Origin: Anadara kagoshimensis
Lineage: Eukaryota; Mollusca; Bivalvia; Arcoida; Arcidae
DNA: 64,000 nt
Direction of reading: 5' to 3'
Assembly: GCA_021292105.1 (NCBI GenBank)
Contig: CM037869.1
Location: 4,683,001-4,747,000 of the forward strand
How positions within the stretch are numbered: the first letter of the stretch is position 1; each line of letters opens with the position of its first letter. Below the pieces are notes generated by a model. That model did not search any database and was not told the origin of the DNA. It worked only from the letters and a program-made list of their open reading frames with translations. Shown in pieces: positions 1 to 64,000 of this stretch. Position numbers and translations under genes: made by a program.

Positions 1-789
1 TTATTTTTAAATTAAAATAACAAATTGTAAATATTAGTCAAACTGTTTTAATTTTGGAACAATAGACGGCCGTTTGCGAATACAATTTCACACCAGTAGC
101 GCTCATCTCAAATGGTGGAAATAGAAAAAGTTATTATGTGGTCATTGAAGGTAACTTAATAAAAATAAAACGGTAGAATAAAGCATTGATAAAAATGCAA
201 TTTCGTATTTCGTTTTCTTTATTTTATACCTTTATGATCCAATTCAACTATGGATCCACATTGTAAATTAAAATTTGATTAAAATACATTATACTATCAT
301 ACGTACTTAGATTTACGAAATTATGTCATTGCCAACTAAGTGTCTTTATTATAAAAGTCTCAATAAGCTTAGCATCAAGAGATGCTATTCTAGACACCCA
401 TGATGCTTTCTTAATGAAATACAAAGTTTCTTTCACAAAAACTAGAAATCCATTAAAAGGGGTTTAATAAAGTATAAAATACTTATCAAATTTTTAAAAA
501 GGTAGAACAATTATCGTTAGGGAATGGCTCTTGAGACCTTCTAGATTTAACACTCTGGGGCATTATTTTGATGTTTAGTTTTTTTTAAGGAATCAAATTT
601 ATTGTTTTGAAAATCTGCTTACTGCAAGCTTTATATTTTACGTATATTTTATCACTTTAGTAATAGGAATGACGTTCATAGTGTTGTTCCTTCCATTACC
701 CGCTAACCTAGAAAATGTTTAAGACATAAGTCTAAAAAACGACAATGCTTCTTCGTTGAAGTTTCTATATTATTCCCAAAACACATTAC
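1..789. other. AT-rich stretch with no recognised gene
   Basis: No exon, RNA gene or repeat family is recognised here. It would be intronic or 3' to the degenerate EGF exon just to the right if the partial paralogue of gene A continues past the left edge. Confidence 0.4.
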
Positions 790-876
790 CTGTCTCACAG
801 TTTTTCCCATGTATGCTGGTGGACACAGACATGTAAAGCCTGTTGACTGCGAAGTACAGTCAATGACATTGGTTAG
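790..876 (-). pseudogene. Degenerate EGF-like exon (gene A paralogue)
   Basis: On the minus strand an acceptor (TTTTATGTAG) and a donor (CAG then GTAATG) bound 87 bases, against 111 for the first EGF exon of gene A. The first codons read N-Q-C-H and then hit TGA. The middle reads as EGF only in another frame (DCTSQSTGFTCLCPPAYMG), and the last codons return to the first frame as G-K-N-C-E-T. The overall phase is still 1-1, so two opposite shifts plus a loss of about 24 bases would explain it. I infer a decayed copy of EGF exon 1. It lies 3' of the Cys-rich exon at 2,569-2,680 in the same order as in gene A. Base errors in the assembly are the alternative. Confidence 0.6.
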
Positions 877-919
877 CTACATAAAATCAAAACAATTAAC
901 CTGTTACATCGCTTGTCAA

Positions 920-1190
920 CAAAACAACTAATAGTGGGGTAGTGGGCTAGCCATGGTGTTGTAATTAAGTAAAGTATTCAAAAACAAACATACTTAACCA
1001 TGTCCGAATCACAATCCAGAAGCAAAGTAAAACTTTTGGAACTGACAAGTCAGGTAAGACATGTGAAGCTCCACCAGGAAGTGAGGCCGGGTGCTCCGGA
1101 AGGGTAAGCACCTCCTGTTTAGCTTGTATAACTGTTCTTGTGGTAGGTTTAATTGTTTTAAATAACAAATTGTAAATATGACTTAAACTG
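920..1190 (-). mobile_element. Retroelement 3' fragment, copy 1
   Basis: This carries the hallmark block of the commonest dispersed family here (GAAGTGAGGCCGGGTGCTCC, then GGAAGGGTAAGCACC), followed on the minus strand by CACAATCCAGAAGCAAAGT. The minus strand reads LTLPEHPASLPGG. Copies near 15.3, 16.9 and 33.1 kb join this block to reverse-transcriptase C-terminal sequence, so I call it a 5'-truncated retroelement end. Confidence 0.6.
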
Positions 1191-1460
1191 TTTCACTTTT
1201 GCATACGACCATTAAAGAATAAAATTCAACATCAATAGTGCTCAGACAAAAATTGTGGAAATATCACAAGTTACTGTTTGTTAGCAAATAAAATGAACAT
1301 TCATATCGATATTTAGTTTGGATAAAAACTATTCCGTTATCGTTTCTTCACTCTTTTTTATCTTTGGAGTTTAATATTTTATCAATAGGACATGTGGCTT
1401 CTAATTCGAAACCTCGAGTACTTGGTGAAAGGATAAAAACCGAACGGGGTTCAAACTTTT

Positions 1461-1464
<4 letters not shown>

Positions 1465-1494
<30 letters not shown>
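1465..1494. repeat. (TG)n microsatellite
   Basis: About 15 TG units in a row. Confidence 0.9.
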
Positions 1495-1497
<3 letters not shown>

Positions 1498-2506
1498 ATA
1501 AGAGTTCATGACCTAGAAATGTCATGTTTTAAGTTTAGATAGTAAAGTATTCTTTGTTATAGAAAGTTGTTTATGTTTTTACTTCATTTTTATGTAGAAT
1601 TTCTAGAACTAGTGCATTTACATGTATTAGTCGTGTGCATCGGGATATTAATATTTGCTATATAACCAAAAACAAACATACTAATCCATGTTCGAATTAA
1701 ATTAGAAAAATATGAGAAGTTTATTTTTTGTAAAGTAAGTTTATGTGTATTGTGATATTGCATTCTGTTACTTTAGATTCCTATGTTGTATTAATATACT
1801 GTGGGGTTGTTTGATTCAAACAATTGGATTATAATTAACAACTGAATAGACTGTTTAGAACATTATCGGAACTAACAATATTTATTATAAACTACATTCT
1901 ACTAATTTGGAATTATTACCAGGAAATTACCTGTAAAGATTATTACATGACTGTTTCATTTACATAAAAGGATTCACTATCAAGGATTTTTTTGATACAG
2001 ATAGGAAATTTTATAATTCAAATTTTGATGGACTTCTATATTTATGCAACAAAATCAGGTCTGTTAATTTATTGTACATTTTGTAATTAGAAATGGTTGT
2101 TAATTGTTGGGTTTTTTTTAAAATTAATTGATAAAAAATACAAAATTTTGTCGGTTTTTTTTTGTCTTGTTACATTCAAGTTTGTTGTTTTCTGTAACAG
2201 TACAAAACAAATACCGTAGTGTTTGTTTAAAAATTTTTCTACTTACATGTAAATAATAACAATACATCAAAAGATGCAAATTATGACAACACCTAAAAAC
2301 AGAAAATACGTGGTTAAAATGTATTTCCATGTACAGTTTTTTTCAAAATGTACATGACAGACAATGTCTATAAACCGACGAGCATACGAATGTTATTAGG
2401 ATTATGTTTCTTTTAATTCCAAACATCAATCTATTTCTGAATAAATAAATAAATAAAATTATTCAGTTTTGGTAATCAAAAGCAGTGCTTTTCATGCAAA
2501 AGTATT

Positions 2507-2509
<3 letters not shown>
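1495..2509. other. AT-rich intron-like stretch
   Basis: It lies between the Cys-rich exon and the degenerate EGF exon of the partial paralogue, so it would be intronic. A short scrap of the retroelement family (AACAAACATACTAATCCATG) sits at about 1,671-1,690. Nothing else is recognised. Confidence 0.4.

Positions 2510-2551
<42 letters not shown>
2510..2551. repeat. (TAA)n microsatellite
   Basis: About 14 TAA/AAT units. It begins just past the donor of the neighbouring Cys-rich exon. Confidence 0.9.
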
Positions 2552-2553
<2 letters not shown>

Positions 2554-2568
2554 TAAAGTAATATTTAC

Positions 2569-2680
2569 AAGAGCATCCAGTTCTGTAATGTGCAGGACAT
2601 GGAGTGGCTAAATAGCACACCGTACCTACAGGACACGTATGTATACCACAATATCCCTCACGAACACTTTCATTGTCATT
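2569..2680 (-). CDS. Cys-rich module exon, partial paralogue of gene A
   Basis: The minus strand has an acceptor (CATTTTACAG), 112 open bases and the donor GTAAAT. It reads NDNESVREGYC, then TCPVGTVCYLATPC, then PAHYRTGCS. This matches the gene A exon at 14,168-14,285 (NDNENVRETYC, CPTGSICYLSTPC, PAHYRTQCS) and is two codons shorter, with the same 0-1 phases and the same donor. It is therefore a duplicated extracellular module. The module family is not one I recognise. No homologue of the preceding gene A exon was found to the right, and the next EGF exon is broken, so this copy may be a fragment of a dying gene or the start of a gene that continues left of the window. Confidence 0.65.
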
Positions 2681-2884
2681 CTGTAAAATGTATAGAAATG
2701 TTATGGTTCATAAAACAGTGTCGGACTATTTCTGTTCATATTATTGGCCCGAGGATGTAAAATGTATAGATGACGATATGACAGGACTGTCAACATATAC
2801 AATTTAATGACTAATGACCCATGTTGAAACCATGTTCAAAAAAGCAACAACAAAAAACAAAATTGAAAACTGGCAATTTAAGTG

Positions 2885-3095
2885 AACTCCAATATAACCA
2901 GGGAAGAGAGATTGGTTGTTCCGGAAGGTTAGACACCCCTGTCTATCTAGCTACAACAGCCACATGGAAAATAAAAATTGAGTACAAAGGTACATGAAAC
3001 TATAGGTCGTCAAATACACCAGCATAGTTTTGGATACAGAAAGATCATTTATATCAACAAATTATCCTTCCGATACACCCGTCCTCACTTACCTG
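2885..3095 (-). mobile_element. Retroelement 3' fragment, copy 2
   Basis: A diverged copy of the 920-1,190 family: CCAGGGAAGAGAGATTGG, GTTCCGGAAGGTTAGACACC, then GAAACTATAGGTCGTCAAAT and GTTTTGGATACAGAAAGATC in the family order. Confidence 0.55.
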
Positions 3096-3970
3096 GTAGA
3101 GATGTATGTGTTTAACTTAATTTACCAGTTTGAAAGTTTTGATTGTGAATTGGACACATAAGGTATTTTTGTTTTTATGATTTAAAGTCACTAAGACAAA
3201 TGGCAAACTACAAATTAGAGAAATCTCTTGATATTAACGTACAATAGTATCAAGATTCCCTACATAACATCAGCAAAAATGCATGAAGAAGCATCATGAA
3301 AAATGTATAAAATACGGATACCCTCAAAAACATGCATATAGAGTTATTTGAGGAATATCGCATCTGCTTTTACCAAAAGTAATGCAATTCACGTTTGTTG
3401 GTCTCATTGCAAATCTGTTATCTCTAATAAAAGCGATATAGTTGGATTATCTGTGCCTTTATCTAGTAGTGTATCCTCATTTAGATACATATTCATGTCT
3501 TTCCTTCTCACATAGCCTCAAAATCATAGCGCATTGTTGCTTGAAGCATAAGTGTTATAGAAAATGCTTTGAGGCATAAATAAAAACAGTATAATCTGTT
3601 TCAGCATCTGTTTCTATATAACGCTAACCTGTCTGTTAAAACTAGTTGCAAAATCATTTTTTAATCATATTGTAACCAAAATTATCCTCTATATAGAGCA
3701 AATGTTCATAAAGGCAATATATCTTAGGCCCTATGAGAGGTTTTAGTGTTTTCGTTATGTTCTTTAAACAATACTTCTCAACTAACAGTCGTCAGACGAC
3801 GTTTAAGTCGCTTGTGAAGAATTCGCGTAGGTGTATTGAAGATTCAAAAGTAGTCGACTATATGAGCATAACTATCGATTTCAGAAAAATGTTAAATATT
3901 TTGTGTACATTTTAGCCATGATTTAAGCAATTTCTAGAACCTTCAAAGTTGGCGATTTGCTCTAACTATG

Positions 3971-4261
3971 TACAAAATTATTTGTAATTTAGTTGATTGT
4001 AAAGCAAGTATGTACTAAATGTAACATTTATTATAACAACTTTAATATTTTAAAGTCTTTCTACTTATTCATCTGTTGCAAATTAAAAAATGAATATTTG
4101 CTATATTAATGTTATTTAATAAAAAACATAGACCGAAGATGTGTAAAATCATCCGCTTGACAGTCATCTAGAGACGAAAGAATCTCTATCTTCCTCTCTC
4201 TATATCTCCAAAAGTACATATATATACTTGCTTTACAATCAACTAAATTACAAATAATTTT
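3971..4261. mobile_element. Inverted-repeat element, about 290 bp
   Basis: The left arm CAAAATTATTTGTAATTTAG continues to TTGATTGTAAAGCAAGTA (3,973-4,010). The right end (4,224-4,261) is its exact reverse complement, giving a 38-bp arm around a loop of about 210 bp. The same arm sequence occurs once at 21,633-21,672, next to the end of the 18-kb satellite, so it is a dispersed element end. I see no coding capacity. Confidence 0.6.
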
Positions 4262-5510
4262 GCCTGAAAGTGTCTTTATCAGAGAGAAGGTATAATAGCT
4301 AAAGGCAAAACAATTTAACACCAAGTACACAAAAGCAACAGGACTGACCTGCACATCGACGTTATTGACCAGGAAATACCTTAAAGCTTAAGAACATTAC
4401 ACATTAAATCTTTCAGGTTTATTAGGTTAGGTTGATTTCATATTGATAGTTTGTAAATAACATAAGACTCAATATCAGACGATTTAAATAATGATAACAT
4501 TCATATCAACAAAGTTGCCTGTTAAAAGTTTCATTACGTAATATTCCAAGGGAAATACTTGATGCTTGTTAATATAAAGCACATACGTTTAAATAAATGC
4601 GCCAGTGTCAACGTGTGATATGGTGTTTTTATTATGACTCAGGTTCTAGTCATACGTCTAAGAAAACCATTGAATTTCTGAGGAAACGTACAGTCAGTTA
4701 CATTATACTGTATAGGTGGATGCGTAAAAGTCCCGATTGCGCTCCACTGGATTAAGCTATCGAGGGAATCGCAAAATTGCGATTTCAGAAACGAAAGATT
4801 CATTCTTTATCTAGTCCTTAAAAACTTTCAAAGATGAATGGAAGAAACTGGAACGGAGCTATATAAATAAGACACATACGACTTGGGCAAATCGTTGTAG
4901 AATGGTATATTACTGCCACGATTCACAAATAGAACATTTGTTACAGTGATATCTAAATTATTAAAAATAATATTGTTAATAAAAAGTGATACATTATAAA
5001 TTAACATGTCTTATACAATCGATTTGTTTTTTATCTAAATAAGTAATAACAAAAACTTATAAACTTAAGTGTTTAACCATTTCATACGCAAAACGTTTTG
5101 ATATTACATTAATTGATTTTCGGTATTTAAAGCGGTTTTACACAAAACTAATATGTATACATTTTGATGATATTTGGTGAATTGAATGTCATAAATATTA
5201 ATTAGTCACCATATAACCACTTTAACTGCATGGTGAACTTACAATGTTATTTATTAGCTATGCGTTCGGCTAAATCCTATTCATTATTTATCAAATTAAA
5301 AGCGTTACCAACGGAAATTGCTCTGGTGTATAATTTTCCTTAATTAAACATCAAAGTGAATAATAACTCTCTTTTAAAATTGTTAAAAACGCGACGTTGC
5401 TATTTCAACACTTGGTTATGGTCACGTCTATCTAGTAATATGCAAAACATCAAAAAGTTAAATAACAAATTTTTACCTTATTTTTCAAATACTACCTTAA
5501 AATGCATTTT
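4262..5510. other. AT-rich stretch with no recognised gene
   Basis: Only short open frames without codon structure. No repeat family is recognised. Confidence 0.35.

Positions 5511-5513
<3 letters not shown>

Positions 5514-5541
<28 letters not shown>
5514..5541. repeat. (TG)n microsatellite
   Basis: About 13 TG units. Confidence 0.85.
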
Positions 5542-5544
<3 letters not shown>

Positions 5545-5559
5545 ATACTTAATCACAAA

Positions 5560-5870
5560 CAAACTTCACTTCGAAATCATAAAACGAAAGCAAAGTAAAA
5601 CCTGAAAATTAAATTAAGCGTATGAAATTCAACCAGGGAAGTGAGACCAGGTGCTCCGGAAGGGCAAGAACGTTCTTGTTAGCTAGACACATCCGTTACG
5701 AAAGGAGCCACAGTACTTCAAATATATCCAGAGTAGATTTCGATACAGAGACAATATACTTATCATAAATTTTGTTATAGGGGCTTTAAAACTTTTTGAA
5801 AGCCTTGATAAGCCAAGGTTTGCATTTTTCCCTGCAAATTTATTTGTAAGCAGCATCAATAAAAACAAAT
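5560..5870 (-). mobile_element. Retroelement 3' fragment, copy 3
   Basis: Family blocks in order: AAAGCAAAGTAAAACCTG, CCAGGGAAGTGAGACCAGGT, GCTCCGGAAGGGCAAG, CAAATATATCCAGAGTAGAT, then GCCTTGATAAGCCAAGG. It lies just 3' of the gene A stop codon, possibly within or past its 3' UTR. Confidence 0.6.
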
Positions 5871-6259
5871 TATATTTCGTTACAATTCTAAGTTTATTTG
5901 TACCGATATAATTTTTAAATTAAATATAAGCGAAACTAAATGCTTTTCTTGTCTTACAATATTCAAGTATCCGAAGACACGAACTTTCAATAAAACCCAA
6001 AGGTAAAAAAAATCAAGTGTTAAAATATACTCTTCATCTTGTTTCTAGTTATTAATCACTATTGAGACTGGCCACTTTAATAAAGACTATAGAAATTAAA
6101 ATTACATTTCGAAACATGTAAATTTGATAGGAAAACACACTGATGACAGAGACTAATGATTTAAAACTTTTTGTCTAAACTCTTCAAGATTCAACAAAAC
6201 CTCTCATACACTAAATCATGCGCATGTGTTTGCAAAGGAAGTCGTGTTATTATTACTGT

Positions 6260-6368
6260 CTACTTCGACCAATGTTCAAACTTTGGCTTAGAAGGTCCAA
6301 CCGGTTTGTTGACGGAATTCATTGAGCCGCCATGTTTAAAAGCTGTATCTTTGTCATCACCTTTATCC
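6260..6368 (-). CDS. Gene A terminal exon: cytoplasmic tail and stop
   Basis: The acceptor TTTCTTGCAG precedes GGATAAAG. The first base completes a Trp codon begun in the transmembrane exon. The frame then gives 35 hydrophilic residues, starting DKGDDKDTAFKHGGS and ending PKFEHWSK, before TAG. Acidic and Lys-rich, it contains no recognised catalytic domain, as expected for a short signalling or trafficking tail. Only the phase carried from the previous exon keeps it open: the other frames meet stops early. Confidence 0.75.
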
Positions 6369-6884
6369 CTGCAAGAAAAAAAGAAAACTTCCATAAGTAA
6401 AAATAACTTGTATAATAGGATCTTTTAGTGCCGTTTTGCAGTTATTAATTAAAATGGTTAAATTGGGAAAATATCATTAATTGCTAAAGAAAGAGTTGTC
6501 TTCTTTACGATTACGTAGCTACAATTCCTAATATTACAAAATTAATTATTATATAAACAGGTGGTTCTTACGTAGAGGTTGTTTGTGGCTGAAGTATAAA
6601 TCACATAAACCATAAACCAATAGTCTTAAAAACCAAATGATCTTCATACAGAAGTTATTATTTGGTTGAAATATGAACAACGGTATGTTTAAGCACACGT
6701 CGTCTAAAAAACAGGCAGTATTAATATAGGGATGGTTGTTTTGATATGTTCCAAGTAGCAAAAACAACAAACCGATCTATTTGAAAATCATAATCCAAAG
6801 AGGAAAATAAAAGCTTTGAAAACTGGCAAATCAATTTAAATTTGTATGGTTTATCTAGTCATGATAAAAAACAAATACACCAAT

Positions 6885-7025
6885 CCTTGTCGATATCACA
6901 ACCCCAAAACAAACTTAAATTTTGAAACTAGCAAATTCAGTGAAGCACGTGAACTTTTCACCAAGGATGTGAGGTCGGATCACCCTGAAACGGTAAGCAC
7001 AACGTGCCCTTAACCACAAGGGACA
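6885..7025 (-). mobile_element. Retroelement 3' fragment, copy 4
   Basis: Blocks CAACCCCAAAACAAACTTAA, GAACTTTTCACCAAGGATGT and GAGGTCGGATCACCCTG match the dispersed family with many changes. It lies in the last intron of gene A. Confidence 0.5.
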
Positions 7026-7164
7026 AGACGCCCATTTGGACACCATTTAGGCGGCATTCATAAGGTAAAAACAAAATATATTTTACATACCTTAAACGTG
7101 TTCTTAACCCCATCGTATAATTAACTACTCATAGGACCGAAACCATTTAATAAAATTCAGTCAG

Positions 7165-7420
7165 CGATTGATTTATTGATTAATTAATTGATTGAATGAT
7201 TGAATGGGCTTTTAGGTCCCAGTCACGAATAATTCACTTATATCGTAATGTCATTAGCTATAAGTGAACTGGCAAAAAAGTTTACCTTTGTGCTCAGGGT
7301 AAAGTGCATGGAAGGTACTTCAACATTCCGCACCTTCCGTGACACGGGGCACCGGTTGTTTAGTTTTTTGCGAAGGACCCTTGATTTTCATATCTAAACG
7401 CGAGTAATAAGAGAAAGAAG
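7165..7420 (-). mobile_element. SINE 3' part with (ATTG)n tail
   Basis: The plus strand starts with a TTGATTGATTAATTAATTGA tail, then GGCTTTTAGGTCCCAGTC, then TTCCGTGACACGGGG and GCGAAGGACCCTTGATTTTC. This is the reverse complement of the body of the SINE at 60.4 kb (GAAAGTCACGGGGTCCTTCG type core). The tRNA head is missing, so it is a fragment in the last intron of gene A. Confidence 0.6.
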
Positions 7421-7494
7421 TCAGTACGTAACGGAATATAAGTACATGTAGATAAACCAGTTGTTAGAGAGGTATAAATGTGTTTAAGCATTAC

Positions 7495-7603
7495 CATTTT
7501 TGTCTCCTTGTCATCATGTATAACAAGCCAAACATTGCCGCACCAGCCGCCATTAGGACCATTGTCGCAATACTCCAAACAGGCAATTCACACGAAGGAA
7601 GTG
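7495..7603 (-). CDS. Gene A exon: transmembrane helix
   Basis: The acceptor TTAATTATAG and donor GTAATG bound 109 bases in phase 1 to 2. After A-L-P-S-C-E it reads LPVWSIATMVLMAAGAAMFG and then LLYMMTRRQK. This is about 22 hydrophobic residues with GxxxA-type small residues, then the basic stop-transfer TRRQK. It follows the last EGF exon directly and its phase fits both neighbours, which makes gene A a single-pass type I membrane protein. Confidence 0.8.
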
Positions 7604-8258
7604 CTATAATTAACATTGGTAAAATGATTATTATGTAAGAATGATATACAGAACAATCCACTAATATACCAATAAAATGTGGTGCTGTAAATAGTTAGAC
7701 AGTTATGGTCGAAAAGTAATTGCCCGTAGAAAACCATATACTTTAGGCAAGTGAACTGTCGCGCTTTATCACAATAGGACATGCCCGAGTGGTTTTTTAA
7801 CCTAGCAATAACAGTTGCTACAAGGGACAAGTAAGTGAAGACTGACTAAGTTTTTAGAGGCGGTATGTGATCATTTCGCAAAACTAACCGTAACAAAAGT
7901 CATGCCTCCGATGATTTTTTTTATTTTCTTGATTAATCTAAACAAATCTTTTTTATTTGACCATTATGAAATTGTGAAACTGTATATAAATGTAATAGAG
8001 AATTTTTCTCAAATAATATGTAATCTCAAATGGAATTCTCTTTAAAAGGAATAAATCCACAATTAGTTTTGCTCCTCGAAATAAAAACACTAGTAACTTT
8101 ATTCCAACGTATTCAAAACGGTAGTGAAACGATTTAATTGGAAAATCTGTATTTCTGATTAACTTTTATATTCATATTTTGTCAGCTTACATAATAAAAT
8201 GTCTTGGTTTTGTATGCAGGCAGTAAACAATGAAGATTATGTACAGTAATATACATAC

Positions 8259-8372
8259 CAGTTTTACAATCGGTATGGGGATCAAGACCTTGTTTACACA
8301 TGCACTCGTACGTGTAGTTCCTGGGCAAACACACCCCATCATTATAGCATGTTACATTGAAGCATGGATCAA
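8259..8372 (-). CDS. Gene A exon: EGF domain 7
   Basis: A phase 1-1 exon of 114 bases. It reads DPCFNVTCYNDGVC, then LPRNYTYECMC, then KQGLDPHTDCKT. The six cysteines follow the EGF spacing C-x4-C-x5-C-x8-C-x-C-x8-C. There are two N-glycosylation sequons (NVT, NYT). The usual N-G-G before the third Cys is N-D-G, and the Trp of the Gly-Trp turn is replaced by Leu, making it the most diverged repeat. It is the membrane-proximal EGF domain. Confidence 0.85.
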
Positions 8373-8857
8373 CTAGAAATTAGAATGTTTATGATGTTGA
8401 AACAATACTCAAAAGTCAAATGATGACTTTAAATAAATATCGATGCTATATTTTTATGTATTGCGAGTAATACATGTACGTCAATTATTTCTAAAATAAT
8501 TTTGGATACAGGCACAACATTCTTATCAACGATATTATAAACAAAAGAAACGGAAAATGTGCTTTTATATTTTGGTGCTGTTTAACAAACAAGAAAAACT
8601 GTTGACAAATCCTTATAATACTATTATTTGTTATCTCAAATATGTTTCATGTGTTCAAAATCGAGTTTGCACAAAAATATCGTGTAAAAAATACATAATA
8701 TCTATAAAACAATTAATATATATTAAGAGTAAATTGAAATAAACTTACAACCCCATTAAAACTGAAGAAAATTTCACACTAAGCCAGTTCTAATATAATC
8801 AAAGTAGAAACAAAGACTAAAGTCACAAACTTTAATCATTATGGTATTAAGACATAC

Positions 8858-8971
8858 CAGTCTGACAGTGTGTTGAGGAATTCCAGCCCTCTGTACAGTA
8901 ACATGTATAGTTGTCCCCATTTGATGCACATCTTCCGCCATTTTCACAGGTAACGTTATAACATAAATCAA
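8858..8971 (-). CDS. Gene A exon: EGF domain 6
   Basis: A phase 1-1 exon of 114 bases with acceptor TTTTTCAG and donor GTATGT. It reads DLCYNVTCENGGRC, ASNGDNYTCYC and TEGWNSSTHCQT, with six EGF-spaced cysteines. Sequons are NVT, NYT and NSS. There is no D-x-D/N-E calcium-binding start, so this looks like a non-calcium EGF domain. Confidence 0.87.
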
Positions 8972-9099
8972 CTGAAAAATAAAGAATTAAAATTTAATTT
9001 TTATTTTAAAGTGAAAATTAATAGTACATGTATTTCATTTGAAAATTACTACACTTGTATATAACGCAATACCACCATGTCTTTAATTTGGAATAATCA

Positions 9100-9335
9100 A
9101 ACACAAACATACTAATCCATGTCCAAACCAAACTCCAACCGCAAAGCACAAACTAGGTTAAAAATACGAACTTCCACCTGAGAAGTGAGGCCGAATGCTC
9201 CGGAAGAGTAAGCACTTGCTGTTAAGCTAGCTACATCCGTTTCTATATATATAGGTTATATAAGCTTAATGATCATGTTAAGCTCATAGAGATCGGTATA
9301 TATTCTTTAATCAATCTTTTTACGACAGGTGTATG
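9100..9335 (-). mobile_element. Retroelement 3' fragment, copy 5
   Basis: Blocks in order: CAAACATACTAATCCATGTC, CAACCGCAAAGCACAAACT, GAAGTGAGGCCGAATGCTCC, GGAAGAGTAAGCACTTGCTG. It lies in the intron between EGF exons 5 and 6. Confidence 0.6.
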
Positions 9336-9527
9336 GTCGCTTAAATTATCCAAAAATAATATATGCAAACCCTTTACTACAAATCAAGAGTATTGAGTTA
9401 TCAAAAACAAATAAGTAGGCTTGTCATGCGTACAAATTTTATATACTAACAATTTTTATATTCCTTACTTTTGCGGTTGTAAATGTACCGGTGTAACAAA
9501 CCTGATAAAAAATTGTTAAATATTAAC

Positions 9528-9641
9528 CTGTTTCGCAATCTGTATATGGATCCCATCCGTGCTTGCATAAACACTGATGTATATTACCGTTTGATACACA
9601 TTTTCCGCCATTATAACATGTGACATTAAAGCATGGGTCAG
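9528..9641 (-). CDS. Gene A exon: EGF domain 5
   Basis: A phase 1-1 exon of 114 bases with acceptor TTATTTCAG and donor GTTAAT. It reads DPCFNVTCYNGGKC, VSNGNIHQCLC and KHGWDPYTDCET. The cysteine spacing is the full EGF pattern with N-G-G and G-W-D landmarks and one NVT sequon. Confidence 0.87.
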
Positions 9642-9921
9642 CTGAAATAAAATAGAATTGTAACCATAAAATTTTGGAGACAACCGTTTTGCATTTTAAT
9701 CCGACCGTACTATTGCAAACCGAAGTCGATCTGGCGTTTAGAATTTTTAGTACAGTACTAATAATTATCGTTGTGCTGAAAAACTGAAACCCGTTGATGT
9801 ATAATTTTTATTGTTTGAAATACATAGCGGATGCTAATCAATAGTTCAAAATAACAACATTTTTGTTTACGATTAATCAAACTTTCTCACGTGTGGAAGA
9901 ATCTTTTTTAAATATCATTAC

Positions 9922-10035
9922 CTGTACTACAATCTGTAGAAGGATCCCATCCTTCTGTACACAAGCACTTATAGTGTCTGCCATTTGATATGCATTTCCC
10001 GCCATTTTGACAATTAACATTTCTACAAAGGTCAA
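9922..10035 (-). CDS. Gene A exon: EGF domain 4
   Basis: A phase 1-1 exon of 114 bases with acceptor TATATTTCAG and donor GTAATG. It reads DLCRNVNCQNGGKC, ISNGRHYKCLC and TEGWDPSTDCST: six EGF-spaced cysteines, N-G-G and G-W-D landmarks. It is closest in sequence to domains 5 and 6, which fits tandem exon duplication. Confidence 0.87.
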
Positions 10036-10745
10036 CTGAAATATAAACAGGTAATCCGTTGATCGATATTCATAATTACATATTCCGCCAACGGGGTATT
10101 AAGGGATGGAATAATCCTGTGCGACTGGCCGTATAACCAAATATCATGTCCGCTTCATATACTCTATGTATATAGACGGATTTTGAACTTGGCAAAAATG
10201 TTAACCCACATGGCACAATGTGTTGAATAGTTAGATGCATAGGTAAAGGTTCAAGGTCACGACACCAAAATTTAGAAATAAAGCAAGTTTACATAGTTTT
10301 TAGGGTGTATGCGGTTCTATTTCTGCAATATATTTTCAGTGAACTAAATCTTAATATGAGTTTTGAGTGAAGACTGACAAATTCTTAAATATGAGAGTTT
10401 CATTATGTTCAATATTATATATTAAACATGGTTCATCATATATCTTCAAACTTCCAAATTATTTTACAAAGAGTCGTTCATATACGTATTTGAGTAATGC
10501 GTACTATAAGCATTATCTGAATTATAATAACCGTATGCCCCCAGAGGAAGTGGGCAGTTTTTTACTGTTATTGTTTACTCCATGTCTTTCACAAGCATTT
10601 TGTCGCTACTTCTGACTTTAAACTTATTTTACAGACACAAAAACAATCCAATGTGTCATTGGCTATTCGCATTTTGATCATGTACGTAGTTTGGAAGTTA
10701 ATTTTCCAAGTTGGAGTTCGTTTGTAGGTCACACTTTTAAAAAGG

Positions 10746-11039
10746 CATCCCATTTCACTAAAAGCGTGTTACATATAATATTTACTTACCAGTCCTGCAA
10801 TTTGAGCTAGAATCCCAGCCAGTCCTACAGAAGCATTTAACGTTACCATTATATGATAAACATGTTCCGCCATTCTTACAAGGAGTACTAGTTTGGCACG
10901 GGTCAACTATTTAAGAACAAAAAATGGTAGAAGAAACACATTATTTAAAAATACAAATACAATTAACGACGCTTCTACGATGCTCAGTTATGACGAAACT
11001 GTTAACACAGTGCTTTATTTTTTATTTTATACTTTATAC
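10746..11039. repeat. Tandem segmental duplication, copy 1 (EGF3 exon and flanks)
   Basis: This segment and 11,173-11,470 share the start CATCCCATTTCACTAAAAGC and the end near ATTTTATACTTTATAC, with only a few differences in about 295 bases. Both intron flanks and the EGF exon are included, so the duplication was genomic and recent. A (CATT)n stretch follows at 11,040-11,062. Confidence 0.85.
10790..10906 (-). CDS. Gene A exon: EGF domain 3
   Basis: A phase 1-1 exon of 117 bases, donor GTAAGT. It reads DPCQTSTPCKNGGTC, LSYNGNVKCFC and RTGWDSSSNCRT. The first spacing is C-x5-C, one residue longer than in domains 4 to 7. It is nearly identical to EGF domain 2, differing at Gln to Leu and Tyr to His, because of the recent segmental duplication. 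Confidence 0.88.
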
Positions 11040-11172
11040 ATTCATTCATTCATTCATTCATACTTTATTTCCTCTTAAATAGAGATTATTTTTTTACATA
11101 TAGAATTTGATATAACTACATGTGCTTAATTAAACAATAAACAGAACATGGTGCATAATTTAAACATATTTA

Positions 11173-11470
11173 CATCCCATTTCACTAAAAGCGTGTTACA
11201 TATAATATTTACTTACCTGTCCTGCAATTTGAGCTAGAATCCCAGCCAGTCCTACAGAAGCATTTAACGTTACCATTATGTGATAAACATGTTCCGCCAT
11301 TCTTACAAGGAGTACTAGTTAGGCACGGGTCAACTATTTAAGAACAAAAAAAATGGTAGAAAAGAAACACATTATTTAAAAATACAAATACAATTGACGA
11401 CGCTTCTACGATGCTCAGTTATGACGAAACTGTTAACACAGTGCTTTATTTTTGATTTTATACTTTATAC
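11173..11470. repeat. Tandem segmental duplication, copy 2 (EGF2 exon and flanks)
   Basis: Partner of 10,746-11,039. Small indels (for example extra A bases after TTAAGAAC) and a few substitutions separate the copies. Confidence 0.85.
11217..11333 (-). CDS. Gene A exon: EGF domain 2
   Basis: A phase 1-1 exon of 117 bases, donor GTAAGT. It reads DPCLTSTPCKNGGTC, LSHNGNVKCFC and RTGWDSSSNCRT. It is the twin of EGF domain 3. Both copies keep intact splice sites and frame, so both can be used and the duplication adds a domain without a frameshift. Confidence 0.88.
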
Positions 11471-11623
11471 GACCGGTGGAAAATTTTTTTCTGTAAATTA
11501 AAACTTTTCCGGTCACTTAATTTTCGCCAAAACTGTCATTACAAGACTACAAGATATCAATTTAATTTTCGCGTCGTTGGATGACGGTCACGGAACATGT
11601 AAGTAAATTTTATGACAAATTAC

Positions 11624-11734
11624 CTTGTTTGCAGTTTTTTCCATAATATGGTGATTGGCACAGACAATTGTAGTTTGAGCCCTGTGTTATGCAGGTACCG
11701 GAATTAGCACACGGCGCAGCAAGACAGTGGTTTG
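11624..11734 (-). CDS. Gene A exon: EGF domain 1
   Basis: A phase 1-1 exon of 111 bases with acceptor TATTCTGTAG and donor GTAATT. It reads NHCLAAPCANSGTC, ITQGSNYNCLC and QSPYYGKNCKQ. It ends with the classical Y-G-K-N-C turn, unlike domains 2 to 7 (G-W-D). The same exon type recurs in damaged form at 790-876. Its phase fits the exon at 14,168-14,285 only if the donor there is GTAAAT. Confidence 0.87.
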
Positions 11735-11838
11735 CTACAGAATACAATAAAAATGTCAGCTGCAAATTGCTCTTACCAAATTCATGTAAATTAAGAACAT
11801 CATTTATTAATTAGAAATGGTCATCAGAAGGTTACAAA

Positions 11839-11841
<3 letters not shown>

Positions 11842-11882
<41 letters not shown>
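11842..11882. repeat. (AC)n microsatellite
   Basis: About 20 AC units, in the intron before EGF exon 1. Confidence 0.9.
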
Positions 11883-11884
<2 letters not shown>

Positions 11885-12268
11885 AAAACGATAAAAAATA
11901 GTCTACATCAATATTGTACCTTGGTCCATGACAAGACAGTATTTTGTTACATAGTATGAGAAAAATTCCGTTTGCATATTATTGCTCTCTTAAACCAGAA
12001 ACTAATAAAAGAAGAACAGTGTTTATTTACAGAAAACCACACAATCAATGAAAACAGTCGAGAGATTGAGCTCTTTCCAACAGTTCATGTCAATTGCAAT
12101 GTAATTTGCAATTTGAATTATTGGGTAATGTGTCTATACCGAAATCATTGGAAATTTTAATAAACGTTTTTACTTTAGTTTGTGAACTACTCAAAACTTT
12201 TTTGGTGGTCATAATTTATAAATTATTCTATTATTGCCCTGAATTCACTGCAAGGTCCAATCTCACAC

Positions 12269-13547
12269 TTAAGGTAGTTCCATACCATGGTGACGTCGTC
12301 GTTTTGTGCGTACGGTCGAAATGTCAGATTTGACGTCTTTTTTATCTATGACGTCACGAATATGTGGTCTTCGGCGCCTACAGAATTATGGCGGGAACGC
12401 TGTTATGCTATCATTCAGTAGAATAATTTTTTGCATTCACAAAAGATTAGAATTCACAATATCAATTCTGTGCACTATTTTTAAGAAGAAAATATATAAT
12501 GTACATAACGGAAATTAGGTAGATTTACACTGTTGAGAGTACTATTCTAAATCATTAAAAGATTTGAGTACATTGTTTAAATTTTGAAGACGGTATTTTT
12601 AATACCGATTTATGTTTGTTTTTTTTTTCAGTGATTTTAAATACAAACTGACGATTCTTCAATAAACATAATGATGATAATTTTTCTCGGTGTCAAATTT
12701 TAGCAGTTTGACTATGCTCTTGTAATTGCGTTGGGTTTCTAAGGGTGACAGACCATATGAAATCAAGAACGCTTCATCAATGTATACGAATCCCCTTTCC
12801 TCTTTAACTGATTTGTGTTGGGTAACGGTTGCTATGGGTTTCTAAGGGTGACAGACCATATGAAATTTAAATTGGTTTTGTTTTGCACAGCCAAATAGCT
12901 CACAATCAGTGTTTTGTTTATTTGTTAGTACCAAACAAAAACATTGAGTTCATAATACATGTAGTATCCTAGGACATTATTGGTAACTTCTTACGTAAGG
13001 AATGAGGCTTTTTTCTAGTTTCAGGATTTTGATGCAATTTTATGAAAAAAGTAGCTTGACGACCCCCTATTTTTTGTTTTCGAAAATCAAACTCATATAT
13101 TCATATGCAATATATGTGAAAATCAGGGGTCGTATTCGACTTAGTTTTTTTAATATCTACAAATTAACGAAAGGGTGTTACATTTAGTTTTCTGGAAATT
13201 TAATGTTCTCTCTTGATAGGTGGCGCTGTAGAAAAATACCACGTGACCGGAAGTAAAATTCCATTGGTCCAAATAATCTTCATGACATAATGGTTAATTT
13301 AGATACAAGAGACTTTTGGTTTCTAAGCATGACAAAAAAGTATGAATGCTTATTTGTTAATAACAGTAGTTACACTTTGATCATTTATGTCGTGAAAATG
13401 GCCACCAGGTGGCGCTTCAGAACTTCTTAAGTAAGTCGAATACCTGCCCTGAAATTTTGGCATGTTGAATGGTTTATGCCCATGTACAACATATCAAAAT
13501 TTCAATGTGTGTCTTCAGGCGATTTGTAAAGTATGGAACTACCTTAA
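12269..13547. mobile_element. TTAA-flanked inverted-repeat element, 1.28 kb
   Basis: The left end is TTAAGGTAGTTCCATAC and the right end GTATGGAACTACCTTAA, so a 17-bp terminal inverted repeat includes TTAA at both ends. TTAA is the piggyBac target site, but the terminal bases are not typical of piggyBac, so the class is open. Internally TTTCTAAGGGTGACAGACCA occurs at about 12,737 and 12,839, with a weaker third copy near 13,319. No transposase frame is seen, so it is non-autonomous. It lies in a gene A intron. Confidence 0.65.
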
Positions 13548-14167
13548 CTCACATCTGATGACATTTAAATATAAATGAAATATTTTGACTGGGACGGAAG
13601 TAAAGCCCTACTTGATAAATTAATCAATCTATAATTTAATGTTGCATTGTAATTAATGATAACAAATTATGTTACGTGTGCAAATTGTCCAATTTTTCCA
13701 AAACAAAAAGAAAATTGCATTTTTTTTCTTATAATTCAATGAATAGAATTTTTCAACAACAAACCAACAATGAGGTTTGTGCGAAACGTTTTGGAAAAGT
13801 CACAAATTCCCTGAATGACGTCGATTTCATTTGAAACGCCATCTTATGCGATTCCATATCTATTAGAAATAAATGTTCCGCACAAATGTTAGAGGGTATC
13901 ACGTAGTACAGCTGCGAACCCCTTTAAAAAAACAATATAGCCGTGGCAAGGTCAAACAAAAACATCAGCGATTCGCAATGGCGTAGAAAATCAAATGTCT
14001 CTTGTTCGTCGTGCATAATAAGATGACGTCAATAAGAGCCAATACATTCATGCAAACGTAAAAGAAAAGATCTGACCAATCAAAATGCCTAAAACAAAGG
14101 AGAATTGAATTACTGCCAAATATTAGCAGTAGTTTAGAAAAAAAGTAGTTATACTTATAATATTTAC

Positions 14168-14285
14168 AAGAGCATTGTGTTCTGTAATGCGCAGGACATG
14201 GGGTTGATAGATAACATATCGATCCAGTTGGACACGTTGTTCCATCTCTAGCACAATAGGTCTCGCGGACATTTTCATTATCGTT
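14168..14285 (-). CDS. Gene A exon: small Cys-rich module
   Basis: A phase 0-1 exon of 118 bases with acceptor CTTTTAACAG and donor GTAAAT. It reads NDNENVRETYCARDGTTC, PTGSICYLSTPC and PAHYRTQCS. A second GT 13 bases on (GTATAA) would give phase 2 and break the join to EGF exon 1. The GTAAAT donor is conserved in the paralogue at 2,569. Five cysteines here combine with the upstream exon (RCLNEETYCENNKQNCR). I do not recognise the module family. Confidence 0.72.
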
Positions 14286-14338
14286 CTGTTAAAAGAAGAG
14301 TTGATTTTCATAAGATAAATCCAAGCTTCAAACGACAA

Positions 14339-14340
<2 letters not shown>

Positions 14341-14381
<41 letters not shown>
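14341..14381. repeat. (TG)n microsatellite
   Basis: About 20 TG units, in the intron just upstream of the Cys-rich exon. Confidence 0.9.
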
Positions 14382-14383
<2 letters not shown>

Positions 14384-14737
14384 GCATAGACGGCCTGTTC
14401 CTCCGTTTGGCACACCAACCGGTTAATTGATTGTAAGTCTTGACATTTTGGCGTCAACTAATTTTCGCGAGAATCGTCATTTCAATCAATTTGCGTACTT
14501 TTTCGCGTTGTTTTATTACCATTTGTGCAATTGCAAGTGAATTATATAAAATAATCGCAAATTTTTTTCTGTCGGATTACTCTCATGAATTCACGCAAAA
14601 ATAAAATTTGTTTTTATTACATATTATGTCGCCATACATTACATTTTACAAATGTTAACAAGGAAAAAATGCTAGGAAATCTTTTACTACATATTTTGTA
14701 ACAACAAAACTATTTAGAGTAGTTTTTATGTTCTTAC

Positions 14738-14880
14738 CCGACAATTCTGTTTGTTATTCTCACAATAAGTCTCTTCATTCAGACATCGAGCTGTTGCTGC
14801 TCGTTTGTCACGTAAAAAGGATACAGCGTCTCTCTTGTCCAACATATAATGATTCAATGGGTGTAAAGCAAGAGTACACT
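14738..14880 (-). CDS. Gene A exon: Cys-rich segment with RDKR site (first exon seen)
   Basis: A phase 1-0 exon of 143 bases with acceptor GTTTTCAG and strong donor GTAAGA. It reads CTLALHPLNHYMLDKRD, AVSFLRDKRAATARC, LNEETYCENNKQNCR. R-D-K-R fits the proprotein-convertase consensus R-x-K/R-R, so the ectodomain might be cut here (inference). All 47 codons are open and it joins the next exon in frame. It needs an upstream exon ending in phase 1, expected to carry the signal peptide, which I did not find. Confidence 0.68.
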
Positions 14881-14889
14881 CTGAAAACA

Positions 14890-15515
14890 GAAACAAACAT
14901 ACCGTTCAATATTCAAATCACAATCCAAAAAGCAAAGTTAGTAACTTTGAAAACTTGTAAATTAAGTTAAATACGTGAACCTCTATCAGGGAAGTGAGCT
15001 CGTGTGCTCCGGAAAGGTATGCAATTGTTATGTAGCTAGCTACGCCCGCCACATGTATACTAACCCTTGTCCAAATCAAAATTCAAAAGCAAAGTAGAAA
15101 CTGAGTAGAAACTGACACGTAAACTCCCCCCCCCCCCCCCGGAAGTGAGGCCGGGTAACCCGGGTAACTTTCAGTGTAGCTTACTACACCCGCCACGTAA
15201 GTAATTAAAATTGAAAGTGAAAGGAACATTGAAATTTGAGTGCCTCAAATATATCCAGGATAAAAATGATAACATGGACCTTATATGTGATATGACGGTC
15301 GTATAACCTTATTAAGGGCCATGGTAAACATAGATTTGCGATGTCCTTGTGCAGCTTGTTTCTTACATTGTATAAAGTTCCCGTAGTGGGGACAAGTTAT
15401 ACCATCGCGCATTAACTGTGAAAGAAATACACAATAAGCAGGTATATTGTTGCATAGCAAAGGAAAGTTGACAAGGTATTTGAAGCCATCGCACTTGTAA
15501 GGAAAAATCATTTCA
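14890..15515 (-). mobile_element. Retroelement 3' fragment with RT C-terminal remnant, copy 6
   Basis: The minus strand reads YLVNFPLLCNNIPAYCVFLS then QLMRDGITCPHYGNFIQCKK, matching the FLSQLIRYGRACPKYGNF block of the 33-kb copy and typical of a retroelement reverse-transcriptase C-terminus. It is followed by two tandem runs of the 3' block (GGGAAGTGAGCTCGTGTGCT, then GGAAGTGAGGCCGGGTAACC). The exact clade is uncertain. Confidence 0.65.
15127..15141. repeat. Poly-C tract
   Basis: About 14 C in a row inside the retroelement fragment. Confidence 0.7.
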
Positions 15516-16790
15516 CATAATAGTCAAACCAGCAAATATACTGGGTACAAATGGATTAATGGTCTTCAATATCTAAAACGATTTAACATGGTACAAACGT
15601 AGTTCACATTTTAAGTCTATTTTATTTATTACAAAATGCAACTCTGAAAAATTTTACAAATGACCTAGGGTTCTTGCTATCGCATCAAAAACAAACTTAC
15701 CGGTCCATTTTAATACCATAATGCTTTACTTGCGTTAGTTAATTTAGTATTATAAGTGTTTTAGTTTACTAAACAATTTTTGTTTCCAATTGGAATTTTA
15801 CAAAAATCATCAAATATCTCAAAAACTAGCCAAAAAGTTTTAAAAAATACAAAAAAAATTAAGAAAGGTACTTTAATGTTACATAATAAGTTTCTCCATC
15901 AGTAGTCTCCTTGGGGTGACGCAACTATGGAAAATATGTCCGAACGCATGTTTTTGATAAACGTACTTACTTGTAATAATAAAATTACAAAACCAGTCTC
16001 CTTGATTTTAATATTTTAAAACCGACAAATCAACATGAAGTTACAAATACTATATATTATTAAATAATTAAATAAAAATTATGAAAAAATTAAGTAATTA
16101 TTGTAAAACCATTTTATTTTTGCGACACTAGACGACACTTTCGGAATAAAATTCCTCATTAGTAGTACTCGGACCAAATTTGTTGAGATCAAAATAAATG
16201 AGTGGCTTAAATGAGAAAAATTAGAAGGAAGAAAATTTGTAATTGAAAATAAAAGGAAAGACAAAAACTATTACAAATTTATACTACAAACCCTGTATTA
16301 TAATAAATATCGGTAATATACTAAACAGCTTCATTTTTAATCCTTTCCTCTCCAAGTCCAGAATACAACAAGCCTGATTTTGAAATTAAAACTGCTTTTA
16401 TAAATTGTGAATGAAGGAACAAATTTTACTCATTGGTTAACTATATTTGTCAATAGAAATGATAAGAAACTAGGAAGTCTGGCTATACAAAACATGTCAT
16501 ATCAGTACAGGCCGAAAAAATGATAAGATTTGACTTTAATCAGGTTGCATTGGTTATCTGTGCCCAGTTCTTCGAAGCTTGATTAGCGTAATCAATGATT
16601 AACACAGATTTAAAATATCAATAAAAATCATTATATCATCATCGAATCCATAGATTTATTGCCATGTACTTCAATTTGTTGAAATTCTATTAACTTACGA
16701 CATTCTCAACATTAATTCCACAACAGATTTGAAATTATGCATTATTTCAATTTTGACTAATCAATTGATTAAACTAATCAGGTTTCGAAC
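15516..16790. other. AT-rich stretch with no firm gene
   Basis: No repeat family is recognised. A strong donor at 15,699-15,700 (minus, CCG then GTAAGT) is preceded by ATG and six codons in phase 1, which would fit gene A but encodes no signal peptide. I do not call it an exon. Confidence 0.3.
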
Positions 16791-16799
16791 AACTCACCC

Positions 16800-17150
16800 C
16801 TGCTTGTAAATAAATAAATTAACCTAGGGATATTTAAAGCCTTGGCTTATTAAGGCCTTCAAAGAGTTTTATGGCCGTCACCACAGTAATATTGATAAGT
16901 ATGGTGTCTCTATGTCCAAGACTGTCTAGGATGCATTTGACGTCCTATAGTTTCATGTTCCTTTCACACAATTTTGATTACACACGTAACTGGTAAAGCT
17001 AGTTAAGCAGGAGGTGCTTACCCCTCCAGAGCACCCGGTCTCATTTCCCTGGTGAAAGTTCACAAGTCTAACCTACCTTGTCGGTTCTTTTTACTTTGCT
17101 TCTGGATTGTGATTAGGACAAGGATAAGTGTGTTTGTTTTTGATTGCTTC
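16800..17150 (+). mobile_element. Retroelement 3' fragment with RT C-terminal remnant, copy 7
   Basis: The plus strand reads PWLIKAFKEFYGRHHSNIDK then YGVSMSKTV before a stop. The FYGRHH-YG-S motif is common at the C-terminus of invertebrate retroelement reverse transcriptases. The family 3' block then follows in reverse sense (GGTGCTTACCCCTCCAGAGC, ACCCGGTCTCATTTCCC). This copy ties the untranslated block to an RT protein. Confidence 0.72.
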
Positions 17151-17247
17151 ACAAGGAATTTTTTTTCTGACATTGCATTTTTCAATGTAAACTACCGACA
17201 CTATTTTCATTTACCAAATGCTAATGTCATTAAATATTTTGGCCAAC

Positions 17248-17560
17248 AGTAGATTGATTGATTGCATTGGGTTTTTACGCTCCATGCAAGAATACTAACT
17301 TATGTCGAGATGCCACCAGATATAGGTGGTGGCAGAAACTTTGACCTTGGAAGTATTTTTGCAAGTAGGTACCTTTACCTTGCCATGCCTGCCGTGACAG
17401 GTCTTTTCCGGTCTCTCCCGAAGGAGAACGTGAATTTCAATTTTAAAGCTTAGTGTTTGGCGAAAGAACAGTCACTTGTTTTGGTCAGATATCAGGCATG
17501 GTTCGAATCCCTACCTACAAGATACGGAACGAGCATTTTATCAATATAACGACTGTAGTA
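17248..17560 (-). mobile_element. tRNA-derived SINE, near full length
   Basis: Reverse complement of the 60.4-kb SINE: (GATT)n tail, GGGTTTTTACGCTCCATGC, TGCCGTGACAGGTC, CTCCCGAAGGAGAACGTG, GGCGAAAGAACAGTCACT and a B-box-like GGTTCGAATCCCTACC near the head end. Confidence 0.7.
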
Positions 17561-18200
17561 GTAGTAGGGAGACAGTGGACGAAGCTTTATAACGAAAAAT
17601 ACATGTAAATAAACAGACGAACTCCTAAAAAACAATGCATAACGTTATCTGTGGAAATGCCATCATTTTTTAAAAAATATGTATATAAAAAGTTGAAATC
17701 CTTAAAAAATGCTATCTGTGGAATATGTCATCTTTTTTCCCGTGTGTCAAATTCAACTTGCCCACATTGGCATTGCTCTCATTGACATATGTTATCTCTG
17801 AAAAATAGGATGATGTGGGGGTATTTCGTGTCATTGTTCATTATCTTATGTAAACAAGTTCACAAAGACTGAAATCCAGAAAATAATCTGTGCAGAAGAG
17901 TCAAGTATTGCGTTGAAAGCTATGGGTCAGGTGATACTACACCCATCCCCCACCCCAGGGATATTTTAATGAATAGCATTTAAAACGACACTTTCCCCTG
18001 TACTTATGGAATACAAAAGCTTGTCCATGCAAGCTTTTCATATTATACTCTTTAAAGACAAAAAGACATTCGGAAAGGTTTCAACACGATGCATCGTACT
18101 CGTGGCCAGTTTAAATTCGCGATGTTACTAGCATCAAATCGCAGATGAAACCGTTAAAACGCTGGCCATTTTTTATGCAGATCTAACAAAAGGAGTTTAT
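17561..18200. other. Stretch with no recognised feature
   Basis: No exon or repeat family is recognised. Confidence 0.3.
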
Positions 18201-21200
18201 GTTTTCAAATTTTAGTATTGAGTACACGAGTTGCAGTAGTGAGTACACGAGTTGATGTCTTCAAATTGCAGTGGTGAGTACACGAGTTGCAGTAGTGAGT
18301 ACACGAGTTGATGTCTTCAAATTGCAGTAGTGAGTACACGAGTTGATGTCTTCAAATTGCAGTAGTGAGTACACGAGTTGCAGTAGTGAGTACACAGTTG
18401 ATGTCTTCAAATTGCAGTAGTGAGTACACGAGTTGCAGTAGTGAGTACACGAGTTGATGTCTTTAAACTGCAGTAGTGAGTACACGAGTTGATGTCTTCA
18501 AATTGCAGTAGTGAGTACACGAGTTGCAGTAGTGAGTACACGAGTTGATGTCTTCAAACTGCAGTAGTGAGTACACGAGTTGATGTCTTCAAGTTGCAGT
18601 AGTGAGTACACGAGTTGCAGTAGTGAGTACACAGTTGATGTCTTCAAATTGCAGTAGTGAGTACACGAGTTGCAGTAGTGAGTACACGAGTTGATATCTT
18701 CAAATTGCATTAGTTGTTACACGAGTTGCAGTAGTGAGTACACAGTTGATGTCTTCAAATTGCAGTAGTGAGTACACGAGTTGCAGTAGTGGGTACACAG
18801 TTGATGTCTTCAAATTGCAGTAGTGATTACACGAGTTGCAGTAGTGAGTACACAGTTGATGTCTTCAAATTGCAGTGGTGAGTACATGAGTTGCAGTAGT
18901 GAGTACACGAGTTGATGTCTTCAAATTGCATTAGTGATTACACGAGTTGATGTCTTCAAATTGCAGTAGTGATTACACTAGTTGCAGTAGTGAGTACACA
19001 GTTGATGTCTTCAAATTGCAGTAGTGAGTACACGAGTTGCAGTAGTGAGTACACAGCTGATGTCTTCAAATTACAGTAGTGAGTACACGAGTTGCAGTAG
19101 TGAGTACACGAGTTGCAGTAGTGAGTACACGAGTTGATGTCTTCAAATTGCAGTGGTGAGTACACGAGTTGCAGTAGTGAGTACACGAGTTGATGTCTTC
19201 AAATTGCAGAAGTGAGTACACGAGTTGATGTCTTCAAACTGCTGTAGTGAGTACACGAGTTGATGTCTTCAAATTGCAGTAGTGAGTACACGAGTTGCAG
19301 TAGTGAGTACACGAGTTGATGTCTTCAAATTGCAGTAGTGAGTACACGAGTTGCAGTAGTGAGTACACAGTTGATGTCTTCAAATTGCAGTGGTGAGTAC
19401 ACGAGTTGCAGTAGTGAGTACACGAGTTGATGTCTTCAAATTGCAGTAGTGAGTACATGAGTTGCAGTAGTGAGTACACGAGTTGATGTCTTCAAACTGC
19501 AGTAGTGAGTATACGAGTTGTAGTAGTGAGTACACGAGTTGATGTCTTCAAATTGCAGTAGTGAGTATACGAGTTGCAGTAGTGAGTACACGAGTTGATG
19601 TCTTCAAACTGCCGTAGTGAGTATACAAGTTGTAGTAGTGAGTACACAAGTTGATGTCTTCAAATTGCAGTAGTGAGTACACGAGTTGCAGTAGTGAGTA
19701 CACGAGTTGATGTCTTCAAATTGCAGTAGTGAGTACACGAGTTGAAGTAGTGAGTACACGAGTTGATGTCTTCAAACTGCAGTAGTGAGTACACGAGTTG
19801 ATGTCTTCAAATTGCAGTAGTGAGTACACGAGTTGCAGTAGTGAGTACACAGTTGATGTCTTCAAATTGCAGTAGTGAGTACACGAGTTGATGTCTTCAA
19901 ATTGCAGTAGTGAGTACACGAGTTGATGTCTTCAAATTGCAGTAGTGAGTACACGAGTTGATGTCTTCAAATTGCAGTAGTGAGTACACGAGTTGCAGTA
20001 GTGAGTACACAGTTGATGTCTTCAAATTGCAGTAGTGAGTACACAAGTTGCAGTAGTGAGTACACGAGTTGATGTCTTTAAACTGCAGTAGTGAGTACAC
20101 GAGTTGATGTCTTCAAATTGCAGTAGTGAGTACACGAGTTGCAGTAGTGAGTACATGAGTTGATGTCTTCAAACTGCAGTAGTGAGTACACGAGTTGATG
20201 TCTTCAAGTTGCAGTAGTGAGTACACGAGTTGCAGTAGTGAGTACACAGTTGATGTCTTCAAATTGCAGTAGTGAGTACACGAGTTGCAGTAGTGAGTAC
20301 ACGAGTTGATATCTTCAAATTGCATTAGTGGTTACACGAGTTGCAGTAGTGAGTACACAGTTGATGTCTTCAAATTGCAGTAGTGAGTACACGAGTTGCA
20401 GTAGTGGGTACACAGTTGATGTCTTCAAATTGCAGTAGTGATTACACGAGTTGCAGTAGTGAGTACACAGTTGATGTCTTCAAATTGCAGTGGTGAGTAC
20501 ATGAGTTGCAGTAGTGAGTACACGAGTTGATGTCTTCAAATTGCATTAGTGATTACACGAGTTGATGTCTTCAAATTGCAGTAGTGATTACACTAGTTGC
20601 AGTAGTGAGTACACAGTTGATGTCTTCAAATTGCAGTAGTGAGTACACGAGTTGCAGTAGTGAGTACACAGCTGATGTCTTCAAATTACAGTAGTGAGTA
20701 CACGAGTTGCAGTAGTGAGTACACGAGTTGCAGTAGTGAGTACACGAGTTGATGTCTTCAAATTGCAGTGGTGAGTACACGAGTTGCAGTAGTGAGTACA
20801 CGAGTTGATGTCTTCAAATTGCAGAAGTGAGTACACGAGTTGATGTCTTCAAACTGCTGTAGTGAGTACACGAGTTGATGTCTTCAAATTGCAGTAGTGA
20901 GTACACGAGTTGCAGTAGTGAGTACACGAGTTGATGTCTTCAAATTGCAGTAGTGAGTACACGAGTTGCAGTAGTGAGTACACAGTTGATGTCTTCAAAT
21001 TGCAGTGGTGAGTACACGAGTTGCAGTAGTGAGTACACGAGTTGATGTCTTCAAATTGCAGTAGTGAGTACATGAGTTGCAGTAGTGAGTACACGAGTTG
21101 ATGTCTTCAAACTGCAGTAGTGAGTATACGAGTTGTAGTAGTGAGTACACGAGTTGATGTCTTCAAATTGCAGTAGTGAGTATACGAGTTGCAGTAGTGA

Positions 21201-21639
21201 GTACACGAGTTGATGTCTTCAAACTACCGTAGTGAGTATACAAGTTGTAGTAGTGAGTACACAAGTTGATGTCTTCAAATTGCAGTAGTGAGTAAACGAG
21301 TTGCAGTAGTGAGTACACGAGTTGATGTCTTCAAATTGCAGTAGTGAGTACACGAGTTGAAGTAGTGAGTACACGAGTTGATGTCTTCAAACTGCAGTAG
21401 TGAGTACACGAGTTGATGTCTTCAAATTGCAGTAGTGAGTACACGAGTTGCAGTAGTGAGTACACAGTTGATGTCTTCAAATTGCAGTAGTGAGTACACG
21501 AGTTGATGTCTTCAAATTGCAGTAGTGAGTACACGAGTTGATGTCTTCAAATTGCAGTAGTGAGTACACGAGTTGATGTCTTCAAATTGCAGTAGTTAGT
21601 ACAAAAGTTGATGGCTGCAAACTGTATTAATGAGTACAC
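18201..21639. repeat. 3.4-kb satellite of 21-bp and 14-bp modules
   Basis: The array is built from module A (TTGCAGTAGTGAGTACACGA plus G, 21 bp) and module B (TTGATGTCTTCAAA, 14 bp), mostly as AB (35 bp) and AAB (56 bp). Variants lack a GA (ACACAGTTGATG). The right end decays into TTGATGGCTGCAAACTG. A 1,615-bp block is present twice in tandem (about 18,300-19,914 and 19,915-21,529) with few differences. Open frames on the minus strand arise because 21 is a multiple of 3 and are not genes. Confidence 0.92.
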
Positions 21640-21800
21640 TTGTTTTACAATCAACTAAATTATAAATAGTCTGACCTGTCTGCGACACAAGCGATCCAAT
21701 TTGCAAATCAGGAAGAACAGAAAACGCAAAGCTGTACATTACCTTGATCAAAAATTGATCTGTATATATATAATCAAACCTAAAAGCCATAAGCAAATAT

Positions 21801-22024
21801 AGTACAGACCTGTCAAAAAATAAACACTGAACTACTTAAAAACTATCGGTTGTCGAGTGACTAATATAGAGAGCTAATGACCAAAATATATGCTGCAGAG
21901 AGATAGATAGAAGCTACCAAAAAGCTGTCGGGCTATAGATAACGATGAGTCGAGATGAGTTGTCGATTTGGAATTACATTTGTAATTCGTTAGCTTGATG
22001 ATAAACTTTTGACAGATATGTACT
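21801..22024. mobile_element. CAGACCTGTC-family MITE, short copy 1
   Basis: The left end TACAGACCTGTCAAAAAATA and right end AACTTTTGACAGATATGTA form the terminal inverted repeat, with TA at both edges. The interior holds GAGAGATAGATAG, AAGCTGTCGGGCTATAGATA and ACGATGAGTCGAGATGAGTT, which align with the repeat unit of the 23-kb array. No coding capacity. Confidence 0.8.
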
Positions 22025-22110
22025 GCACATAAGAAAATTAAATATTTAATTGACAAGTTTATTCAATATTGACATCACGTAAATAAGACTTGATTTCATA
22101 TTATTTACAG

Positions 22111-22312
22111 TACAGACCTGTCGAAAGTTTAACACTGTGCTTACGGATGTGAGTCGAAGCTCGGATACTGAAATATGCATGTATAGCTTGTCGCCAAAAA
22201 ACCGTCGCAAGATAGAAAACTACTTTTGGAATGTTGGTAACCTGGGACCAAGATGAGACACAAATCCGCATTAATCCGTTAGCTTAGTGTTAAACTTTTG
22301 ACAGTTCTGTAC
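22111..22312. mobile_element. CAGACCTGTC-family MITE, short copy 2
   Basis: Left TACAGACCTGTCGAAAGTTT, interior GAGTCGAAGCTCGGATAC and GGGACCAAGATGAGACAC, right GTTAGCTTAGTGTTAAACTT then TTGACAGTTCTGTA. About 202 bp with TA edges. It interrupts a sequence that continues uninterrupted in the diverged copy at about 32.3 kb, which acts as an empty site. Confidence 0.82.
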
Positions 22313-23145
22313 ATCATAAACAACATTGTTTAAGAACAGCCCAAAAAAGCTACATTGCAACTAAAATACTTATTTATCAAAAACATTAAACAAAGTTGAG
22401 ACCAGGTCAGGGAAGGATATGCATAGATTGATAATTCGTGCTAACATTTAAAATTACAAAGGTATCGGTTATTTCCTACTAGTTATACCCCCGTTTATTG
22501 GGTATGCATGTATAGGTGTTTGTCTGTCTGTCTGTCTATATGTCCGTCCCAATATCGCGTGCCCGCTCCATATCTTCCATGTCTATAGATGCGTTTTGAT
22601 TAAACTTAGTACAAAAGTCAACCAACACGAGACATGTGTCGCATATAAAATTTAGATCCTTCGGTCAATATTCATAACCTAATGATAAAATCTCATTCAG
22701 CTTTATCGATAATTCTATTTTAATATTACAATCTCTTTTATGAAAATGGGATAACAGGTTATTGTTTAAATTCTATTTCAAAACGATTTTTTTATCACAT
22801 TGTTGTTGTTAATCCAATGGTTGTCGGGTTTTTCCCACTCTTACTAGGAAATTAATTAATTTAAATTCAACAGAAGAGCTTCAGTAACATTTGTCAATGT
22901 TTGTCCAATTTTATCTGATATCGGTATAAAATACATTTAGAGAATCATTAGTTGACTTCGACATGGACAGGCGTTGTCCGCACTATGTTCGGCTATTTAA
23001 TACAATAGAATATCATTCAATGATAAGTTACGGCGTGGTGATGTGTAACACCAAAGTATTGAGTTTATGTATGGACAATTTACAAAAAAATATGTTAAGA
23101 AAAGGTTAAAATATAAAAAAATCATTTGAATTAAGTTGCTGTTTG
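22313..23145. repeat. Left flank of the 23-kb array, duplicated on its right
   Basis: Blocks here recur in the same order in 32,300-32,930: ACTTATTTATCAAA, ATTTCCTA, GGGAAAT-type AT blocks, CATTTGTCAATG against AATTTGTCAATC, and GGATTAAGTTGCT against GAATTAAGTTGCT just before the array. By eye the identity is moderate, so the duplication is old. A (TCTG)n run lies at 22,522-22,538. Confidence 0.55.
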
Positions 23146-26100
23146 GACCGAGAGACAGATAGCTGCTGTCAAAGATATGGCTAACGAGGGGCCGAAAGAC
23201 AGATAGCTGATGTCAAAGATATGGCTAACAAGGGACCGAGAGACAGATAGCTGCTGACAAAGATACAGCTAACGAGGGCCGAGAGACAGATAGCTGCTGT
23301 CAAAGATACAGCTAACGAGGGGCCGAGAGACAGATAGCTGCTGTCAAAGATACAGCTAACGAGGGGCCGAGAGACAGATAGCTGCTGTCAAAGATACAGC
23401 TAACGAGGGGCCGAGAGACAGATAGCTGCTGTCAAAGATATGGCTAACGAGGGGCCGAGAGATAGATAGCTGCTGTCATAGATATGGCTAACGAAGGACC
23501 GAGAGACAGATAGCTGCTGTCAAAGATATGGCTAACGAGGGGCCGAGAGACAGATAGCTGCTGTCAAAGATACAGCTAACGATGGGGCCGAGAGACAGAT
23601 AGCTGCTGTCAAAGATACAGCTAACGAGGGGCCGAGAGACAGATAGCTGCTGTCAAAGATACAGCTAACAATGGGGCCGAGAGACAGATAGCTGCTGTCA
23701 AAGATACAGCTAACGATGGGGCCAAGAGACAGATAGCTGCTGTCAAAGATACAGCTAACGATAGGGCCGAGAGACAGATAGCTGCTGTCAAAGATACACC
23801 TAACGATGGGGCCGTGAGACAGATAGCTGCTGTCAAAGATACAGCTAACGATGGGGCCGAAAGACAGATAGCTGCTGTCAAAGATACAGCTAACGAGGGG
23901 TCGAGAGACAGATAGCTTCTGTGAAAGATACAGCTAACGAGGGACCGAGAGACAGATAGCTGCTGTCAAAGATACAGCTAACGATGGGGCCGAGAGACAG
24001 ATAGCTGCTGTCAAAGATACAGCTAACGATGAGGCCGAGAGACAGATAGCTGCTGTCAAAGAAACAGCTAACGATGGGACCGAGAGACAGATAGCTGCTG
24101 TCAAAGATACAGCTAACGATGGGGCCGAAAGACAGATAGCTGCTGTCAAAGATACAGCTAACGATGGGACGAGAGACAGATACCTGCTGTCAAAGATACA
24201 GCTAACGATGGGGCCGAGAGACAGATAGCTGCTGTCAAAGATACACCTAACGATGGGGCCGAGAGACAGATAGCTGCTGTCAAAGATACACCTAACGATG
24301 GGGCCGAGAGACAGATAGCTGCTGTCAAAGATATGGCTAACGAGGGGCCGAGAGACAGATACCTGCTGTGAAAGATACAGCTAACGAGGGGCCGAAAGAC
24401 AGATAGCTGCTGTCAAAGATACAGCTAACGATGGGGCCGAGAGACAGATAGCTGCTGTCAAAGATACAGCTAACGATGAGGCCAAGAGACAGATAGCTGC
24501 TGTCAAAAAAACAGCTAACGAGGGGTCGAGAGACAGATAGCTGCTGTGAAAGATACAGCTAACGAGGGGCCGAAAGACAGATAGCTGCTGTCAAAGATAC
24601 AGCTAACGATGGGGCCGAGAGACAGATAGCTGCTGTCAAAGATACAGCTAACGATGGGGCCGAGAGACAGATAGCTGCTGTCAAAGATACAGCTAATGAG
24701 GGGTCGAGAGACAGATAGCTGCTGTGAAAGATACAGCTAGCGAGGGGCCGAAAGACAGATAGCTGCTGTCAAAGATACAGCTAACGATGGGGCCGAGAGA
24801 CAGATAGCTGCTGTCAAAGATACAGCTAACGATGGGACGAGAGACAGATACCTGCTGTCAAAGATACAGCTAACGATGGGGCCGAGAGACAGATAGCTGC
24901 TGTCAAAGATACATCTAACGATGGGGCCGAGAGACAGATAGCTGCTGTCAAAGATATGGCTAACGAGGGGCCGAGAGACAGATAGCTGCTGTCAAAGATA
25001 CAGGTAACGACGGGCCGAAAGACAGATAGCTGCTGTCAAAGATATGGCTAACGAGGGGCCGAAAGACAGATAGCTGCTGTCAAAGATATGGCTAACGATG
25101 GGGCCGAGAGATAGATAGCTGCTGTCAAAGATATGGCTAACGAGGGACCGAGAGATAGATAGCTGCTGTCAAAGATATGGCTAACGATGGGGCCGAGAAA
25201 CAGATAGCTGTTGTCAAAGATATGGCTAACAAGGGGCCGAGAGATAGATAGCTGCTGTCAAAGATATGGCTAACGAGGGGCCGAGAGATAGATAGCTGCT
25301 GTCAAAGATATGGCTAACGAGAAGCCGAGAGACAGATAGCTGTTGTCAAAGATACAGCTAACGAGGGCCGAGAGACAGATAGCTGCTGTCAAAGATATGG
25401 CTAACGAGGGGCCGAGAGATAGATAGCTGCTGTCATAGATATGGCTAACGAAGGACCGAGAGACAGATAGCTGCTGTCAAAGATACAGCTAACGAGGGAC
25501 CGAGAGACAGATAGCTGCTGTCAAAGATACAGCTAACGATAGGGCCGAGAGATAGATAGCTGCTGTCAAAGATATGGCTAACGAGGGGCCGAGAGACAGA
25601 TAGCTGCTGTCAAAGATAAAGCTAACGATGGGGCCGAGAGACAGATAGCTGCTGTCAAAGATACAGCTAACGAGGGGCCGAGAGACAGATAGCTGCTGTC
25701 AAAGATACAGCTAATAATGGGGCCGAGAGACAGCTGCTGTCAAAGATACAGCTAACGATGGGGCCGAGAGACAGATAGCTGCTGTCAAAGATACAGCTAA
25801 CGATATGGCCGAGAAAGATAGCTGCTGTCAAAGATACAGCTAACGAGGGGGCCGTGAGACAGATAGCTGCTGTCAAAGATACAGCTAACGATGGGGCCGA
25901 GAGACAGATAGCTGCTGTCAAAGATACAGCTAACGATGGGGCCGAGAGACAGATAGCTGCTGTCAAAGATACAGCTAACGATAGGGCCAAGAGATAGATA
26001 GCTGCTGTCAAAGATATGGTTAACGAGGGGCCGAAAAACAGATAGCTGCTGTCAAAGATACAGCTAACGATGGGGCCGAGAGACAGATAGCTGCTGTCAA

Positions 26101-29100
26101 AGATACAGCTAACGAGGGGCCGAGAGACAGATAGCTGCTGTCAAAGATACAGCTAACAATGGCGCCGAGAGACAGCTGCTGTCAAAGATACAGCTAACGA
26201 TGGGGCCGAGAGACAGATAGCTGCTGTCAAAGATACAGCTAACGATATGGCCGAGAGAGAGATAGCTGCTGTCAAAGATACAGCTAACGATGGGGCCGTA
26301 AGACAGATAGCTGCTGTCAAAGATACAGCTAACGATGGGGCCGAGAGACAGATAGCTGCTGTCAAAGATACAGCTAACGAGGGATCGAGAGACAGATAGC
26401 TGCTGTCAAAGATACAGCTAACGATGGGCCGAGAGACAGATAGCTGCTGTCAAAGATACAGCTAACGATGGTGCCGAGAGACAGATAGCTGCTGTAAAAG
26501 ATACAGCTAACAATGGGGCCGAGAGACAGATAGCTGCTGTCAAAGATACAGCTAACGATGGGACCGTGAGACAGATAGCTGCTGTCAAAGATACAGCTAA
26601 CGATGGTGCCGAGAGACAGATAGCTGCTGTCAAAGATACAGCTAACAATGGGGCCGAGAGACAGATAGCTGCTGTCAAAGATACAGCTAACGATGGGGCC
26701 AAGAGACAGATAGCTGCTGTCAAAGATACAGCTAACGATAGGGCCGAGAGACAGATAGCTGCTGTCAAAGATACACCTAACGATGGGGCCGTGAGACAGA
26801 TAGCTGCTGTCAAAGATACAGCTAACGATGGGGCCGAAAGACAGATAGCTGCTGTCAAAGATACAGCTAACGAGGGGTCGAGAGACAGATAGCTTCTGTG
26901 AAAGATACAGCTAACGAGGGACCGAGAGACAGATAGCTGCTGTCAAAGATACAGCTAACGATGGGGCCGAGAGACAGATAGCTGCTGTCAAAGATACAGC
27001 TAACGATGAGGCCGAGAGACAGATAGCTGCTGTCAAAGAAACAGCTAACGATGGGACCGAGAGACAGATAGCTGCTGTCAAAGATACAGCTAACGATGGG
27101 GCCGAAGACAGATAGCTGCTGTCAAAGATACAGCTAACGATGGGACGAGAGACAGATACCTGCTGTCAAAGATACAGCTAACGATGGGGCCGAGAGACAG
27201 ATAGCTGCTGTCAAAGATACACCTAACGATGGGGCCGAGAGACAGATAGCTGCTGTCAAAGATACACCTAACGATGGGGCCGAGAGACAGATAGCTGCTG
27301 TCAAAGATATGGCTAACGAGGGGCCGAGAGACAGATACCTGCTGTGAAAGATACAGCTAACGAGGGGCCGAAAGACAGATAGCTGCTGTCAAAGATACAG
27401 CTAACGATGGGGCCGAGAGACAGATAGCTGCTGTCAAAGATACAGCTAACGATGAGGCCAAGAGACAGATAGCTGCTGTCAAAAAAACAGCTAACGAGGG
27501 GTCGAGAGACAGATAGCTGCTGTGAAAGATACAGCTAACGAGGGGCCGAAAGACAGATAGCTGCTGTCAAAGATACAGCTAACGATGGGGCCGAGAGACA
27601 GATAGCTGCTGTCAAAGATACAGCTAACGATGGGGCCGAGAGACAGATAGCTGCTGTCAAAGATACAGCTAATGAGGGGTCGAGAGACAGATAGCTGCTG
27701 TGAAAGATACAGCTAGCGAGGGGCCGAAAGACAGATAGCTGCTGTCAAAGATACAGCTAACGATGGGGCCGAGAGACAGATAGCTGCTGTCAAAGATACA
27801 GCTAACGATGGGACGAGAGACAGATACCTGCTGTCAAAGATACAGCTAACGATGGGGCCGAGAGACAGATAGCTGCTGTCAAAGATACATCTAACGATGG
27901 GGCCGAGAGACAGATAGCTGCTGTCAAAGATATGGCTAACGAGGGGCCGAGAGACAGATAGCTGCTGTCAAAGATACAGGTAACGACGGGCCGAAAGACA
28001 GATAGCTGCTGTCAAAGATATGGCTAACGAGGGGCCGAAAGACAGATAGCTGCTGTCAAAGATATGGCTAACGATGGGGCCGAGAGATAGATAGCTGCTG
28101 TCAAAGATATGGCTAACGAGGGACCGAGAGATAGATAGCTGCTGTCAAAGATATGGCTAACGATGGGGCCGAGAAACAGATAGCTGTTGTCAAAGATATG
28201 GCTAACAAGGGGCCGAGAGATAGATAGCTGCTGTCAAAGATATGGCTAACGAGGGGCCGAGAGATAGATAGCTGCTGTCAAAGATATGGCTAACGAGAAG
28301 CCGAGAGACAGATAGCTGTTGTCAAAGATACAGCTAACGAGGGGCCGAGAGACAGATAGCTGCTGTCAAAGATATGGCTAACGAGGGGCCGAGAGATAGA
28401 TAGCTGCTGTCATAGATATGGCTAACGAAGGACCGAGAGACAGATAGCTGCTGTCAAAGATACAGCTAACGAGGGACCGAGAGACAGATAGCTGCTGTCA
28501 AAGATACAGCTAACGATAGGGCCGAGAGATAGATAGCTGCTGTCAAAGATATGGCTAACGAGGGGCCGAGAGACAGATAGCTGCTGTCAAAGATAAAGCT
28601 AACGATGGGGCCGAGAGACAGATAGCTGCTGTCAAAGATACAGCTAACGAGGGCCGAGAGACAGATAGCTGCTGTCAAAGATACAGCTAATAATGGGGCC
28701 GAGAGACAGCTGCTGTCAAAGATACAGCTAACGATGGGGCCGAGAGACAGATAGCTGCTGTCAAAGATACAGCTAACGATATGGCCGAGAGAAAGATAGC
28801 TGCTGTCAAAGATACAGCTAACGAGGGGGCCGTGAGACAGATAGCTGCTGTCAAAGATACAGCTAACGATGGGGCCGAGAGACAGATAGCTGCTGTCAAA
28901 GATACAGCTAACGATGGGGCCGAGAGACAGATAGCTGCTGTCAAAGATACAGCTAACGATAGGGCCAAGAGATAGATAGCTGCTGTCAAAGATATGGTTA
29001 ACGAGGGGCCGAAAAACAGATAGCTGCTGTCAAAGATACAGCTAACGATGGGGCCGAGAGACAGATAGCTGCTGTCAAAGATACAGCTAACGAGGGGCCG

Positions 29101-31945
29101 AGAGACAGATAGCTGCTGTCAAAGATACAGCTAACAATGGCGCCGAGAGACAGCTGCTGTCAAAGATACAGCTAACGATGGGGCCGAGAGACAGATAGCT
29201 GCTGTCAAAGATACAGCTAACGATATGGCCGAGAGAGAGATAGCTGCTGTCAAAGATACAGCTAACGATGGGGCCGTAAGACAGATAGCTGCTGTCAAAG
29301 ATACAGCTAACGATGGGGCCGAGAGACAGATAGCTGCTGTCAAAGATACAGCTAACGAGGGATCGAGAGACAGATAGCTGCTGTCAAAGATACAGCTAAC
29401 GATGGGCCGAGAGACAGATAGCTGCTGTCAAAGATACAGCTAACGATGGTGCCGAGAGACAGATAGCTGCTGTAAAAGATACAGCTAACAATGGGGCCGA
29501 GAGACAGATAGCTGCTGTCAAAGATACAGCTAACGATGGGACCGTGAGACAGATAGCTGCTGTCAAAGATACAGCTAACGATGGTGCCGAGAGACAGATA
29601 GCTGCTGTAAAAGATACAGCTAACAATGGGGCCGAGAGACAGATAGCTGCTGTCAAAGATACAGCTAACGATGGGACCGTGAGACAGATAGCTGCTGTCA
29701 AAGATACAGCTAACGATGGTGCCGAGAGACAGATAGCTGCTGTAAAAGATACAGCTAACAATGGGGCCGAGAGACAGATAGCTGCTGTAAAAGATACAGC
29801 TAACAATGGGGCCGAGAGACAGATATCTGCTGTCAAAGATACAGCTAACGATGGGACCGTGAGACAGATAGCTGCTGTCAAAAATACAGCTAACGATGGG
29901 CCGAGAGACAAATACCTGCTGTCAAAGATACAGCTAACGATGGGGTCGAGAGACAGATACCTGCTGTCAAAGATACAGCTAACGAGGGGCCGAGAGATAG
30001 ATAGCTGCTGTCAAAGATATGGCTAACGAGGGGCCGAGAGATAGATACCTGCTGTCAAAGATATGGCTAACGATGGGACCGAGAGACAGATAGCTGCTGT
30101 CAAAGATATGGCTAACGAGGGGCCGAGAGACAGATAGCTGCTGTCAAAGATACAGCTAACGATAGGGCCGAGAGACAGATAGCTGCTGTCAAAGATATGG
30201 CTAACGAGGGGCCGAGAGACAGATAGCTGCTGTCAAAGATACAGCTAACGATGATGCCGAGAGACAGATAGCTGCTGTCAAAGATATGGCTAACGAGGGG
30301 GCGAGAGACAGATAGCTGCTGTCAAAGATATGGCTAACGAGGGGCCGAGAGACAGATAGCTGCTGTCAAAGATATTGCTAACGAGGGGTCGAGAGACAGC
30401 TGCTGTCAAAGATACAGCTAACGATAGGGCCAAGAGACAGATAGCTGCTGTCAAAGATACAGCTAACGAGGGGCCGAGAGACAGATAGCTGCTGTCAAAG
30501 ATATGGCTAACGATAGGGCCGAGAGACAGATAGCTGCTGAAAAAGATACAGCTAACGAGGGGCCGAGAGACAGATAGCTGCTGTCAAAGATATGGCTAAC
30601 GAGGGGCCGAGAGACAGATAGCTGCTGTCAAAGATACAGCTAACGAGGGGCCGAGAGATAGATAGCTGCTGTCAAAGATATGGCTAACGAGGGGCCGAAA
30701 AACAGATAGCTGCTGTCAAAGATACAGCTAACGATGGGGCCGAGAGACAGATAGCTGCTGTCAAAGATACAGCTAACAAAGGGACCGAGAGACAGATAGC
30801 TGCTGTCAAAGATACAGCTAACAATGGGACCGAGAGACAGATACCTGCTGTCAAAGATACAGCTAACGATAGGGCCGAGAGACAGATAGCTGCTGTCAAA
30901 GATACAGCTAACGAGGGGCCGAGAGATAGATAGCTGCTGTCAAAGATACAGCTAACGATGGGGCCGAGAGACAGATAGCTGCTGTCAAAGATACAGCTAA
31001 CGATGGGGCCGAGAGACAGATAGCTGCTGTCAAAGATACAGCTAACGATGGGACCGAGAGACAGATAGCTGCTGTCAAAGATACAGCTAACGATAGGGCC
31101 GAGAGACAGATAGCTGCTGTCAAAGATACAGCTAACGAGGGCCGAGAGATAGATAGCTGCTGTCAAAGATATGGCTAACGAGGGGCCGAGAGACAGATAG
31201 CTGCTGTCAAAGATACAGCTAACGAGGGGCCGAGAGATAGATAGCTGCTGTCAAAGATATGGCTAACGAGGGGCCGAGAGATAGATAGCTGCTGTCAAAG
31301 ATACAGCTAACGAGGGGCCGAGAGACAGATAGCTGCTGTCAAAGATACAGCTAACGAGGGGCCGAGAGACAGATAGCTGCTGCCAAAGATACAGCTAACG
31401 ATGGAGCCGAAAGACAGATAGCTGCTGTCAAAGATACAGCTAACGAGGGGCCGAGAGACAGATAGCTGCTGTCAAAGATACAGCTAACGATGGGGCCGAG
31501 AGACAGATAGCTGCTGTCAAAGATATGGCTAACGAGGGGCCGAGAGACAGATAGCTGCTGTCAAAGATACAGCTAACGAGGGGCCGAGAGACAGATAGCT
31601 GCTGTCAAAGATACAGCTAACGATAGGGCCGAGAGACAGATAGCTGTTGTCAAAGATACAGCTAACGAGGGGCCGAGAGACAGATAGCTGCTGTCAAAGA
31701 TATGGCTAACGAGGGGTCGAGAGACAGATAGCTGCTGTCAAAGATACAGCTAACGACGGGCCGAGAGACAGATAGCTGCTGTCAAAGATACAGCTAACGA
31801 TGGGGCCGAGAGACAGATAGCTGCTGTCAAAGATACAGCTAACGAGGGGCCGAGAGACAGATAGCTGCTGTCAAAGATACAGGTAACGACGGGCTGAGAG
31901 ACAGATAGCTGCTGTCAAATATACAGCTAACGAGGGACCGAGATG
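23146..31945. repeat. 8.8-kb satellite, 44/45-bp unit
   Basis: About 198 units of the form GCCGAGAGACAGATAGCTGC, TGTCAAAGATACAGCTAACG, ATGGG (45 bp) or AGGG variants (44 bp), with ATATGG alternating with ATACAG. The last unit runs into GGGACCGAGATGAGCTG, the subterminal sequence of the CAGACCTGTC MITE family. A block of about 2,978 bp is present twice (about 23,620-26,600 and 26,600-29,600). No terminal inverted repeats were found at its edges. Open frames on both strands follow from the 45-bp period and are not genes. Confidence 0.93.
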
Positions 31946-32984
31946 AGCTGACCATACGGTGCCAATTTGTTGTCTTAGTGTCCAAATCTCGATAGGCGTA
32001 TACTGTAAAGCATCTGGTTCTGATTCTGGTCAATCAAACTTTTTTCATAGCTTACCTTTTAATAATCTCTCTTTAAAAATGATTCAGTCTAGAGTAAGAC
32101 AGTAAAAATAAAGAGTAAAACAGTACAACTGTCCAATGTGTGAACTTGTTTGAAAGGAATGTTATAATTTTATATATTCAATGTTATGAAAGCACGGCTT
32201 CTGAGATCGTTTCGTTTGTATTTTCAAATTATGGTGTCAACATTCGCCTCGTCTAATATCTTAAAGCACGTAAGAAAAGTAAATCTTATAATTGATAAGT
32301 CGACTAGCTATTGACAACAAATAAACACGGCTTGATTTCAAACACGATTTATAGAAGTTATAATTTAATGTCCTTATCATAAACAAGTCTATTTGAGAAA
32401 ATCACAGATAAGCAACTTTACAAAATAAAACACTTATTTATCAAACAAAATTTACAATGGTTAAAACTGTATCAGACACAGGGTATGTTTCGAGTGCTTA
32501 TTCGTGTTGGTATTTAAAATTTCAAAAATTACATTATTTCCTATTGATTTTAAAGAAATTGTACTGCAATCTATTTACTTTTTTTAAAAGTATATAACCG
32601 AATACTTGTCTGTTACGGTGACAGAGAGGTTTAGTGGTTTATTCGTTTATCTAAAGGTTCTCCATTTTTCAGTTTTGCTTATCTAAGCGGGAAATGAATT
32701 AAATATAATTTACCAAATTTTTGTGTTTACATAAATTTGTCAATCAGTGCCCAATTTAAGTGGAAATAAGTTTCAAATATGACAACTCCGTGGATAAACG
32801 TTGTCCTAACTCCACTTACAGTAAATTCTAAACAGTTTTAAACTCAATGCAATGACCTGCAAAATTTATAGAAAAATGTATTTTAAAAAAAACCTATAAA
32901 TCATATTTGGATTAAGTTGCTTTTTTATTCAAACTAATTCCAAACCATTCACTCTTACATATACCAACGAAAGGCTACCTTTGA
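31946..32984. repeat. Right flank of the 23-kb array, copy of the left flank
   Basis: From about 32,300 this aligns by eye to 22,050-23,145, ending TTGGATTAAGTTGCT where the left copy enters the array. It lacks the MITE at 22,111-22,312 (TTGATTTCAAACACG runs on to ATCATAAACAAG). Confidence 0.5.
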
Positions 32985-33480
32985 AGGAATATCACAAACG
33001 TGATTACTTCAATGTTTCTTTTGTCAACTTTCCTTTTCTATGCAGCAATAAACCCGCTTCTCCTGCTCATGGTATATTTCTTTCACAACTAATACGATAT
33101 GGTAGAGCTTGTCCAAAATACGGGAACTTTATACATCGAAGCAGGCCGCTTACAAAAAATTGCTCACTCAGGAATACTACAAGCCTAAGCTTATCAAGGC
33201 CCTCAATGCTTCTAAGGCCGTCATCACAATACTGTTGATATGGACGATGTTTCCGTTTCCAAAATTATCCTTGAAATGTTTGCCGTTCCATAGTTTTATG
33301 TTCCTATCCGTACACGTGGCAGGTCAAGCTAGCCAGACGGAGGGTGATTATACCCTTCCGGAGCACTCGGCCTCACTTCCATGTTGGAATTCTACATGTT
33401 CAACTTAATTTGAAAGTTTTCAAAGTTTTCACTTTGTTCTGGAGTTGTGATTTTGACATGGATTGTTATGTTTGCTCTGA
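32985..33480 (+). mobile_element. Retroelement 3' fragment with RT C-terminal remnant, copy 8
   Basis: The plus strand reads FVNFPFLCSNKPASPAHGIF then LSQLIRYGRACPKYGNFIH. After a frame change it continues QEYYKPKLIKALNASKAVIT and LPEHSASLPCW. The first part resembles the end of a retroelement reverse transcriptase. The 3' block (CCCTTCCGGAGCACTCGGCC) follows. Frameshifts show it is inactive. Confidence 0.72.
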
Positions 33481-34236
33481 GTTGAGAGCATCTGACCCAT
33501 CAAACATCCTCTAAAATTTCAAAGTGTAGTGCGGGTAAAACTTATGCTTGTGTAAAAAAATTCAGATATTATTTCATATTCAATATTCTGAAAGTTGAGC
33601 TTCGGTGTTACTTTGTTTATATATTGAAAAATAGTATCTTCTACATTTTGTTTGAACTTGTTAAAAACGACCCCGACAATCGTTATGCTTCAAGATATGT
33701 GTAAAGGCGCATGTTGACAGGCCTAACTTGGCGGGTTATTTAGTTGTTGGTTTTGTGTTTGGTCCAAGTAACATTTTTAGAATCCTGTCACAATAGAACA
33801 TCAAATGCCACATCAACGATCAAACTTGGCACAAATGTATTGATGTACCACGCACCAAATTCAGGTCATAGGTCATTGCAATTGGTCAAGGTCAAATTTG
33901 GGGACGGGGGTATATGTCTCTCAAGAGACTGCTTTAGTTATTTGTAGTTTGCAGTTAATAAGCAGATAGAGAACCTTAAATTATATATGTACATTTTGTA
34001 TTTGCAGAACCTAAGTCGATCTTATATTGGTCGGTTAATGCCTCGTTAAATGCTGTTTTATACAACACATCAGCAATTTTAGCTATTCTCGACGAGACAA
34101 TGTTGTCTAATTAACCTCAAGGATATGCATCTGTGTGGTGTGCAAGTTTTGTGAACACAATTACTGGTATTGTGCAACTGTTGAGTGGTAGTATACTTGC
34201 CCAGTAACCATTGCATACCACTCAGTCCGACCACTA
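33481..34236. other. Stretch with possible dispersed repeat, no gene
   Basis: CAATTGGTCAAGGTCAAATT and GCCACATCAACGATCAAACT resemble low-copy dispersed sequence (compare AAAGGTTCAAGGTCACGACA near 10,247). No exon is recognised. Confidence 0.3.
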
Positions 34237-34605
34237 TGGTAGTGGCGTAGTTGGTAGAGTGCTTGTTTCGTATGTGGGAGTTCAGGGGTTCAAACCCCGG
34301 CAAGGTCTGACCAAAAATTGAAAATAGTGAGTGACTGTTTTGTTTTGTTTTTTTTTTATTTGTTTAGCACTTGGAATTTAGAAATGAAATGAAAGTCACC
34401 GGTTCCTTCGGATAAGAACTTAAATACCCGTGTTCCCGTGTCATTGCAGGCGTGGTAAATTAAATACCCTCCCTGCATATTGCACTGAGCGCACTACAAA
34501 GGTAAAATTTTATACCACTTCGACTCTAGATGGTGACGTCTCATTATAAGGAAATTAGTCTTGACTGTGACGTAAAATCCAATTCAATCAATTAATCAAT
34601 CAATA
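34237..34605 (+). mobile_element. tRNA-derived SINE with (CAAT)n tail
   Basis: An A-box-like TAGTTGGTAGAGTGC and B-box-like GGTTCAAACCC form a tRNA-like head. Then come TTCCTTCGGATAAGAACTTA, TTCCCGTGTCATTGCAGG, GATGGTGACGTCTCATTATA and a TCAATCAATTAATCAATCAA tail. Same family as 60.4 kb. A T-rich insertion splits the body at about 34,340. Confidence 0.75.
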
Positions 34606-35338
34606 ACACTCAGTTCAATAGTCAATTGTTTGTCATTAGTTGTAAAATTAAGCGGGCTTTTTAAAACAATCAAGTTACAATATTACTTTAACAAAACTAC
34701 TGGAAACTGTTGGCCAATATGTGTCAGGTGTTCACTCAAATGGGTTTATAAGTTTTCTCGTTTTCATAAGTGTTGTTAGTGTATGCTATGCAGTTCTACT
34801 ACATTACTGTCGGCATTTCTTGGTATATTAACATGTTATATACGATGTAAAATTAGAAGCTGTGATGTAGTTACAATGCTGTTTAACGTCGCATAAGCAA
34901 TTTATTTTACACAGCAAGTACACCGAAGACAAACATACCATTCCTCACAACACATTATAGTGACAACGGGTGAACAAGTCCATACTTTCTTTTCTAAATA
35001 CCGAGCGTCAGTCGAGGAAGCAATATCTCAAATATTAAAGTGTTATGGATTTGAACCCACGACGTCCAGTTCTCGAGGCGGAAACTTTTCCATTCAGCGA
35101 TCCTGGTGGTCGAAGCCAAAGCTTACATTTGTAGCATTTGTAGCAATTTTAGTACAAACTGCGAAGAACAAAAACACAATCAGACACACTAAACAAGTTT
35201 ATTATAAGTCTATAAAACAAAATAAATACAAAGTTTTGATCCAAAATATACATTACAAAAAAAGTTTTGATCTCTGCGAACTTAACAATTAACAAAAACG
35301 ATCGTGTGTCATTCTCACTGCACTTCATACACCATACG
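34606..35338. other. AT-rich stretch with a possible SINE head
   Basis: At about 34,965-35,110 the minus strand holds GTCGTGGGTTCAAATCC, a B-box-like block, and may be a decayed tRNA-derived SINE. Otherwise nothing is recognised. Confidence 0.25.
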
Positions 35339-35339
35339 G

Positions 35340-35532
35340 TACAGACCTGTCAAAAGTTTAACACTGAGTCAACGAAATAGTCGAAACTCGGATTCCTAGT
35401 GGCCGAGTCATTGATAGTTAGTGGCAAAAAAACCAGTACGGAAAACTATCCAGGTGGAGCTAACGAGGATGGGCTGCCGATTTGACACTAAAACGTTAGC
35501 TTAATAAGTGTTAATCTTTCAACAGGCCTATA
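35340..35532. mobile_element. CAGACCTGTC-family MITE, short copy 3
   Basis: Left TACAGACCTGTCAAAAGTTT, then GTCGAAACTCGG, GTGGCCGAGTC, GATAGTTAGTGGC, AGCTAACGAGGATGGGCTGC, then AACGTTAGCTTAATAAGTG and CTTTCAACAGGCCTATA. It shows the full internal order of the family in about 190 bp. Confidence 0.82.
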
Positions 35533-35945
35533 CTGTGAGCAATTTGTTGTAGGTTGTATTTTAATACGACAAATTTTTATACTTCCATATATTTCATGAA
35601 CAATATAATTTTTAATTCATGAAACCAATCAATCTGACCACAAATCAAATGAGATTTGTCTCCCTTTGACACCAGAGAAACAATCAAAGGGAGGGAACCA
35701 GTACTAGACATACGTAGTTCCTGCTAATAATCTTTTTAACGAAAGAAAGGCAATCGTGAAAAAAATTGGCAAACTCAATATTTATGCAGATGTTACAGCC
35801 AATTCACGACAAACCCCGGCTAAGCTCGAAACCATGACTATGACACTATATACTTGTAAATACATAAAAATCAAGCTCCAGTTATCTACGACCAGTAAGA
35901 AAAATACCATCGCATTCCAACTGGTGACACCGGGTTTTGCGAGAG

Positions 35946-37658
35946 TACAGGCCTGTCGAAAGTTAAACACTAGCTCAACAAATAAATCGTCAGCTTATCT
36001 TGGTTCCTCGTTAGCTATATCTTATCAAAAGCTGTTATATATCTCTAGGTAGGTTTTCAGTTACTAGCTAGTCATATATCGACAGTCGAGCTCCCACTGC
36101 TAGTCATATATCGACAGTCGAGCTCCCACTGCTATTAATATATAGACATTCGAGCTCCCACTTCTATTCATATATCGACAGTCGAGCTCCCACTGCTATT
36201 CATATATCGACAGTCGAGCTCCCACTGTTATTCATATATCGACAGTCGAGCTCCCACTGTTATTCATATATCGACAGTCGAGCTCCCACTGTTATTCATA
36301 TATCGACAGTCGAGCTCCCACTGCTATTCATATATCGGCAGTCGAGCTCCCACTGCTGTTCATATATAGGCAGTCGAGCTCCCACTGCTATTCATATATC
36401 GACAGTCGAACTCCACTGCTATTCATATATCGACAGTCGAGCTCTCACTGCTATTCATATATAGGCAGTCGACCCACTGCTATTCATATATCGACAGTCG
36501 AGCTCCCACTGCTATTCATATATCGACAGTCGAGCTCCACTGCTATTCATATATCGACAGTCGAGCTCCCACTGCTATTCATATATCGACAGTCGAGCTC
36601 CCACTGCTATTCATATATCGACAGTCGAGCTCCCACTGCTATTCATATATCGACAGTCGAGCTCCCACTCCTATTCATATATCGAGTCGAGCTCCCACTG
36701 TTATTCATATATCGACAGTCGAGCTCCCACTGCTATTCATATATCGGCAGTCGAGCTCCCACTGCTATTCATATATAGGCAGTCGAGCTCCCATTGCTAT
36801 TCATATATCGACAGTCGAACTCCACTGCTATTCATATATCGACAGTCGAGCTCTCACTGCTATTCATATATAGGCAGTCGACCCACTGCTATTCATATAT
36901 CGACAGTCGAGCTCCCACTGCTATTCATATATCGACAGTCGAGCTCCCACTGCTATTCATATATCGGCAGTCGAGCTCCCACTGCTATTCATATATAGGC
37001 AGTCGAGCTCCCACTGCTATTCATATATCGACAGTCGAGCTCCCACTGTTATTCATATATCGACAGTCGAGCTCCCACTGCTATTCATATATCGGCAGTC
37101 GAGCTCCCACTGCTATTCATATAGGCAGTCGAGCTCCCACTGCTATTCATATATCGACAGTCGAACTCCCACTGCTATTCATATATCGACAGTCGAGCTC
37201 TCACTGCTATTCATATATAGGCAGTCGACCCACTGCTATTCATATATCGACAGTCGAGCTCCAACTGCTATTCAATATCGACAGTCGAGCTCCCACTGCT
37301 ATTCATATATCGACAGTCGAGCTCCCACTGCTATTCATATATCGACAGTCGAGCTCCCACTGCTATTCATATATCGACAGTCGAGCTCTCATTGCTATTC
37401 ATATATCGACAGTCGAGCTCTCATTGCTATTCATATATAGACAGTCGAGCTCCCACTGCTATTCATATATCGACAGTCGAGCTCCCACTGCTATTCATAT
37501 ATAGACAGTCGAGCTCCCACTGCTATTCATATATAGACAGTCGAGCTCCCACTGTTATTCATATATCGACAGTCGAGCTCCCACTGCTATTCATATATCG
37601 ACAGTCGAGCTCCCACTGCTATTTGTTAGCTTAGTGTTAAAGTTTTGACATGTCTGTA
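35946..37658. mobile_element. CAGACCTGTC-family MITE carrying the 32-bp array
   Basis: Left TACAGGCCTGTCGAAAGTTA with CACTAGCTCAACAAATAA. Right GTTAGCTTAGTGTTAAAGTT then TTGACATGTCTGTA. Between them, after a short stretch of family sequence (TCGTTAGCTATATCTTATC), is the 32-bp array. The element is about 1.7 kb instead of 0.2 kb, because its interior is a satellite. Confidence 0.82.
36062..37622. repeat. 1.56-kb satellite, 32-bp unit
   Basis: About 48 units of CTATTCATATATCGACAGTC followed by GAGCTCCCACTG. Common variants are TATAGGCAGTC, TATCGGCAGTC and a shortened AGTCGACCCACTG. The unit matches the reverse complement of the left interior of short family members (GAGTCGAAGCTCGG to CGAGATATGGATAGCTAGTG). 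A 32-bp period gives an open frame that repeats every three units and is not a gene. Confidence 0.92.
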
Positions 37659-38209
37659 CTGTAGAGTAACTTTAGACAGGTTGTCTTCCTAGCAACCGAC
37701 TGTAAAACAAAATATTATCTACAGTGATTAGAATAAAACTACCCCAGTATATTAGATAGCCTTCTATCTTAAAAGAAAACTAATGATTACATCAGAAAGT
37801 CCAACACTGAGACATAAACTGGATTCCGTATATATATGTATATGAAAGTAAAACCAATATATTCTTCTAACGATTTCTCACCGGGTCAAATAAGATAATA
37901 ATTATTATATTTTTACATTTTTAACTTTTTTTGTTCTATAAAGCTCATTTGCATACCAAAGGTATGCATATGGATCATGTGACGTCATTTATTGGCTGTT
38001 CCAGCAACTGGATATGCATGTCGTAGGTAGAAATGTTTTATATTTTCGTCAAATTTAAGGAAACTGTGAAATGTAAATATTGTTCGCGTTATTCAGTTTC
38101 CTCTGTACGGCAATGGAAGTTAACGCATTATGTTTTACAGCTCAATGGATACGTATTTATAAGATCGAAAGACAACCTTCACCAATTTATTTCAAACCCA
38201 GATATACCA
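37659..38209. other. Stretch with no recognised feature
   Basis: No exon or repeat family is recognised. Confidence 0.3.
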
Positions 38210-38460
38210 ATCCTTGTTTAAATCACAACCCCAAAAACATAATAAAAACAATCAAGTTAAGTACAACACTCGAAGTTTCACCACGGAAGAGTGGTTTGGT
38301 GCTCCGGAAGGGTAATCACCACTTAGCTAGGTACATTTGCTACGTGTGAAATCAAAGAAACAGTGAATTATTATGGGATGTCAAATATATCCATGTCAAC
38401 TTTGGATAAAGACACATCATACTTATCAACAAAATTGTGATGACGACTATAGACCTTTAT
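38210..38460 (-). mobile_element. Retroelement 3' fragment, copy 9
   Basis: Blocks in order: CCAATCCTTGTTTAAATCAC, TTTCACCACGGAAGAGTGG, GGTGCTCCGGAAGGGTAATC, GGGATGTCAAATATATCCAT, GACACATCATACTTATCAAC. Confidence 0.6.
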
Positions 38461-39183
38461 GTATTACAACTGAAGTTGGCTTTTATTACAGTTCCTTTAT
38501 ACCAATGGCAATAATCAATATGTGTCTTAATAAAAACACTTCAAGTTGATCAATTGCCCTTAAAGGGCGATATAGTTCATGAGTATTTAAAAAAGTACAC
38601 ACTTTGACCCACAAAAAAGTTGCATGTCAACTAAATTGTATTACAGTTTGATGTCAATACCGTATGTCGGAAATTTTTTGCATACTAATACATTAATATC
38701 ACACAAATCGTCATTTCGATATATTTGCGTGGTTTTATTTTTTCTCGTCGTCCAATTATGGTCAAAGTAAATGTAGGTGAATTACGTGATTATGTATATC
38801 AAAATAAAATATTCGCCGTTTTTATTTTCCCTTGTTGTTACTCACGCCAAAAAATAAAACGAACGCGAAATTTTCCTGCCGATTTACAGTACAGTATATA
38901 GATATCGAGGTATGAAGATGACTTTACGACTCGAAATCTTTGCATAAATCGAACAATAAACCATATACAAGCTTGTACATCTAATTTTTCATTCCTTGTA
39001 GCTGAAGTCGACATTGCCAACTAATTTCGGAGAAATACTTTCAAGAAAGTAACCCTATTTATGAAATTTGTGAATTTCTGAAACATACCTTTTAAAGAGA
39101 TATATTTTGTTTTTACAAATTTTAGAAACGTTTGCTACTAATGATTTCAACTTTTATTAGAGACGTCAGTAATTCTTTTAAAG
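38461..39183. other. AT-rich 3' flank of gene B
   Basis: Only short open frames. GTCGTCCAATTATGGTCAAA and ACGCCAAAAAATAAAACG resemble sequence near 14.5 kb and may be a dispersed repeat. Confidence 0.25.
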
Positions 39184-39385
39184 TACAGACCTGTCAAAAG
39201 TTTAACACTAAGCTGACGAATAAGTGCCAAATAGTCAGCTCATCTTGGCCTCTATCTCGTCAGCCTATCAGCTGCTATCTATCTCTTGGCACTTTATTAC
39301 ACTAGCTATCCATATCTCGACCACTTGACATCCGAACTGTGACTCTATTTCGTCAGCTCTGCGTTAAACCTCCGACAGGTCTGTA
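39184..39385. mobile_element. CAGACCTGTC-family MITE, short copy 4
   Basis: Left TACAGACCTGTCAAAAGTTT, interior CTAGCTATCCATATCTCGAC, right GTTAAACCTCCGACAGGTCT then GTA. It lies 41 bases past the gene B stop codon and contains a minus-strand AATAAA (39,293-39,298). Confidence 0.82.
39293..39298 (-). promoter_or_regulatory. Possible gene B polyadenylation signal inside a MITE
   Basis: AATAAA on the minus strand, 128 bases past the gene B stop. It is the only AATAAA I saw close to the stop and it lies inside the MITE. Confidence 0.35.
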
Positions 39386-39425
39386 CTACACTTTTGGCAC
39401 TATTTCCAATCACACGAAATCCTTC

Positions 39426-39528
39426 TCACAGTCTTTCCTCATTGAAGGACAAATGTACTTCATCTTCCGGAGTTCCGTAAGATGTCCAGCGTTTGTAGGG
39501 AACATTAAAGCTTCCAAATTTTCTCCGC
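39426..39528 (-). CDS. Gene B exon 3: cytoplasmic tail and stop
   Basis: The acceptor TCCATTTACAG precedes GCGGAG. The first base completes a Lys codon begun in exon 2. The frame reads RRKFGSFNVPYKRWTSYG then TPEDEVHLSFNEERL and stops at TGA. With exon 2 the juxtamembrane run is FRKRRK, a strong stop-transfer. The tail has two tyrosines and an acidic end but no recognised domain. The exact phase match and immediate basic run make this join convincing. Confidence 0.75.
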
Positions 39529-39694
39529 CTGTAAATGGACAATTAATTGTTAATTACATAATTAACAATAAGTATTAAAATAATCATGACATTTAAAAAA
39601 ATTGTAGCTGAATATTATTATTACTGTTATAGATAGAACAATGAAAATCACAACAAAAAACAACAGCTACGTGTGAAAATTTATTTGATGAGAG

Positions 39695-39905
39695 CTGGAG
39701 ATCTTCTACTACAGACCACTCAGTTGGTAGAGTGCTCGCTCAGTATGTACGAGTTTGAATCCTGGCCAGGTCTGACCTAGACTTGAAAACAGATAGTGGC
39801 TGTTCTTTCGCCAAACACTTAGTAAATGAATTTAGAAATGAAAGTCACGGGGTCCTTCGGTAGAGACCTTAAAAACCGACTTCCCGTGTCACGGTAGATT
39901 AGTGC
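39695..39905 (+). mobile_element. tRNA-derived SINE in gene B intron 2
   Basis: A head with CTCAGTTGGTAGAGTGCTC and GAGTTTGAATCCTGGCC, then TGTTCTTTCGCCAAACACTT, AGTCACGGGGTCCTTCGGTA, CGACTTCCCGTGTCACGG. Same family as 60.4 kb, 3' truncated. Confidence 0.75.
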
Positions 39906-40291
39906 TGATGAGTTTATGTCCTTCAATTTATTATTAATAAAAACACAAGTTGTTCGTATGGCGTGTGTGGATTTTTGTTAATATTTTATTATCTGCTTTT
40001 TTTATTTATTCAAACGAATTCTGATGTTGGCTAGCATATGACAAAACATCCTTCTAACCAGAAAATCAAGGTGATCAAATTATAATGACAAATAAGACCA
40101 ATAAGGGAACTTTTTACCGGGAGAAGGTAGGGTTGTTTTGGCCCATGGATACTAAAGGGTCGCAAGTATACCAAAGTCTAGGTTCAAAACCAACTCATTA
40201 ATAAAGTTTGTCAGTTCGCTTTTTAGGTTCGAGCATTGAATTTGGATGATTCAAAATGAATTTCTCAAATTATGAATTTTTTATAACTTAC

Positions 40292-40970
40292 TTTCTGAAA
40301 CAGTATACTCCAATGATGACAATTACTATGACACTAACTACAACCAAAATTCCAAATGCTACTTTTCCTCCAGTGCTCATTCCCACTGAGGGCGAGACGA
40401 AATTTGTTGTAGTGGCGGGTAATGTCGTTGTTGATAAATGTGTCGCAGAGCTATGCGTAACAGAACTATACGCCGTCGAACTGTATGAAACACTTGATGA
40501 TTGATATGATGAAGAACTATTAATATTTACACTGGTAGAAATAACATTTGTCGTGCTGTTAATAGTTGAAACTGATATTTTAGACACTGTCTCACTCATA
40601 GACGTACTTTCGGCGACTGATGACGGATACAGTTCACTGTAACTACTATAATTACTAAATTGACTTGGAATTGCTGAAGAAAAAGTAGACAAACTTTCAA
40701 GTGTTTGTGTTTTTGTAATATCAGTTGAAAAATAGTTTGTCGATGAATCTGTAACTGTTGAAAAAACTGTTTGATTGTTTACATCAGGGGAGATAACTCC
40801 TGCAGATAAAGAAACTGTTGATACAGAATTAGTTGAAGTCCATTCATATGAGTATGAAACATTATGCATTTCCGATGACGTATTATACGTTTCTGATAAC
40901 GTTACATGTTCTATCTCAAACGGTGTTGAAATGAATATCGACGATTTGGTTGGATCAATTTTGTCTGAAA
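40292..40970 (-). CDS. Gene B exon 2: Ser/Thr-rich ectodomain and transmembrane helix
   Basis: A phase 1-2 exon of 679 bases with acceptor TTACTTTTTAG and donor GTAAGT. The encoded stretch starts SDKIDPTKSSIFISTPFE, is very rich in Ser, Thr, Tyr and Val, and has several N-glycosylation sequons (NVS, NQT, NYS, NST). It ends with VAFGILVVVSVIVIVIIGVY and C-F-R. It has almost no cysteine outside the membrane end, as in mucin stalks. A second acceptor six bases on (TTTCAG) would shorten the protein by two residues without changing phase. O-glycosylation is inferred from composition. Confidence 0.82.
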
Positions 40971-41001
40971 CTAAAAAGTAATATAGGTTATATTACTATA
41001 G

Positions 41002-44000
41002 TACAGACCTGTCGTAAGTACCACACTGAATTAACGAAAATGATCGGCTAACGGATGACCGATATGTGGAGAGTTAGTGGCAAGATAGCCGTATAGATAT
41101 GGATAGCAGCTACCGAATAGCTGCCGATATGTAGCTAATGAGGGACTAAGGATAATCTGCCAATATGTAGCTAACGAGGGACCAAGAATAAGCTGCCAAC
41201 ATGTAGCTAACGAGGGACCAAGGATAAACTGCAGATATGTAGCTAACGAGAGACCAAGGATAGGCTGCCAATATGTAGCTAACGAGGGACCTAGGATAAG
41301 CTGCCAATATGTAGCTAACGACGGACCAAGGATAAGCTGCCGATATGTAGCTAACGAGGGACCAAGAATAAGCTGCCGATATGTAACTAACGAGGGACCA
41401 AGGATAAGCTGCCGATATGTAGCTAACGAGGGACCAAGAATAATCTGTCAATATGTAGCTAATGAGGGACCAAGGATAAGCTGCCAATATGTAGCTAACG
41501 AGGGACCAAGGAAAAGCTGCCAATATGTAGCTAACGAGGGACCAAGGATAAGCTGCCAATATGTAGCTAACGAGGGACCAAGGATAAGCTGCCAATATGT
41601 AGCTAACGAGGGACCAAGGATAAGCTGCCAATATGTAGCTAACGAGGGACCAAGAATAAGCTGTCAATATTTAGCTAACGAGGGACCAAGGATAAGCTGC
41701 CAATATGTAGCTAACGAGGGACCAAGGATAAGCTGCAGATATGTAGCTAACGACAGACCAAGGATAAGCTGTCAATATGTAGCTAACGACGGACCAAGGA
41801 TAAGCTGTCAATATGTAGCTAACGAGGGACCAAGGATAAGCTGTCAATATGTAGCTAACGAGGGACCAAGGATAAGCTGTCAATATGTAGCTAACGAGGG
41901 ACCAAGGATAAGCTGTCAATATGTAGCTAACGACGGACCAAGGATAAGCTGTCAATATGTAGCTAACGAGGACCAAGGATAAGCTGCATATGTAGCTAAC
42001 GAGGACCAAGGATAAGCTGTCAATATGTAGCTAACGAGGGACCAAGGATAAGCTGCGATATGTAGCTAACGAGGGACCAAGGATAAGCTGCCAATATGTT
42101 GCTAACGAGGGACCAAGGATAAGCTGCCGATATGTAGCTAACGAGGGACCAAGGATAAGCTGCTGATATGTAGCTAACGAGGACCAAGGATAGCTGCCGA
42201 TATGTAGCTAACGAGGGACCAAGGATAAGCTGCCGATATGTAGCTAACGAGGACCAAGGATAAGCTGCTGATATGTAGCTAACGAGAGACCAAGGATAAG
42301 CTGTCAATATGTAGCTAACGAGGGACCAAGGATAAGCTGCAATATGTAGCAACGAGGACCAAGGATAAGCTGCTGATATGTAGCTAACGACGGACCAAGG
42401 ATAAGCTGTCAATATGTAGCTAACGAGGGACAAGGATAAGCTGTCATATGTAGCTAACGAGGGACCAAGATAAGCTGCAGATATGTAGCTAACGAGGACC
42501 AAGGATAAGCTGCCATATGTAGCTAACGAGGGACCAAGGATAAGCTGCCGATATGTAGCTAACGAGAGACCAAGGATAAGCTGTCAATATGTAGCTAACG
42601 AGGGACCAAGGATAAGCTGCCGATATGTAGCTAACGAGGGACCAAGGATAAGCTGCTATATGTAGCTAACGAGGACAAGGATAAGCTGCGATATGTAGCT
42701 AACGAGACCAAGGATAAGCTGCCGATATGTAGCTAACAGGGACCAAGGATAAGCTGTCAATATGTAGCTAACGAGGGACCAAGGATAAGCTGTCAATATG
42801 TAGCTAACGAGGGACCAAGGATAAGCTGTCAATATGTAGCTAACGAGGGACCAAGGATAAGCTGTCATATGTAGCTAACGAGACCAAGGATAAGCTGTCA
42901 TATGTAGCTAACGAGGGACCAAGGATAAGCTGTCGATATGTAGCTAACGAGGGACCAAGGATAAGCTGCCGATATGTAGCTAACGAGGGACCAAGGATAA
43001 GCTGCTAATATGTAGCTAACGAGGGACCAAGGATAAGCTGCTGATATGTAGCTAACGAGAGACCAAGGATAAGCTCCTAATATGTAGCTAACAAGGGACC
43101 AAGGATAAGCTGTCAATATGTAGCTAACGAGGGACCAAGGATAAGCTGTCAATATGTAGCTAACGAGGGACCAAGGATAAGCTGTCAATATGTAGCTAAC
43201 GAGGGACCAAGGATAAGCTGTCAATATGTAGCTAACGAGGGACCAAGGATAAGCTGTCAATATGTAGCTAACGAGGGACCAAGGATAAGCTGTCGATATG
43301 TAGCTAACGAGGCACCAAGGATAAGCTGCTGATATGTAGCTAACGAGGACCAAGGATAAGCTGTCAATATGTAGCTAACGAGGACCAAGGATAAGCTGTC
43401 GATATGTAGCTAACGAAGACCAAGGATAAGCTGTCATATGTAGCTAACGAGGGACCAAGGATAAGCTGCGATATGTAGCTAACGAGAGACCAAGGATAAG
43501 CTGTCAATATGTAGCTAACGAGAGACCAAGGATAAGCTGCTGATATGTAGCTAACGAGGGACCAAGGATAAGCTGTCATATGTAGCTAACGAGGACCAAG
43601 GATAAGCTGTCAATATGTAGCTAACGAAGACCAAGGATAAGCTGCTGATATGTAGCTAACGAGGGACCAAGGATAAGCTGTCATATGTAGCTAACGAGAG
43701 ACCAAGGATAAGCTGTCATATGTAGCTAACAAGACCAAGGATAAGCTGTCATATGTAGCTAACGAGAGACCAAGGATAAGCTGCTGATATGTAGCTAACG
43801 AGGGACCAAGGATAAGCTGTCCAATATGTAGCTAACGAGGACCAAGGATAAGCTGCAGATATGTAGCTAACGAGGACCAAGGATAAGCTGCCAATATGTA
43901 GCTAACGAGGGACCAAGGATAAGCTGCGATATGTAGCTAACGAGGACCAAGGATAAGCTGCCAATATGTAGCTAACGAGAGACCAAGGATAAGCTGTCGA

Positions 44001-47000
44001 TATGTAGCTAACGAGGGACCAAGATAAGCTGCAGATATGTAGCTAACGAGGACCAAGGATAAGCTGCCAATATGTAGCTAACGAGGGACCAAGGATAAGC
44101 TGCCGATATGTAGCTAACGAGAGATCAAGGATAAGCTGTCGATATGTAGCTAACGAGGGACCAAGGATAAGCTGCTGATATGTAGCTAACGAGAGACCAA
44201 GGATAAGCTGTCGATATGTAGCTAACGAGAGACCAAGGATAAGCTGTCTATATGTAGCTAACGAGGGACCAAGGATAAGCTGCCATATGTAGCTAACAAG
44301 GACCAAGGATAAGCTGCTAATATGTAGCTAACAAGGGACCAAGGATAAGCTGTCGATATGTAGCTAACGAGAGACCAAGGATAAGCTGCCGATATGTAGC
44401 TAACAAGGGACCAAGAATAAGCTGCAATATGTAGCTAACGAGGACCAAGGATAAGCTGCCAATATGTAGCTAACGAGGGACCAAGGATAAGCTGCCGATA
44501 TGTAGCTAACGAGAGACCAAGGATAAGCTGTCGATATGTAGCTAACGAGGGACCAAGAATAAGCTGCAGATATGTAGCTAACGAGGGACCAAGGATAAGC
44601 TGCCAATATGTAGCTAACGAGGGACCAAGGATAAGCTGCCGATATGTAGCTAACGAGAGATCAAGGATAAGCTGTCGATATGTAGCTAACGAGGACCAAG
44701 GATAAGCTGCCGATATGTAGCTAACGAGAGACCAAGGATAAGCTGTCGATATGTAGCTAACGAGAGACCAAGGATAAGCTGCTAATATGTAGCTAACGAG
44801 GACCAAGGATAAGCTGCCGATATGTAGCTAACAAGGGACCAAGGATAAGCTGCTGATATGTAGCTAACAAGAGACCAAGGATAAGCTGTCGATATGTAGC
44901 TAACGAGGGACCAAGGATAAGCTGCGATATGTAGCTAACAAGGGACCAAGGATAAGCTGCTGATATGTAGCTAACAAGAGACCAAGGATAAGCTGCTGAT
45001 ATGTAGCTAACGAGGGACCAAGGATAAGCTGTCATATGTAGCTAACGAGAGACCAAGGATAAGCTGTCAATATGTAGCTAACGAGAGACCAAGGATAAGC
45101 TGCTGATATGTAGCTAACGAGGGACCAAGGATAAGCTGTCATATGTAGCTAACAAGGGACCAAGGATAAGCTGTCGATATGTAGCTAACAAGGGACCAAG
45201 GATAAGCTGTCGATATGTAGCTAACAAGGGACCAAGGATAAGCTGCTAATATGTAGCTAACGAGGAACCAAGGATAAGCTGCTAATATGTAGCTAACAAG
45301 AGACCAAGGATAAGCTGTCAATATGTAGCTAACAAGAGACCAAGGATAAGCTGTCAATATGTAGCTAACAAGGGACCAAGGATAAGCTGTCGATATGTAG
45401 CTAACAAGGGACCAAGGATAAGCTGCTGATATGTAGCTAACAAGAGACCAAGGATAAGCTGTCGATATGTAGCTAACGAGGGACCAAGGATAAGCTGCTA
45501 ATATGTAGCTAACAAGAGACCAAGGATAAGCTGTCAATATGTAGCTAACAAGAGACCAAGGATAAGCTGTCGATATGTAGCTAACGAGGGACCAAGGATA
45601 AGCTGCTAATATGTAGCTAACAAGAGACCAAGGATAAGCTGTCGATATGTAGCTAACGAGGGACCAAGGATAAGCTGCTAATATCTAGCTAACGACGGAC
45701 CAAGGATAAGCTGTCAATATGTAGCTAACGAGGGACCAAGGATAAGCTGCTGATATGTAGCTAACGAGAGACCAAGGATAAGCTGTCGATATGTAGCTAA
45801 CGAGAGACCAAGGATAAGCTGTCGATATGTAGCTAACAAGGGACCAAGGATAAGCTGTCGATATGTAGCTAACAAGGGACCAAGGATAAGCTGCCGATAT
45901 GTAGCTAACGAGAGACCAAGGATAAGCTGTCGATATGTAGCTAACGAGGGACCAAGGATAAGCTGTCGATATGTAGCTAACGAGAGACCAAGGATAAGCT
46001 GTCGATATGTAGCTAACAAGGGACCAAGGATAAGCTGTCGATATGTAGCTAACAAGGGACCAAGGATAAGCTGCCGATATGTAGCTAACGAGAGACCAAG
46101 GAAAAGCTGTCGATATGTAGCTAACGAGGGACCAAGGATAAGCTGTCGATATGTAGCTAACGAGGGACCAAGGATAAGCTGCTGATATGTAGCTAACGAG
46201 AGACCAAGGATAAGCTGCCAATATGTAGCTAACGAGGGACCAAGGATAAGCTGCAGATATGTAGCTAACGAGAGACCAAGGATAAGCTGCCGATATGTAG
46301 CTCACGAGAGACCAAGGATAAGCTGTCGATATGTAGCTAACGAGAGACCAAGGATAAGCTGTCAATATGTAGCTAACGAGAGACCAAGGATAAGCTGCTA
46401 ATATGTAGCTAACAAGGGACCAAGGATAAGCTGCTAATATGTAGCTAACAAGGGACCAAGGATAAGCTGCCAATATGAAGCTAACGACAGACCAAGGATA
46501 AGCTGCCGATATGTAGCTAACGAGAGACCAAGGATAAGCTGTCGATATGTAGCTAACGAGGAACCAAGGATAAGCTGCTAATATGTAGCTAACAAGGGAC
46601 CAAGGATAAGCTGCCAATATGTAGCTAACGACGGACCAAGGATAAGCTGCTAATATGTAGCTAACGAGGAACCAAGGATAAGCTGCTAATATGTAGCTAA
46701 CAAGGGACCAAGGATAAGCTGCCAATATGTAGCTAACGAGGAACCAAGGATAAGCTGCTAATATGTAGCTAACGAGGAACCAAGGATAAGCTGCTAATAT
46801 GTAGCTAATAAGGGACCAAGGATAAGCTGCCAATATGTAGCTAACGACGGACCAAGGATAAGCTGCTAATATGTAGCTAACAAGGAACCAAGGATAAGCT
46901 GCTAATATGTAGCTAACAAGGGACCAAGGATAAGCTGCCAATATGTAGCTAACGACAGACCAAGGATAAGCTGCCAATATGTAGCTAACGACGGACCAAG

Positions 47001-50000
47001 GATAAGCTGCTAATATGTAGCTAACGAGGAACCAAGGATAAGCTGCTAATATGTAGCTAACAAGGGACCAAGGATAAGCTGCCAATATGTAGCTAACGAC
47101 GGACCAAGGATAAGCTGCTAATATGTAGCTAACGAGGAACCAAGGATAAGCTGCTAATATGTAGCTAACAAGGGACCAAGGATAAGCTGCCAATATGTAG
47201 CTAACGACAGACCAAGGATAAGCTGCCGATATGTAGCTAACGAGAGACCAAGGATAAGCTGTCGATATGTAGCTAACGAGGAACCAAGGATAAGCTGCTA
47301 ATATGTAGCTAACAAGGGACCAAGGATAAGCTGTCGATATGTAGCTAACGAGGAACCAAGGATAAGCTGCTAATATGTAGCTAACAAGGGACCAAGGATA
47401 AGCTGCCAATATGTAGCTAACGAGAGACCAAGGATAAGCTGCTGATATGTAGCTAACGACGGACCAAGGATAAGCTGTCAATATGTAGCTAACGACGGAC
47501 CAAGGATAAACTGCAGATATGTAGCTAACGAGAGACCAAGGATAGGCTGCCAATATGTAGCTAACGAGGGACCTAGGATAAGCTGCCAATATGTAGCTAA
47601 CGAGGGACCAAGGATAAGCTGCCGATATGTAGCTAACGAGAGACCAAGGATAAGCTGTCGATATGTAGCTAACGAGGAACCAAGGATAAGCTGCTAATAT
47701 GTAGCTAACAAGGGACCAAGGATAAGCTGTCGATATGTAGCTAACGAGGAACCAAGGATAAGCTGCTAATATGTAGCTAACAAGGGACCAAGGATAAGCT
47801 GCCAATATGTAGCTAACGAGAGACCAAGGATAAGCTGCTGATATGTAGCTAACGACGGACCAAGGATAAGCTGTCAATATGTAGCTAACGACGGACCAAG
47901 GATAAACTGCAGATATGTAGCTAACGAGAGACCAAGGATAGGCTGCCAATATGTAGCTAACGAGGGACCTAGGATAAGCTGCCAATATGTAGCTAACGAC
48001 GGACCAAGGATAAGCTGCCGATATGTAGCTAACGAGGGACCAAGAATAAGCTGCCGATATGTAACTAACCAGGGACCAAGGATAAGCTGCCGATATGTAG
48101 CTAACGAGGGACCAAGAATAATCTGTCAATATGTAGCTAATGAGGGACCAAGGATAAGCTGCCAATATGTAGCTAACGAGGGACCAAGGAAAAGCTGCCA
48201 ATATGTAGCTAACGAGGGACCAAGGATAAGCTGCCAATATGTAGCTAACGAGGGACCAAGGATAAGCTGCCAATATGTAGCTAACGAGGGACCAAGGATA
48301 AGCTGCCAATATGTAGCTAACGAGGGACCAAGAATAAGCTGTGAATATTTAGCTAACGAGGGACCAAGGATAAGCTGCCAATATGTAGCTAACGAGGGAC
48401 CAAGGATAAGCTGCAGATATGTAGCTAACGACAGACCAAGGATAAGCTGTCAATATGTAGCTAACGACGGACCAAGGATAAGCTGTCAATATGTAGCTAA
48501 CGAGGGACCAAGGATAAGCTGTCGATATGTAGCTAACGAGAGACCAAGGATAAGCTGTCGATATGTAGCTAACAAGGGACCAAGGATAAGCTGCTAATAT
48601 GTAGCTAACGAGGGACCAAGGATAAGCTGCTGATATGTAGCTAACGAGAGACCAAGGATAAGCTGTCAATATGTAGCTAACGAGGGACCAAGGATAAGCT
48701 GTCAATATGTAGCTAACGAGGGACCAAGGATAAGCTGTCGATATGTAGCTAACGAGGGACCCAGGATAAGCTGCTGATATGTAGCTAACGAGAGACCAAG
48801 GATAAGCTGTCAATATGTAGCTAACGACGGACCAAGGATAAGCTGCCGATATGTAGCTAACGAGAGACCAAGGATAAGCTGTCAATATGTAGCTAACGAG
48901 AGACCAAGGATAAGCTGCCGATATGTAGCTAACGAGAGACCAAGGATAAGCTGTCAATATGTAGCTAACGAGAGACCAAGGATAAGCTGCTGATATGTAG
49001 CTAACGAGAGACCAAGGATAAGCTGTCAATATGTAGCTAACGAGAGACCAAGGATAAGCTGTCAATATGTAGCTAACGAGAGACCAAGGATAAGCTGCTG
49101 ATATGTAGCTAACGAGGGACCAAGGATAAGCTGTCAATATGTAGCTAACGAGAGACCAAGGATAAGCTGTCAATATGTAGCTAACGAGAGACCAAGGATA
49201 AGCTGTCAATATGTAGCTAACGAGAGACCAAGGATAAGCTGCTGATATGTATAACTACGAGGGACCAAGGATAAGCTGTCAATATGTAGCTAACGAGGAC
49301 CAAGGATAAGCTGCAGATATGTAGCTAACGAGGACCAAGGATAAGCTGCCAATATGTAGCTAACGAGGGACCAAGGATAAGCTGCAGATATGTAGCTAAC
49401 GAGGACCAAGGATAAGCTGCCAATATGTAGCTAACGAGAGACCAAGGATAAGCTGTCGATATGTAGCTAACGAGGGACCAAGAATAAGCTGCAGATATGT
49501 AGCTAACGAGGACCAAGGATAAGCTGCCAATATGTAGCTAACGAGGGACCAAGGATAAGCTGCCGATATGTAGCTAACGAGAGATCAAGGATAAGCTGTC
49601 GATATGTAGCTAACGAGGGACCAAGGATAAGCTGCCGATATGTAGCTAACGAGAGACCAAGGATAAGCTGTCGATATGTAGCTAACGAGAGACCAAGGAT
49701 AAGCTGCTAATATGTAGCTAACGAGGGACCAAGGATAAGCTGCCGATATGTAGCTAACAAGGGACCAAGGATAAGCTGCTGATATGTAGCTAACAAGAGA
49801 CCAAGGATAAGCTGTCGATATGTAGCTAACGAGAGACCAAGGATAAGCTGCCGATATGTAGCTAACAAGGGACCAAGAATAAGCTGCAGATATGTAGCTA
49901 ACGAGGACCAAGGATAAGCTGCCAATATGTAGCTAACGAGGGACCAAGGATAAGCTGCCGATATGTAGCTAACGAGAGACCAAGGATAAGCTGTCGATAT

Positions 50001-53000
50001 GTAGCTAACGAGGGACCAAGAATAAGCTGCAGATATGTAGCTAACGAGGACCAAGGATAAGCTGCCAATATGTAGCTAACGAGGGACCAAGGATAAGCTG
50101 CCGATATGTAGCTAACGAGAGATCAAGGATAAGCTGTCGATATGTAGCTAACGAGGGACCAAGGATAAGCTGCCGATATGTAGCTAACGAGAGACCAAGG
50201 ATAAGCTGTCGATATGTAGCTAACGAGAGACCAAGGATAAGCTGCTAATATGTAGCTAACGAGGGACCAAGGATAAGCTGCCGATATGTAGCTAACAAGG
50301 GACCAAGGATAAGCTGCTGATATGTAGCTAACAAGAGACCAAGGATAAGCTGTCGATATGTAGCTAACGAGGGACCAAGGATAAGCTGCCGATATGTAGC
50401 TAACAAGGGACCAAGGATAAGCTGCTGATATGTAGCTAACAAGAGACCAAGGATAAGCTGCTGATATGTAGCTAACGAGGGACCAAGGATAAGCTGTCAA
50501 TATGTAGCTAACGAGAGACCAAGGATAAGCTGTCAATATGTAGCTAACGAGAGACCAAGGATAAGCTGCTGATATGTAGCTAACGAGGGACCAAGGATAA
50601 GCTGTCAATATGTAGCTAACAAGGGACCAAGGATAAGCTGTCGATATGTAGCTAACAAGGGACCAAGGATAAGCTGTCGATATGTAGCTAACAAGGGACC
50701 AAGGATAAGCTGTCGATATGTAGCTAACAAGGGACCAAGGATAAGCTGTCGATATGTAGCTAACAAGGGACCAAGGATAAGCTGTCGATATGTAGCTAAC
50801 AAGGACCAAGGATAAGCTGTCGATATGTAACTAACAAGGGACCAAGGATAAGCTGTCGATATGTAGCTAACAAGAGACCAAGGATAAGCTGTCGATATGT
50901 AGCTAACGAGAGACCAAGGATAAGCTGCTGATATGTAGCTAACGAGGGACCAAGGATAAGCTGTCAATATGTAGCTAACAAGGACCAAGGATAAGCTGTC
51001 GATATGTAGCTAACAAGGGACCAAGGATAAGCTGCTGATATGTAGCTAACAAGAGACCAAGGATAAGCTGTCGATATGTAGCTAACGAGGGACCAAGGAT
51101 AAGCTGCTAATATGTAGCTAACAAGAGACCAAGATAAGCTGTCAATATGTAGCTAACAAGAGACCAAGGATAAGCTGTCGATATGTAGCTAACGAGGGAC
51201 CAAGGATAAGCTGCTAATATGTAGCTAACAAGAGACCAAGGATAAGCTGTCGATATGTAGCTAACGAGGGACCAAGGATAAGCTGCTAATATCTAGCTAA
51301 CGACGGACCAAGGATAAGCTGTCAATATGTAGCTAACGAGGGACCAAGGATAAGCTGCTGATATGTAGCTAACGAGAGACCAAGGATAAGCTGTCGATAT
51401 GTAGCTAACGAGAGACCAAGGATAAGCTGTCGATATGTAGCTAACAAGGGACCAAGGATAAGCTGTCGATATGTAGCTAACAAGGGACCAAGGATAAGCT
51501 GCCGATATGTAGCTAACGAGAGACCAAGGATAAGCTGTCGATATGTAGCTAACGAGGGACCAAGGATAAGCTGTCGATATGTAGCTAACGAGAGACCAAG
51601 GATAAGCTGTCGATATGTAGCTAACAAGGGACCAAGGATAAGCTGTCGATATGTAGCTAACAGGGACCAAGGATAAGCTGCCGATATGTAGCTAACGAGA
51701 GACCAAGGATAAGCTGTCGATATGTAGCTAACGAGGGACCAAGGATAAGCTGTCGATATGTAGCTAACGAGGGACCAAGGATAAGCTGCTGATATGTAGC
51801 TAACGAGAGACCAAGGATAAGCTGCCAATATGTAGCTAACGAGGGACCAAGGATAAGCTGCAGATATGTAGCTAACGAGAGACCAAGGATAAGCTGCCGA
51901 TATGTAGCTAACGAGAGACCAAGGATAAGCTGTCGATATGTAGCTAACGAGAGACCAAGGATAAGCTGTCAATATGTAGCTAACGAGAGACCAAGGATAA
52001 GCTGCTAATATGTAGCTAACAAGGGACCAAGGATAAGCTGCTAATATGTAGCTAACAAGGGACCAAGGATAAGCTGCCAATATGAAGCTAACGACAGACC
52101 AAGGATAAGCTGCCGATATGTAGCTAACGAGAGACCAAGGATAAGCTGTCGATATGTAGCTAACGAGGAACCAAGGATAAGCTGCTAATATGTAGCTAAC
52201 AAGGGACCAAGGATAAGCTGCCAATATGTAGCTAACGACGGACCAAGGATAGCTGCTAATATGTAGCTAACGAGGAACCAAGGATAAGCTGCTAATATGT
52301 AGCTAACAAGGGACCAAGGATAAGCTGCCAATATGTAGCTAACGAGGAACCAAGGATAAGCTGCTAATATGTAGCTAACGAGGAACCAAGGATAAGCTGC
52401 TAATATGTAGCTAATAAGGGACCAAGGATAAGCTGCCAATATGTAGCTAACGACGGACCAAGGATAAGCTGCTAATATGTAGCTAACAAGGAACCAAGGA
52501 TAAGCTGCTAATATGTAGCTAACAAGGGACCAAGGATAAGCTGCCAATATGTAGCTAACGACAGACCAAGGATAAGCTGCCAATATGTAGCTAACGACGG
52601 ACCAAGGATAAGCTGCTAATATGTAGCTAACGAGGAACCAAGGATAAGCTGCTAATATGTAGCTAACAAGGGACCAAGGATAAGCTGCCAATATGTAGCT
52701 AACGACGGACCAAGGATAAGCTGCTAATATGTAGCTAACGAGGAAACCAAGGATAAGCTGCTAATATGTAGCTAACAAGGACCAAGGATAAGCTGCCAAT
52801 ATGTAGCTACGACAGACCAAGGATAAGCTGCCGATATGTAGCTAACGAGAGACCAAGGATAAGCGTCGATATGTAGCTAACGAGAACCAAGGATAAGCCT
52901 GCTAATATGTAGCTAACAAGGGACCAAGGATAAGCTGTCGATATGTAGCTAACGAGGAACCAAGGATAAGCTGCTAATATGTAGCTAACAAGGGACCAAG

Positions 53001-54633
53001 GATAAGCTGCAATATGTAGCTAACGAAGACCAAGGATAAGCTGCTGATATTAGCTAACGACGGACCAAGGATAAGCTGTCAATATGTAGCTAACGAGGGA
53101 CCAAGATAAGCTGTCAATATGTAGCTAACGAGGGACCAAGGATAAGCTGTCAATATGTAGCAACGAGGGACCAAGGATAAGCTGCCGATATGTAGCTAAC
53201 GAGGACCAAGGATAAGCTGTCAATATGTAGCTAACGAGGGACCAAGAATAAGCGCAGATATTGTAGCTAACGAGGACCAAGGATAAGCTGCCAATATGTA
53301 GCTAACGAGGGACCAAGGATAAGCTGCCGATATGTAGCTAACGAGAGATCAAGGATAAGCTGTCGATATGTAGCTAACGAGGGACCAAGGATAAGCTGCG
53401 ATATGTAGCTAACGAGGGACCAAGGATAAGCTGTCGATATGTAGCTAACGAGGGACCAAGGATAAGCTAATATGTAGCTAACAAGGGACCAAGGGATAAG
53501 CTGTCAATATGTAGCTAACGAGGGACCAAGGATAAGCTGTCGATATGTAGCTAACGAGAGACCAAGGATAAGCTGTCAATATGTAGCTAACAAGGGACCA
53601 AGGATAAGCTGTCAATATGTAGCTAACAAGGGACCAAGAATAAGCTGTCAATATGTAGCTAACAAGGGACCAAGGATAAGCTGTCGATATGTAGCTAACA
53701 AGGGACCAAGGATAAGCTGCCGATATGTAGCTAACGAGGGACCAAGGATAAGCTGCTAATATGTAGCTAACGAGAGACCAAGGATAAGCTGTCGATATGT
53801 AGCTAACAAGGGACCAAGGATAAGCTGCCGATATGTAGCTAACAAGGGACCAAGGATAAGCTGTCGATATGTAGCTAACAAGGGACCAAGGATAAGCTGT
53901 CGATATGTAGCTAACGAGAGACCAAGGATAAGCTGTCGATATGTAGCTAACAAGGGACCAAGGATAAGCTGTCAATATGTAGCTAACAAGGACCAAGGAA
54001 GCTGTCGATATGTAGCTAACGAGGGACCAAGGATAAGCTGACTAATATGTAGCTAACAAGGGACCAAGGATAAGCTGCCGATATGTAGCTAACGAGAGAC
54101 CAAGGATAAGCTGTCGATATGTAGCTAACAAGGGACCAAGGATAAGCTGCCTAATATGTAGCTAACAAGGGACCAAGGATAAGCTGTCGATATGAAGCTA
54201 ACGAGGGACCAAGGATAAGCTGCCAATATGTAGCTAACGAGGGACCAAGGATAAGCTGCCGATATGTAGCTAACGAGAGACCAAGGATAAGCTGTCGATA
54301 TGTAGCTAACGAGGGACCAAGGATAAGCTGCCAATATGTAGCTAACAAGGACCAAGGATAAGCTGCTAATATGTAGCTAACGAGGGACCAAGGATAAGCT
54401 GTCGATATGTAGCTAACGAGAGACCAAGGATAAGCTGTCAATATGTAGCTAACGAGGGACCAAGGATAAGCTGTCAATATGTAGCTAACGAGGGACCAAG
54501 GATAAGCTGCTAATATGTAGCTAACGAGAGATCAAGGATACGCTACAGATATATAGCTAACGAGAGACCAAGGATAAGCTGCCGATTTGACAATAATTCG
54601 TTAGCTTAGTGGTAAACTTTTGACAGATCTGTA
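41002..54633. mobile_element. CAGACCTGTC-family MITE expanded to 13.6 kb
   Basis: Left edge TACAGACCTGTCGTAAGTAC, then family interior (GAATTAACGAAAATGATCGG, AGTTAGTGGCAAGATAGCC). Right edge GATTTGACAATAATTCGTTA, GCTTAGTGGTAAACTTTTGA, CAGATCTGTA. Everything between 41,121 and 54,586 is the 36-bp array. Both ends are typical of the 200-bp copies, so the element is one family member whose interior has grown about 70-fold. It lies entirely in gene B intron 1. Confidence 0.85.
41121..54586. repeat. 13.5-kb satellite, 36-bp unit
   Basis: About 370 units of CGATATGTAGCTAACGAG, GGACCAAGGATAAGCTGC. Variable sites include CC/TC/CT before GATATG or AATATG, CGAGGG/CGAGAG/CAAGGG/CGACGG/CGAGGA, and the rare marker AGATCAAGG at about 44,112, 44,651, 49,571, 50,111, 53,341 and 54,531. 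Marker spacing shows a 540-bp subrepeat and a duplication of about 5.46 kb. The 36-bp period keeps a minus-strand frame open for up to 874 codons (45,685-48,309), a 12-residue repeat that I reject as a protein. Confidence 0.95.
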
Positions 54634-55284
54634 CTGTACATAAAATATTTAAATTTAATGTAAACTTTAACTATAAATTTTTTTTTTACATTAAAACATG
54701 TTATTACAATTTTTAAATTCGTTTATTGCAGAAAGAGAGTAACATCCAGGTATGAAAATGTATACGCTTTTAATTTTAATTCTGGAAACTTGAATACATG
54801 CATAAATACATGTAGGTTAGACACGGAAGTACAATTTATTTAAATTTGATTTTTTGAACAGGATCCGGTTATTCAAAGCTTGTTAGTTTCACGGAATCCA
54901 GTTTTCATTTTTTTATATTATTTAAAGAGACGACCATTTTCAAAAGCTTTCCTCTATAACACCATAACATCAATATTTTTTTATTCATGTAATTTTAAAT
55001 ATGCACCCCCATTGCAAGGCCTAACAATGGGGTCATTTGGTAAAATAAGGGATCATTGGCCCCATGCCCCCTTCTAAAATAAGAATGAACACTGCAATTT
55101 ATTATAGACATACAACTATGACTTAAATAAATCAATTATATTTGATAACGTCATTTGTAAACATCAACTTTTCACATTATAAAATATATGTATCTAAAAA
55201 TGTTGTCCACTACAAAAGATTCAAGTTTTTTGTTGACCACCTGATTGATACAAAATGCTTTTTATTGTGTCTTGTCTAATTATA
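54634..55284. other. AT-rich part of gene B intron 1
   Basis: No exon or repeat family is recognised. Confidence 0.35.
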
Positions 55285-55375
55285 ATGAATAACAAGGCTG
55301 GATAAACAGGAGTTGTTTACCCCACTCCGAGACACCCAGCCTCACTTCCATGGCGGAAGTTCACCGTCACTAAAT
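55285..55375 (+). mobile_element. Retroelement 3' fragment, copy 10
   Basis: Reads CAAGGCTGGATAAACAGGAG, GAGACACCCAGCCTCACTTC, CATGGCGGAAGTTCACC, the reverse sense of the 920-1,190 block. Confidence 0.5.
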
Positions 55376-55578
55376 ATATTTAGTGGAATACTAAGTGTCA
55401 ATTAATGTTGATCGTGATTTATATATACAAGTAATTATGCTTTCATTTTCAATTTAAAAAAAACTTTTAAAAAGCGATTTATTTACAGCGGTTAATAGAG
55501 CAGTTCAAACATATTTTTACTAAATAATTTATTTCGCCTGAATAAACTAAGGAATGCCACTGAAAGATATCTATACAG

Positions 55579-55794
55579 TACAGACCTGTCGAAACTTTAA
55601 AACTGGGCTAAAAAGAGTCAAAGCCGAGTGGCCGAGATATGGATAGCCAGTGGCCAAAACGTTGTCGAAAGATAGATGGTAGCTATACTAGCTACCAGAA
55701 GAGCTACAGACATATAGGTAACGCGGAGTCAAAATGAGCTGCTAAATCTTTACTTATTAGGTTAGGTCAGTATTGAACTTCTCACAGGTCTGTA
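55579..55794. mobile_element. CAGACCTGTC-family MITE, short copy 5
   Basis: Left TACAGACCTGTCGAAACTTT, interior GAGTCAAAGCCGAGTGGCCG, AGATATGGATAGCCAGTGGC, GATAGATGGTAGCTATAC, then ACTTCTCACAGGTCTGTA. About 216 bp. It shows both the segment amplified at 36 kb and the one amplified at 23 and 41 kb. Confidence 0.83.
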
Positions 55795-55922
55795 CTGTAT
55801 ATAGAATTTTTTTTATTTATTTATACGTGTTAGTCATTAAATCAAATGAATAGAGTGAGGCTCTATATGATTGGAATATCTGCAATATTATGTAACCGGT
55901 AACAGTGTGAACAGGTGAATGC

Positions 55923-55925
<3 letters not shown>

Positions 55926-55975
<50 letters not shown>
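55926..55975. repeat. (TC)n microsatellite
   Basis: About 25 TC units. Confidence 0.9.
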
Positions 55976-55977
<2 letters not shown>

Positions 55978-56254
55978 ATTTTTTAACAGTGTAAAGTAGG
56001 GACGAGTGGGGATAAATAGTGGGGACAATGTGGGATTTATAAGAAATACATACAATGTGAGGTCATTTTCAGTATTTAAATGTGGGGACATTTTCTAACC
56101 TAACCATGTAAATAGCGTTTTAGAGCATTTCAACATGCCTATCGTAGATATAGGCAGAGACATTTAAGGTCTCTGATCTAGAAAAAACACGTTTTTCCAT
56201 ACTTTCCACTATGCTTGTGGTCGAGCTAATAATTAATTGTCCCGGAGCATATCA

Positions 56255-56256
<2 letters not shown>

Positions 56257-56292
<36 letters not shown>

Positions 56293-56304
56293 TCTCTCTG
56301 TCTC
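56257..56304. repeat. (TC)n microsatellite
   Basis: An interrupted TC run of about 45 bases. Confidence 0.85.
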
Positions 56305-56620
56305 TGTTAACAACAGCAATATTATACAGATAGAAATTAATTCAGTCATGTACGACTTTATACGATTGTTGGTGACGTCACGATATAACCGAATCCCTAT
56401 TGATTTTAACGAAGCAGAATTCCATTATCGTGATCATGGACTTCTGGACATACTTCTAACCTGGTTCAATACAAATAACCGATCACAAATAAAACAGTCA
56501 AACCAATAATGGCAGCAGACATGCGCTGTTCAAAGTACACAACATTACCCTTTAACGATCAGGAAGACAATGATTTAGCATTTACCTGTATATCAATAAA
56601 TCATTATAATAATTCCATAC

Positions 56621-56693
56621 CTGTTTGTGACACGATATACTGTATGCTGACAATCGTTACAAATGTAACAACTTGACATATTTTCGATTCCAT
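56621..56693 (-). CDS. Gene B exon 1: signal peptide
   Basis: ATG followed by 23 codons and one base, then the strong donor CAG/GTATGG. The peptide reads MESKICQVVTFVTIVSIQYI then V-S-Q-T: a polar start, about 14 hydrophobic residues and small polar residues at the end, as in a signal peptide. It ends in phase 1, which exon 2 requires, and the joined sequence reads VSQT-V-SDKID. An internal ATG in another frame (MSSCYICNDC) gives phase 2 and does not fit exon 2. A TATACAAA at about 56,737-56,744 lies some 45 bases upstream on minus and could be a TATA-like element. Confidence 0.65.
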
Positions 56694-57019
56694 CCTACAA
56701 CGTAAAATTTTCACCTGTTAATTACAGGTAACATTTGTATACTCAATCTTCCGGGTATAAGGACGATCAAGCTACATGTATACTAGCGCGGACACACGTC
56801 AGTGGTTTACTCATTGTCATGAACATGAAAACACATTTTGTAATAAATGCATATCTCTCGAGTATATTGTATACCGATGAATATTTGAACACCAAGTGAC
56901 GTCAGCTCTAAGTCTGTAAATAGTCATTTTACCCGGAACCTTACCGTATATATTACGTGATGTATGCATTGTATACAGTTGTTCCTTTCGACTAAACTAT
57001 CAAGTCACGAGTTTACCAC
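56694..57019. other. Presumed promoter region of gene B
   Basis: No repeat family is recognised. GTGACGTCA-like motifs occur on both sides of the exon (about 56,371 and 56,898) but cannot be assigned a role. Confidence 0.25.
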
Positions 57020-57029
57020 CTTTTTTTAA

Positions 57030-57077
57030 AATATTATTTATTATTTATTTATTTATTATTTATTTATTTATAAATAT

Positions 57078-57128
<51 letters not shown>

Positions 57129-57131
57129 TTT
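57030..57131. repeat. (TTTA)n microsatellite
   Basis: About 100 bases of TTTA units, interrupted near the start. Confidence 0.9.
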
Positions 57132-57469
57132 TGAAGTGACATATGACCGAGTTAAGAAAGAAGTTCTTAATTTTTTGTTATTAATTTTTGTTGTAATTTA
57201 ATTTATGTTTTATCTATTTTTACTGATTTTTACTAAAACCAGACAAGGAATTGATTGCGCAACATGTAATTTCGACAGCAAACGGTTATAAAATACCTTG
57301 TTCCAGTTTCAATTACATATATAGGCAAAATTGACCTGTCCGCTTGACCTTTTATTAGGAATATTCATGTAGGATGATCCACCCAATAAATGGGTAGTGT
57401 TATGATTCAAGTTTATACATACACAGTGCACGTGCCTACCCTATAAAGTGAACATCATACATGCCTTAC

Positions 57470-57785
57470 TTGACTTACTCCTCTTGATTTCCTGGGGGAC
57501 AAAGGGCCACAACAACACCTCTCCATCTGACACGGTTTTGTGCCAATTTTCTTCAGTTCGGCCCAGGTCTTTCCAGCTGTTTGTGCCACTGTGTCGATAC
57601 TCCTAGGCAAGGTCTGTTTAGGTCAGCCTCTCTTCATTTGTGGGTTCCAGTCAAGAGTCTACCTGGTGGCATTTGATGCAGGCTTGCATAGTGTGTCCAA
57701 TTCATCCCTGTTTTCGTTTCCTGATCTCAGACTCGATTGGAACTTGTCTGATCCTGTCCCATAGTTGTTTCTTTGAGATAACTTC
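57470..57785 (-). mobile_element. Non-LTR retrotransposon RT C-terminal remnant
   Basis: The minus strand reads SIDTVAQTAGKTWAELKK in one frame and LAQNRVRWRGVVVALCPPGN in the next. This fits the endings of invertebrate LINE reverse transcriptases of the W-x-x-L-x-x-LAQDRxxWRxxVxALCP type. Frameshifts and stops break it, so it is a dead copy. It is distinct from the retroelement family with the FYGRHH motif. Confidence 0.65.
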
Positions 57786-57825
57786 ATTAAATTATATTAT
57801 GCGTTTAGCTCCGTTTTTTATGATT

Positions 57826-58420
57826 GATTGATTGATTGATTGATTGGAGTTTTACGTCCTAGTCAAGCATATTTCACTTATATTGAGACGTCTCTAGTTG
57901 TAGGAGAAAATCACAGAAATTTTTACATTTGCAGTGCGCTCAGGGCTACATGCAGAGAGGGTTCTTTTACGTACCACGCCTGCCGTGGTACAGAATTTCA
58001 GCTTTTTAGGTCTCATCCGAAGGACCCCATGACTTGTATTTCTTAATGGCGAGTGTTTGGTGAAAGAAAAGTCATAATACACTAGAAGGGGGTTTTACCG
58101 GAATAATTGGACATTTGCCGGAAGAATCAGATTTTTACCGCAATAATCAGTCTTTTACCGGAATAACCAGGCAAGTTACCGGAATTTTTAGAATCCGTAA
58201 AATTTACCTTAAAATATTATAATTACTCCGGATTTTGACCAATTATTCCGGATTTTTGCAAATATTACGGAAAGTGTCTAACTATTCCGGAATTTCGCAA
58301 TTATTCCAGTAAACCCCCTTCTAGTGATATATTTAAGTCTTGGTCAGATTTAAAACCACGACCTCCCACATACAAAACTAAGGCTCTAACAACTGATTTA
58401 GTGCCACAAAAGAAATATCG
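57826..58420 (-). mobile_element. tRNA-derived SINE split by a MITE
   Basis: The plus strand runs from a (GATT)n tail through GGAGTTTTACGTCCTAGTCA, CGCCTGCCGTGGTACAG, CATCCGAAGGACCCCATGAC and GGTGAAAGAAAAGTCATAA. It stops at 58,079 and resumes after the inserted element with TTAAGTCTTGGTCAGATTTA and the head AAACCACGACCTCCCACA. Confidence 0.78.
58080..58327. mobile_element. MITE inserted in a SINE
   Basis: Ends CACTAGAAGGGGGTTTTACC and GTAAACCCCCTTCTAGTG form an inverted repeat that extends loosely through most of the 248-bp element (GGAATAATTG against CAATTATTCC). ATA lies directly outside both ends and may be the target duplication. The interior repeats TTTTACCGGAATAA motifs. Confidence 0.8.
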
Positions 58421-58424
58421 GAAT

Positions 58425-58645
58425 GTTTGTGCAGAGAGGGTTCTTTTTACGTGCCACGTCAGACGTGACACGGAACATCAGTTTTTTGTAGGTCTCATCC
58501 GACGGACCCCATGACTTTCATTTCTTAATGCCGAGTGCTTGGTGAAAGAACAGTCATTACCTAATTTTAGTCTTTGGTTAGATGCGGCCTGGGTTTGAAT
58601 CCTCAATCTTCCACATACGAAGCCAGCGCTCTACTAACTGAAATA
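58425..58645 (-). mobile_element. tRNA-derived SINE, second copy
   Basis: Contains GCAGAGAGGGTTCTTTTTAC, CCACGTCAGACGTGACACGG, CATCCGACGGACCCCATGAC, GGTGAAAGAACAGTCATTAC and a head ending GCGCTCTACTAACTGA. It follows the split copy directly and shows the uninterrupted body (CAGTCATTACCTAATTTTAG). Confidence 0.7.
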
Positions 58646-58960
58646 TTGCCATAAAAGAGATATGAATGTTGGTCGCTGTTCGGAGTTTTGTGTAATGTAT
58701 ACTATATTATAGTATAGTTTGCACTTCAGATACTGCTAGACCTACAATGCTAGAGACGTCTTGTCACAAGTATACTATGGAATATACTAATGATTTCACT
58801 GCAATCGATTGAATGAACACCATCAATTAAACCAGAGATGGTATGTTTGTGTGTGGTTGATGAATCATATATTTTTTTCAGAAGATTTCTAATTCATGAT
58901 TTGTCTTATGGCTAGTTGACTAACCAGTGTCTTCGATATACTTCGCGGTTTTCAAATACA

Positions 58961-59020
58961 ATATAGACCTGTCAAAAGCTTAACGCCGAGCTAACGAAAA
59001 AGGAGTCGAAGCTCGGTTGC
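58961..59020. mobile_element. CAGACCTGTC-family MITE, left half only
   Basis: TATAGACCTGTCAAAAGCTT, GCCGAGCTAACGAAAAAGGA and GTCGAAGCTCGGTTGC match the left end. The copy stops where another element starts, and no right end is found beyond it. Confidence 0.65.
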
Positions 59021-59207
59021 ACAGTGACAATCAAACCTGTCTATAAAGGCCATCCAAGGGAACCAGTAAAAGTGGTCTTTATGGGCAGGTGGCTTTTTCA
59101 TACAGATTCAAATAATTAGAATAAAGAACAATTAGGATACAATTAAAGTGGCCTTTATAAGCAGGTCACACTTATACAGAGGTGGCCTTTAAGACAGGTT
59201 GGACTGT
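59021..59207. mobile_element. Second MITE family, abutting the half MITE
   Basis: Left ACAGTGACAATCAAACCTGT, CTATAAAGGCCA. Right GTGGCCTTTAAGACAGGTTG, GACTGT, which is the inverse with small gaps. Internal copies (AAGTGGTCTTTATGGGCAGG and AAGTGGCCTTTATAAGCAGG) add further TIR-like units. Confidence 0.65.
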
Positions 59208-59360
59208 ATGATAGCAATAGATTTAACATTTTGCAACTACATGTACTTTTAAAGTACTAAATCAGCCATCTGATCTCCGATTGGTCATCTGCCTATATTT
59301 TAGTAGTCGAGTGGTCTAAAACCTCGGTTTATAGACGATAGTTCCTCTTATGCCTTATAT

Positions 59361-59970
59361 TTCGATCATAATTCGGATAAATCCTAATGTTTACAGTTTG
59401 GCAGTTTGCTTACCGGAGGTTTCAGATCATAATTCGGACAAATCCTAATGTTTACAGTTTGGCAGTTCGCTTACCGGAGGTTTCCTATCATAATTTGGAC
59501 AAATCCTAATGTTCACAGTTTGGCAGTTAGCTTACCGGAGGTTTCAGATCCAAATTCGGACAAATCCTAATGTTTACAGTTTGGCAGTTCGCTTACCGAA
59601 GGTTTCATATCCAAATCCGGACAAATCCTAATGTTCACAGTTAGACAGTTTGCTTACCGGAGGTTTCAGATCCAAATTCGGACAAATCCTAATGTTTACA
59701 GTTTGGCAGTTCGCTTACCGAAGGTTTCATATCCAAATCCGGACAAATCCTAATGTTCACAGTTAGACAGTTTGCTTACCGGAGGTTTCAGATCCAAATT
59801 CGGACAAATCCTAATGTTTACAGTTTGGCAGTTCGCTTACCGAAGGTTTCAGATCTAAATTCGGACAATTCCTAATGTTTACAGTTTGGCAGTTTGCTTA
59901 CCGGAGGTTTCAGATCCAAATTCGGACAAATCCTAATGTTTACAGTTTTGCAGTTTGCTTACCGGAGGTT
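59361..59970. repeat. Minisatellite, 61-bp unit, about 10 copies
   Basis: Unit: GGAGGTTTCAGATCCAAATT, CGGACAAATCCTAATGTTTA, CAGTTTGGCAGTTCGCTTAC, C. Variants alternate GGAGG/GAAGG and TTTACAG/TTCACAG, with pairs of units repeating as dimers (about 59,520-59,830). A scrap recurs near 60,271. Confidence 0.92.
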
Positions 59971-60396
59971 TGCTTCTCTTTCGTAACTCTTTTATTAATA
60001 TTATTCAGGCGTGCTAATTTCTTATGCCCACATATGATCAATGGTCAATTGGTTTTAAGCACTCGCTTACGGATTACAGCACCTCTCATTGATAAGGCAT
60101 GAATCCAACTATGGGGGCTGTTCGTAGTGTGAGAAAGTTTGTAAGTTTGCTTGCCAAAGACAGGTGATTTTCTCCGGTTACTCCGGTTTCATTCCGGAAC
60201 TGACCGCCTTGATATAAGTGGTCGAATCTTGAATAAGGCGTGGCGTAAAACACTATTACTCTACCCACTCTCCTAATGTTTTGTTGTTCGCTTACTGAGG
60301 ATTCGTTTGTTTATCTTCGGTGCTTATTCTATCACTCGGGTATGCAAACGTTGTTCATCATATTTGCTTACCAGCTATGTAAATTCTACACTTTTC

Positions 60397-60710
60397 GATC
60401 ACTGCATGAGCTCAGTTGGTAGAGTACTTGCTTCGTAAGTGGGAGGTCATGAGTTCGAACCCCTACCGGGTCTGACCCAAGACTTGAAAGTGTAGTGACT
60501 GTTCTTTCGCCAAGCACTTGACAAAATGAAAGCCGCAGTTCTTTCGGATGGGGACTTAAAATAAACGAGGCCCGTGTCATGGTGGGCTTGGCACGATCAA
60601 GAACCCTGCTGTATCATTCCATCAGTGCACCGCACCTTCGCCTATAGCTGACGCAGTCTCGATATAAGTGCAATATTCTTGATTGCAACGTTAAACACCA
60701 TTACTCAACT
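60397..60710 (+). mobile_element. tRNA-derived SINE, full-length reference copy
   Basis: Head GAGCTCAGTTGGTAGAGTAC with A-box and GAGTTCGAACCCCTACC with B-box, then TGTTCTTTCGCCAAGCACTT, GTTCTTTCGGATGGGGACTT, CCCGTGTCATGGTGGGC, GCACGATCAAGAACCCTGCT, TCGATATAAGTGCAATATTC and GATTGCAACGTTAAACACC. The order (tRNA head, conserved core, unique tail) is that of mollusc-type SINEs. Confidence 0.8.
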
Positions 60711-60815
60711 CTACACTTTTCAGTCTCAGGTATTTCTAATACCGTGTCACCCTTTTTACGTCAGCCGCGTTTCCTGTAATAATCAATTAACACATAAACC
60801 TTGTGCTTTCTTTAA

Positions 60816-60821
60816 TTTATT
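60816..60821 (-). terminator. Gene C polyadenylation signal
   Basis: AATAAA on the minus strand, 50 bases past the gene C stop codon, a normal distance for a terminal exon. Confidence 0.6.
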
Positions 60822-60871
60822 GACCGTTGAAAAATCTACCACTATACTCTGGGCATGATTGAAGGAATGTT

Positions 60872-61158
60872 TTATGTGGGTATGTCCTGGAGTGTAATAG
60901 ACGGGTTATCGGACTGTGTATCTACCACTAACTTGTAATGTATACTTTCCTTTGGTTTGTCCTGTGCCGTTTGGAAATGTTTCAGTCCAGTACACATGTT
61001 GGTACTCTTGTCGAAGTAGAAGGACTTACAGTTAGCAGAGTCCATGTTGCACTCCAGAGCACATTGTATCAGGCTTATTTTGGCTTTGATCCATACCTCG
61101 TCCCCATTTTTAATCAATTCATCAGTTGCCTCCGATTTCTTGTATAAAGAATCAATAT
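60872..61158 (-). CDS. Gene C terminal exon: PAN/apple-like domain
   Basis: Acceptor TTTTTGTTTCAG and 287 open bases from phase 1 to TAA, encoding 94 residues. Key region: ISLIQCALECNMDSANCKSF then YFDKSTNMCTGLKHF and ESIHYKLVV. The C-A-x-x-C ... C-K-S-F-x-F-x ... C-x-L core fits the PAN/apple fold, which mediates protein or sugar binding in secreted and surface proteins. The chain ends 22 residues after HYKLVV without a membrane segment, so the C-terminus is likely extracellular. Earlier exons lie beyond the right edge or were not found. Confidence 0.7.
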
Positions 61159-61344
61159 CTGAAACAAAAATAATTAAGTTGTTTTTATTTCATTTTTAAT
61201 ATACCATTACAGATGAACGAATGATATTCAATTATGAACTTTTTAGTGGTTGTATATATCGTATCTTCTTCCCCAGTCTGTTACATTCGCTATATAGCTG
61301 TAGCGGACAATGGTGGTCTACTCTTTTCCGAACTCTACAGAGGT

Positions 61345-61535
61345 GTCTTTAGCGTGCACTAAGACACGGGAACTCGGGTTTGAGTCTCATCCGGAAGACT
61401 ATTCTGGTAATGAGCTTTTAACGAGAAGAGATGAAAATCATCTCAGAAAATTTCCAAATCCTGAGTGAGGTATAAACCCACGACCCTTGCCTTTGGAAGC
61501 CAGTGACAATACCACTCGGCCATGTCCGCCCATAA
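61345..61535 (-). mobile_element. tRNA-derived SINE, different head
   Basis: The minus strand reads GGACATGGCCGAGTGGTATT, GGCTTCCAAAGGCAAGGGTC, GTGGGTTTATACCTCACTC, with a head like tRNA-Ser or tRNA-Leu. The body GAAATTTTCTGAGATGATTT and CTTCCGGATGAGACTCAAAC follows. It differs from the 60.4-kb family in the head. Confidence 0.6.
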
Positions 61536-61559
61536 ATGTTATATATTGAAAAAAAATAT

Positions 61560-62076
61560 TGATCGAGGCGATGGTTGTGTATGGTGTTGATATTGACCGG
61601 AAGAGAAATTATTGACTACAGCGATAAGTCCATAATTGTTTTATTAAATACCTCAGCCACTGTGGCACTTCGGTTCACAATGTTGTCTATGCTTTAATTG
61701 TAATGGTGTAACAAGTTCTTCATTTTTATGTATTTAATTCTTTTTAAACATTTCAATACATAAGAAACTTAAAAATCATAAAAGAATAATTGTTTTGTTA
61801 CAGTTGTCGTCCAATAAGCTTGTAAATCTATTCAGGCTACTTTCATCCCATTAAGCCGCCATACTGTTTACTGTGGACAAGGTGGAAGGGGATTTCCTAA
61901 TTTTAAAAATAGATTTTGGTATACACCGGGGTTTTGCTTTTACTAGAAATCAGTGGTATATCATTAGGGATCAAATGGCCACACGTAATCAATTCAACCA
62001 ATCATAACTGATTAATTATACAACAATATATATTATTATACCTTTTGTAAATTTCTCGAAATTTAATTGATTAATA
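61560..62076. other. AT-rich stretch with no recognised gene
   Basis: No exon or repeat family is recognised. Confidence 0.3.
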
Positions 62077-62165
62077 CGAAAGCCTATTAGGCTCATGAAT
62101 AAAAAAAATAAAAAGAAGTTATAACGCAAATAACGGCGCTGTAATGCAAAATAAAGACGTTATAA
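62077..62165. repeat. Short copy of the palindrome-array element
   Basis: ACGAAAGCCTATTAGGCTCA, TGAATAAAAAAAATAAAAAG, then GTTATAACGC units. The same leader recurs at 63,374-63,415 before another run of units. Confidence 0.65.
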
Positions 62166-62576
62166 CGCAAATTCTAATGCAAAGATTTTGTAAACAGGAT
62201 TTTGATTGGATCCCGGCCGCAGTAAAACCTACGTTTTACGGTCGGAGTTATGACGTCGCGTGCTGTCTAGGCTACTATTACGTCATGTATTCCTACACGC
62301 CGGTACACGTGCTTTTGTTTACAAAACGTAATGACATAATTCATCCTTGTAAACAAAGATTTTGTTATATTCAAACATCGACATTTATTTGGCATTTGTA
62401 TTTCAAAGAATAAAATCATTATACCTATGGATATCAGTACTTTAGTGATAGAACTATATTTGTGATGTGGCGTAACGATACAGGGCTACATTGATGCGTC
62501 TGACTGTAACCGTAGCATCGGGAATCTTAATTTATTCAATTACTTTCAGCATTATTTTTTTGATTTGCATTAGAAT

Positions 62577-62743
62577 GGAGATAACTATGTTACATTTGAA
62601 GAGTTCCGACCGTAAAACGTGGATTTTACTGTCGCAAATACCGTTTACCTGGCTCCGCAAGCGTCGCCAGGTAGAACTCATTTTGCGACAGTAAAATCCA
62701 CGTTTTACGGTCGGAACTCTTCAAATGTAACGTAGTTATCTCC
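62577..62743. repeat. Large hairpin: 62-bp arms
   Basis: Left arm 62,577-62,638 (GGAGATAACTATGTTACATT ... TTTTACTGTCGCAAA) and right arm 62,682-62,743 are reverse complements with about one mismatch. Inside the loop is a smaller hairpin, ACCTGG (62,647-62,652) with CCAGGT (62,667-62,672). A related scrap (CCTACGTTTTACGGTCGGAG) lies at about 62,228. It is probably a foldback-type element. Confidence 0.85.
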
Positions 62744-62754
62744 TAAATAACGCG

Positions 62755-63535
62755 AATTGAAAGGCGTTATAACGCCTTTAGATAGGCGTAATAACGCAAA
62801 TTTAAAGGCGTTATAACGCGAATTAAACGCGTAAAAACGCGAATTAAATGGCGTTATCACACAAAATAAAGGCGTAATAACGCGAATTGAAATTGAAAGG
62901 CGTTATAACGCCTTTAAAAATGCGTAATTACGCGAATTGAAAGGCGTTATAACACGAAATAAAGGCCTAATGACGCAAATTGAAATTGAAAGGCGTTATA
63001 ACGCCTTAAGAAAGGTGTAATTATGCGAATTGAAAGGCGTTATAACGCGAAACAAAGGCGTAATAAAGCGAATTGAAAGGCGTTATAACGCAAATTGAAA
63101 TTGAAAGGCGTTATAACGCCTTTAAAAATGCATAATAACGCGAATTGAAAGGCGTTATATCGCAAAATAAGGCCATAATAACGCGAATTGAAAGGCGTTA
63201 TACCAAGAAATAAAGGCGTAATAACGCGAATTGAAAGGCGTTATAATGCGAAATAAAGGCATAATAACGCGAATTAAAAGGCGTTATTACGCGAAAGAGG
63301 CCTACCATAACCATAATGATGTGAAGGTCCTGGGGTTTAATCTCTATCTCCCCCCCCCTTTACATACATATTTACGAAAGCCTATTATGCTCATGAATAA
63401 AAAAAAATAAAAAGCGTAATAACGCGAAAAAAGGTGTATAATGCGAAAAAGGCGTTATAACGCGAATTGAAATCGTTATAACGCGAAATAAAGGCGTAAC
63501 AACGCGAATTGAAAGGCGTTATAATGCCTTTTTTG
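62755..63535. repeat. Array of GGCGTTATAACGCC palindromes
   Basis: Units of GAATTGAAAGGCGTTATAAC, GCGAAATAAAGGCGTAATAA, CGC repeat with a period near 40 bases. Perfect 14-bp palindromes GGCGTTATAACGCC occur at several places (for example near 62,764 and 62,953). A non-repeat gap at about 63,300-63,410 holds a second copy of the 62,077 leader. Confidence 0.85.
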
Positions 63536-63935
63536 TCTATATATTGAGCAGTCACTTCCCTGGAGAATGTTTCTCTCCATAGGTTAACAACCCTCACCAC
63601 AAACAAATTGGTTTTAGTTTGAATAGCTTAAGGCAACTGCAAGTGATTTTACCTTGATCTATTCATACTAAGATGTCACAAATGTCATTTAATCATTGTT
63701 AAAAGTTAGCGATTGACAATTGGACAGGAACTTTTTAATAAACAGCCATGTGTATATTGCCAATGTTTATCAATGTTTATATTTAAGATTACTTATAAAA
63801 TTTCCACCCCCATATAAAATGATGCTCTTTATGAAAAAACATTGAAAAGAAACCTTTCTTTATGGTTTACTGAAATAGTATGTTTCAGCGCAGAATCGGA
63901 TGAAACAGCTTATTACATTACATACAGTTGTGCAG

Positions 63936-63936
63936 G

Positions 63937-64000
<64 letters not shown>
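63936..64000. repeat. (AC)n microsatellite reaching the window edge
   Basis: At least 32 AC units, continuing past the edge. Confidence 0.95.

Follow-up and report, generated by a model that had tools for sequence, protein, structure and literature searches.

A non-autonomous MITE of the Tc1/mariner type very probably inserted at a TA site in the genome of Anadara kagoshimensis and later multiplied an internal segment in place. The terminal inverted repeats (TIRs), the TA dinucleotides, the homology between array units and the MITE interior, the differences in array length at shared insertions, and the block duplications inside arrays are directly seen. The window, by which we mean the whole stretch of DNA analyzed, comprises 64,000 nucleotides (C13:4683001-4747000) of a 1.1-Gb genome in 36 contigs. 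Satellites inside MITEs are already known, and the element with the 36-bp array described here is a large and well-documented variant. The origin of satellites is mostly inferred from end products; in this genome, the solo seed, short arrays, long arrays with two ends, and a one-ended array are found side by side. With all of these stages and a paired locus together, the birth rate, the choice of seed, and the step size of growth therefore become measurable. The array itself most likely serves no function for the host and arose as a neutral by-product.

The element extends over 40999-54636 (13,638 bp as assembled, with the ends read from the sequence) and has kept both TIRs around its array. 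It is bounded on the left by a TA target-site duplication (40997-40998), followed by the left TIR and subterminal sequence (40999-41038, forward strand) and the single-copy left half of the MITE interior (41039-41118, forward), both placed by alignment to the solo-MITE consensus. The tandem array occupies 41119-54586 (forward), where Tandem Repeats Finder, run on the window, counts 376.3 copies with 91% matches. The right subterminal sequence and right TIR (54587-54636, reverse), placed by sequence and consensus alignment, are followed by the second TA (54637-54638), likewise read from the sequence. The left flank together with the first 36-bp unit aligns to positions 1-169 of the consensus, interrupted by two gaps, of 8 bases and of 1 base; the right flank aligns to positions 148-223. 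The initial annotation, which had recognized the family TIRs at 41,002 and 54,633 and counted about 370 copies of a 36-bp unit, is thus borne out on both points, and TA is present at both sides of the element. No empty insertion site was found.

The family is well represented in the window, which as a whole contains 20 matches to the TIR core TACAGACCTGTC at ≤2 mismatches, where 100 shuffles average 4.6 and never exceed 9. The short copies previously noted at 22.1, 35.3, 39.2, and 55.6 kb correspond to 22108-22314 (forward), 35337-35535 (forward), 39181-39388 (reverse), and 55576-55797 (forward). A fifth short copy (21800-22025, forward) and the elements with arrays at 35943-37661 and 23148-32005 had not been mentioned. 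Tandem Repeats Finder places three family arrays in the window, with units of 36 bp (376 copies), 45 bp (198 copies), and 32 bp (49 copies). The 32-bp array (36067-37623) lies in a MITE with both TIRs (35943-37661, reverse) that has TA after its right edge and GA before its left. The 45-bp array (23148-31943, forward), assigned to the same MITE family, is adjoined by a right MITE end (31944-32005, reverse), with no left TIR seen in the window.

At ≤3 mismatches, a 31-base TIR pattern is matched 28,521 times in forward and 27,801 times in reverse orientation across the genome (~56,000 in all, part of which sit in tandem clusters), and its reversed control has 0 matches. Among 34 TIR pairs at loci found by similarity, TA is present on the left in 29, on the right in 21, and on both sides in 16. 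A sample of 20 copies from C1 was also inspected; it consists of those of the first 44 exact TIR matches that stand alone, the other 24 forming three clusters. Here, the right end is followed by TA in 14 of the 19 copies in which that end was found, the left TA being part of the query, and 11 of the 20 are solos of 204-222 bp. A row of tandem repeats lies between the first TIR and the next right TIR in five copies; with the counted rows limited to periods of at least 33 bp, which leaves out two weak rows (12 and 16 bp), three of the 20 copies hold arrays, with periods of 33, 46, and 76 bp, the 76-bp unit containing a TIR. The solo consensus is 223 bp, built from 29 copies chosen for a length of 195-230 bp from the similarity hits and the two locus copies, with one solo (L004) dropped and three of the 29 being counterparts, at the paired locus, of copies in the window. 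Solo copies are too short for a transposase gene. TIRs starting with CAGT together with a TA duplication form the Tc1/mariner pattern, and on these sequence characters (TIRs, TA, a short solo form, and high copy number, all of which were found) the element with the 36-bp array is assigned to a Tc1/mariner-type MITE. A text search of the literature for the TIR sequence gave no match in papers on transposons, as judged by title.

The units of the arrays can be traced to the interior of the solo MITE. The 36-bp unit, which the initial annotation had matched to a segment of the short copies, aligns to consensus positions 128-176 with a score of 56 (maximum of 25 in 300 shuffles), so that about 1.36 units already lie within a solo; in the array, this same segment corresponds to one unit and the start of the next. 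The 45-bp unit aligns to positions 101-161 with gaps (score of 49, shuffle maximum of 24), and a 22-bp unit found at the paired locus aligns to positions 64-92 (score of 41, shuffle maximum of 21). Since the alignments of the 36-bp and 22-bp units exceed one unit, the solo already has the start of a second. The 32-bp unit alone aligns to the consensus no better than shuffles (25, shuffle maximum of 25); its element aligns on each side of the array, to positions 0-60 and 80-222, and the 32-bp array is therefore placed in the MITE because its flanks align, not its unit. Within the consensus interior, 27 overlapping 9-bp windows recur (at least 8 matches, 18-61 bp apart), where 1,000 shuffles average 1.3 such windows and reach 10 at most. 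The excess of direct repeats is weak in single solo copies (p<0.05 in 4 of 29), and the argument for a seed therefore stands on the consensus, which suggests that the ancestral interior was full of short direct repeats and has decayed since.

With the right end of the element as query, a 99% match that takes in the flank was found at C13:3494387. The 40 kb examined at this paired locus, 1.24 Mb away, is collinear with the window and oriented alike. Over 17,511 aligned bases, the window and its partner differ by 3.46% substitutions (0.9-10.3% by block), summed over 11 of 16 blocks; the five excluded are two that aligned poorly (73% and 83% identity), two that are short, and one that has no mismatch. 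At shared insertions, the lengths in the window and in the partner are, respectively, 13,638 and 4,493 bp for the element with the 36-bp array, 8.8 and 1.7 kb for the 45-bp array, and 1,557 and 678 bp for the 32-bp array. The short copy at 35337-35535 has no array in the window, whereas a 22-bp unit is repeated 51 times at the same insertion in the partner; the remaining four short copies of the window lie in blocks with small gaps only. These are the same insertions with different array lengths, and the arrays therefore changed size in place, in agreement with the proposal of the initial annotation that the 36-bp array grew inside the element, which at 4.5 kb occupies the same site in the paired locus. 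In the 36-bp array, the left flank and array edge are common to both copies over 1,941 bp with 18 mismatches, and the first 13 units, when the array is split by unit, are identical; beyond this edge the arrays differ. As for which of the paired states is ancestral, we infer the direction of change, apart from the observation that the short form has the structure of the common solos. Beside the 45-bp array, the right MITE end persists in both locus copies, and the left TIR is not recognizable in the window copy. The best plain TIR match beside the partner's 45-bp array has 13 mismatches of 24, and a candidate left-TIR remnant there, with a score of 20 that was matched by 25 of 1,000 shuffles, is a hint only. 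By analogy, the 45-bp array looks like the one-ended stage described in other families. Two arrays unlinked to these TIRs were also noted: one at 18193-21639 is 3.4 kb in the window and 0.45 kb in the partner, and another dispersed repeat forms a 40-bp array in the partner and is a single copy in the window.

Block duplications inside the arrays bear on how they lengthened. In the 36-bp array, the block at 45525-47139 (forward) recurs at 51133-52745 with a shift of ~5607 bp, and the left-edge block at 41119-41970 (forward) recurs at 47797-48648. The two pairs differ in age, with 2 mismatches in ~1,615 bp, counted over three adjoining stretches, versus 24 in 852, and therefore no single event explains the array; blocks in it also recur at smaller distances, of 15 and 11 units. 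The 45-bp array contains a duplicated block of 2977 bp: the segment 23631-26873 recurs with a shift of ~2,977 bp (67 units), with 0 mismatches in stretches of 499, 1,239, and 312 bp and 14 in 1,063 bp further on. An array on C16 has a repeat shifted by 87 units, with 1,548 and 396 bp free of mismatches. The block repeats in the window come from an exact-seed search; a search with BLAST settings gave one match only. Large and small blocks of several ages are present, and repeated unequal exchange or block copying therefore fits. Across the units that measure 36 bp exactly (window, 284 of 361; partner, 101 of 112), divergence showed no clear gradient from edge to center. Slippage driven by hairpins was also considered, and when three pieces of the arrays were folded as single-stranded DNA, one of them for each strand, the z values of +1.9, +2.6, -0.4, and +0.8 showed no excess structure; on these models, hairpins are not favored as a route of growth. 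Alternatively, growth could have been driven by transposase, if it cut at the TIRs and the resulting gap was repaired aberrantly so that the interior was copied, and several copies do carry their arrays between TIRs. However, the arrays unlinked to these TIRs (that at 18193-21639 and the 40-bp array in the partner) also differ greatly in length; because they vary too, TIRs seem unneeded, and we regard this route as unlikely.

A 1.6-kb flank query had two full-length matches, the window and the partner, and its other matches, among 40 candidates scored, are to a dispersed repeat of <200 bp. Pairing continues at C13:4691000/3450908 (90%), C13:4850001/3600173 (94%), and C13:4200001/5384543 (95%), with ~1.2 Mb between the members of each pair, and long matches between the two locus copies are 90-99% identical, in direct order, and on the Mb scale. 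Judging from this pattern, the partner is probably a second haplotype that the assembly retained, with a true tandem duplication as the less simple reading. The comparison of arrays holds under either, and it is allelic only if the partner is a haplotype. The same pattern gives some weight to the view that the array lengths are largely an artifact of assembly, with false expansion and a falsely duplicated locus, as a Mb-scale collinear direct copy at 90-99% in long matches resembles an uncollapsed haplotype and exact block repeats of ~2 kb could be assembly errors. Nevertheless, arrays with different units occur at many loci, the left edges agree between the two locus copies, and the older blocks have diverged by 1-3%, and we find an artifact of this kind quite improbable.

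Related arrays elsewhere in the genome extend the pattern. A search with five units found, among the matches listed, ~17 further places with long matches besides the partner, where a place is ~125 query bases matched or more; the list was without the window's own array and is therefore incomplete. Nine of these places were fetched, and in all nine a TIR lies ≤150 bp from the array, at 0-4 mismatches out of 24 in seven cases and at 6 in the remaining two, a level of 6 mismatches that none of 3,000 random 300-position stretches reached. Both TIRs were found in five of the nine; three of the nine arrays run to the edge of the fetched piece, and in one the second TIR was not seen. The largest element (C16:42729331-42745040, 15,710 bp) holds 708 copies of a 22-bp unit between TIRs with 0 and 1 mismatches and has TA on both sides, and the others lie on C9 (5,510 bp, TIR mismatches of 3 and 3), C17 (4,659 bp, 6 and 3), C2 (1,667 bp, 4 and 3), and C13 (1,064 bp, 5 and 2). 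The initial annotation regarded a case with both TIRs as unusual at such a size, a view that, for this genome, the C16 element does not sustain; the element in the window is one of several in the genome. On the left side of the C16 element, another exact TIR stands 51 bp farther outward. Arrays with both ends and arrays with one end are thus both among the forms seen in the genome. The periods of the fetched arrays are 22, 30, 34, 35, 36, 37, and 40 bp, with two arrays scoring highest at 71 and 145 bp. The unit of every one of the nine matches the MITE consensus better than its shuffles do (scores of 39-64, shuffle maxima of 20-28). Capture, in which the MITE family took up or inserted beside pre-existing satellites and then spread them, is difficult to reconcile with periods that differ between loci (22 to 40 bp) while nine of nine units map to the MITE interior, with short copies that hold about one unit, or with changes of array length at fixed insertions. 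Capture is proposed for the satellite of miDNA4, a Xenopus MITE, in the accessible part of one review (PMC12628747), whereas that of the other has it born within the MITE (PMC9659126); for the Anadara family, we consider it very unlikely. Least credible is that the element arrived here already with a long array, for which it can be said that a related array on C18 also has a unit of 36 bp, so that short arrays may be inherited and the two units may share ancestry, yet the same insertion is 4.5 kb in the partner, and another insertion has a 22-bp array in one locus copy and none in the other.

In the sequence of events that we favor, growth of a satellite in place within the MITE, a copy of ~220 bp would have inserted at a TA site, its ancestral interior presumably carrying short direct repeats at a spacing of about 21-46 bp. 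The first dimer could have arisen by copying from one of these repeats to another; it could then have become a long array as sister or homologous arrays underwent unequal exchange or copied blocks from each other; and loss of an end would leave an array that appears free-standing. More broadly, we lean toward viewing this one MITE family as a recurrent satellite nursery, in which cryptic direct repeats inside the element allow many copies to start, independently, locus-specific arrays of differing unit length, and in which a single insertion may go from none to tens of units, or gain ~250 units, between two haplotypes. If this reading is true, the birth of arrays, their growth, and the loss of their ends can be read and dated in one genome. 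In the literature covered, from which subscription papers were mostly absent and which was available in part, we met no report of one MITE family with many unit lengths, complete elements of >10 kb, and a paired locus.

Several known systems resemble the Anadara family in part. MiDNA4 was reportedly described by Scalvenzi and Pollet in 2014 and Xstir/Xmix by Hikosaka and Kawahara in 2004, and a 2013 paper by Satovic and Plohl is said, going by its title, to concern MITEs containing tandem repeats in the clam Donax trunculus, which would be a further case of such MITEs in a bivalve. The remaining comparisons are made by description, from the accessible parts of the papers cited. MiDNA4 is, like the Anadara family, of the Tc1/mariner type, with an internal satellite present as a monomer or as an array of variable length; microhomology has been proposed for it, as has the decay of ends to give free arrays (PMC12628747, PMC9659126). 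It has one satellite, whereas the Anadara family has several unit lengths from its own interior and elements of up to 15.7 kb. Xstir/Xmix, also from Xenopus, likewise has tandem repeats from a MITE interior and occurs as MITE, array, and composite forms (PMC12628747, PMC9659126), but stem-loop joining of neighboring elements has been proposed for it. The statement in the initial annotation that the birth of satellites from transposons is known in general agrees with what these two reviews relate of miDNA4 and Xstir. The Pearl-type elements of bivalves (CvA/HindIII and BIV160) are non-autonomous class II elements linked to satellites (PMC9659126), as is the Anadara family. In Drosophila virilis, two allelic copies of the foldback element Tetris have 3 and 4 internal repeats, and a long array between two element ends was seen by fiber-FISH (PMC4079207). 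Here too, internal repeats expand inside an element, although the Tetris unit is 220 bp and lies in the foldback TIRs, whereas the Anadara unit lies between the TIRs and the copies differ by ~250 units. The Cg170/HindIII repeats of oysters, carried by Helitron-type elements, occur as element-borne, one-ended or intermediate, and free-standing arrays (PMC11136912); of these forms, element-borne and one-ended arrays also occur side by side in the Anadara family, and the superfamily and the longer unit (~170 bp, from the name) are different. A minisatellite inside a MITE is also reported from bacteria (PMC4596501).

The partner's 22-bp array, used as a query in its own right, gave clustered hits on C2, C4, C10, C12, C14, C19, and others.

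The window locus and its paired locus, a collinear second copy about 1.24 Mb away on the same contig, belong to a direct, collinear repeat of megabase scale on C13, in which 3450908-3601474 pairs with 4691000-4851500 and position 4200001 pairs with 5384543. Identity between the two copies is 90-99% in long matches, and the repeat is probably a second haplotype left uncollapsed in the assembly. C5:66752976 and C5:67887515 may form a similar pair.

The paired locus also carries a 21-bp × 54 array (C13:3485460-3486590), and the 2.3-kb stretch that encloses it has no counterpart in the window near 38.79 kb. An array of 35/56/91-bp units spans 3.4 kb in the window (18193-21639) but only 0.45 kb at the paired locus (C13:3474546-3474994). 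A dispersed repeat of ~150 bp, distinct from the MITE, is found at window 9180-9240 and at paired-locus position L057 (C13:3451850-3453700), and its 40-bp unit is present in ~41 copies at the latter, whereas the window holds a single copy. Within the window, the segments on either side of the MITE-derived 45-bp array (22330-23140 and 32390-32920) seem, on visual inspection, to be the two copies of an ancient direct duplication.

In some arrays elsewhere, the terminal inverted repeat (TIR) of the MITE family lies inside the tandem unit itself, which is a further mode of array formation within the family. Such arrays occur at C1:44104013-44106347, at C13:37773418-37775191, at one locus on C4 (L025), and at loci L028-L030 on C7, with TIR spacings of ~43, 100, 57, 111, and 56 bp.
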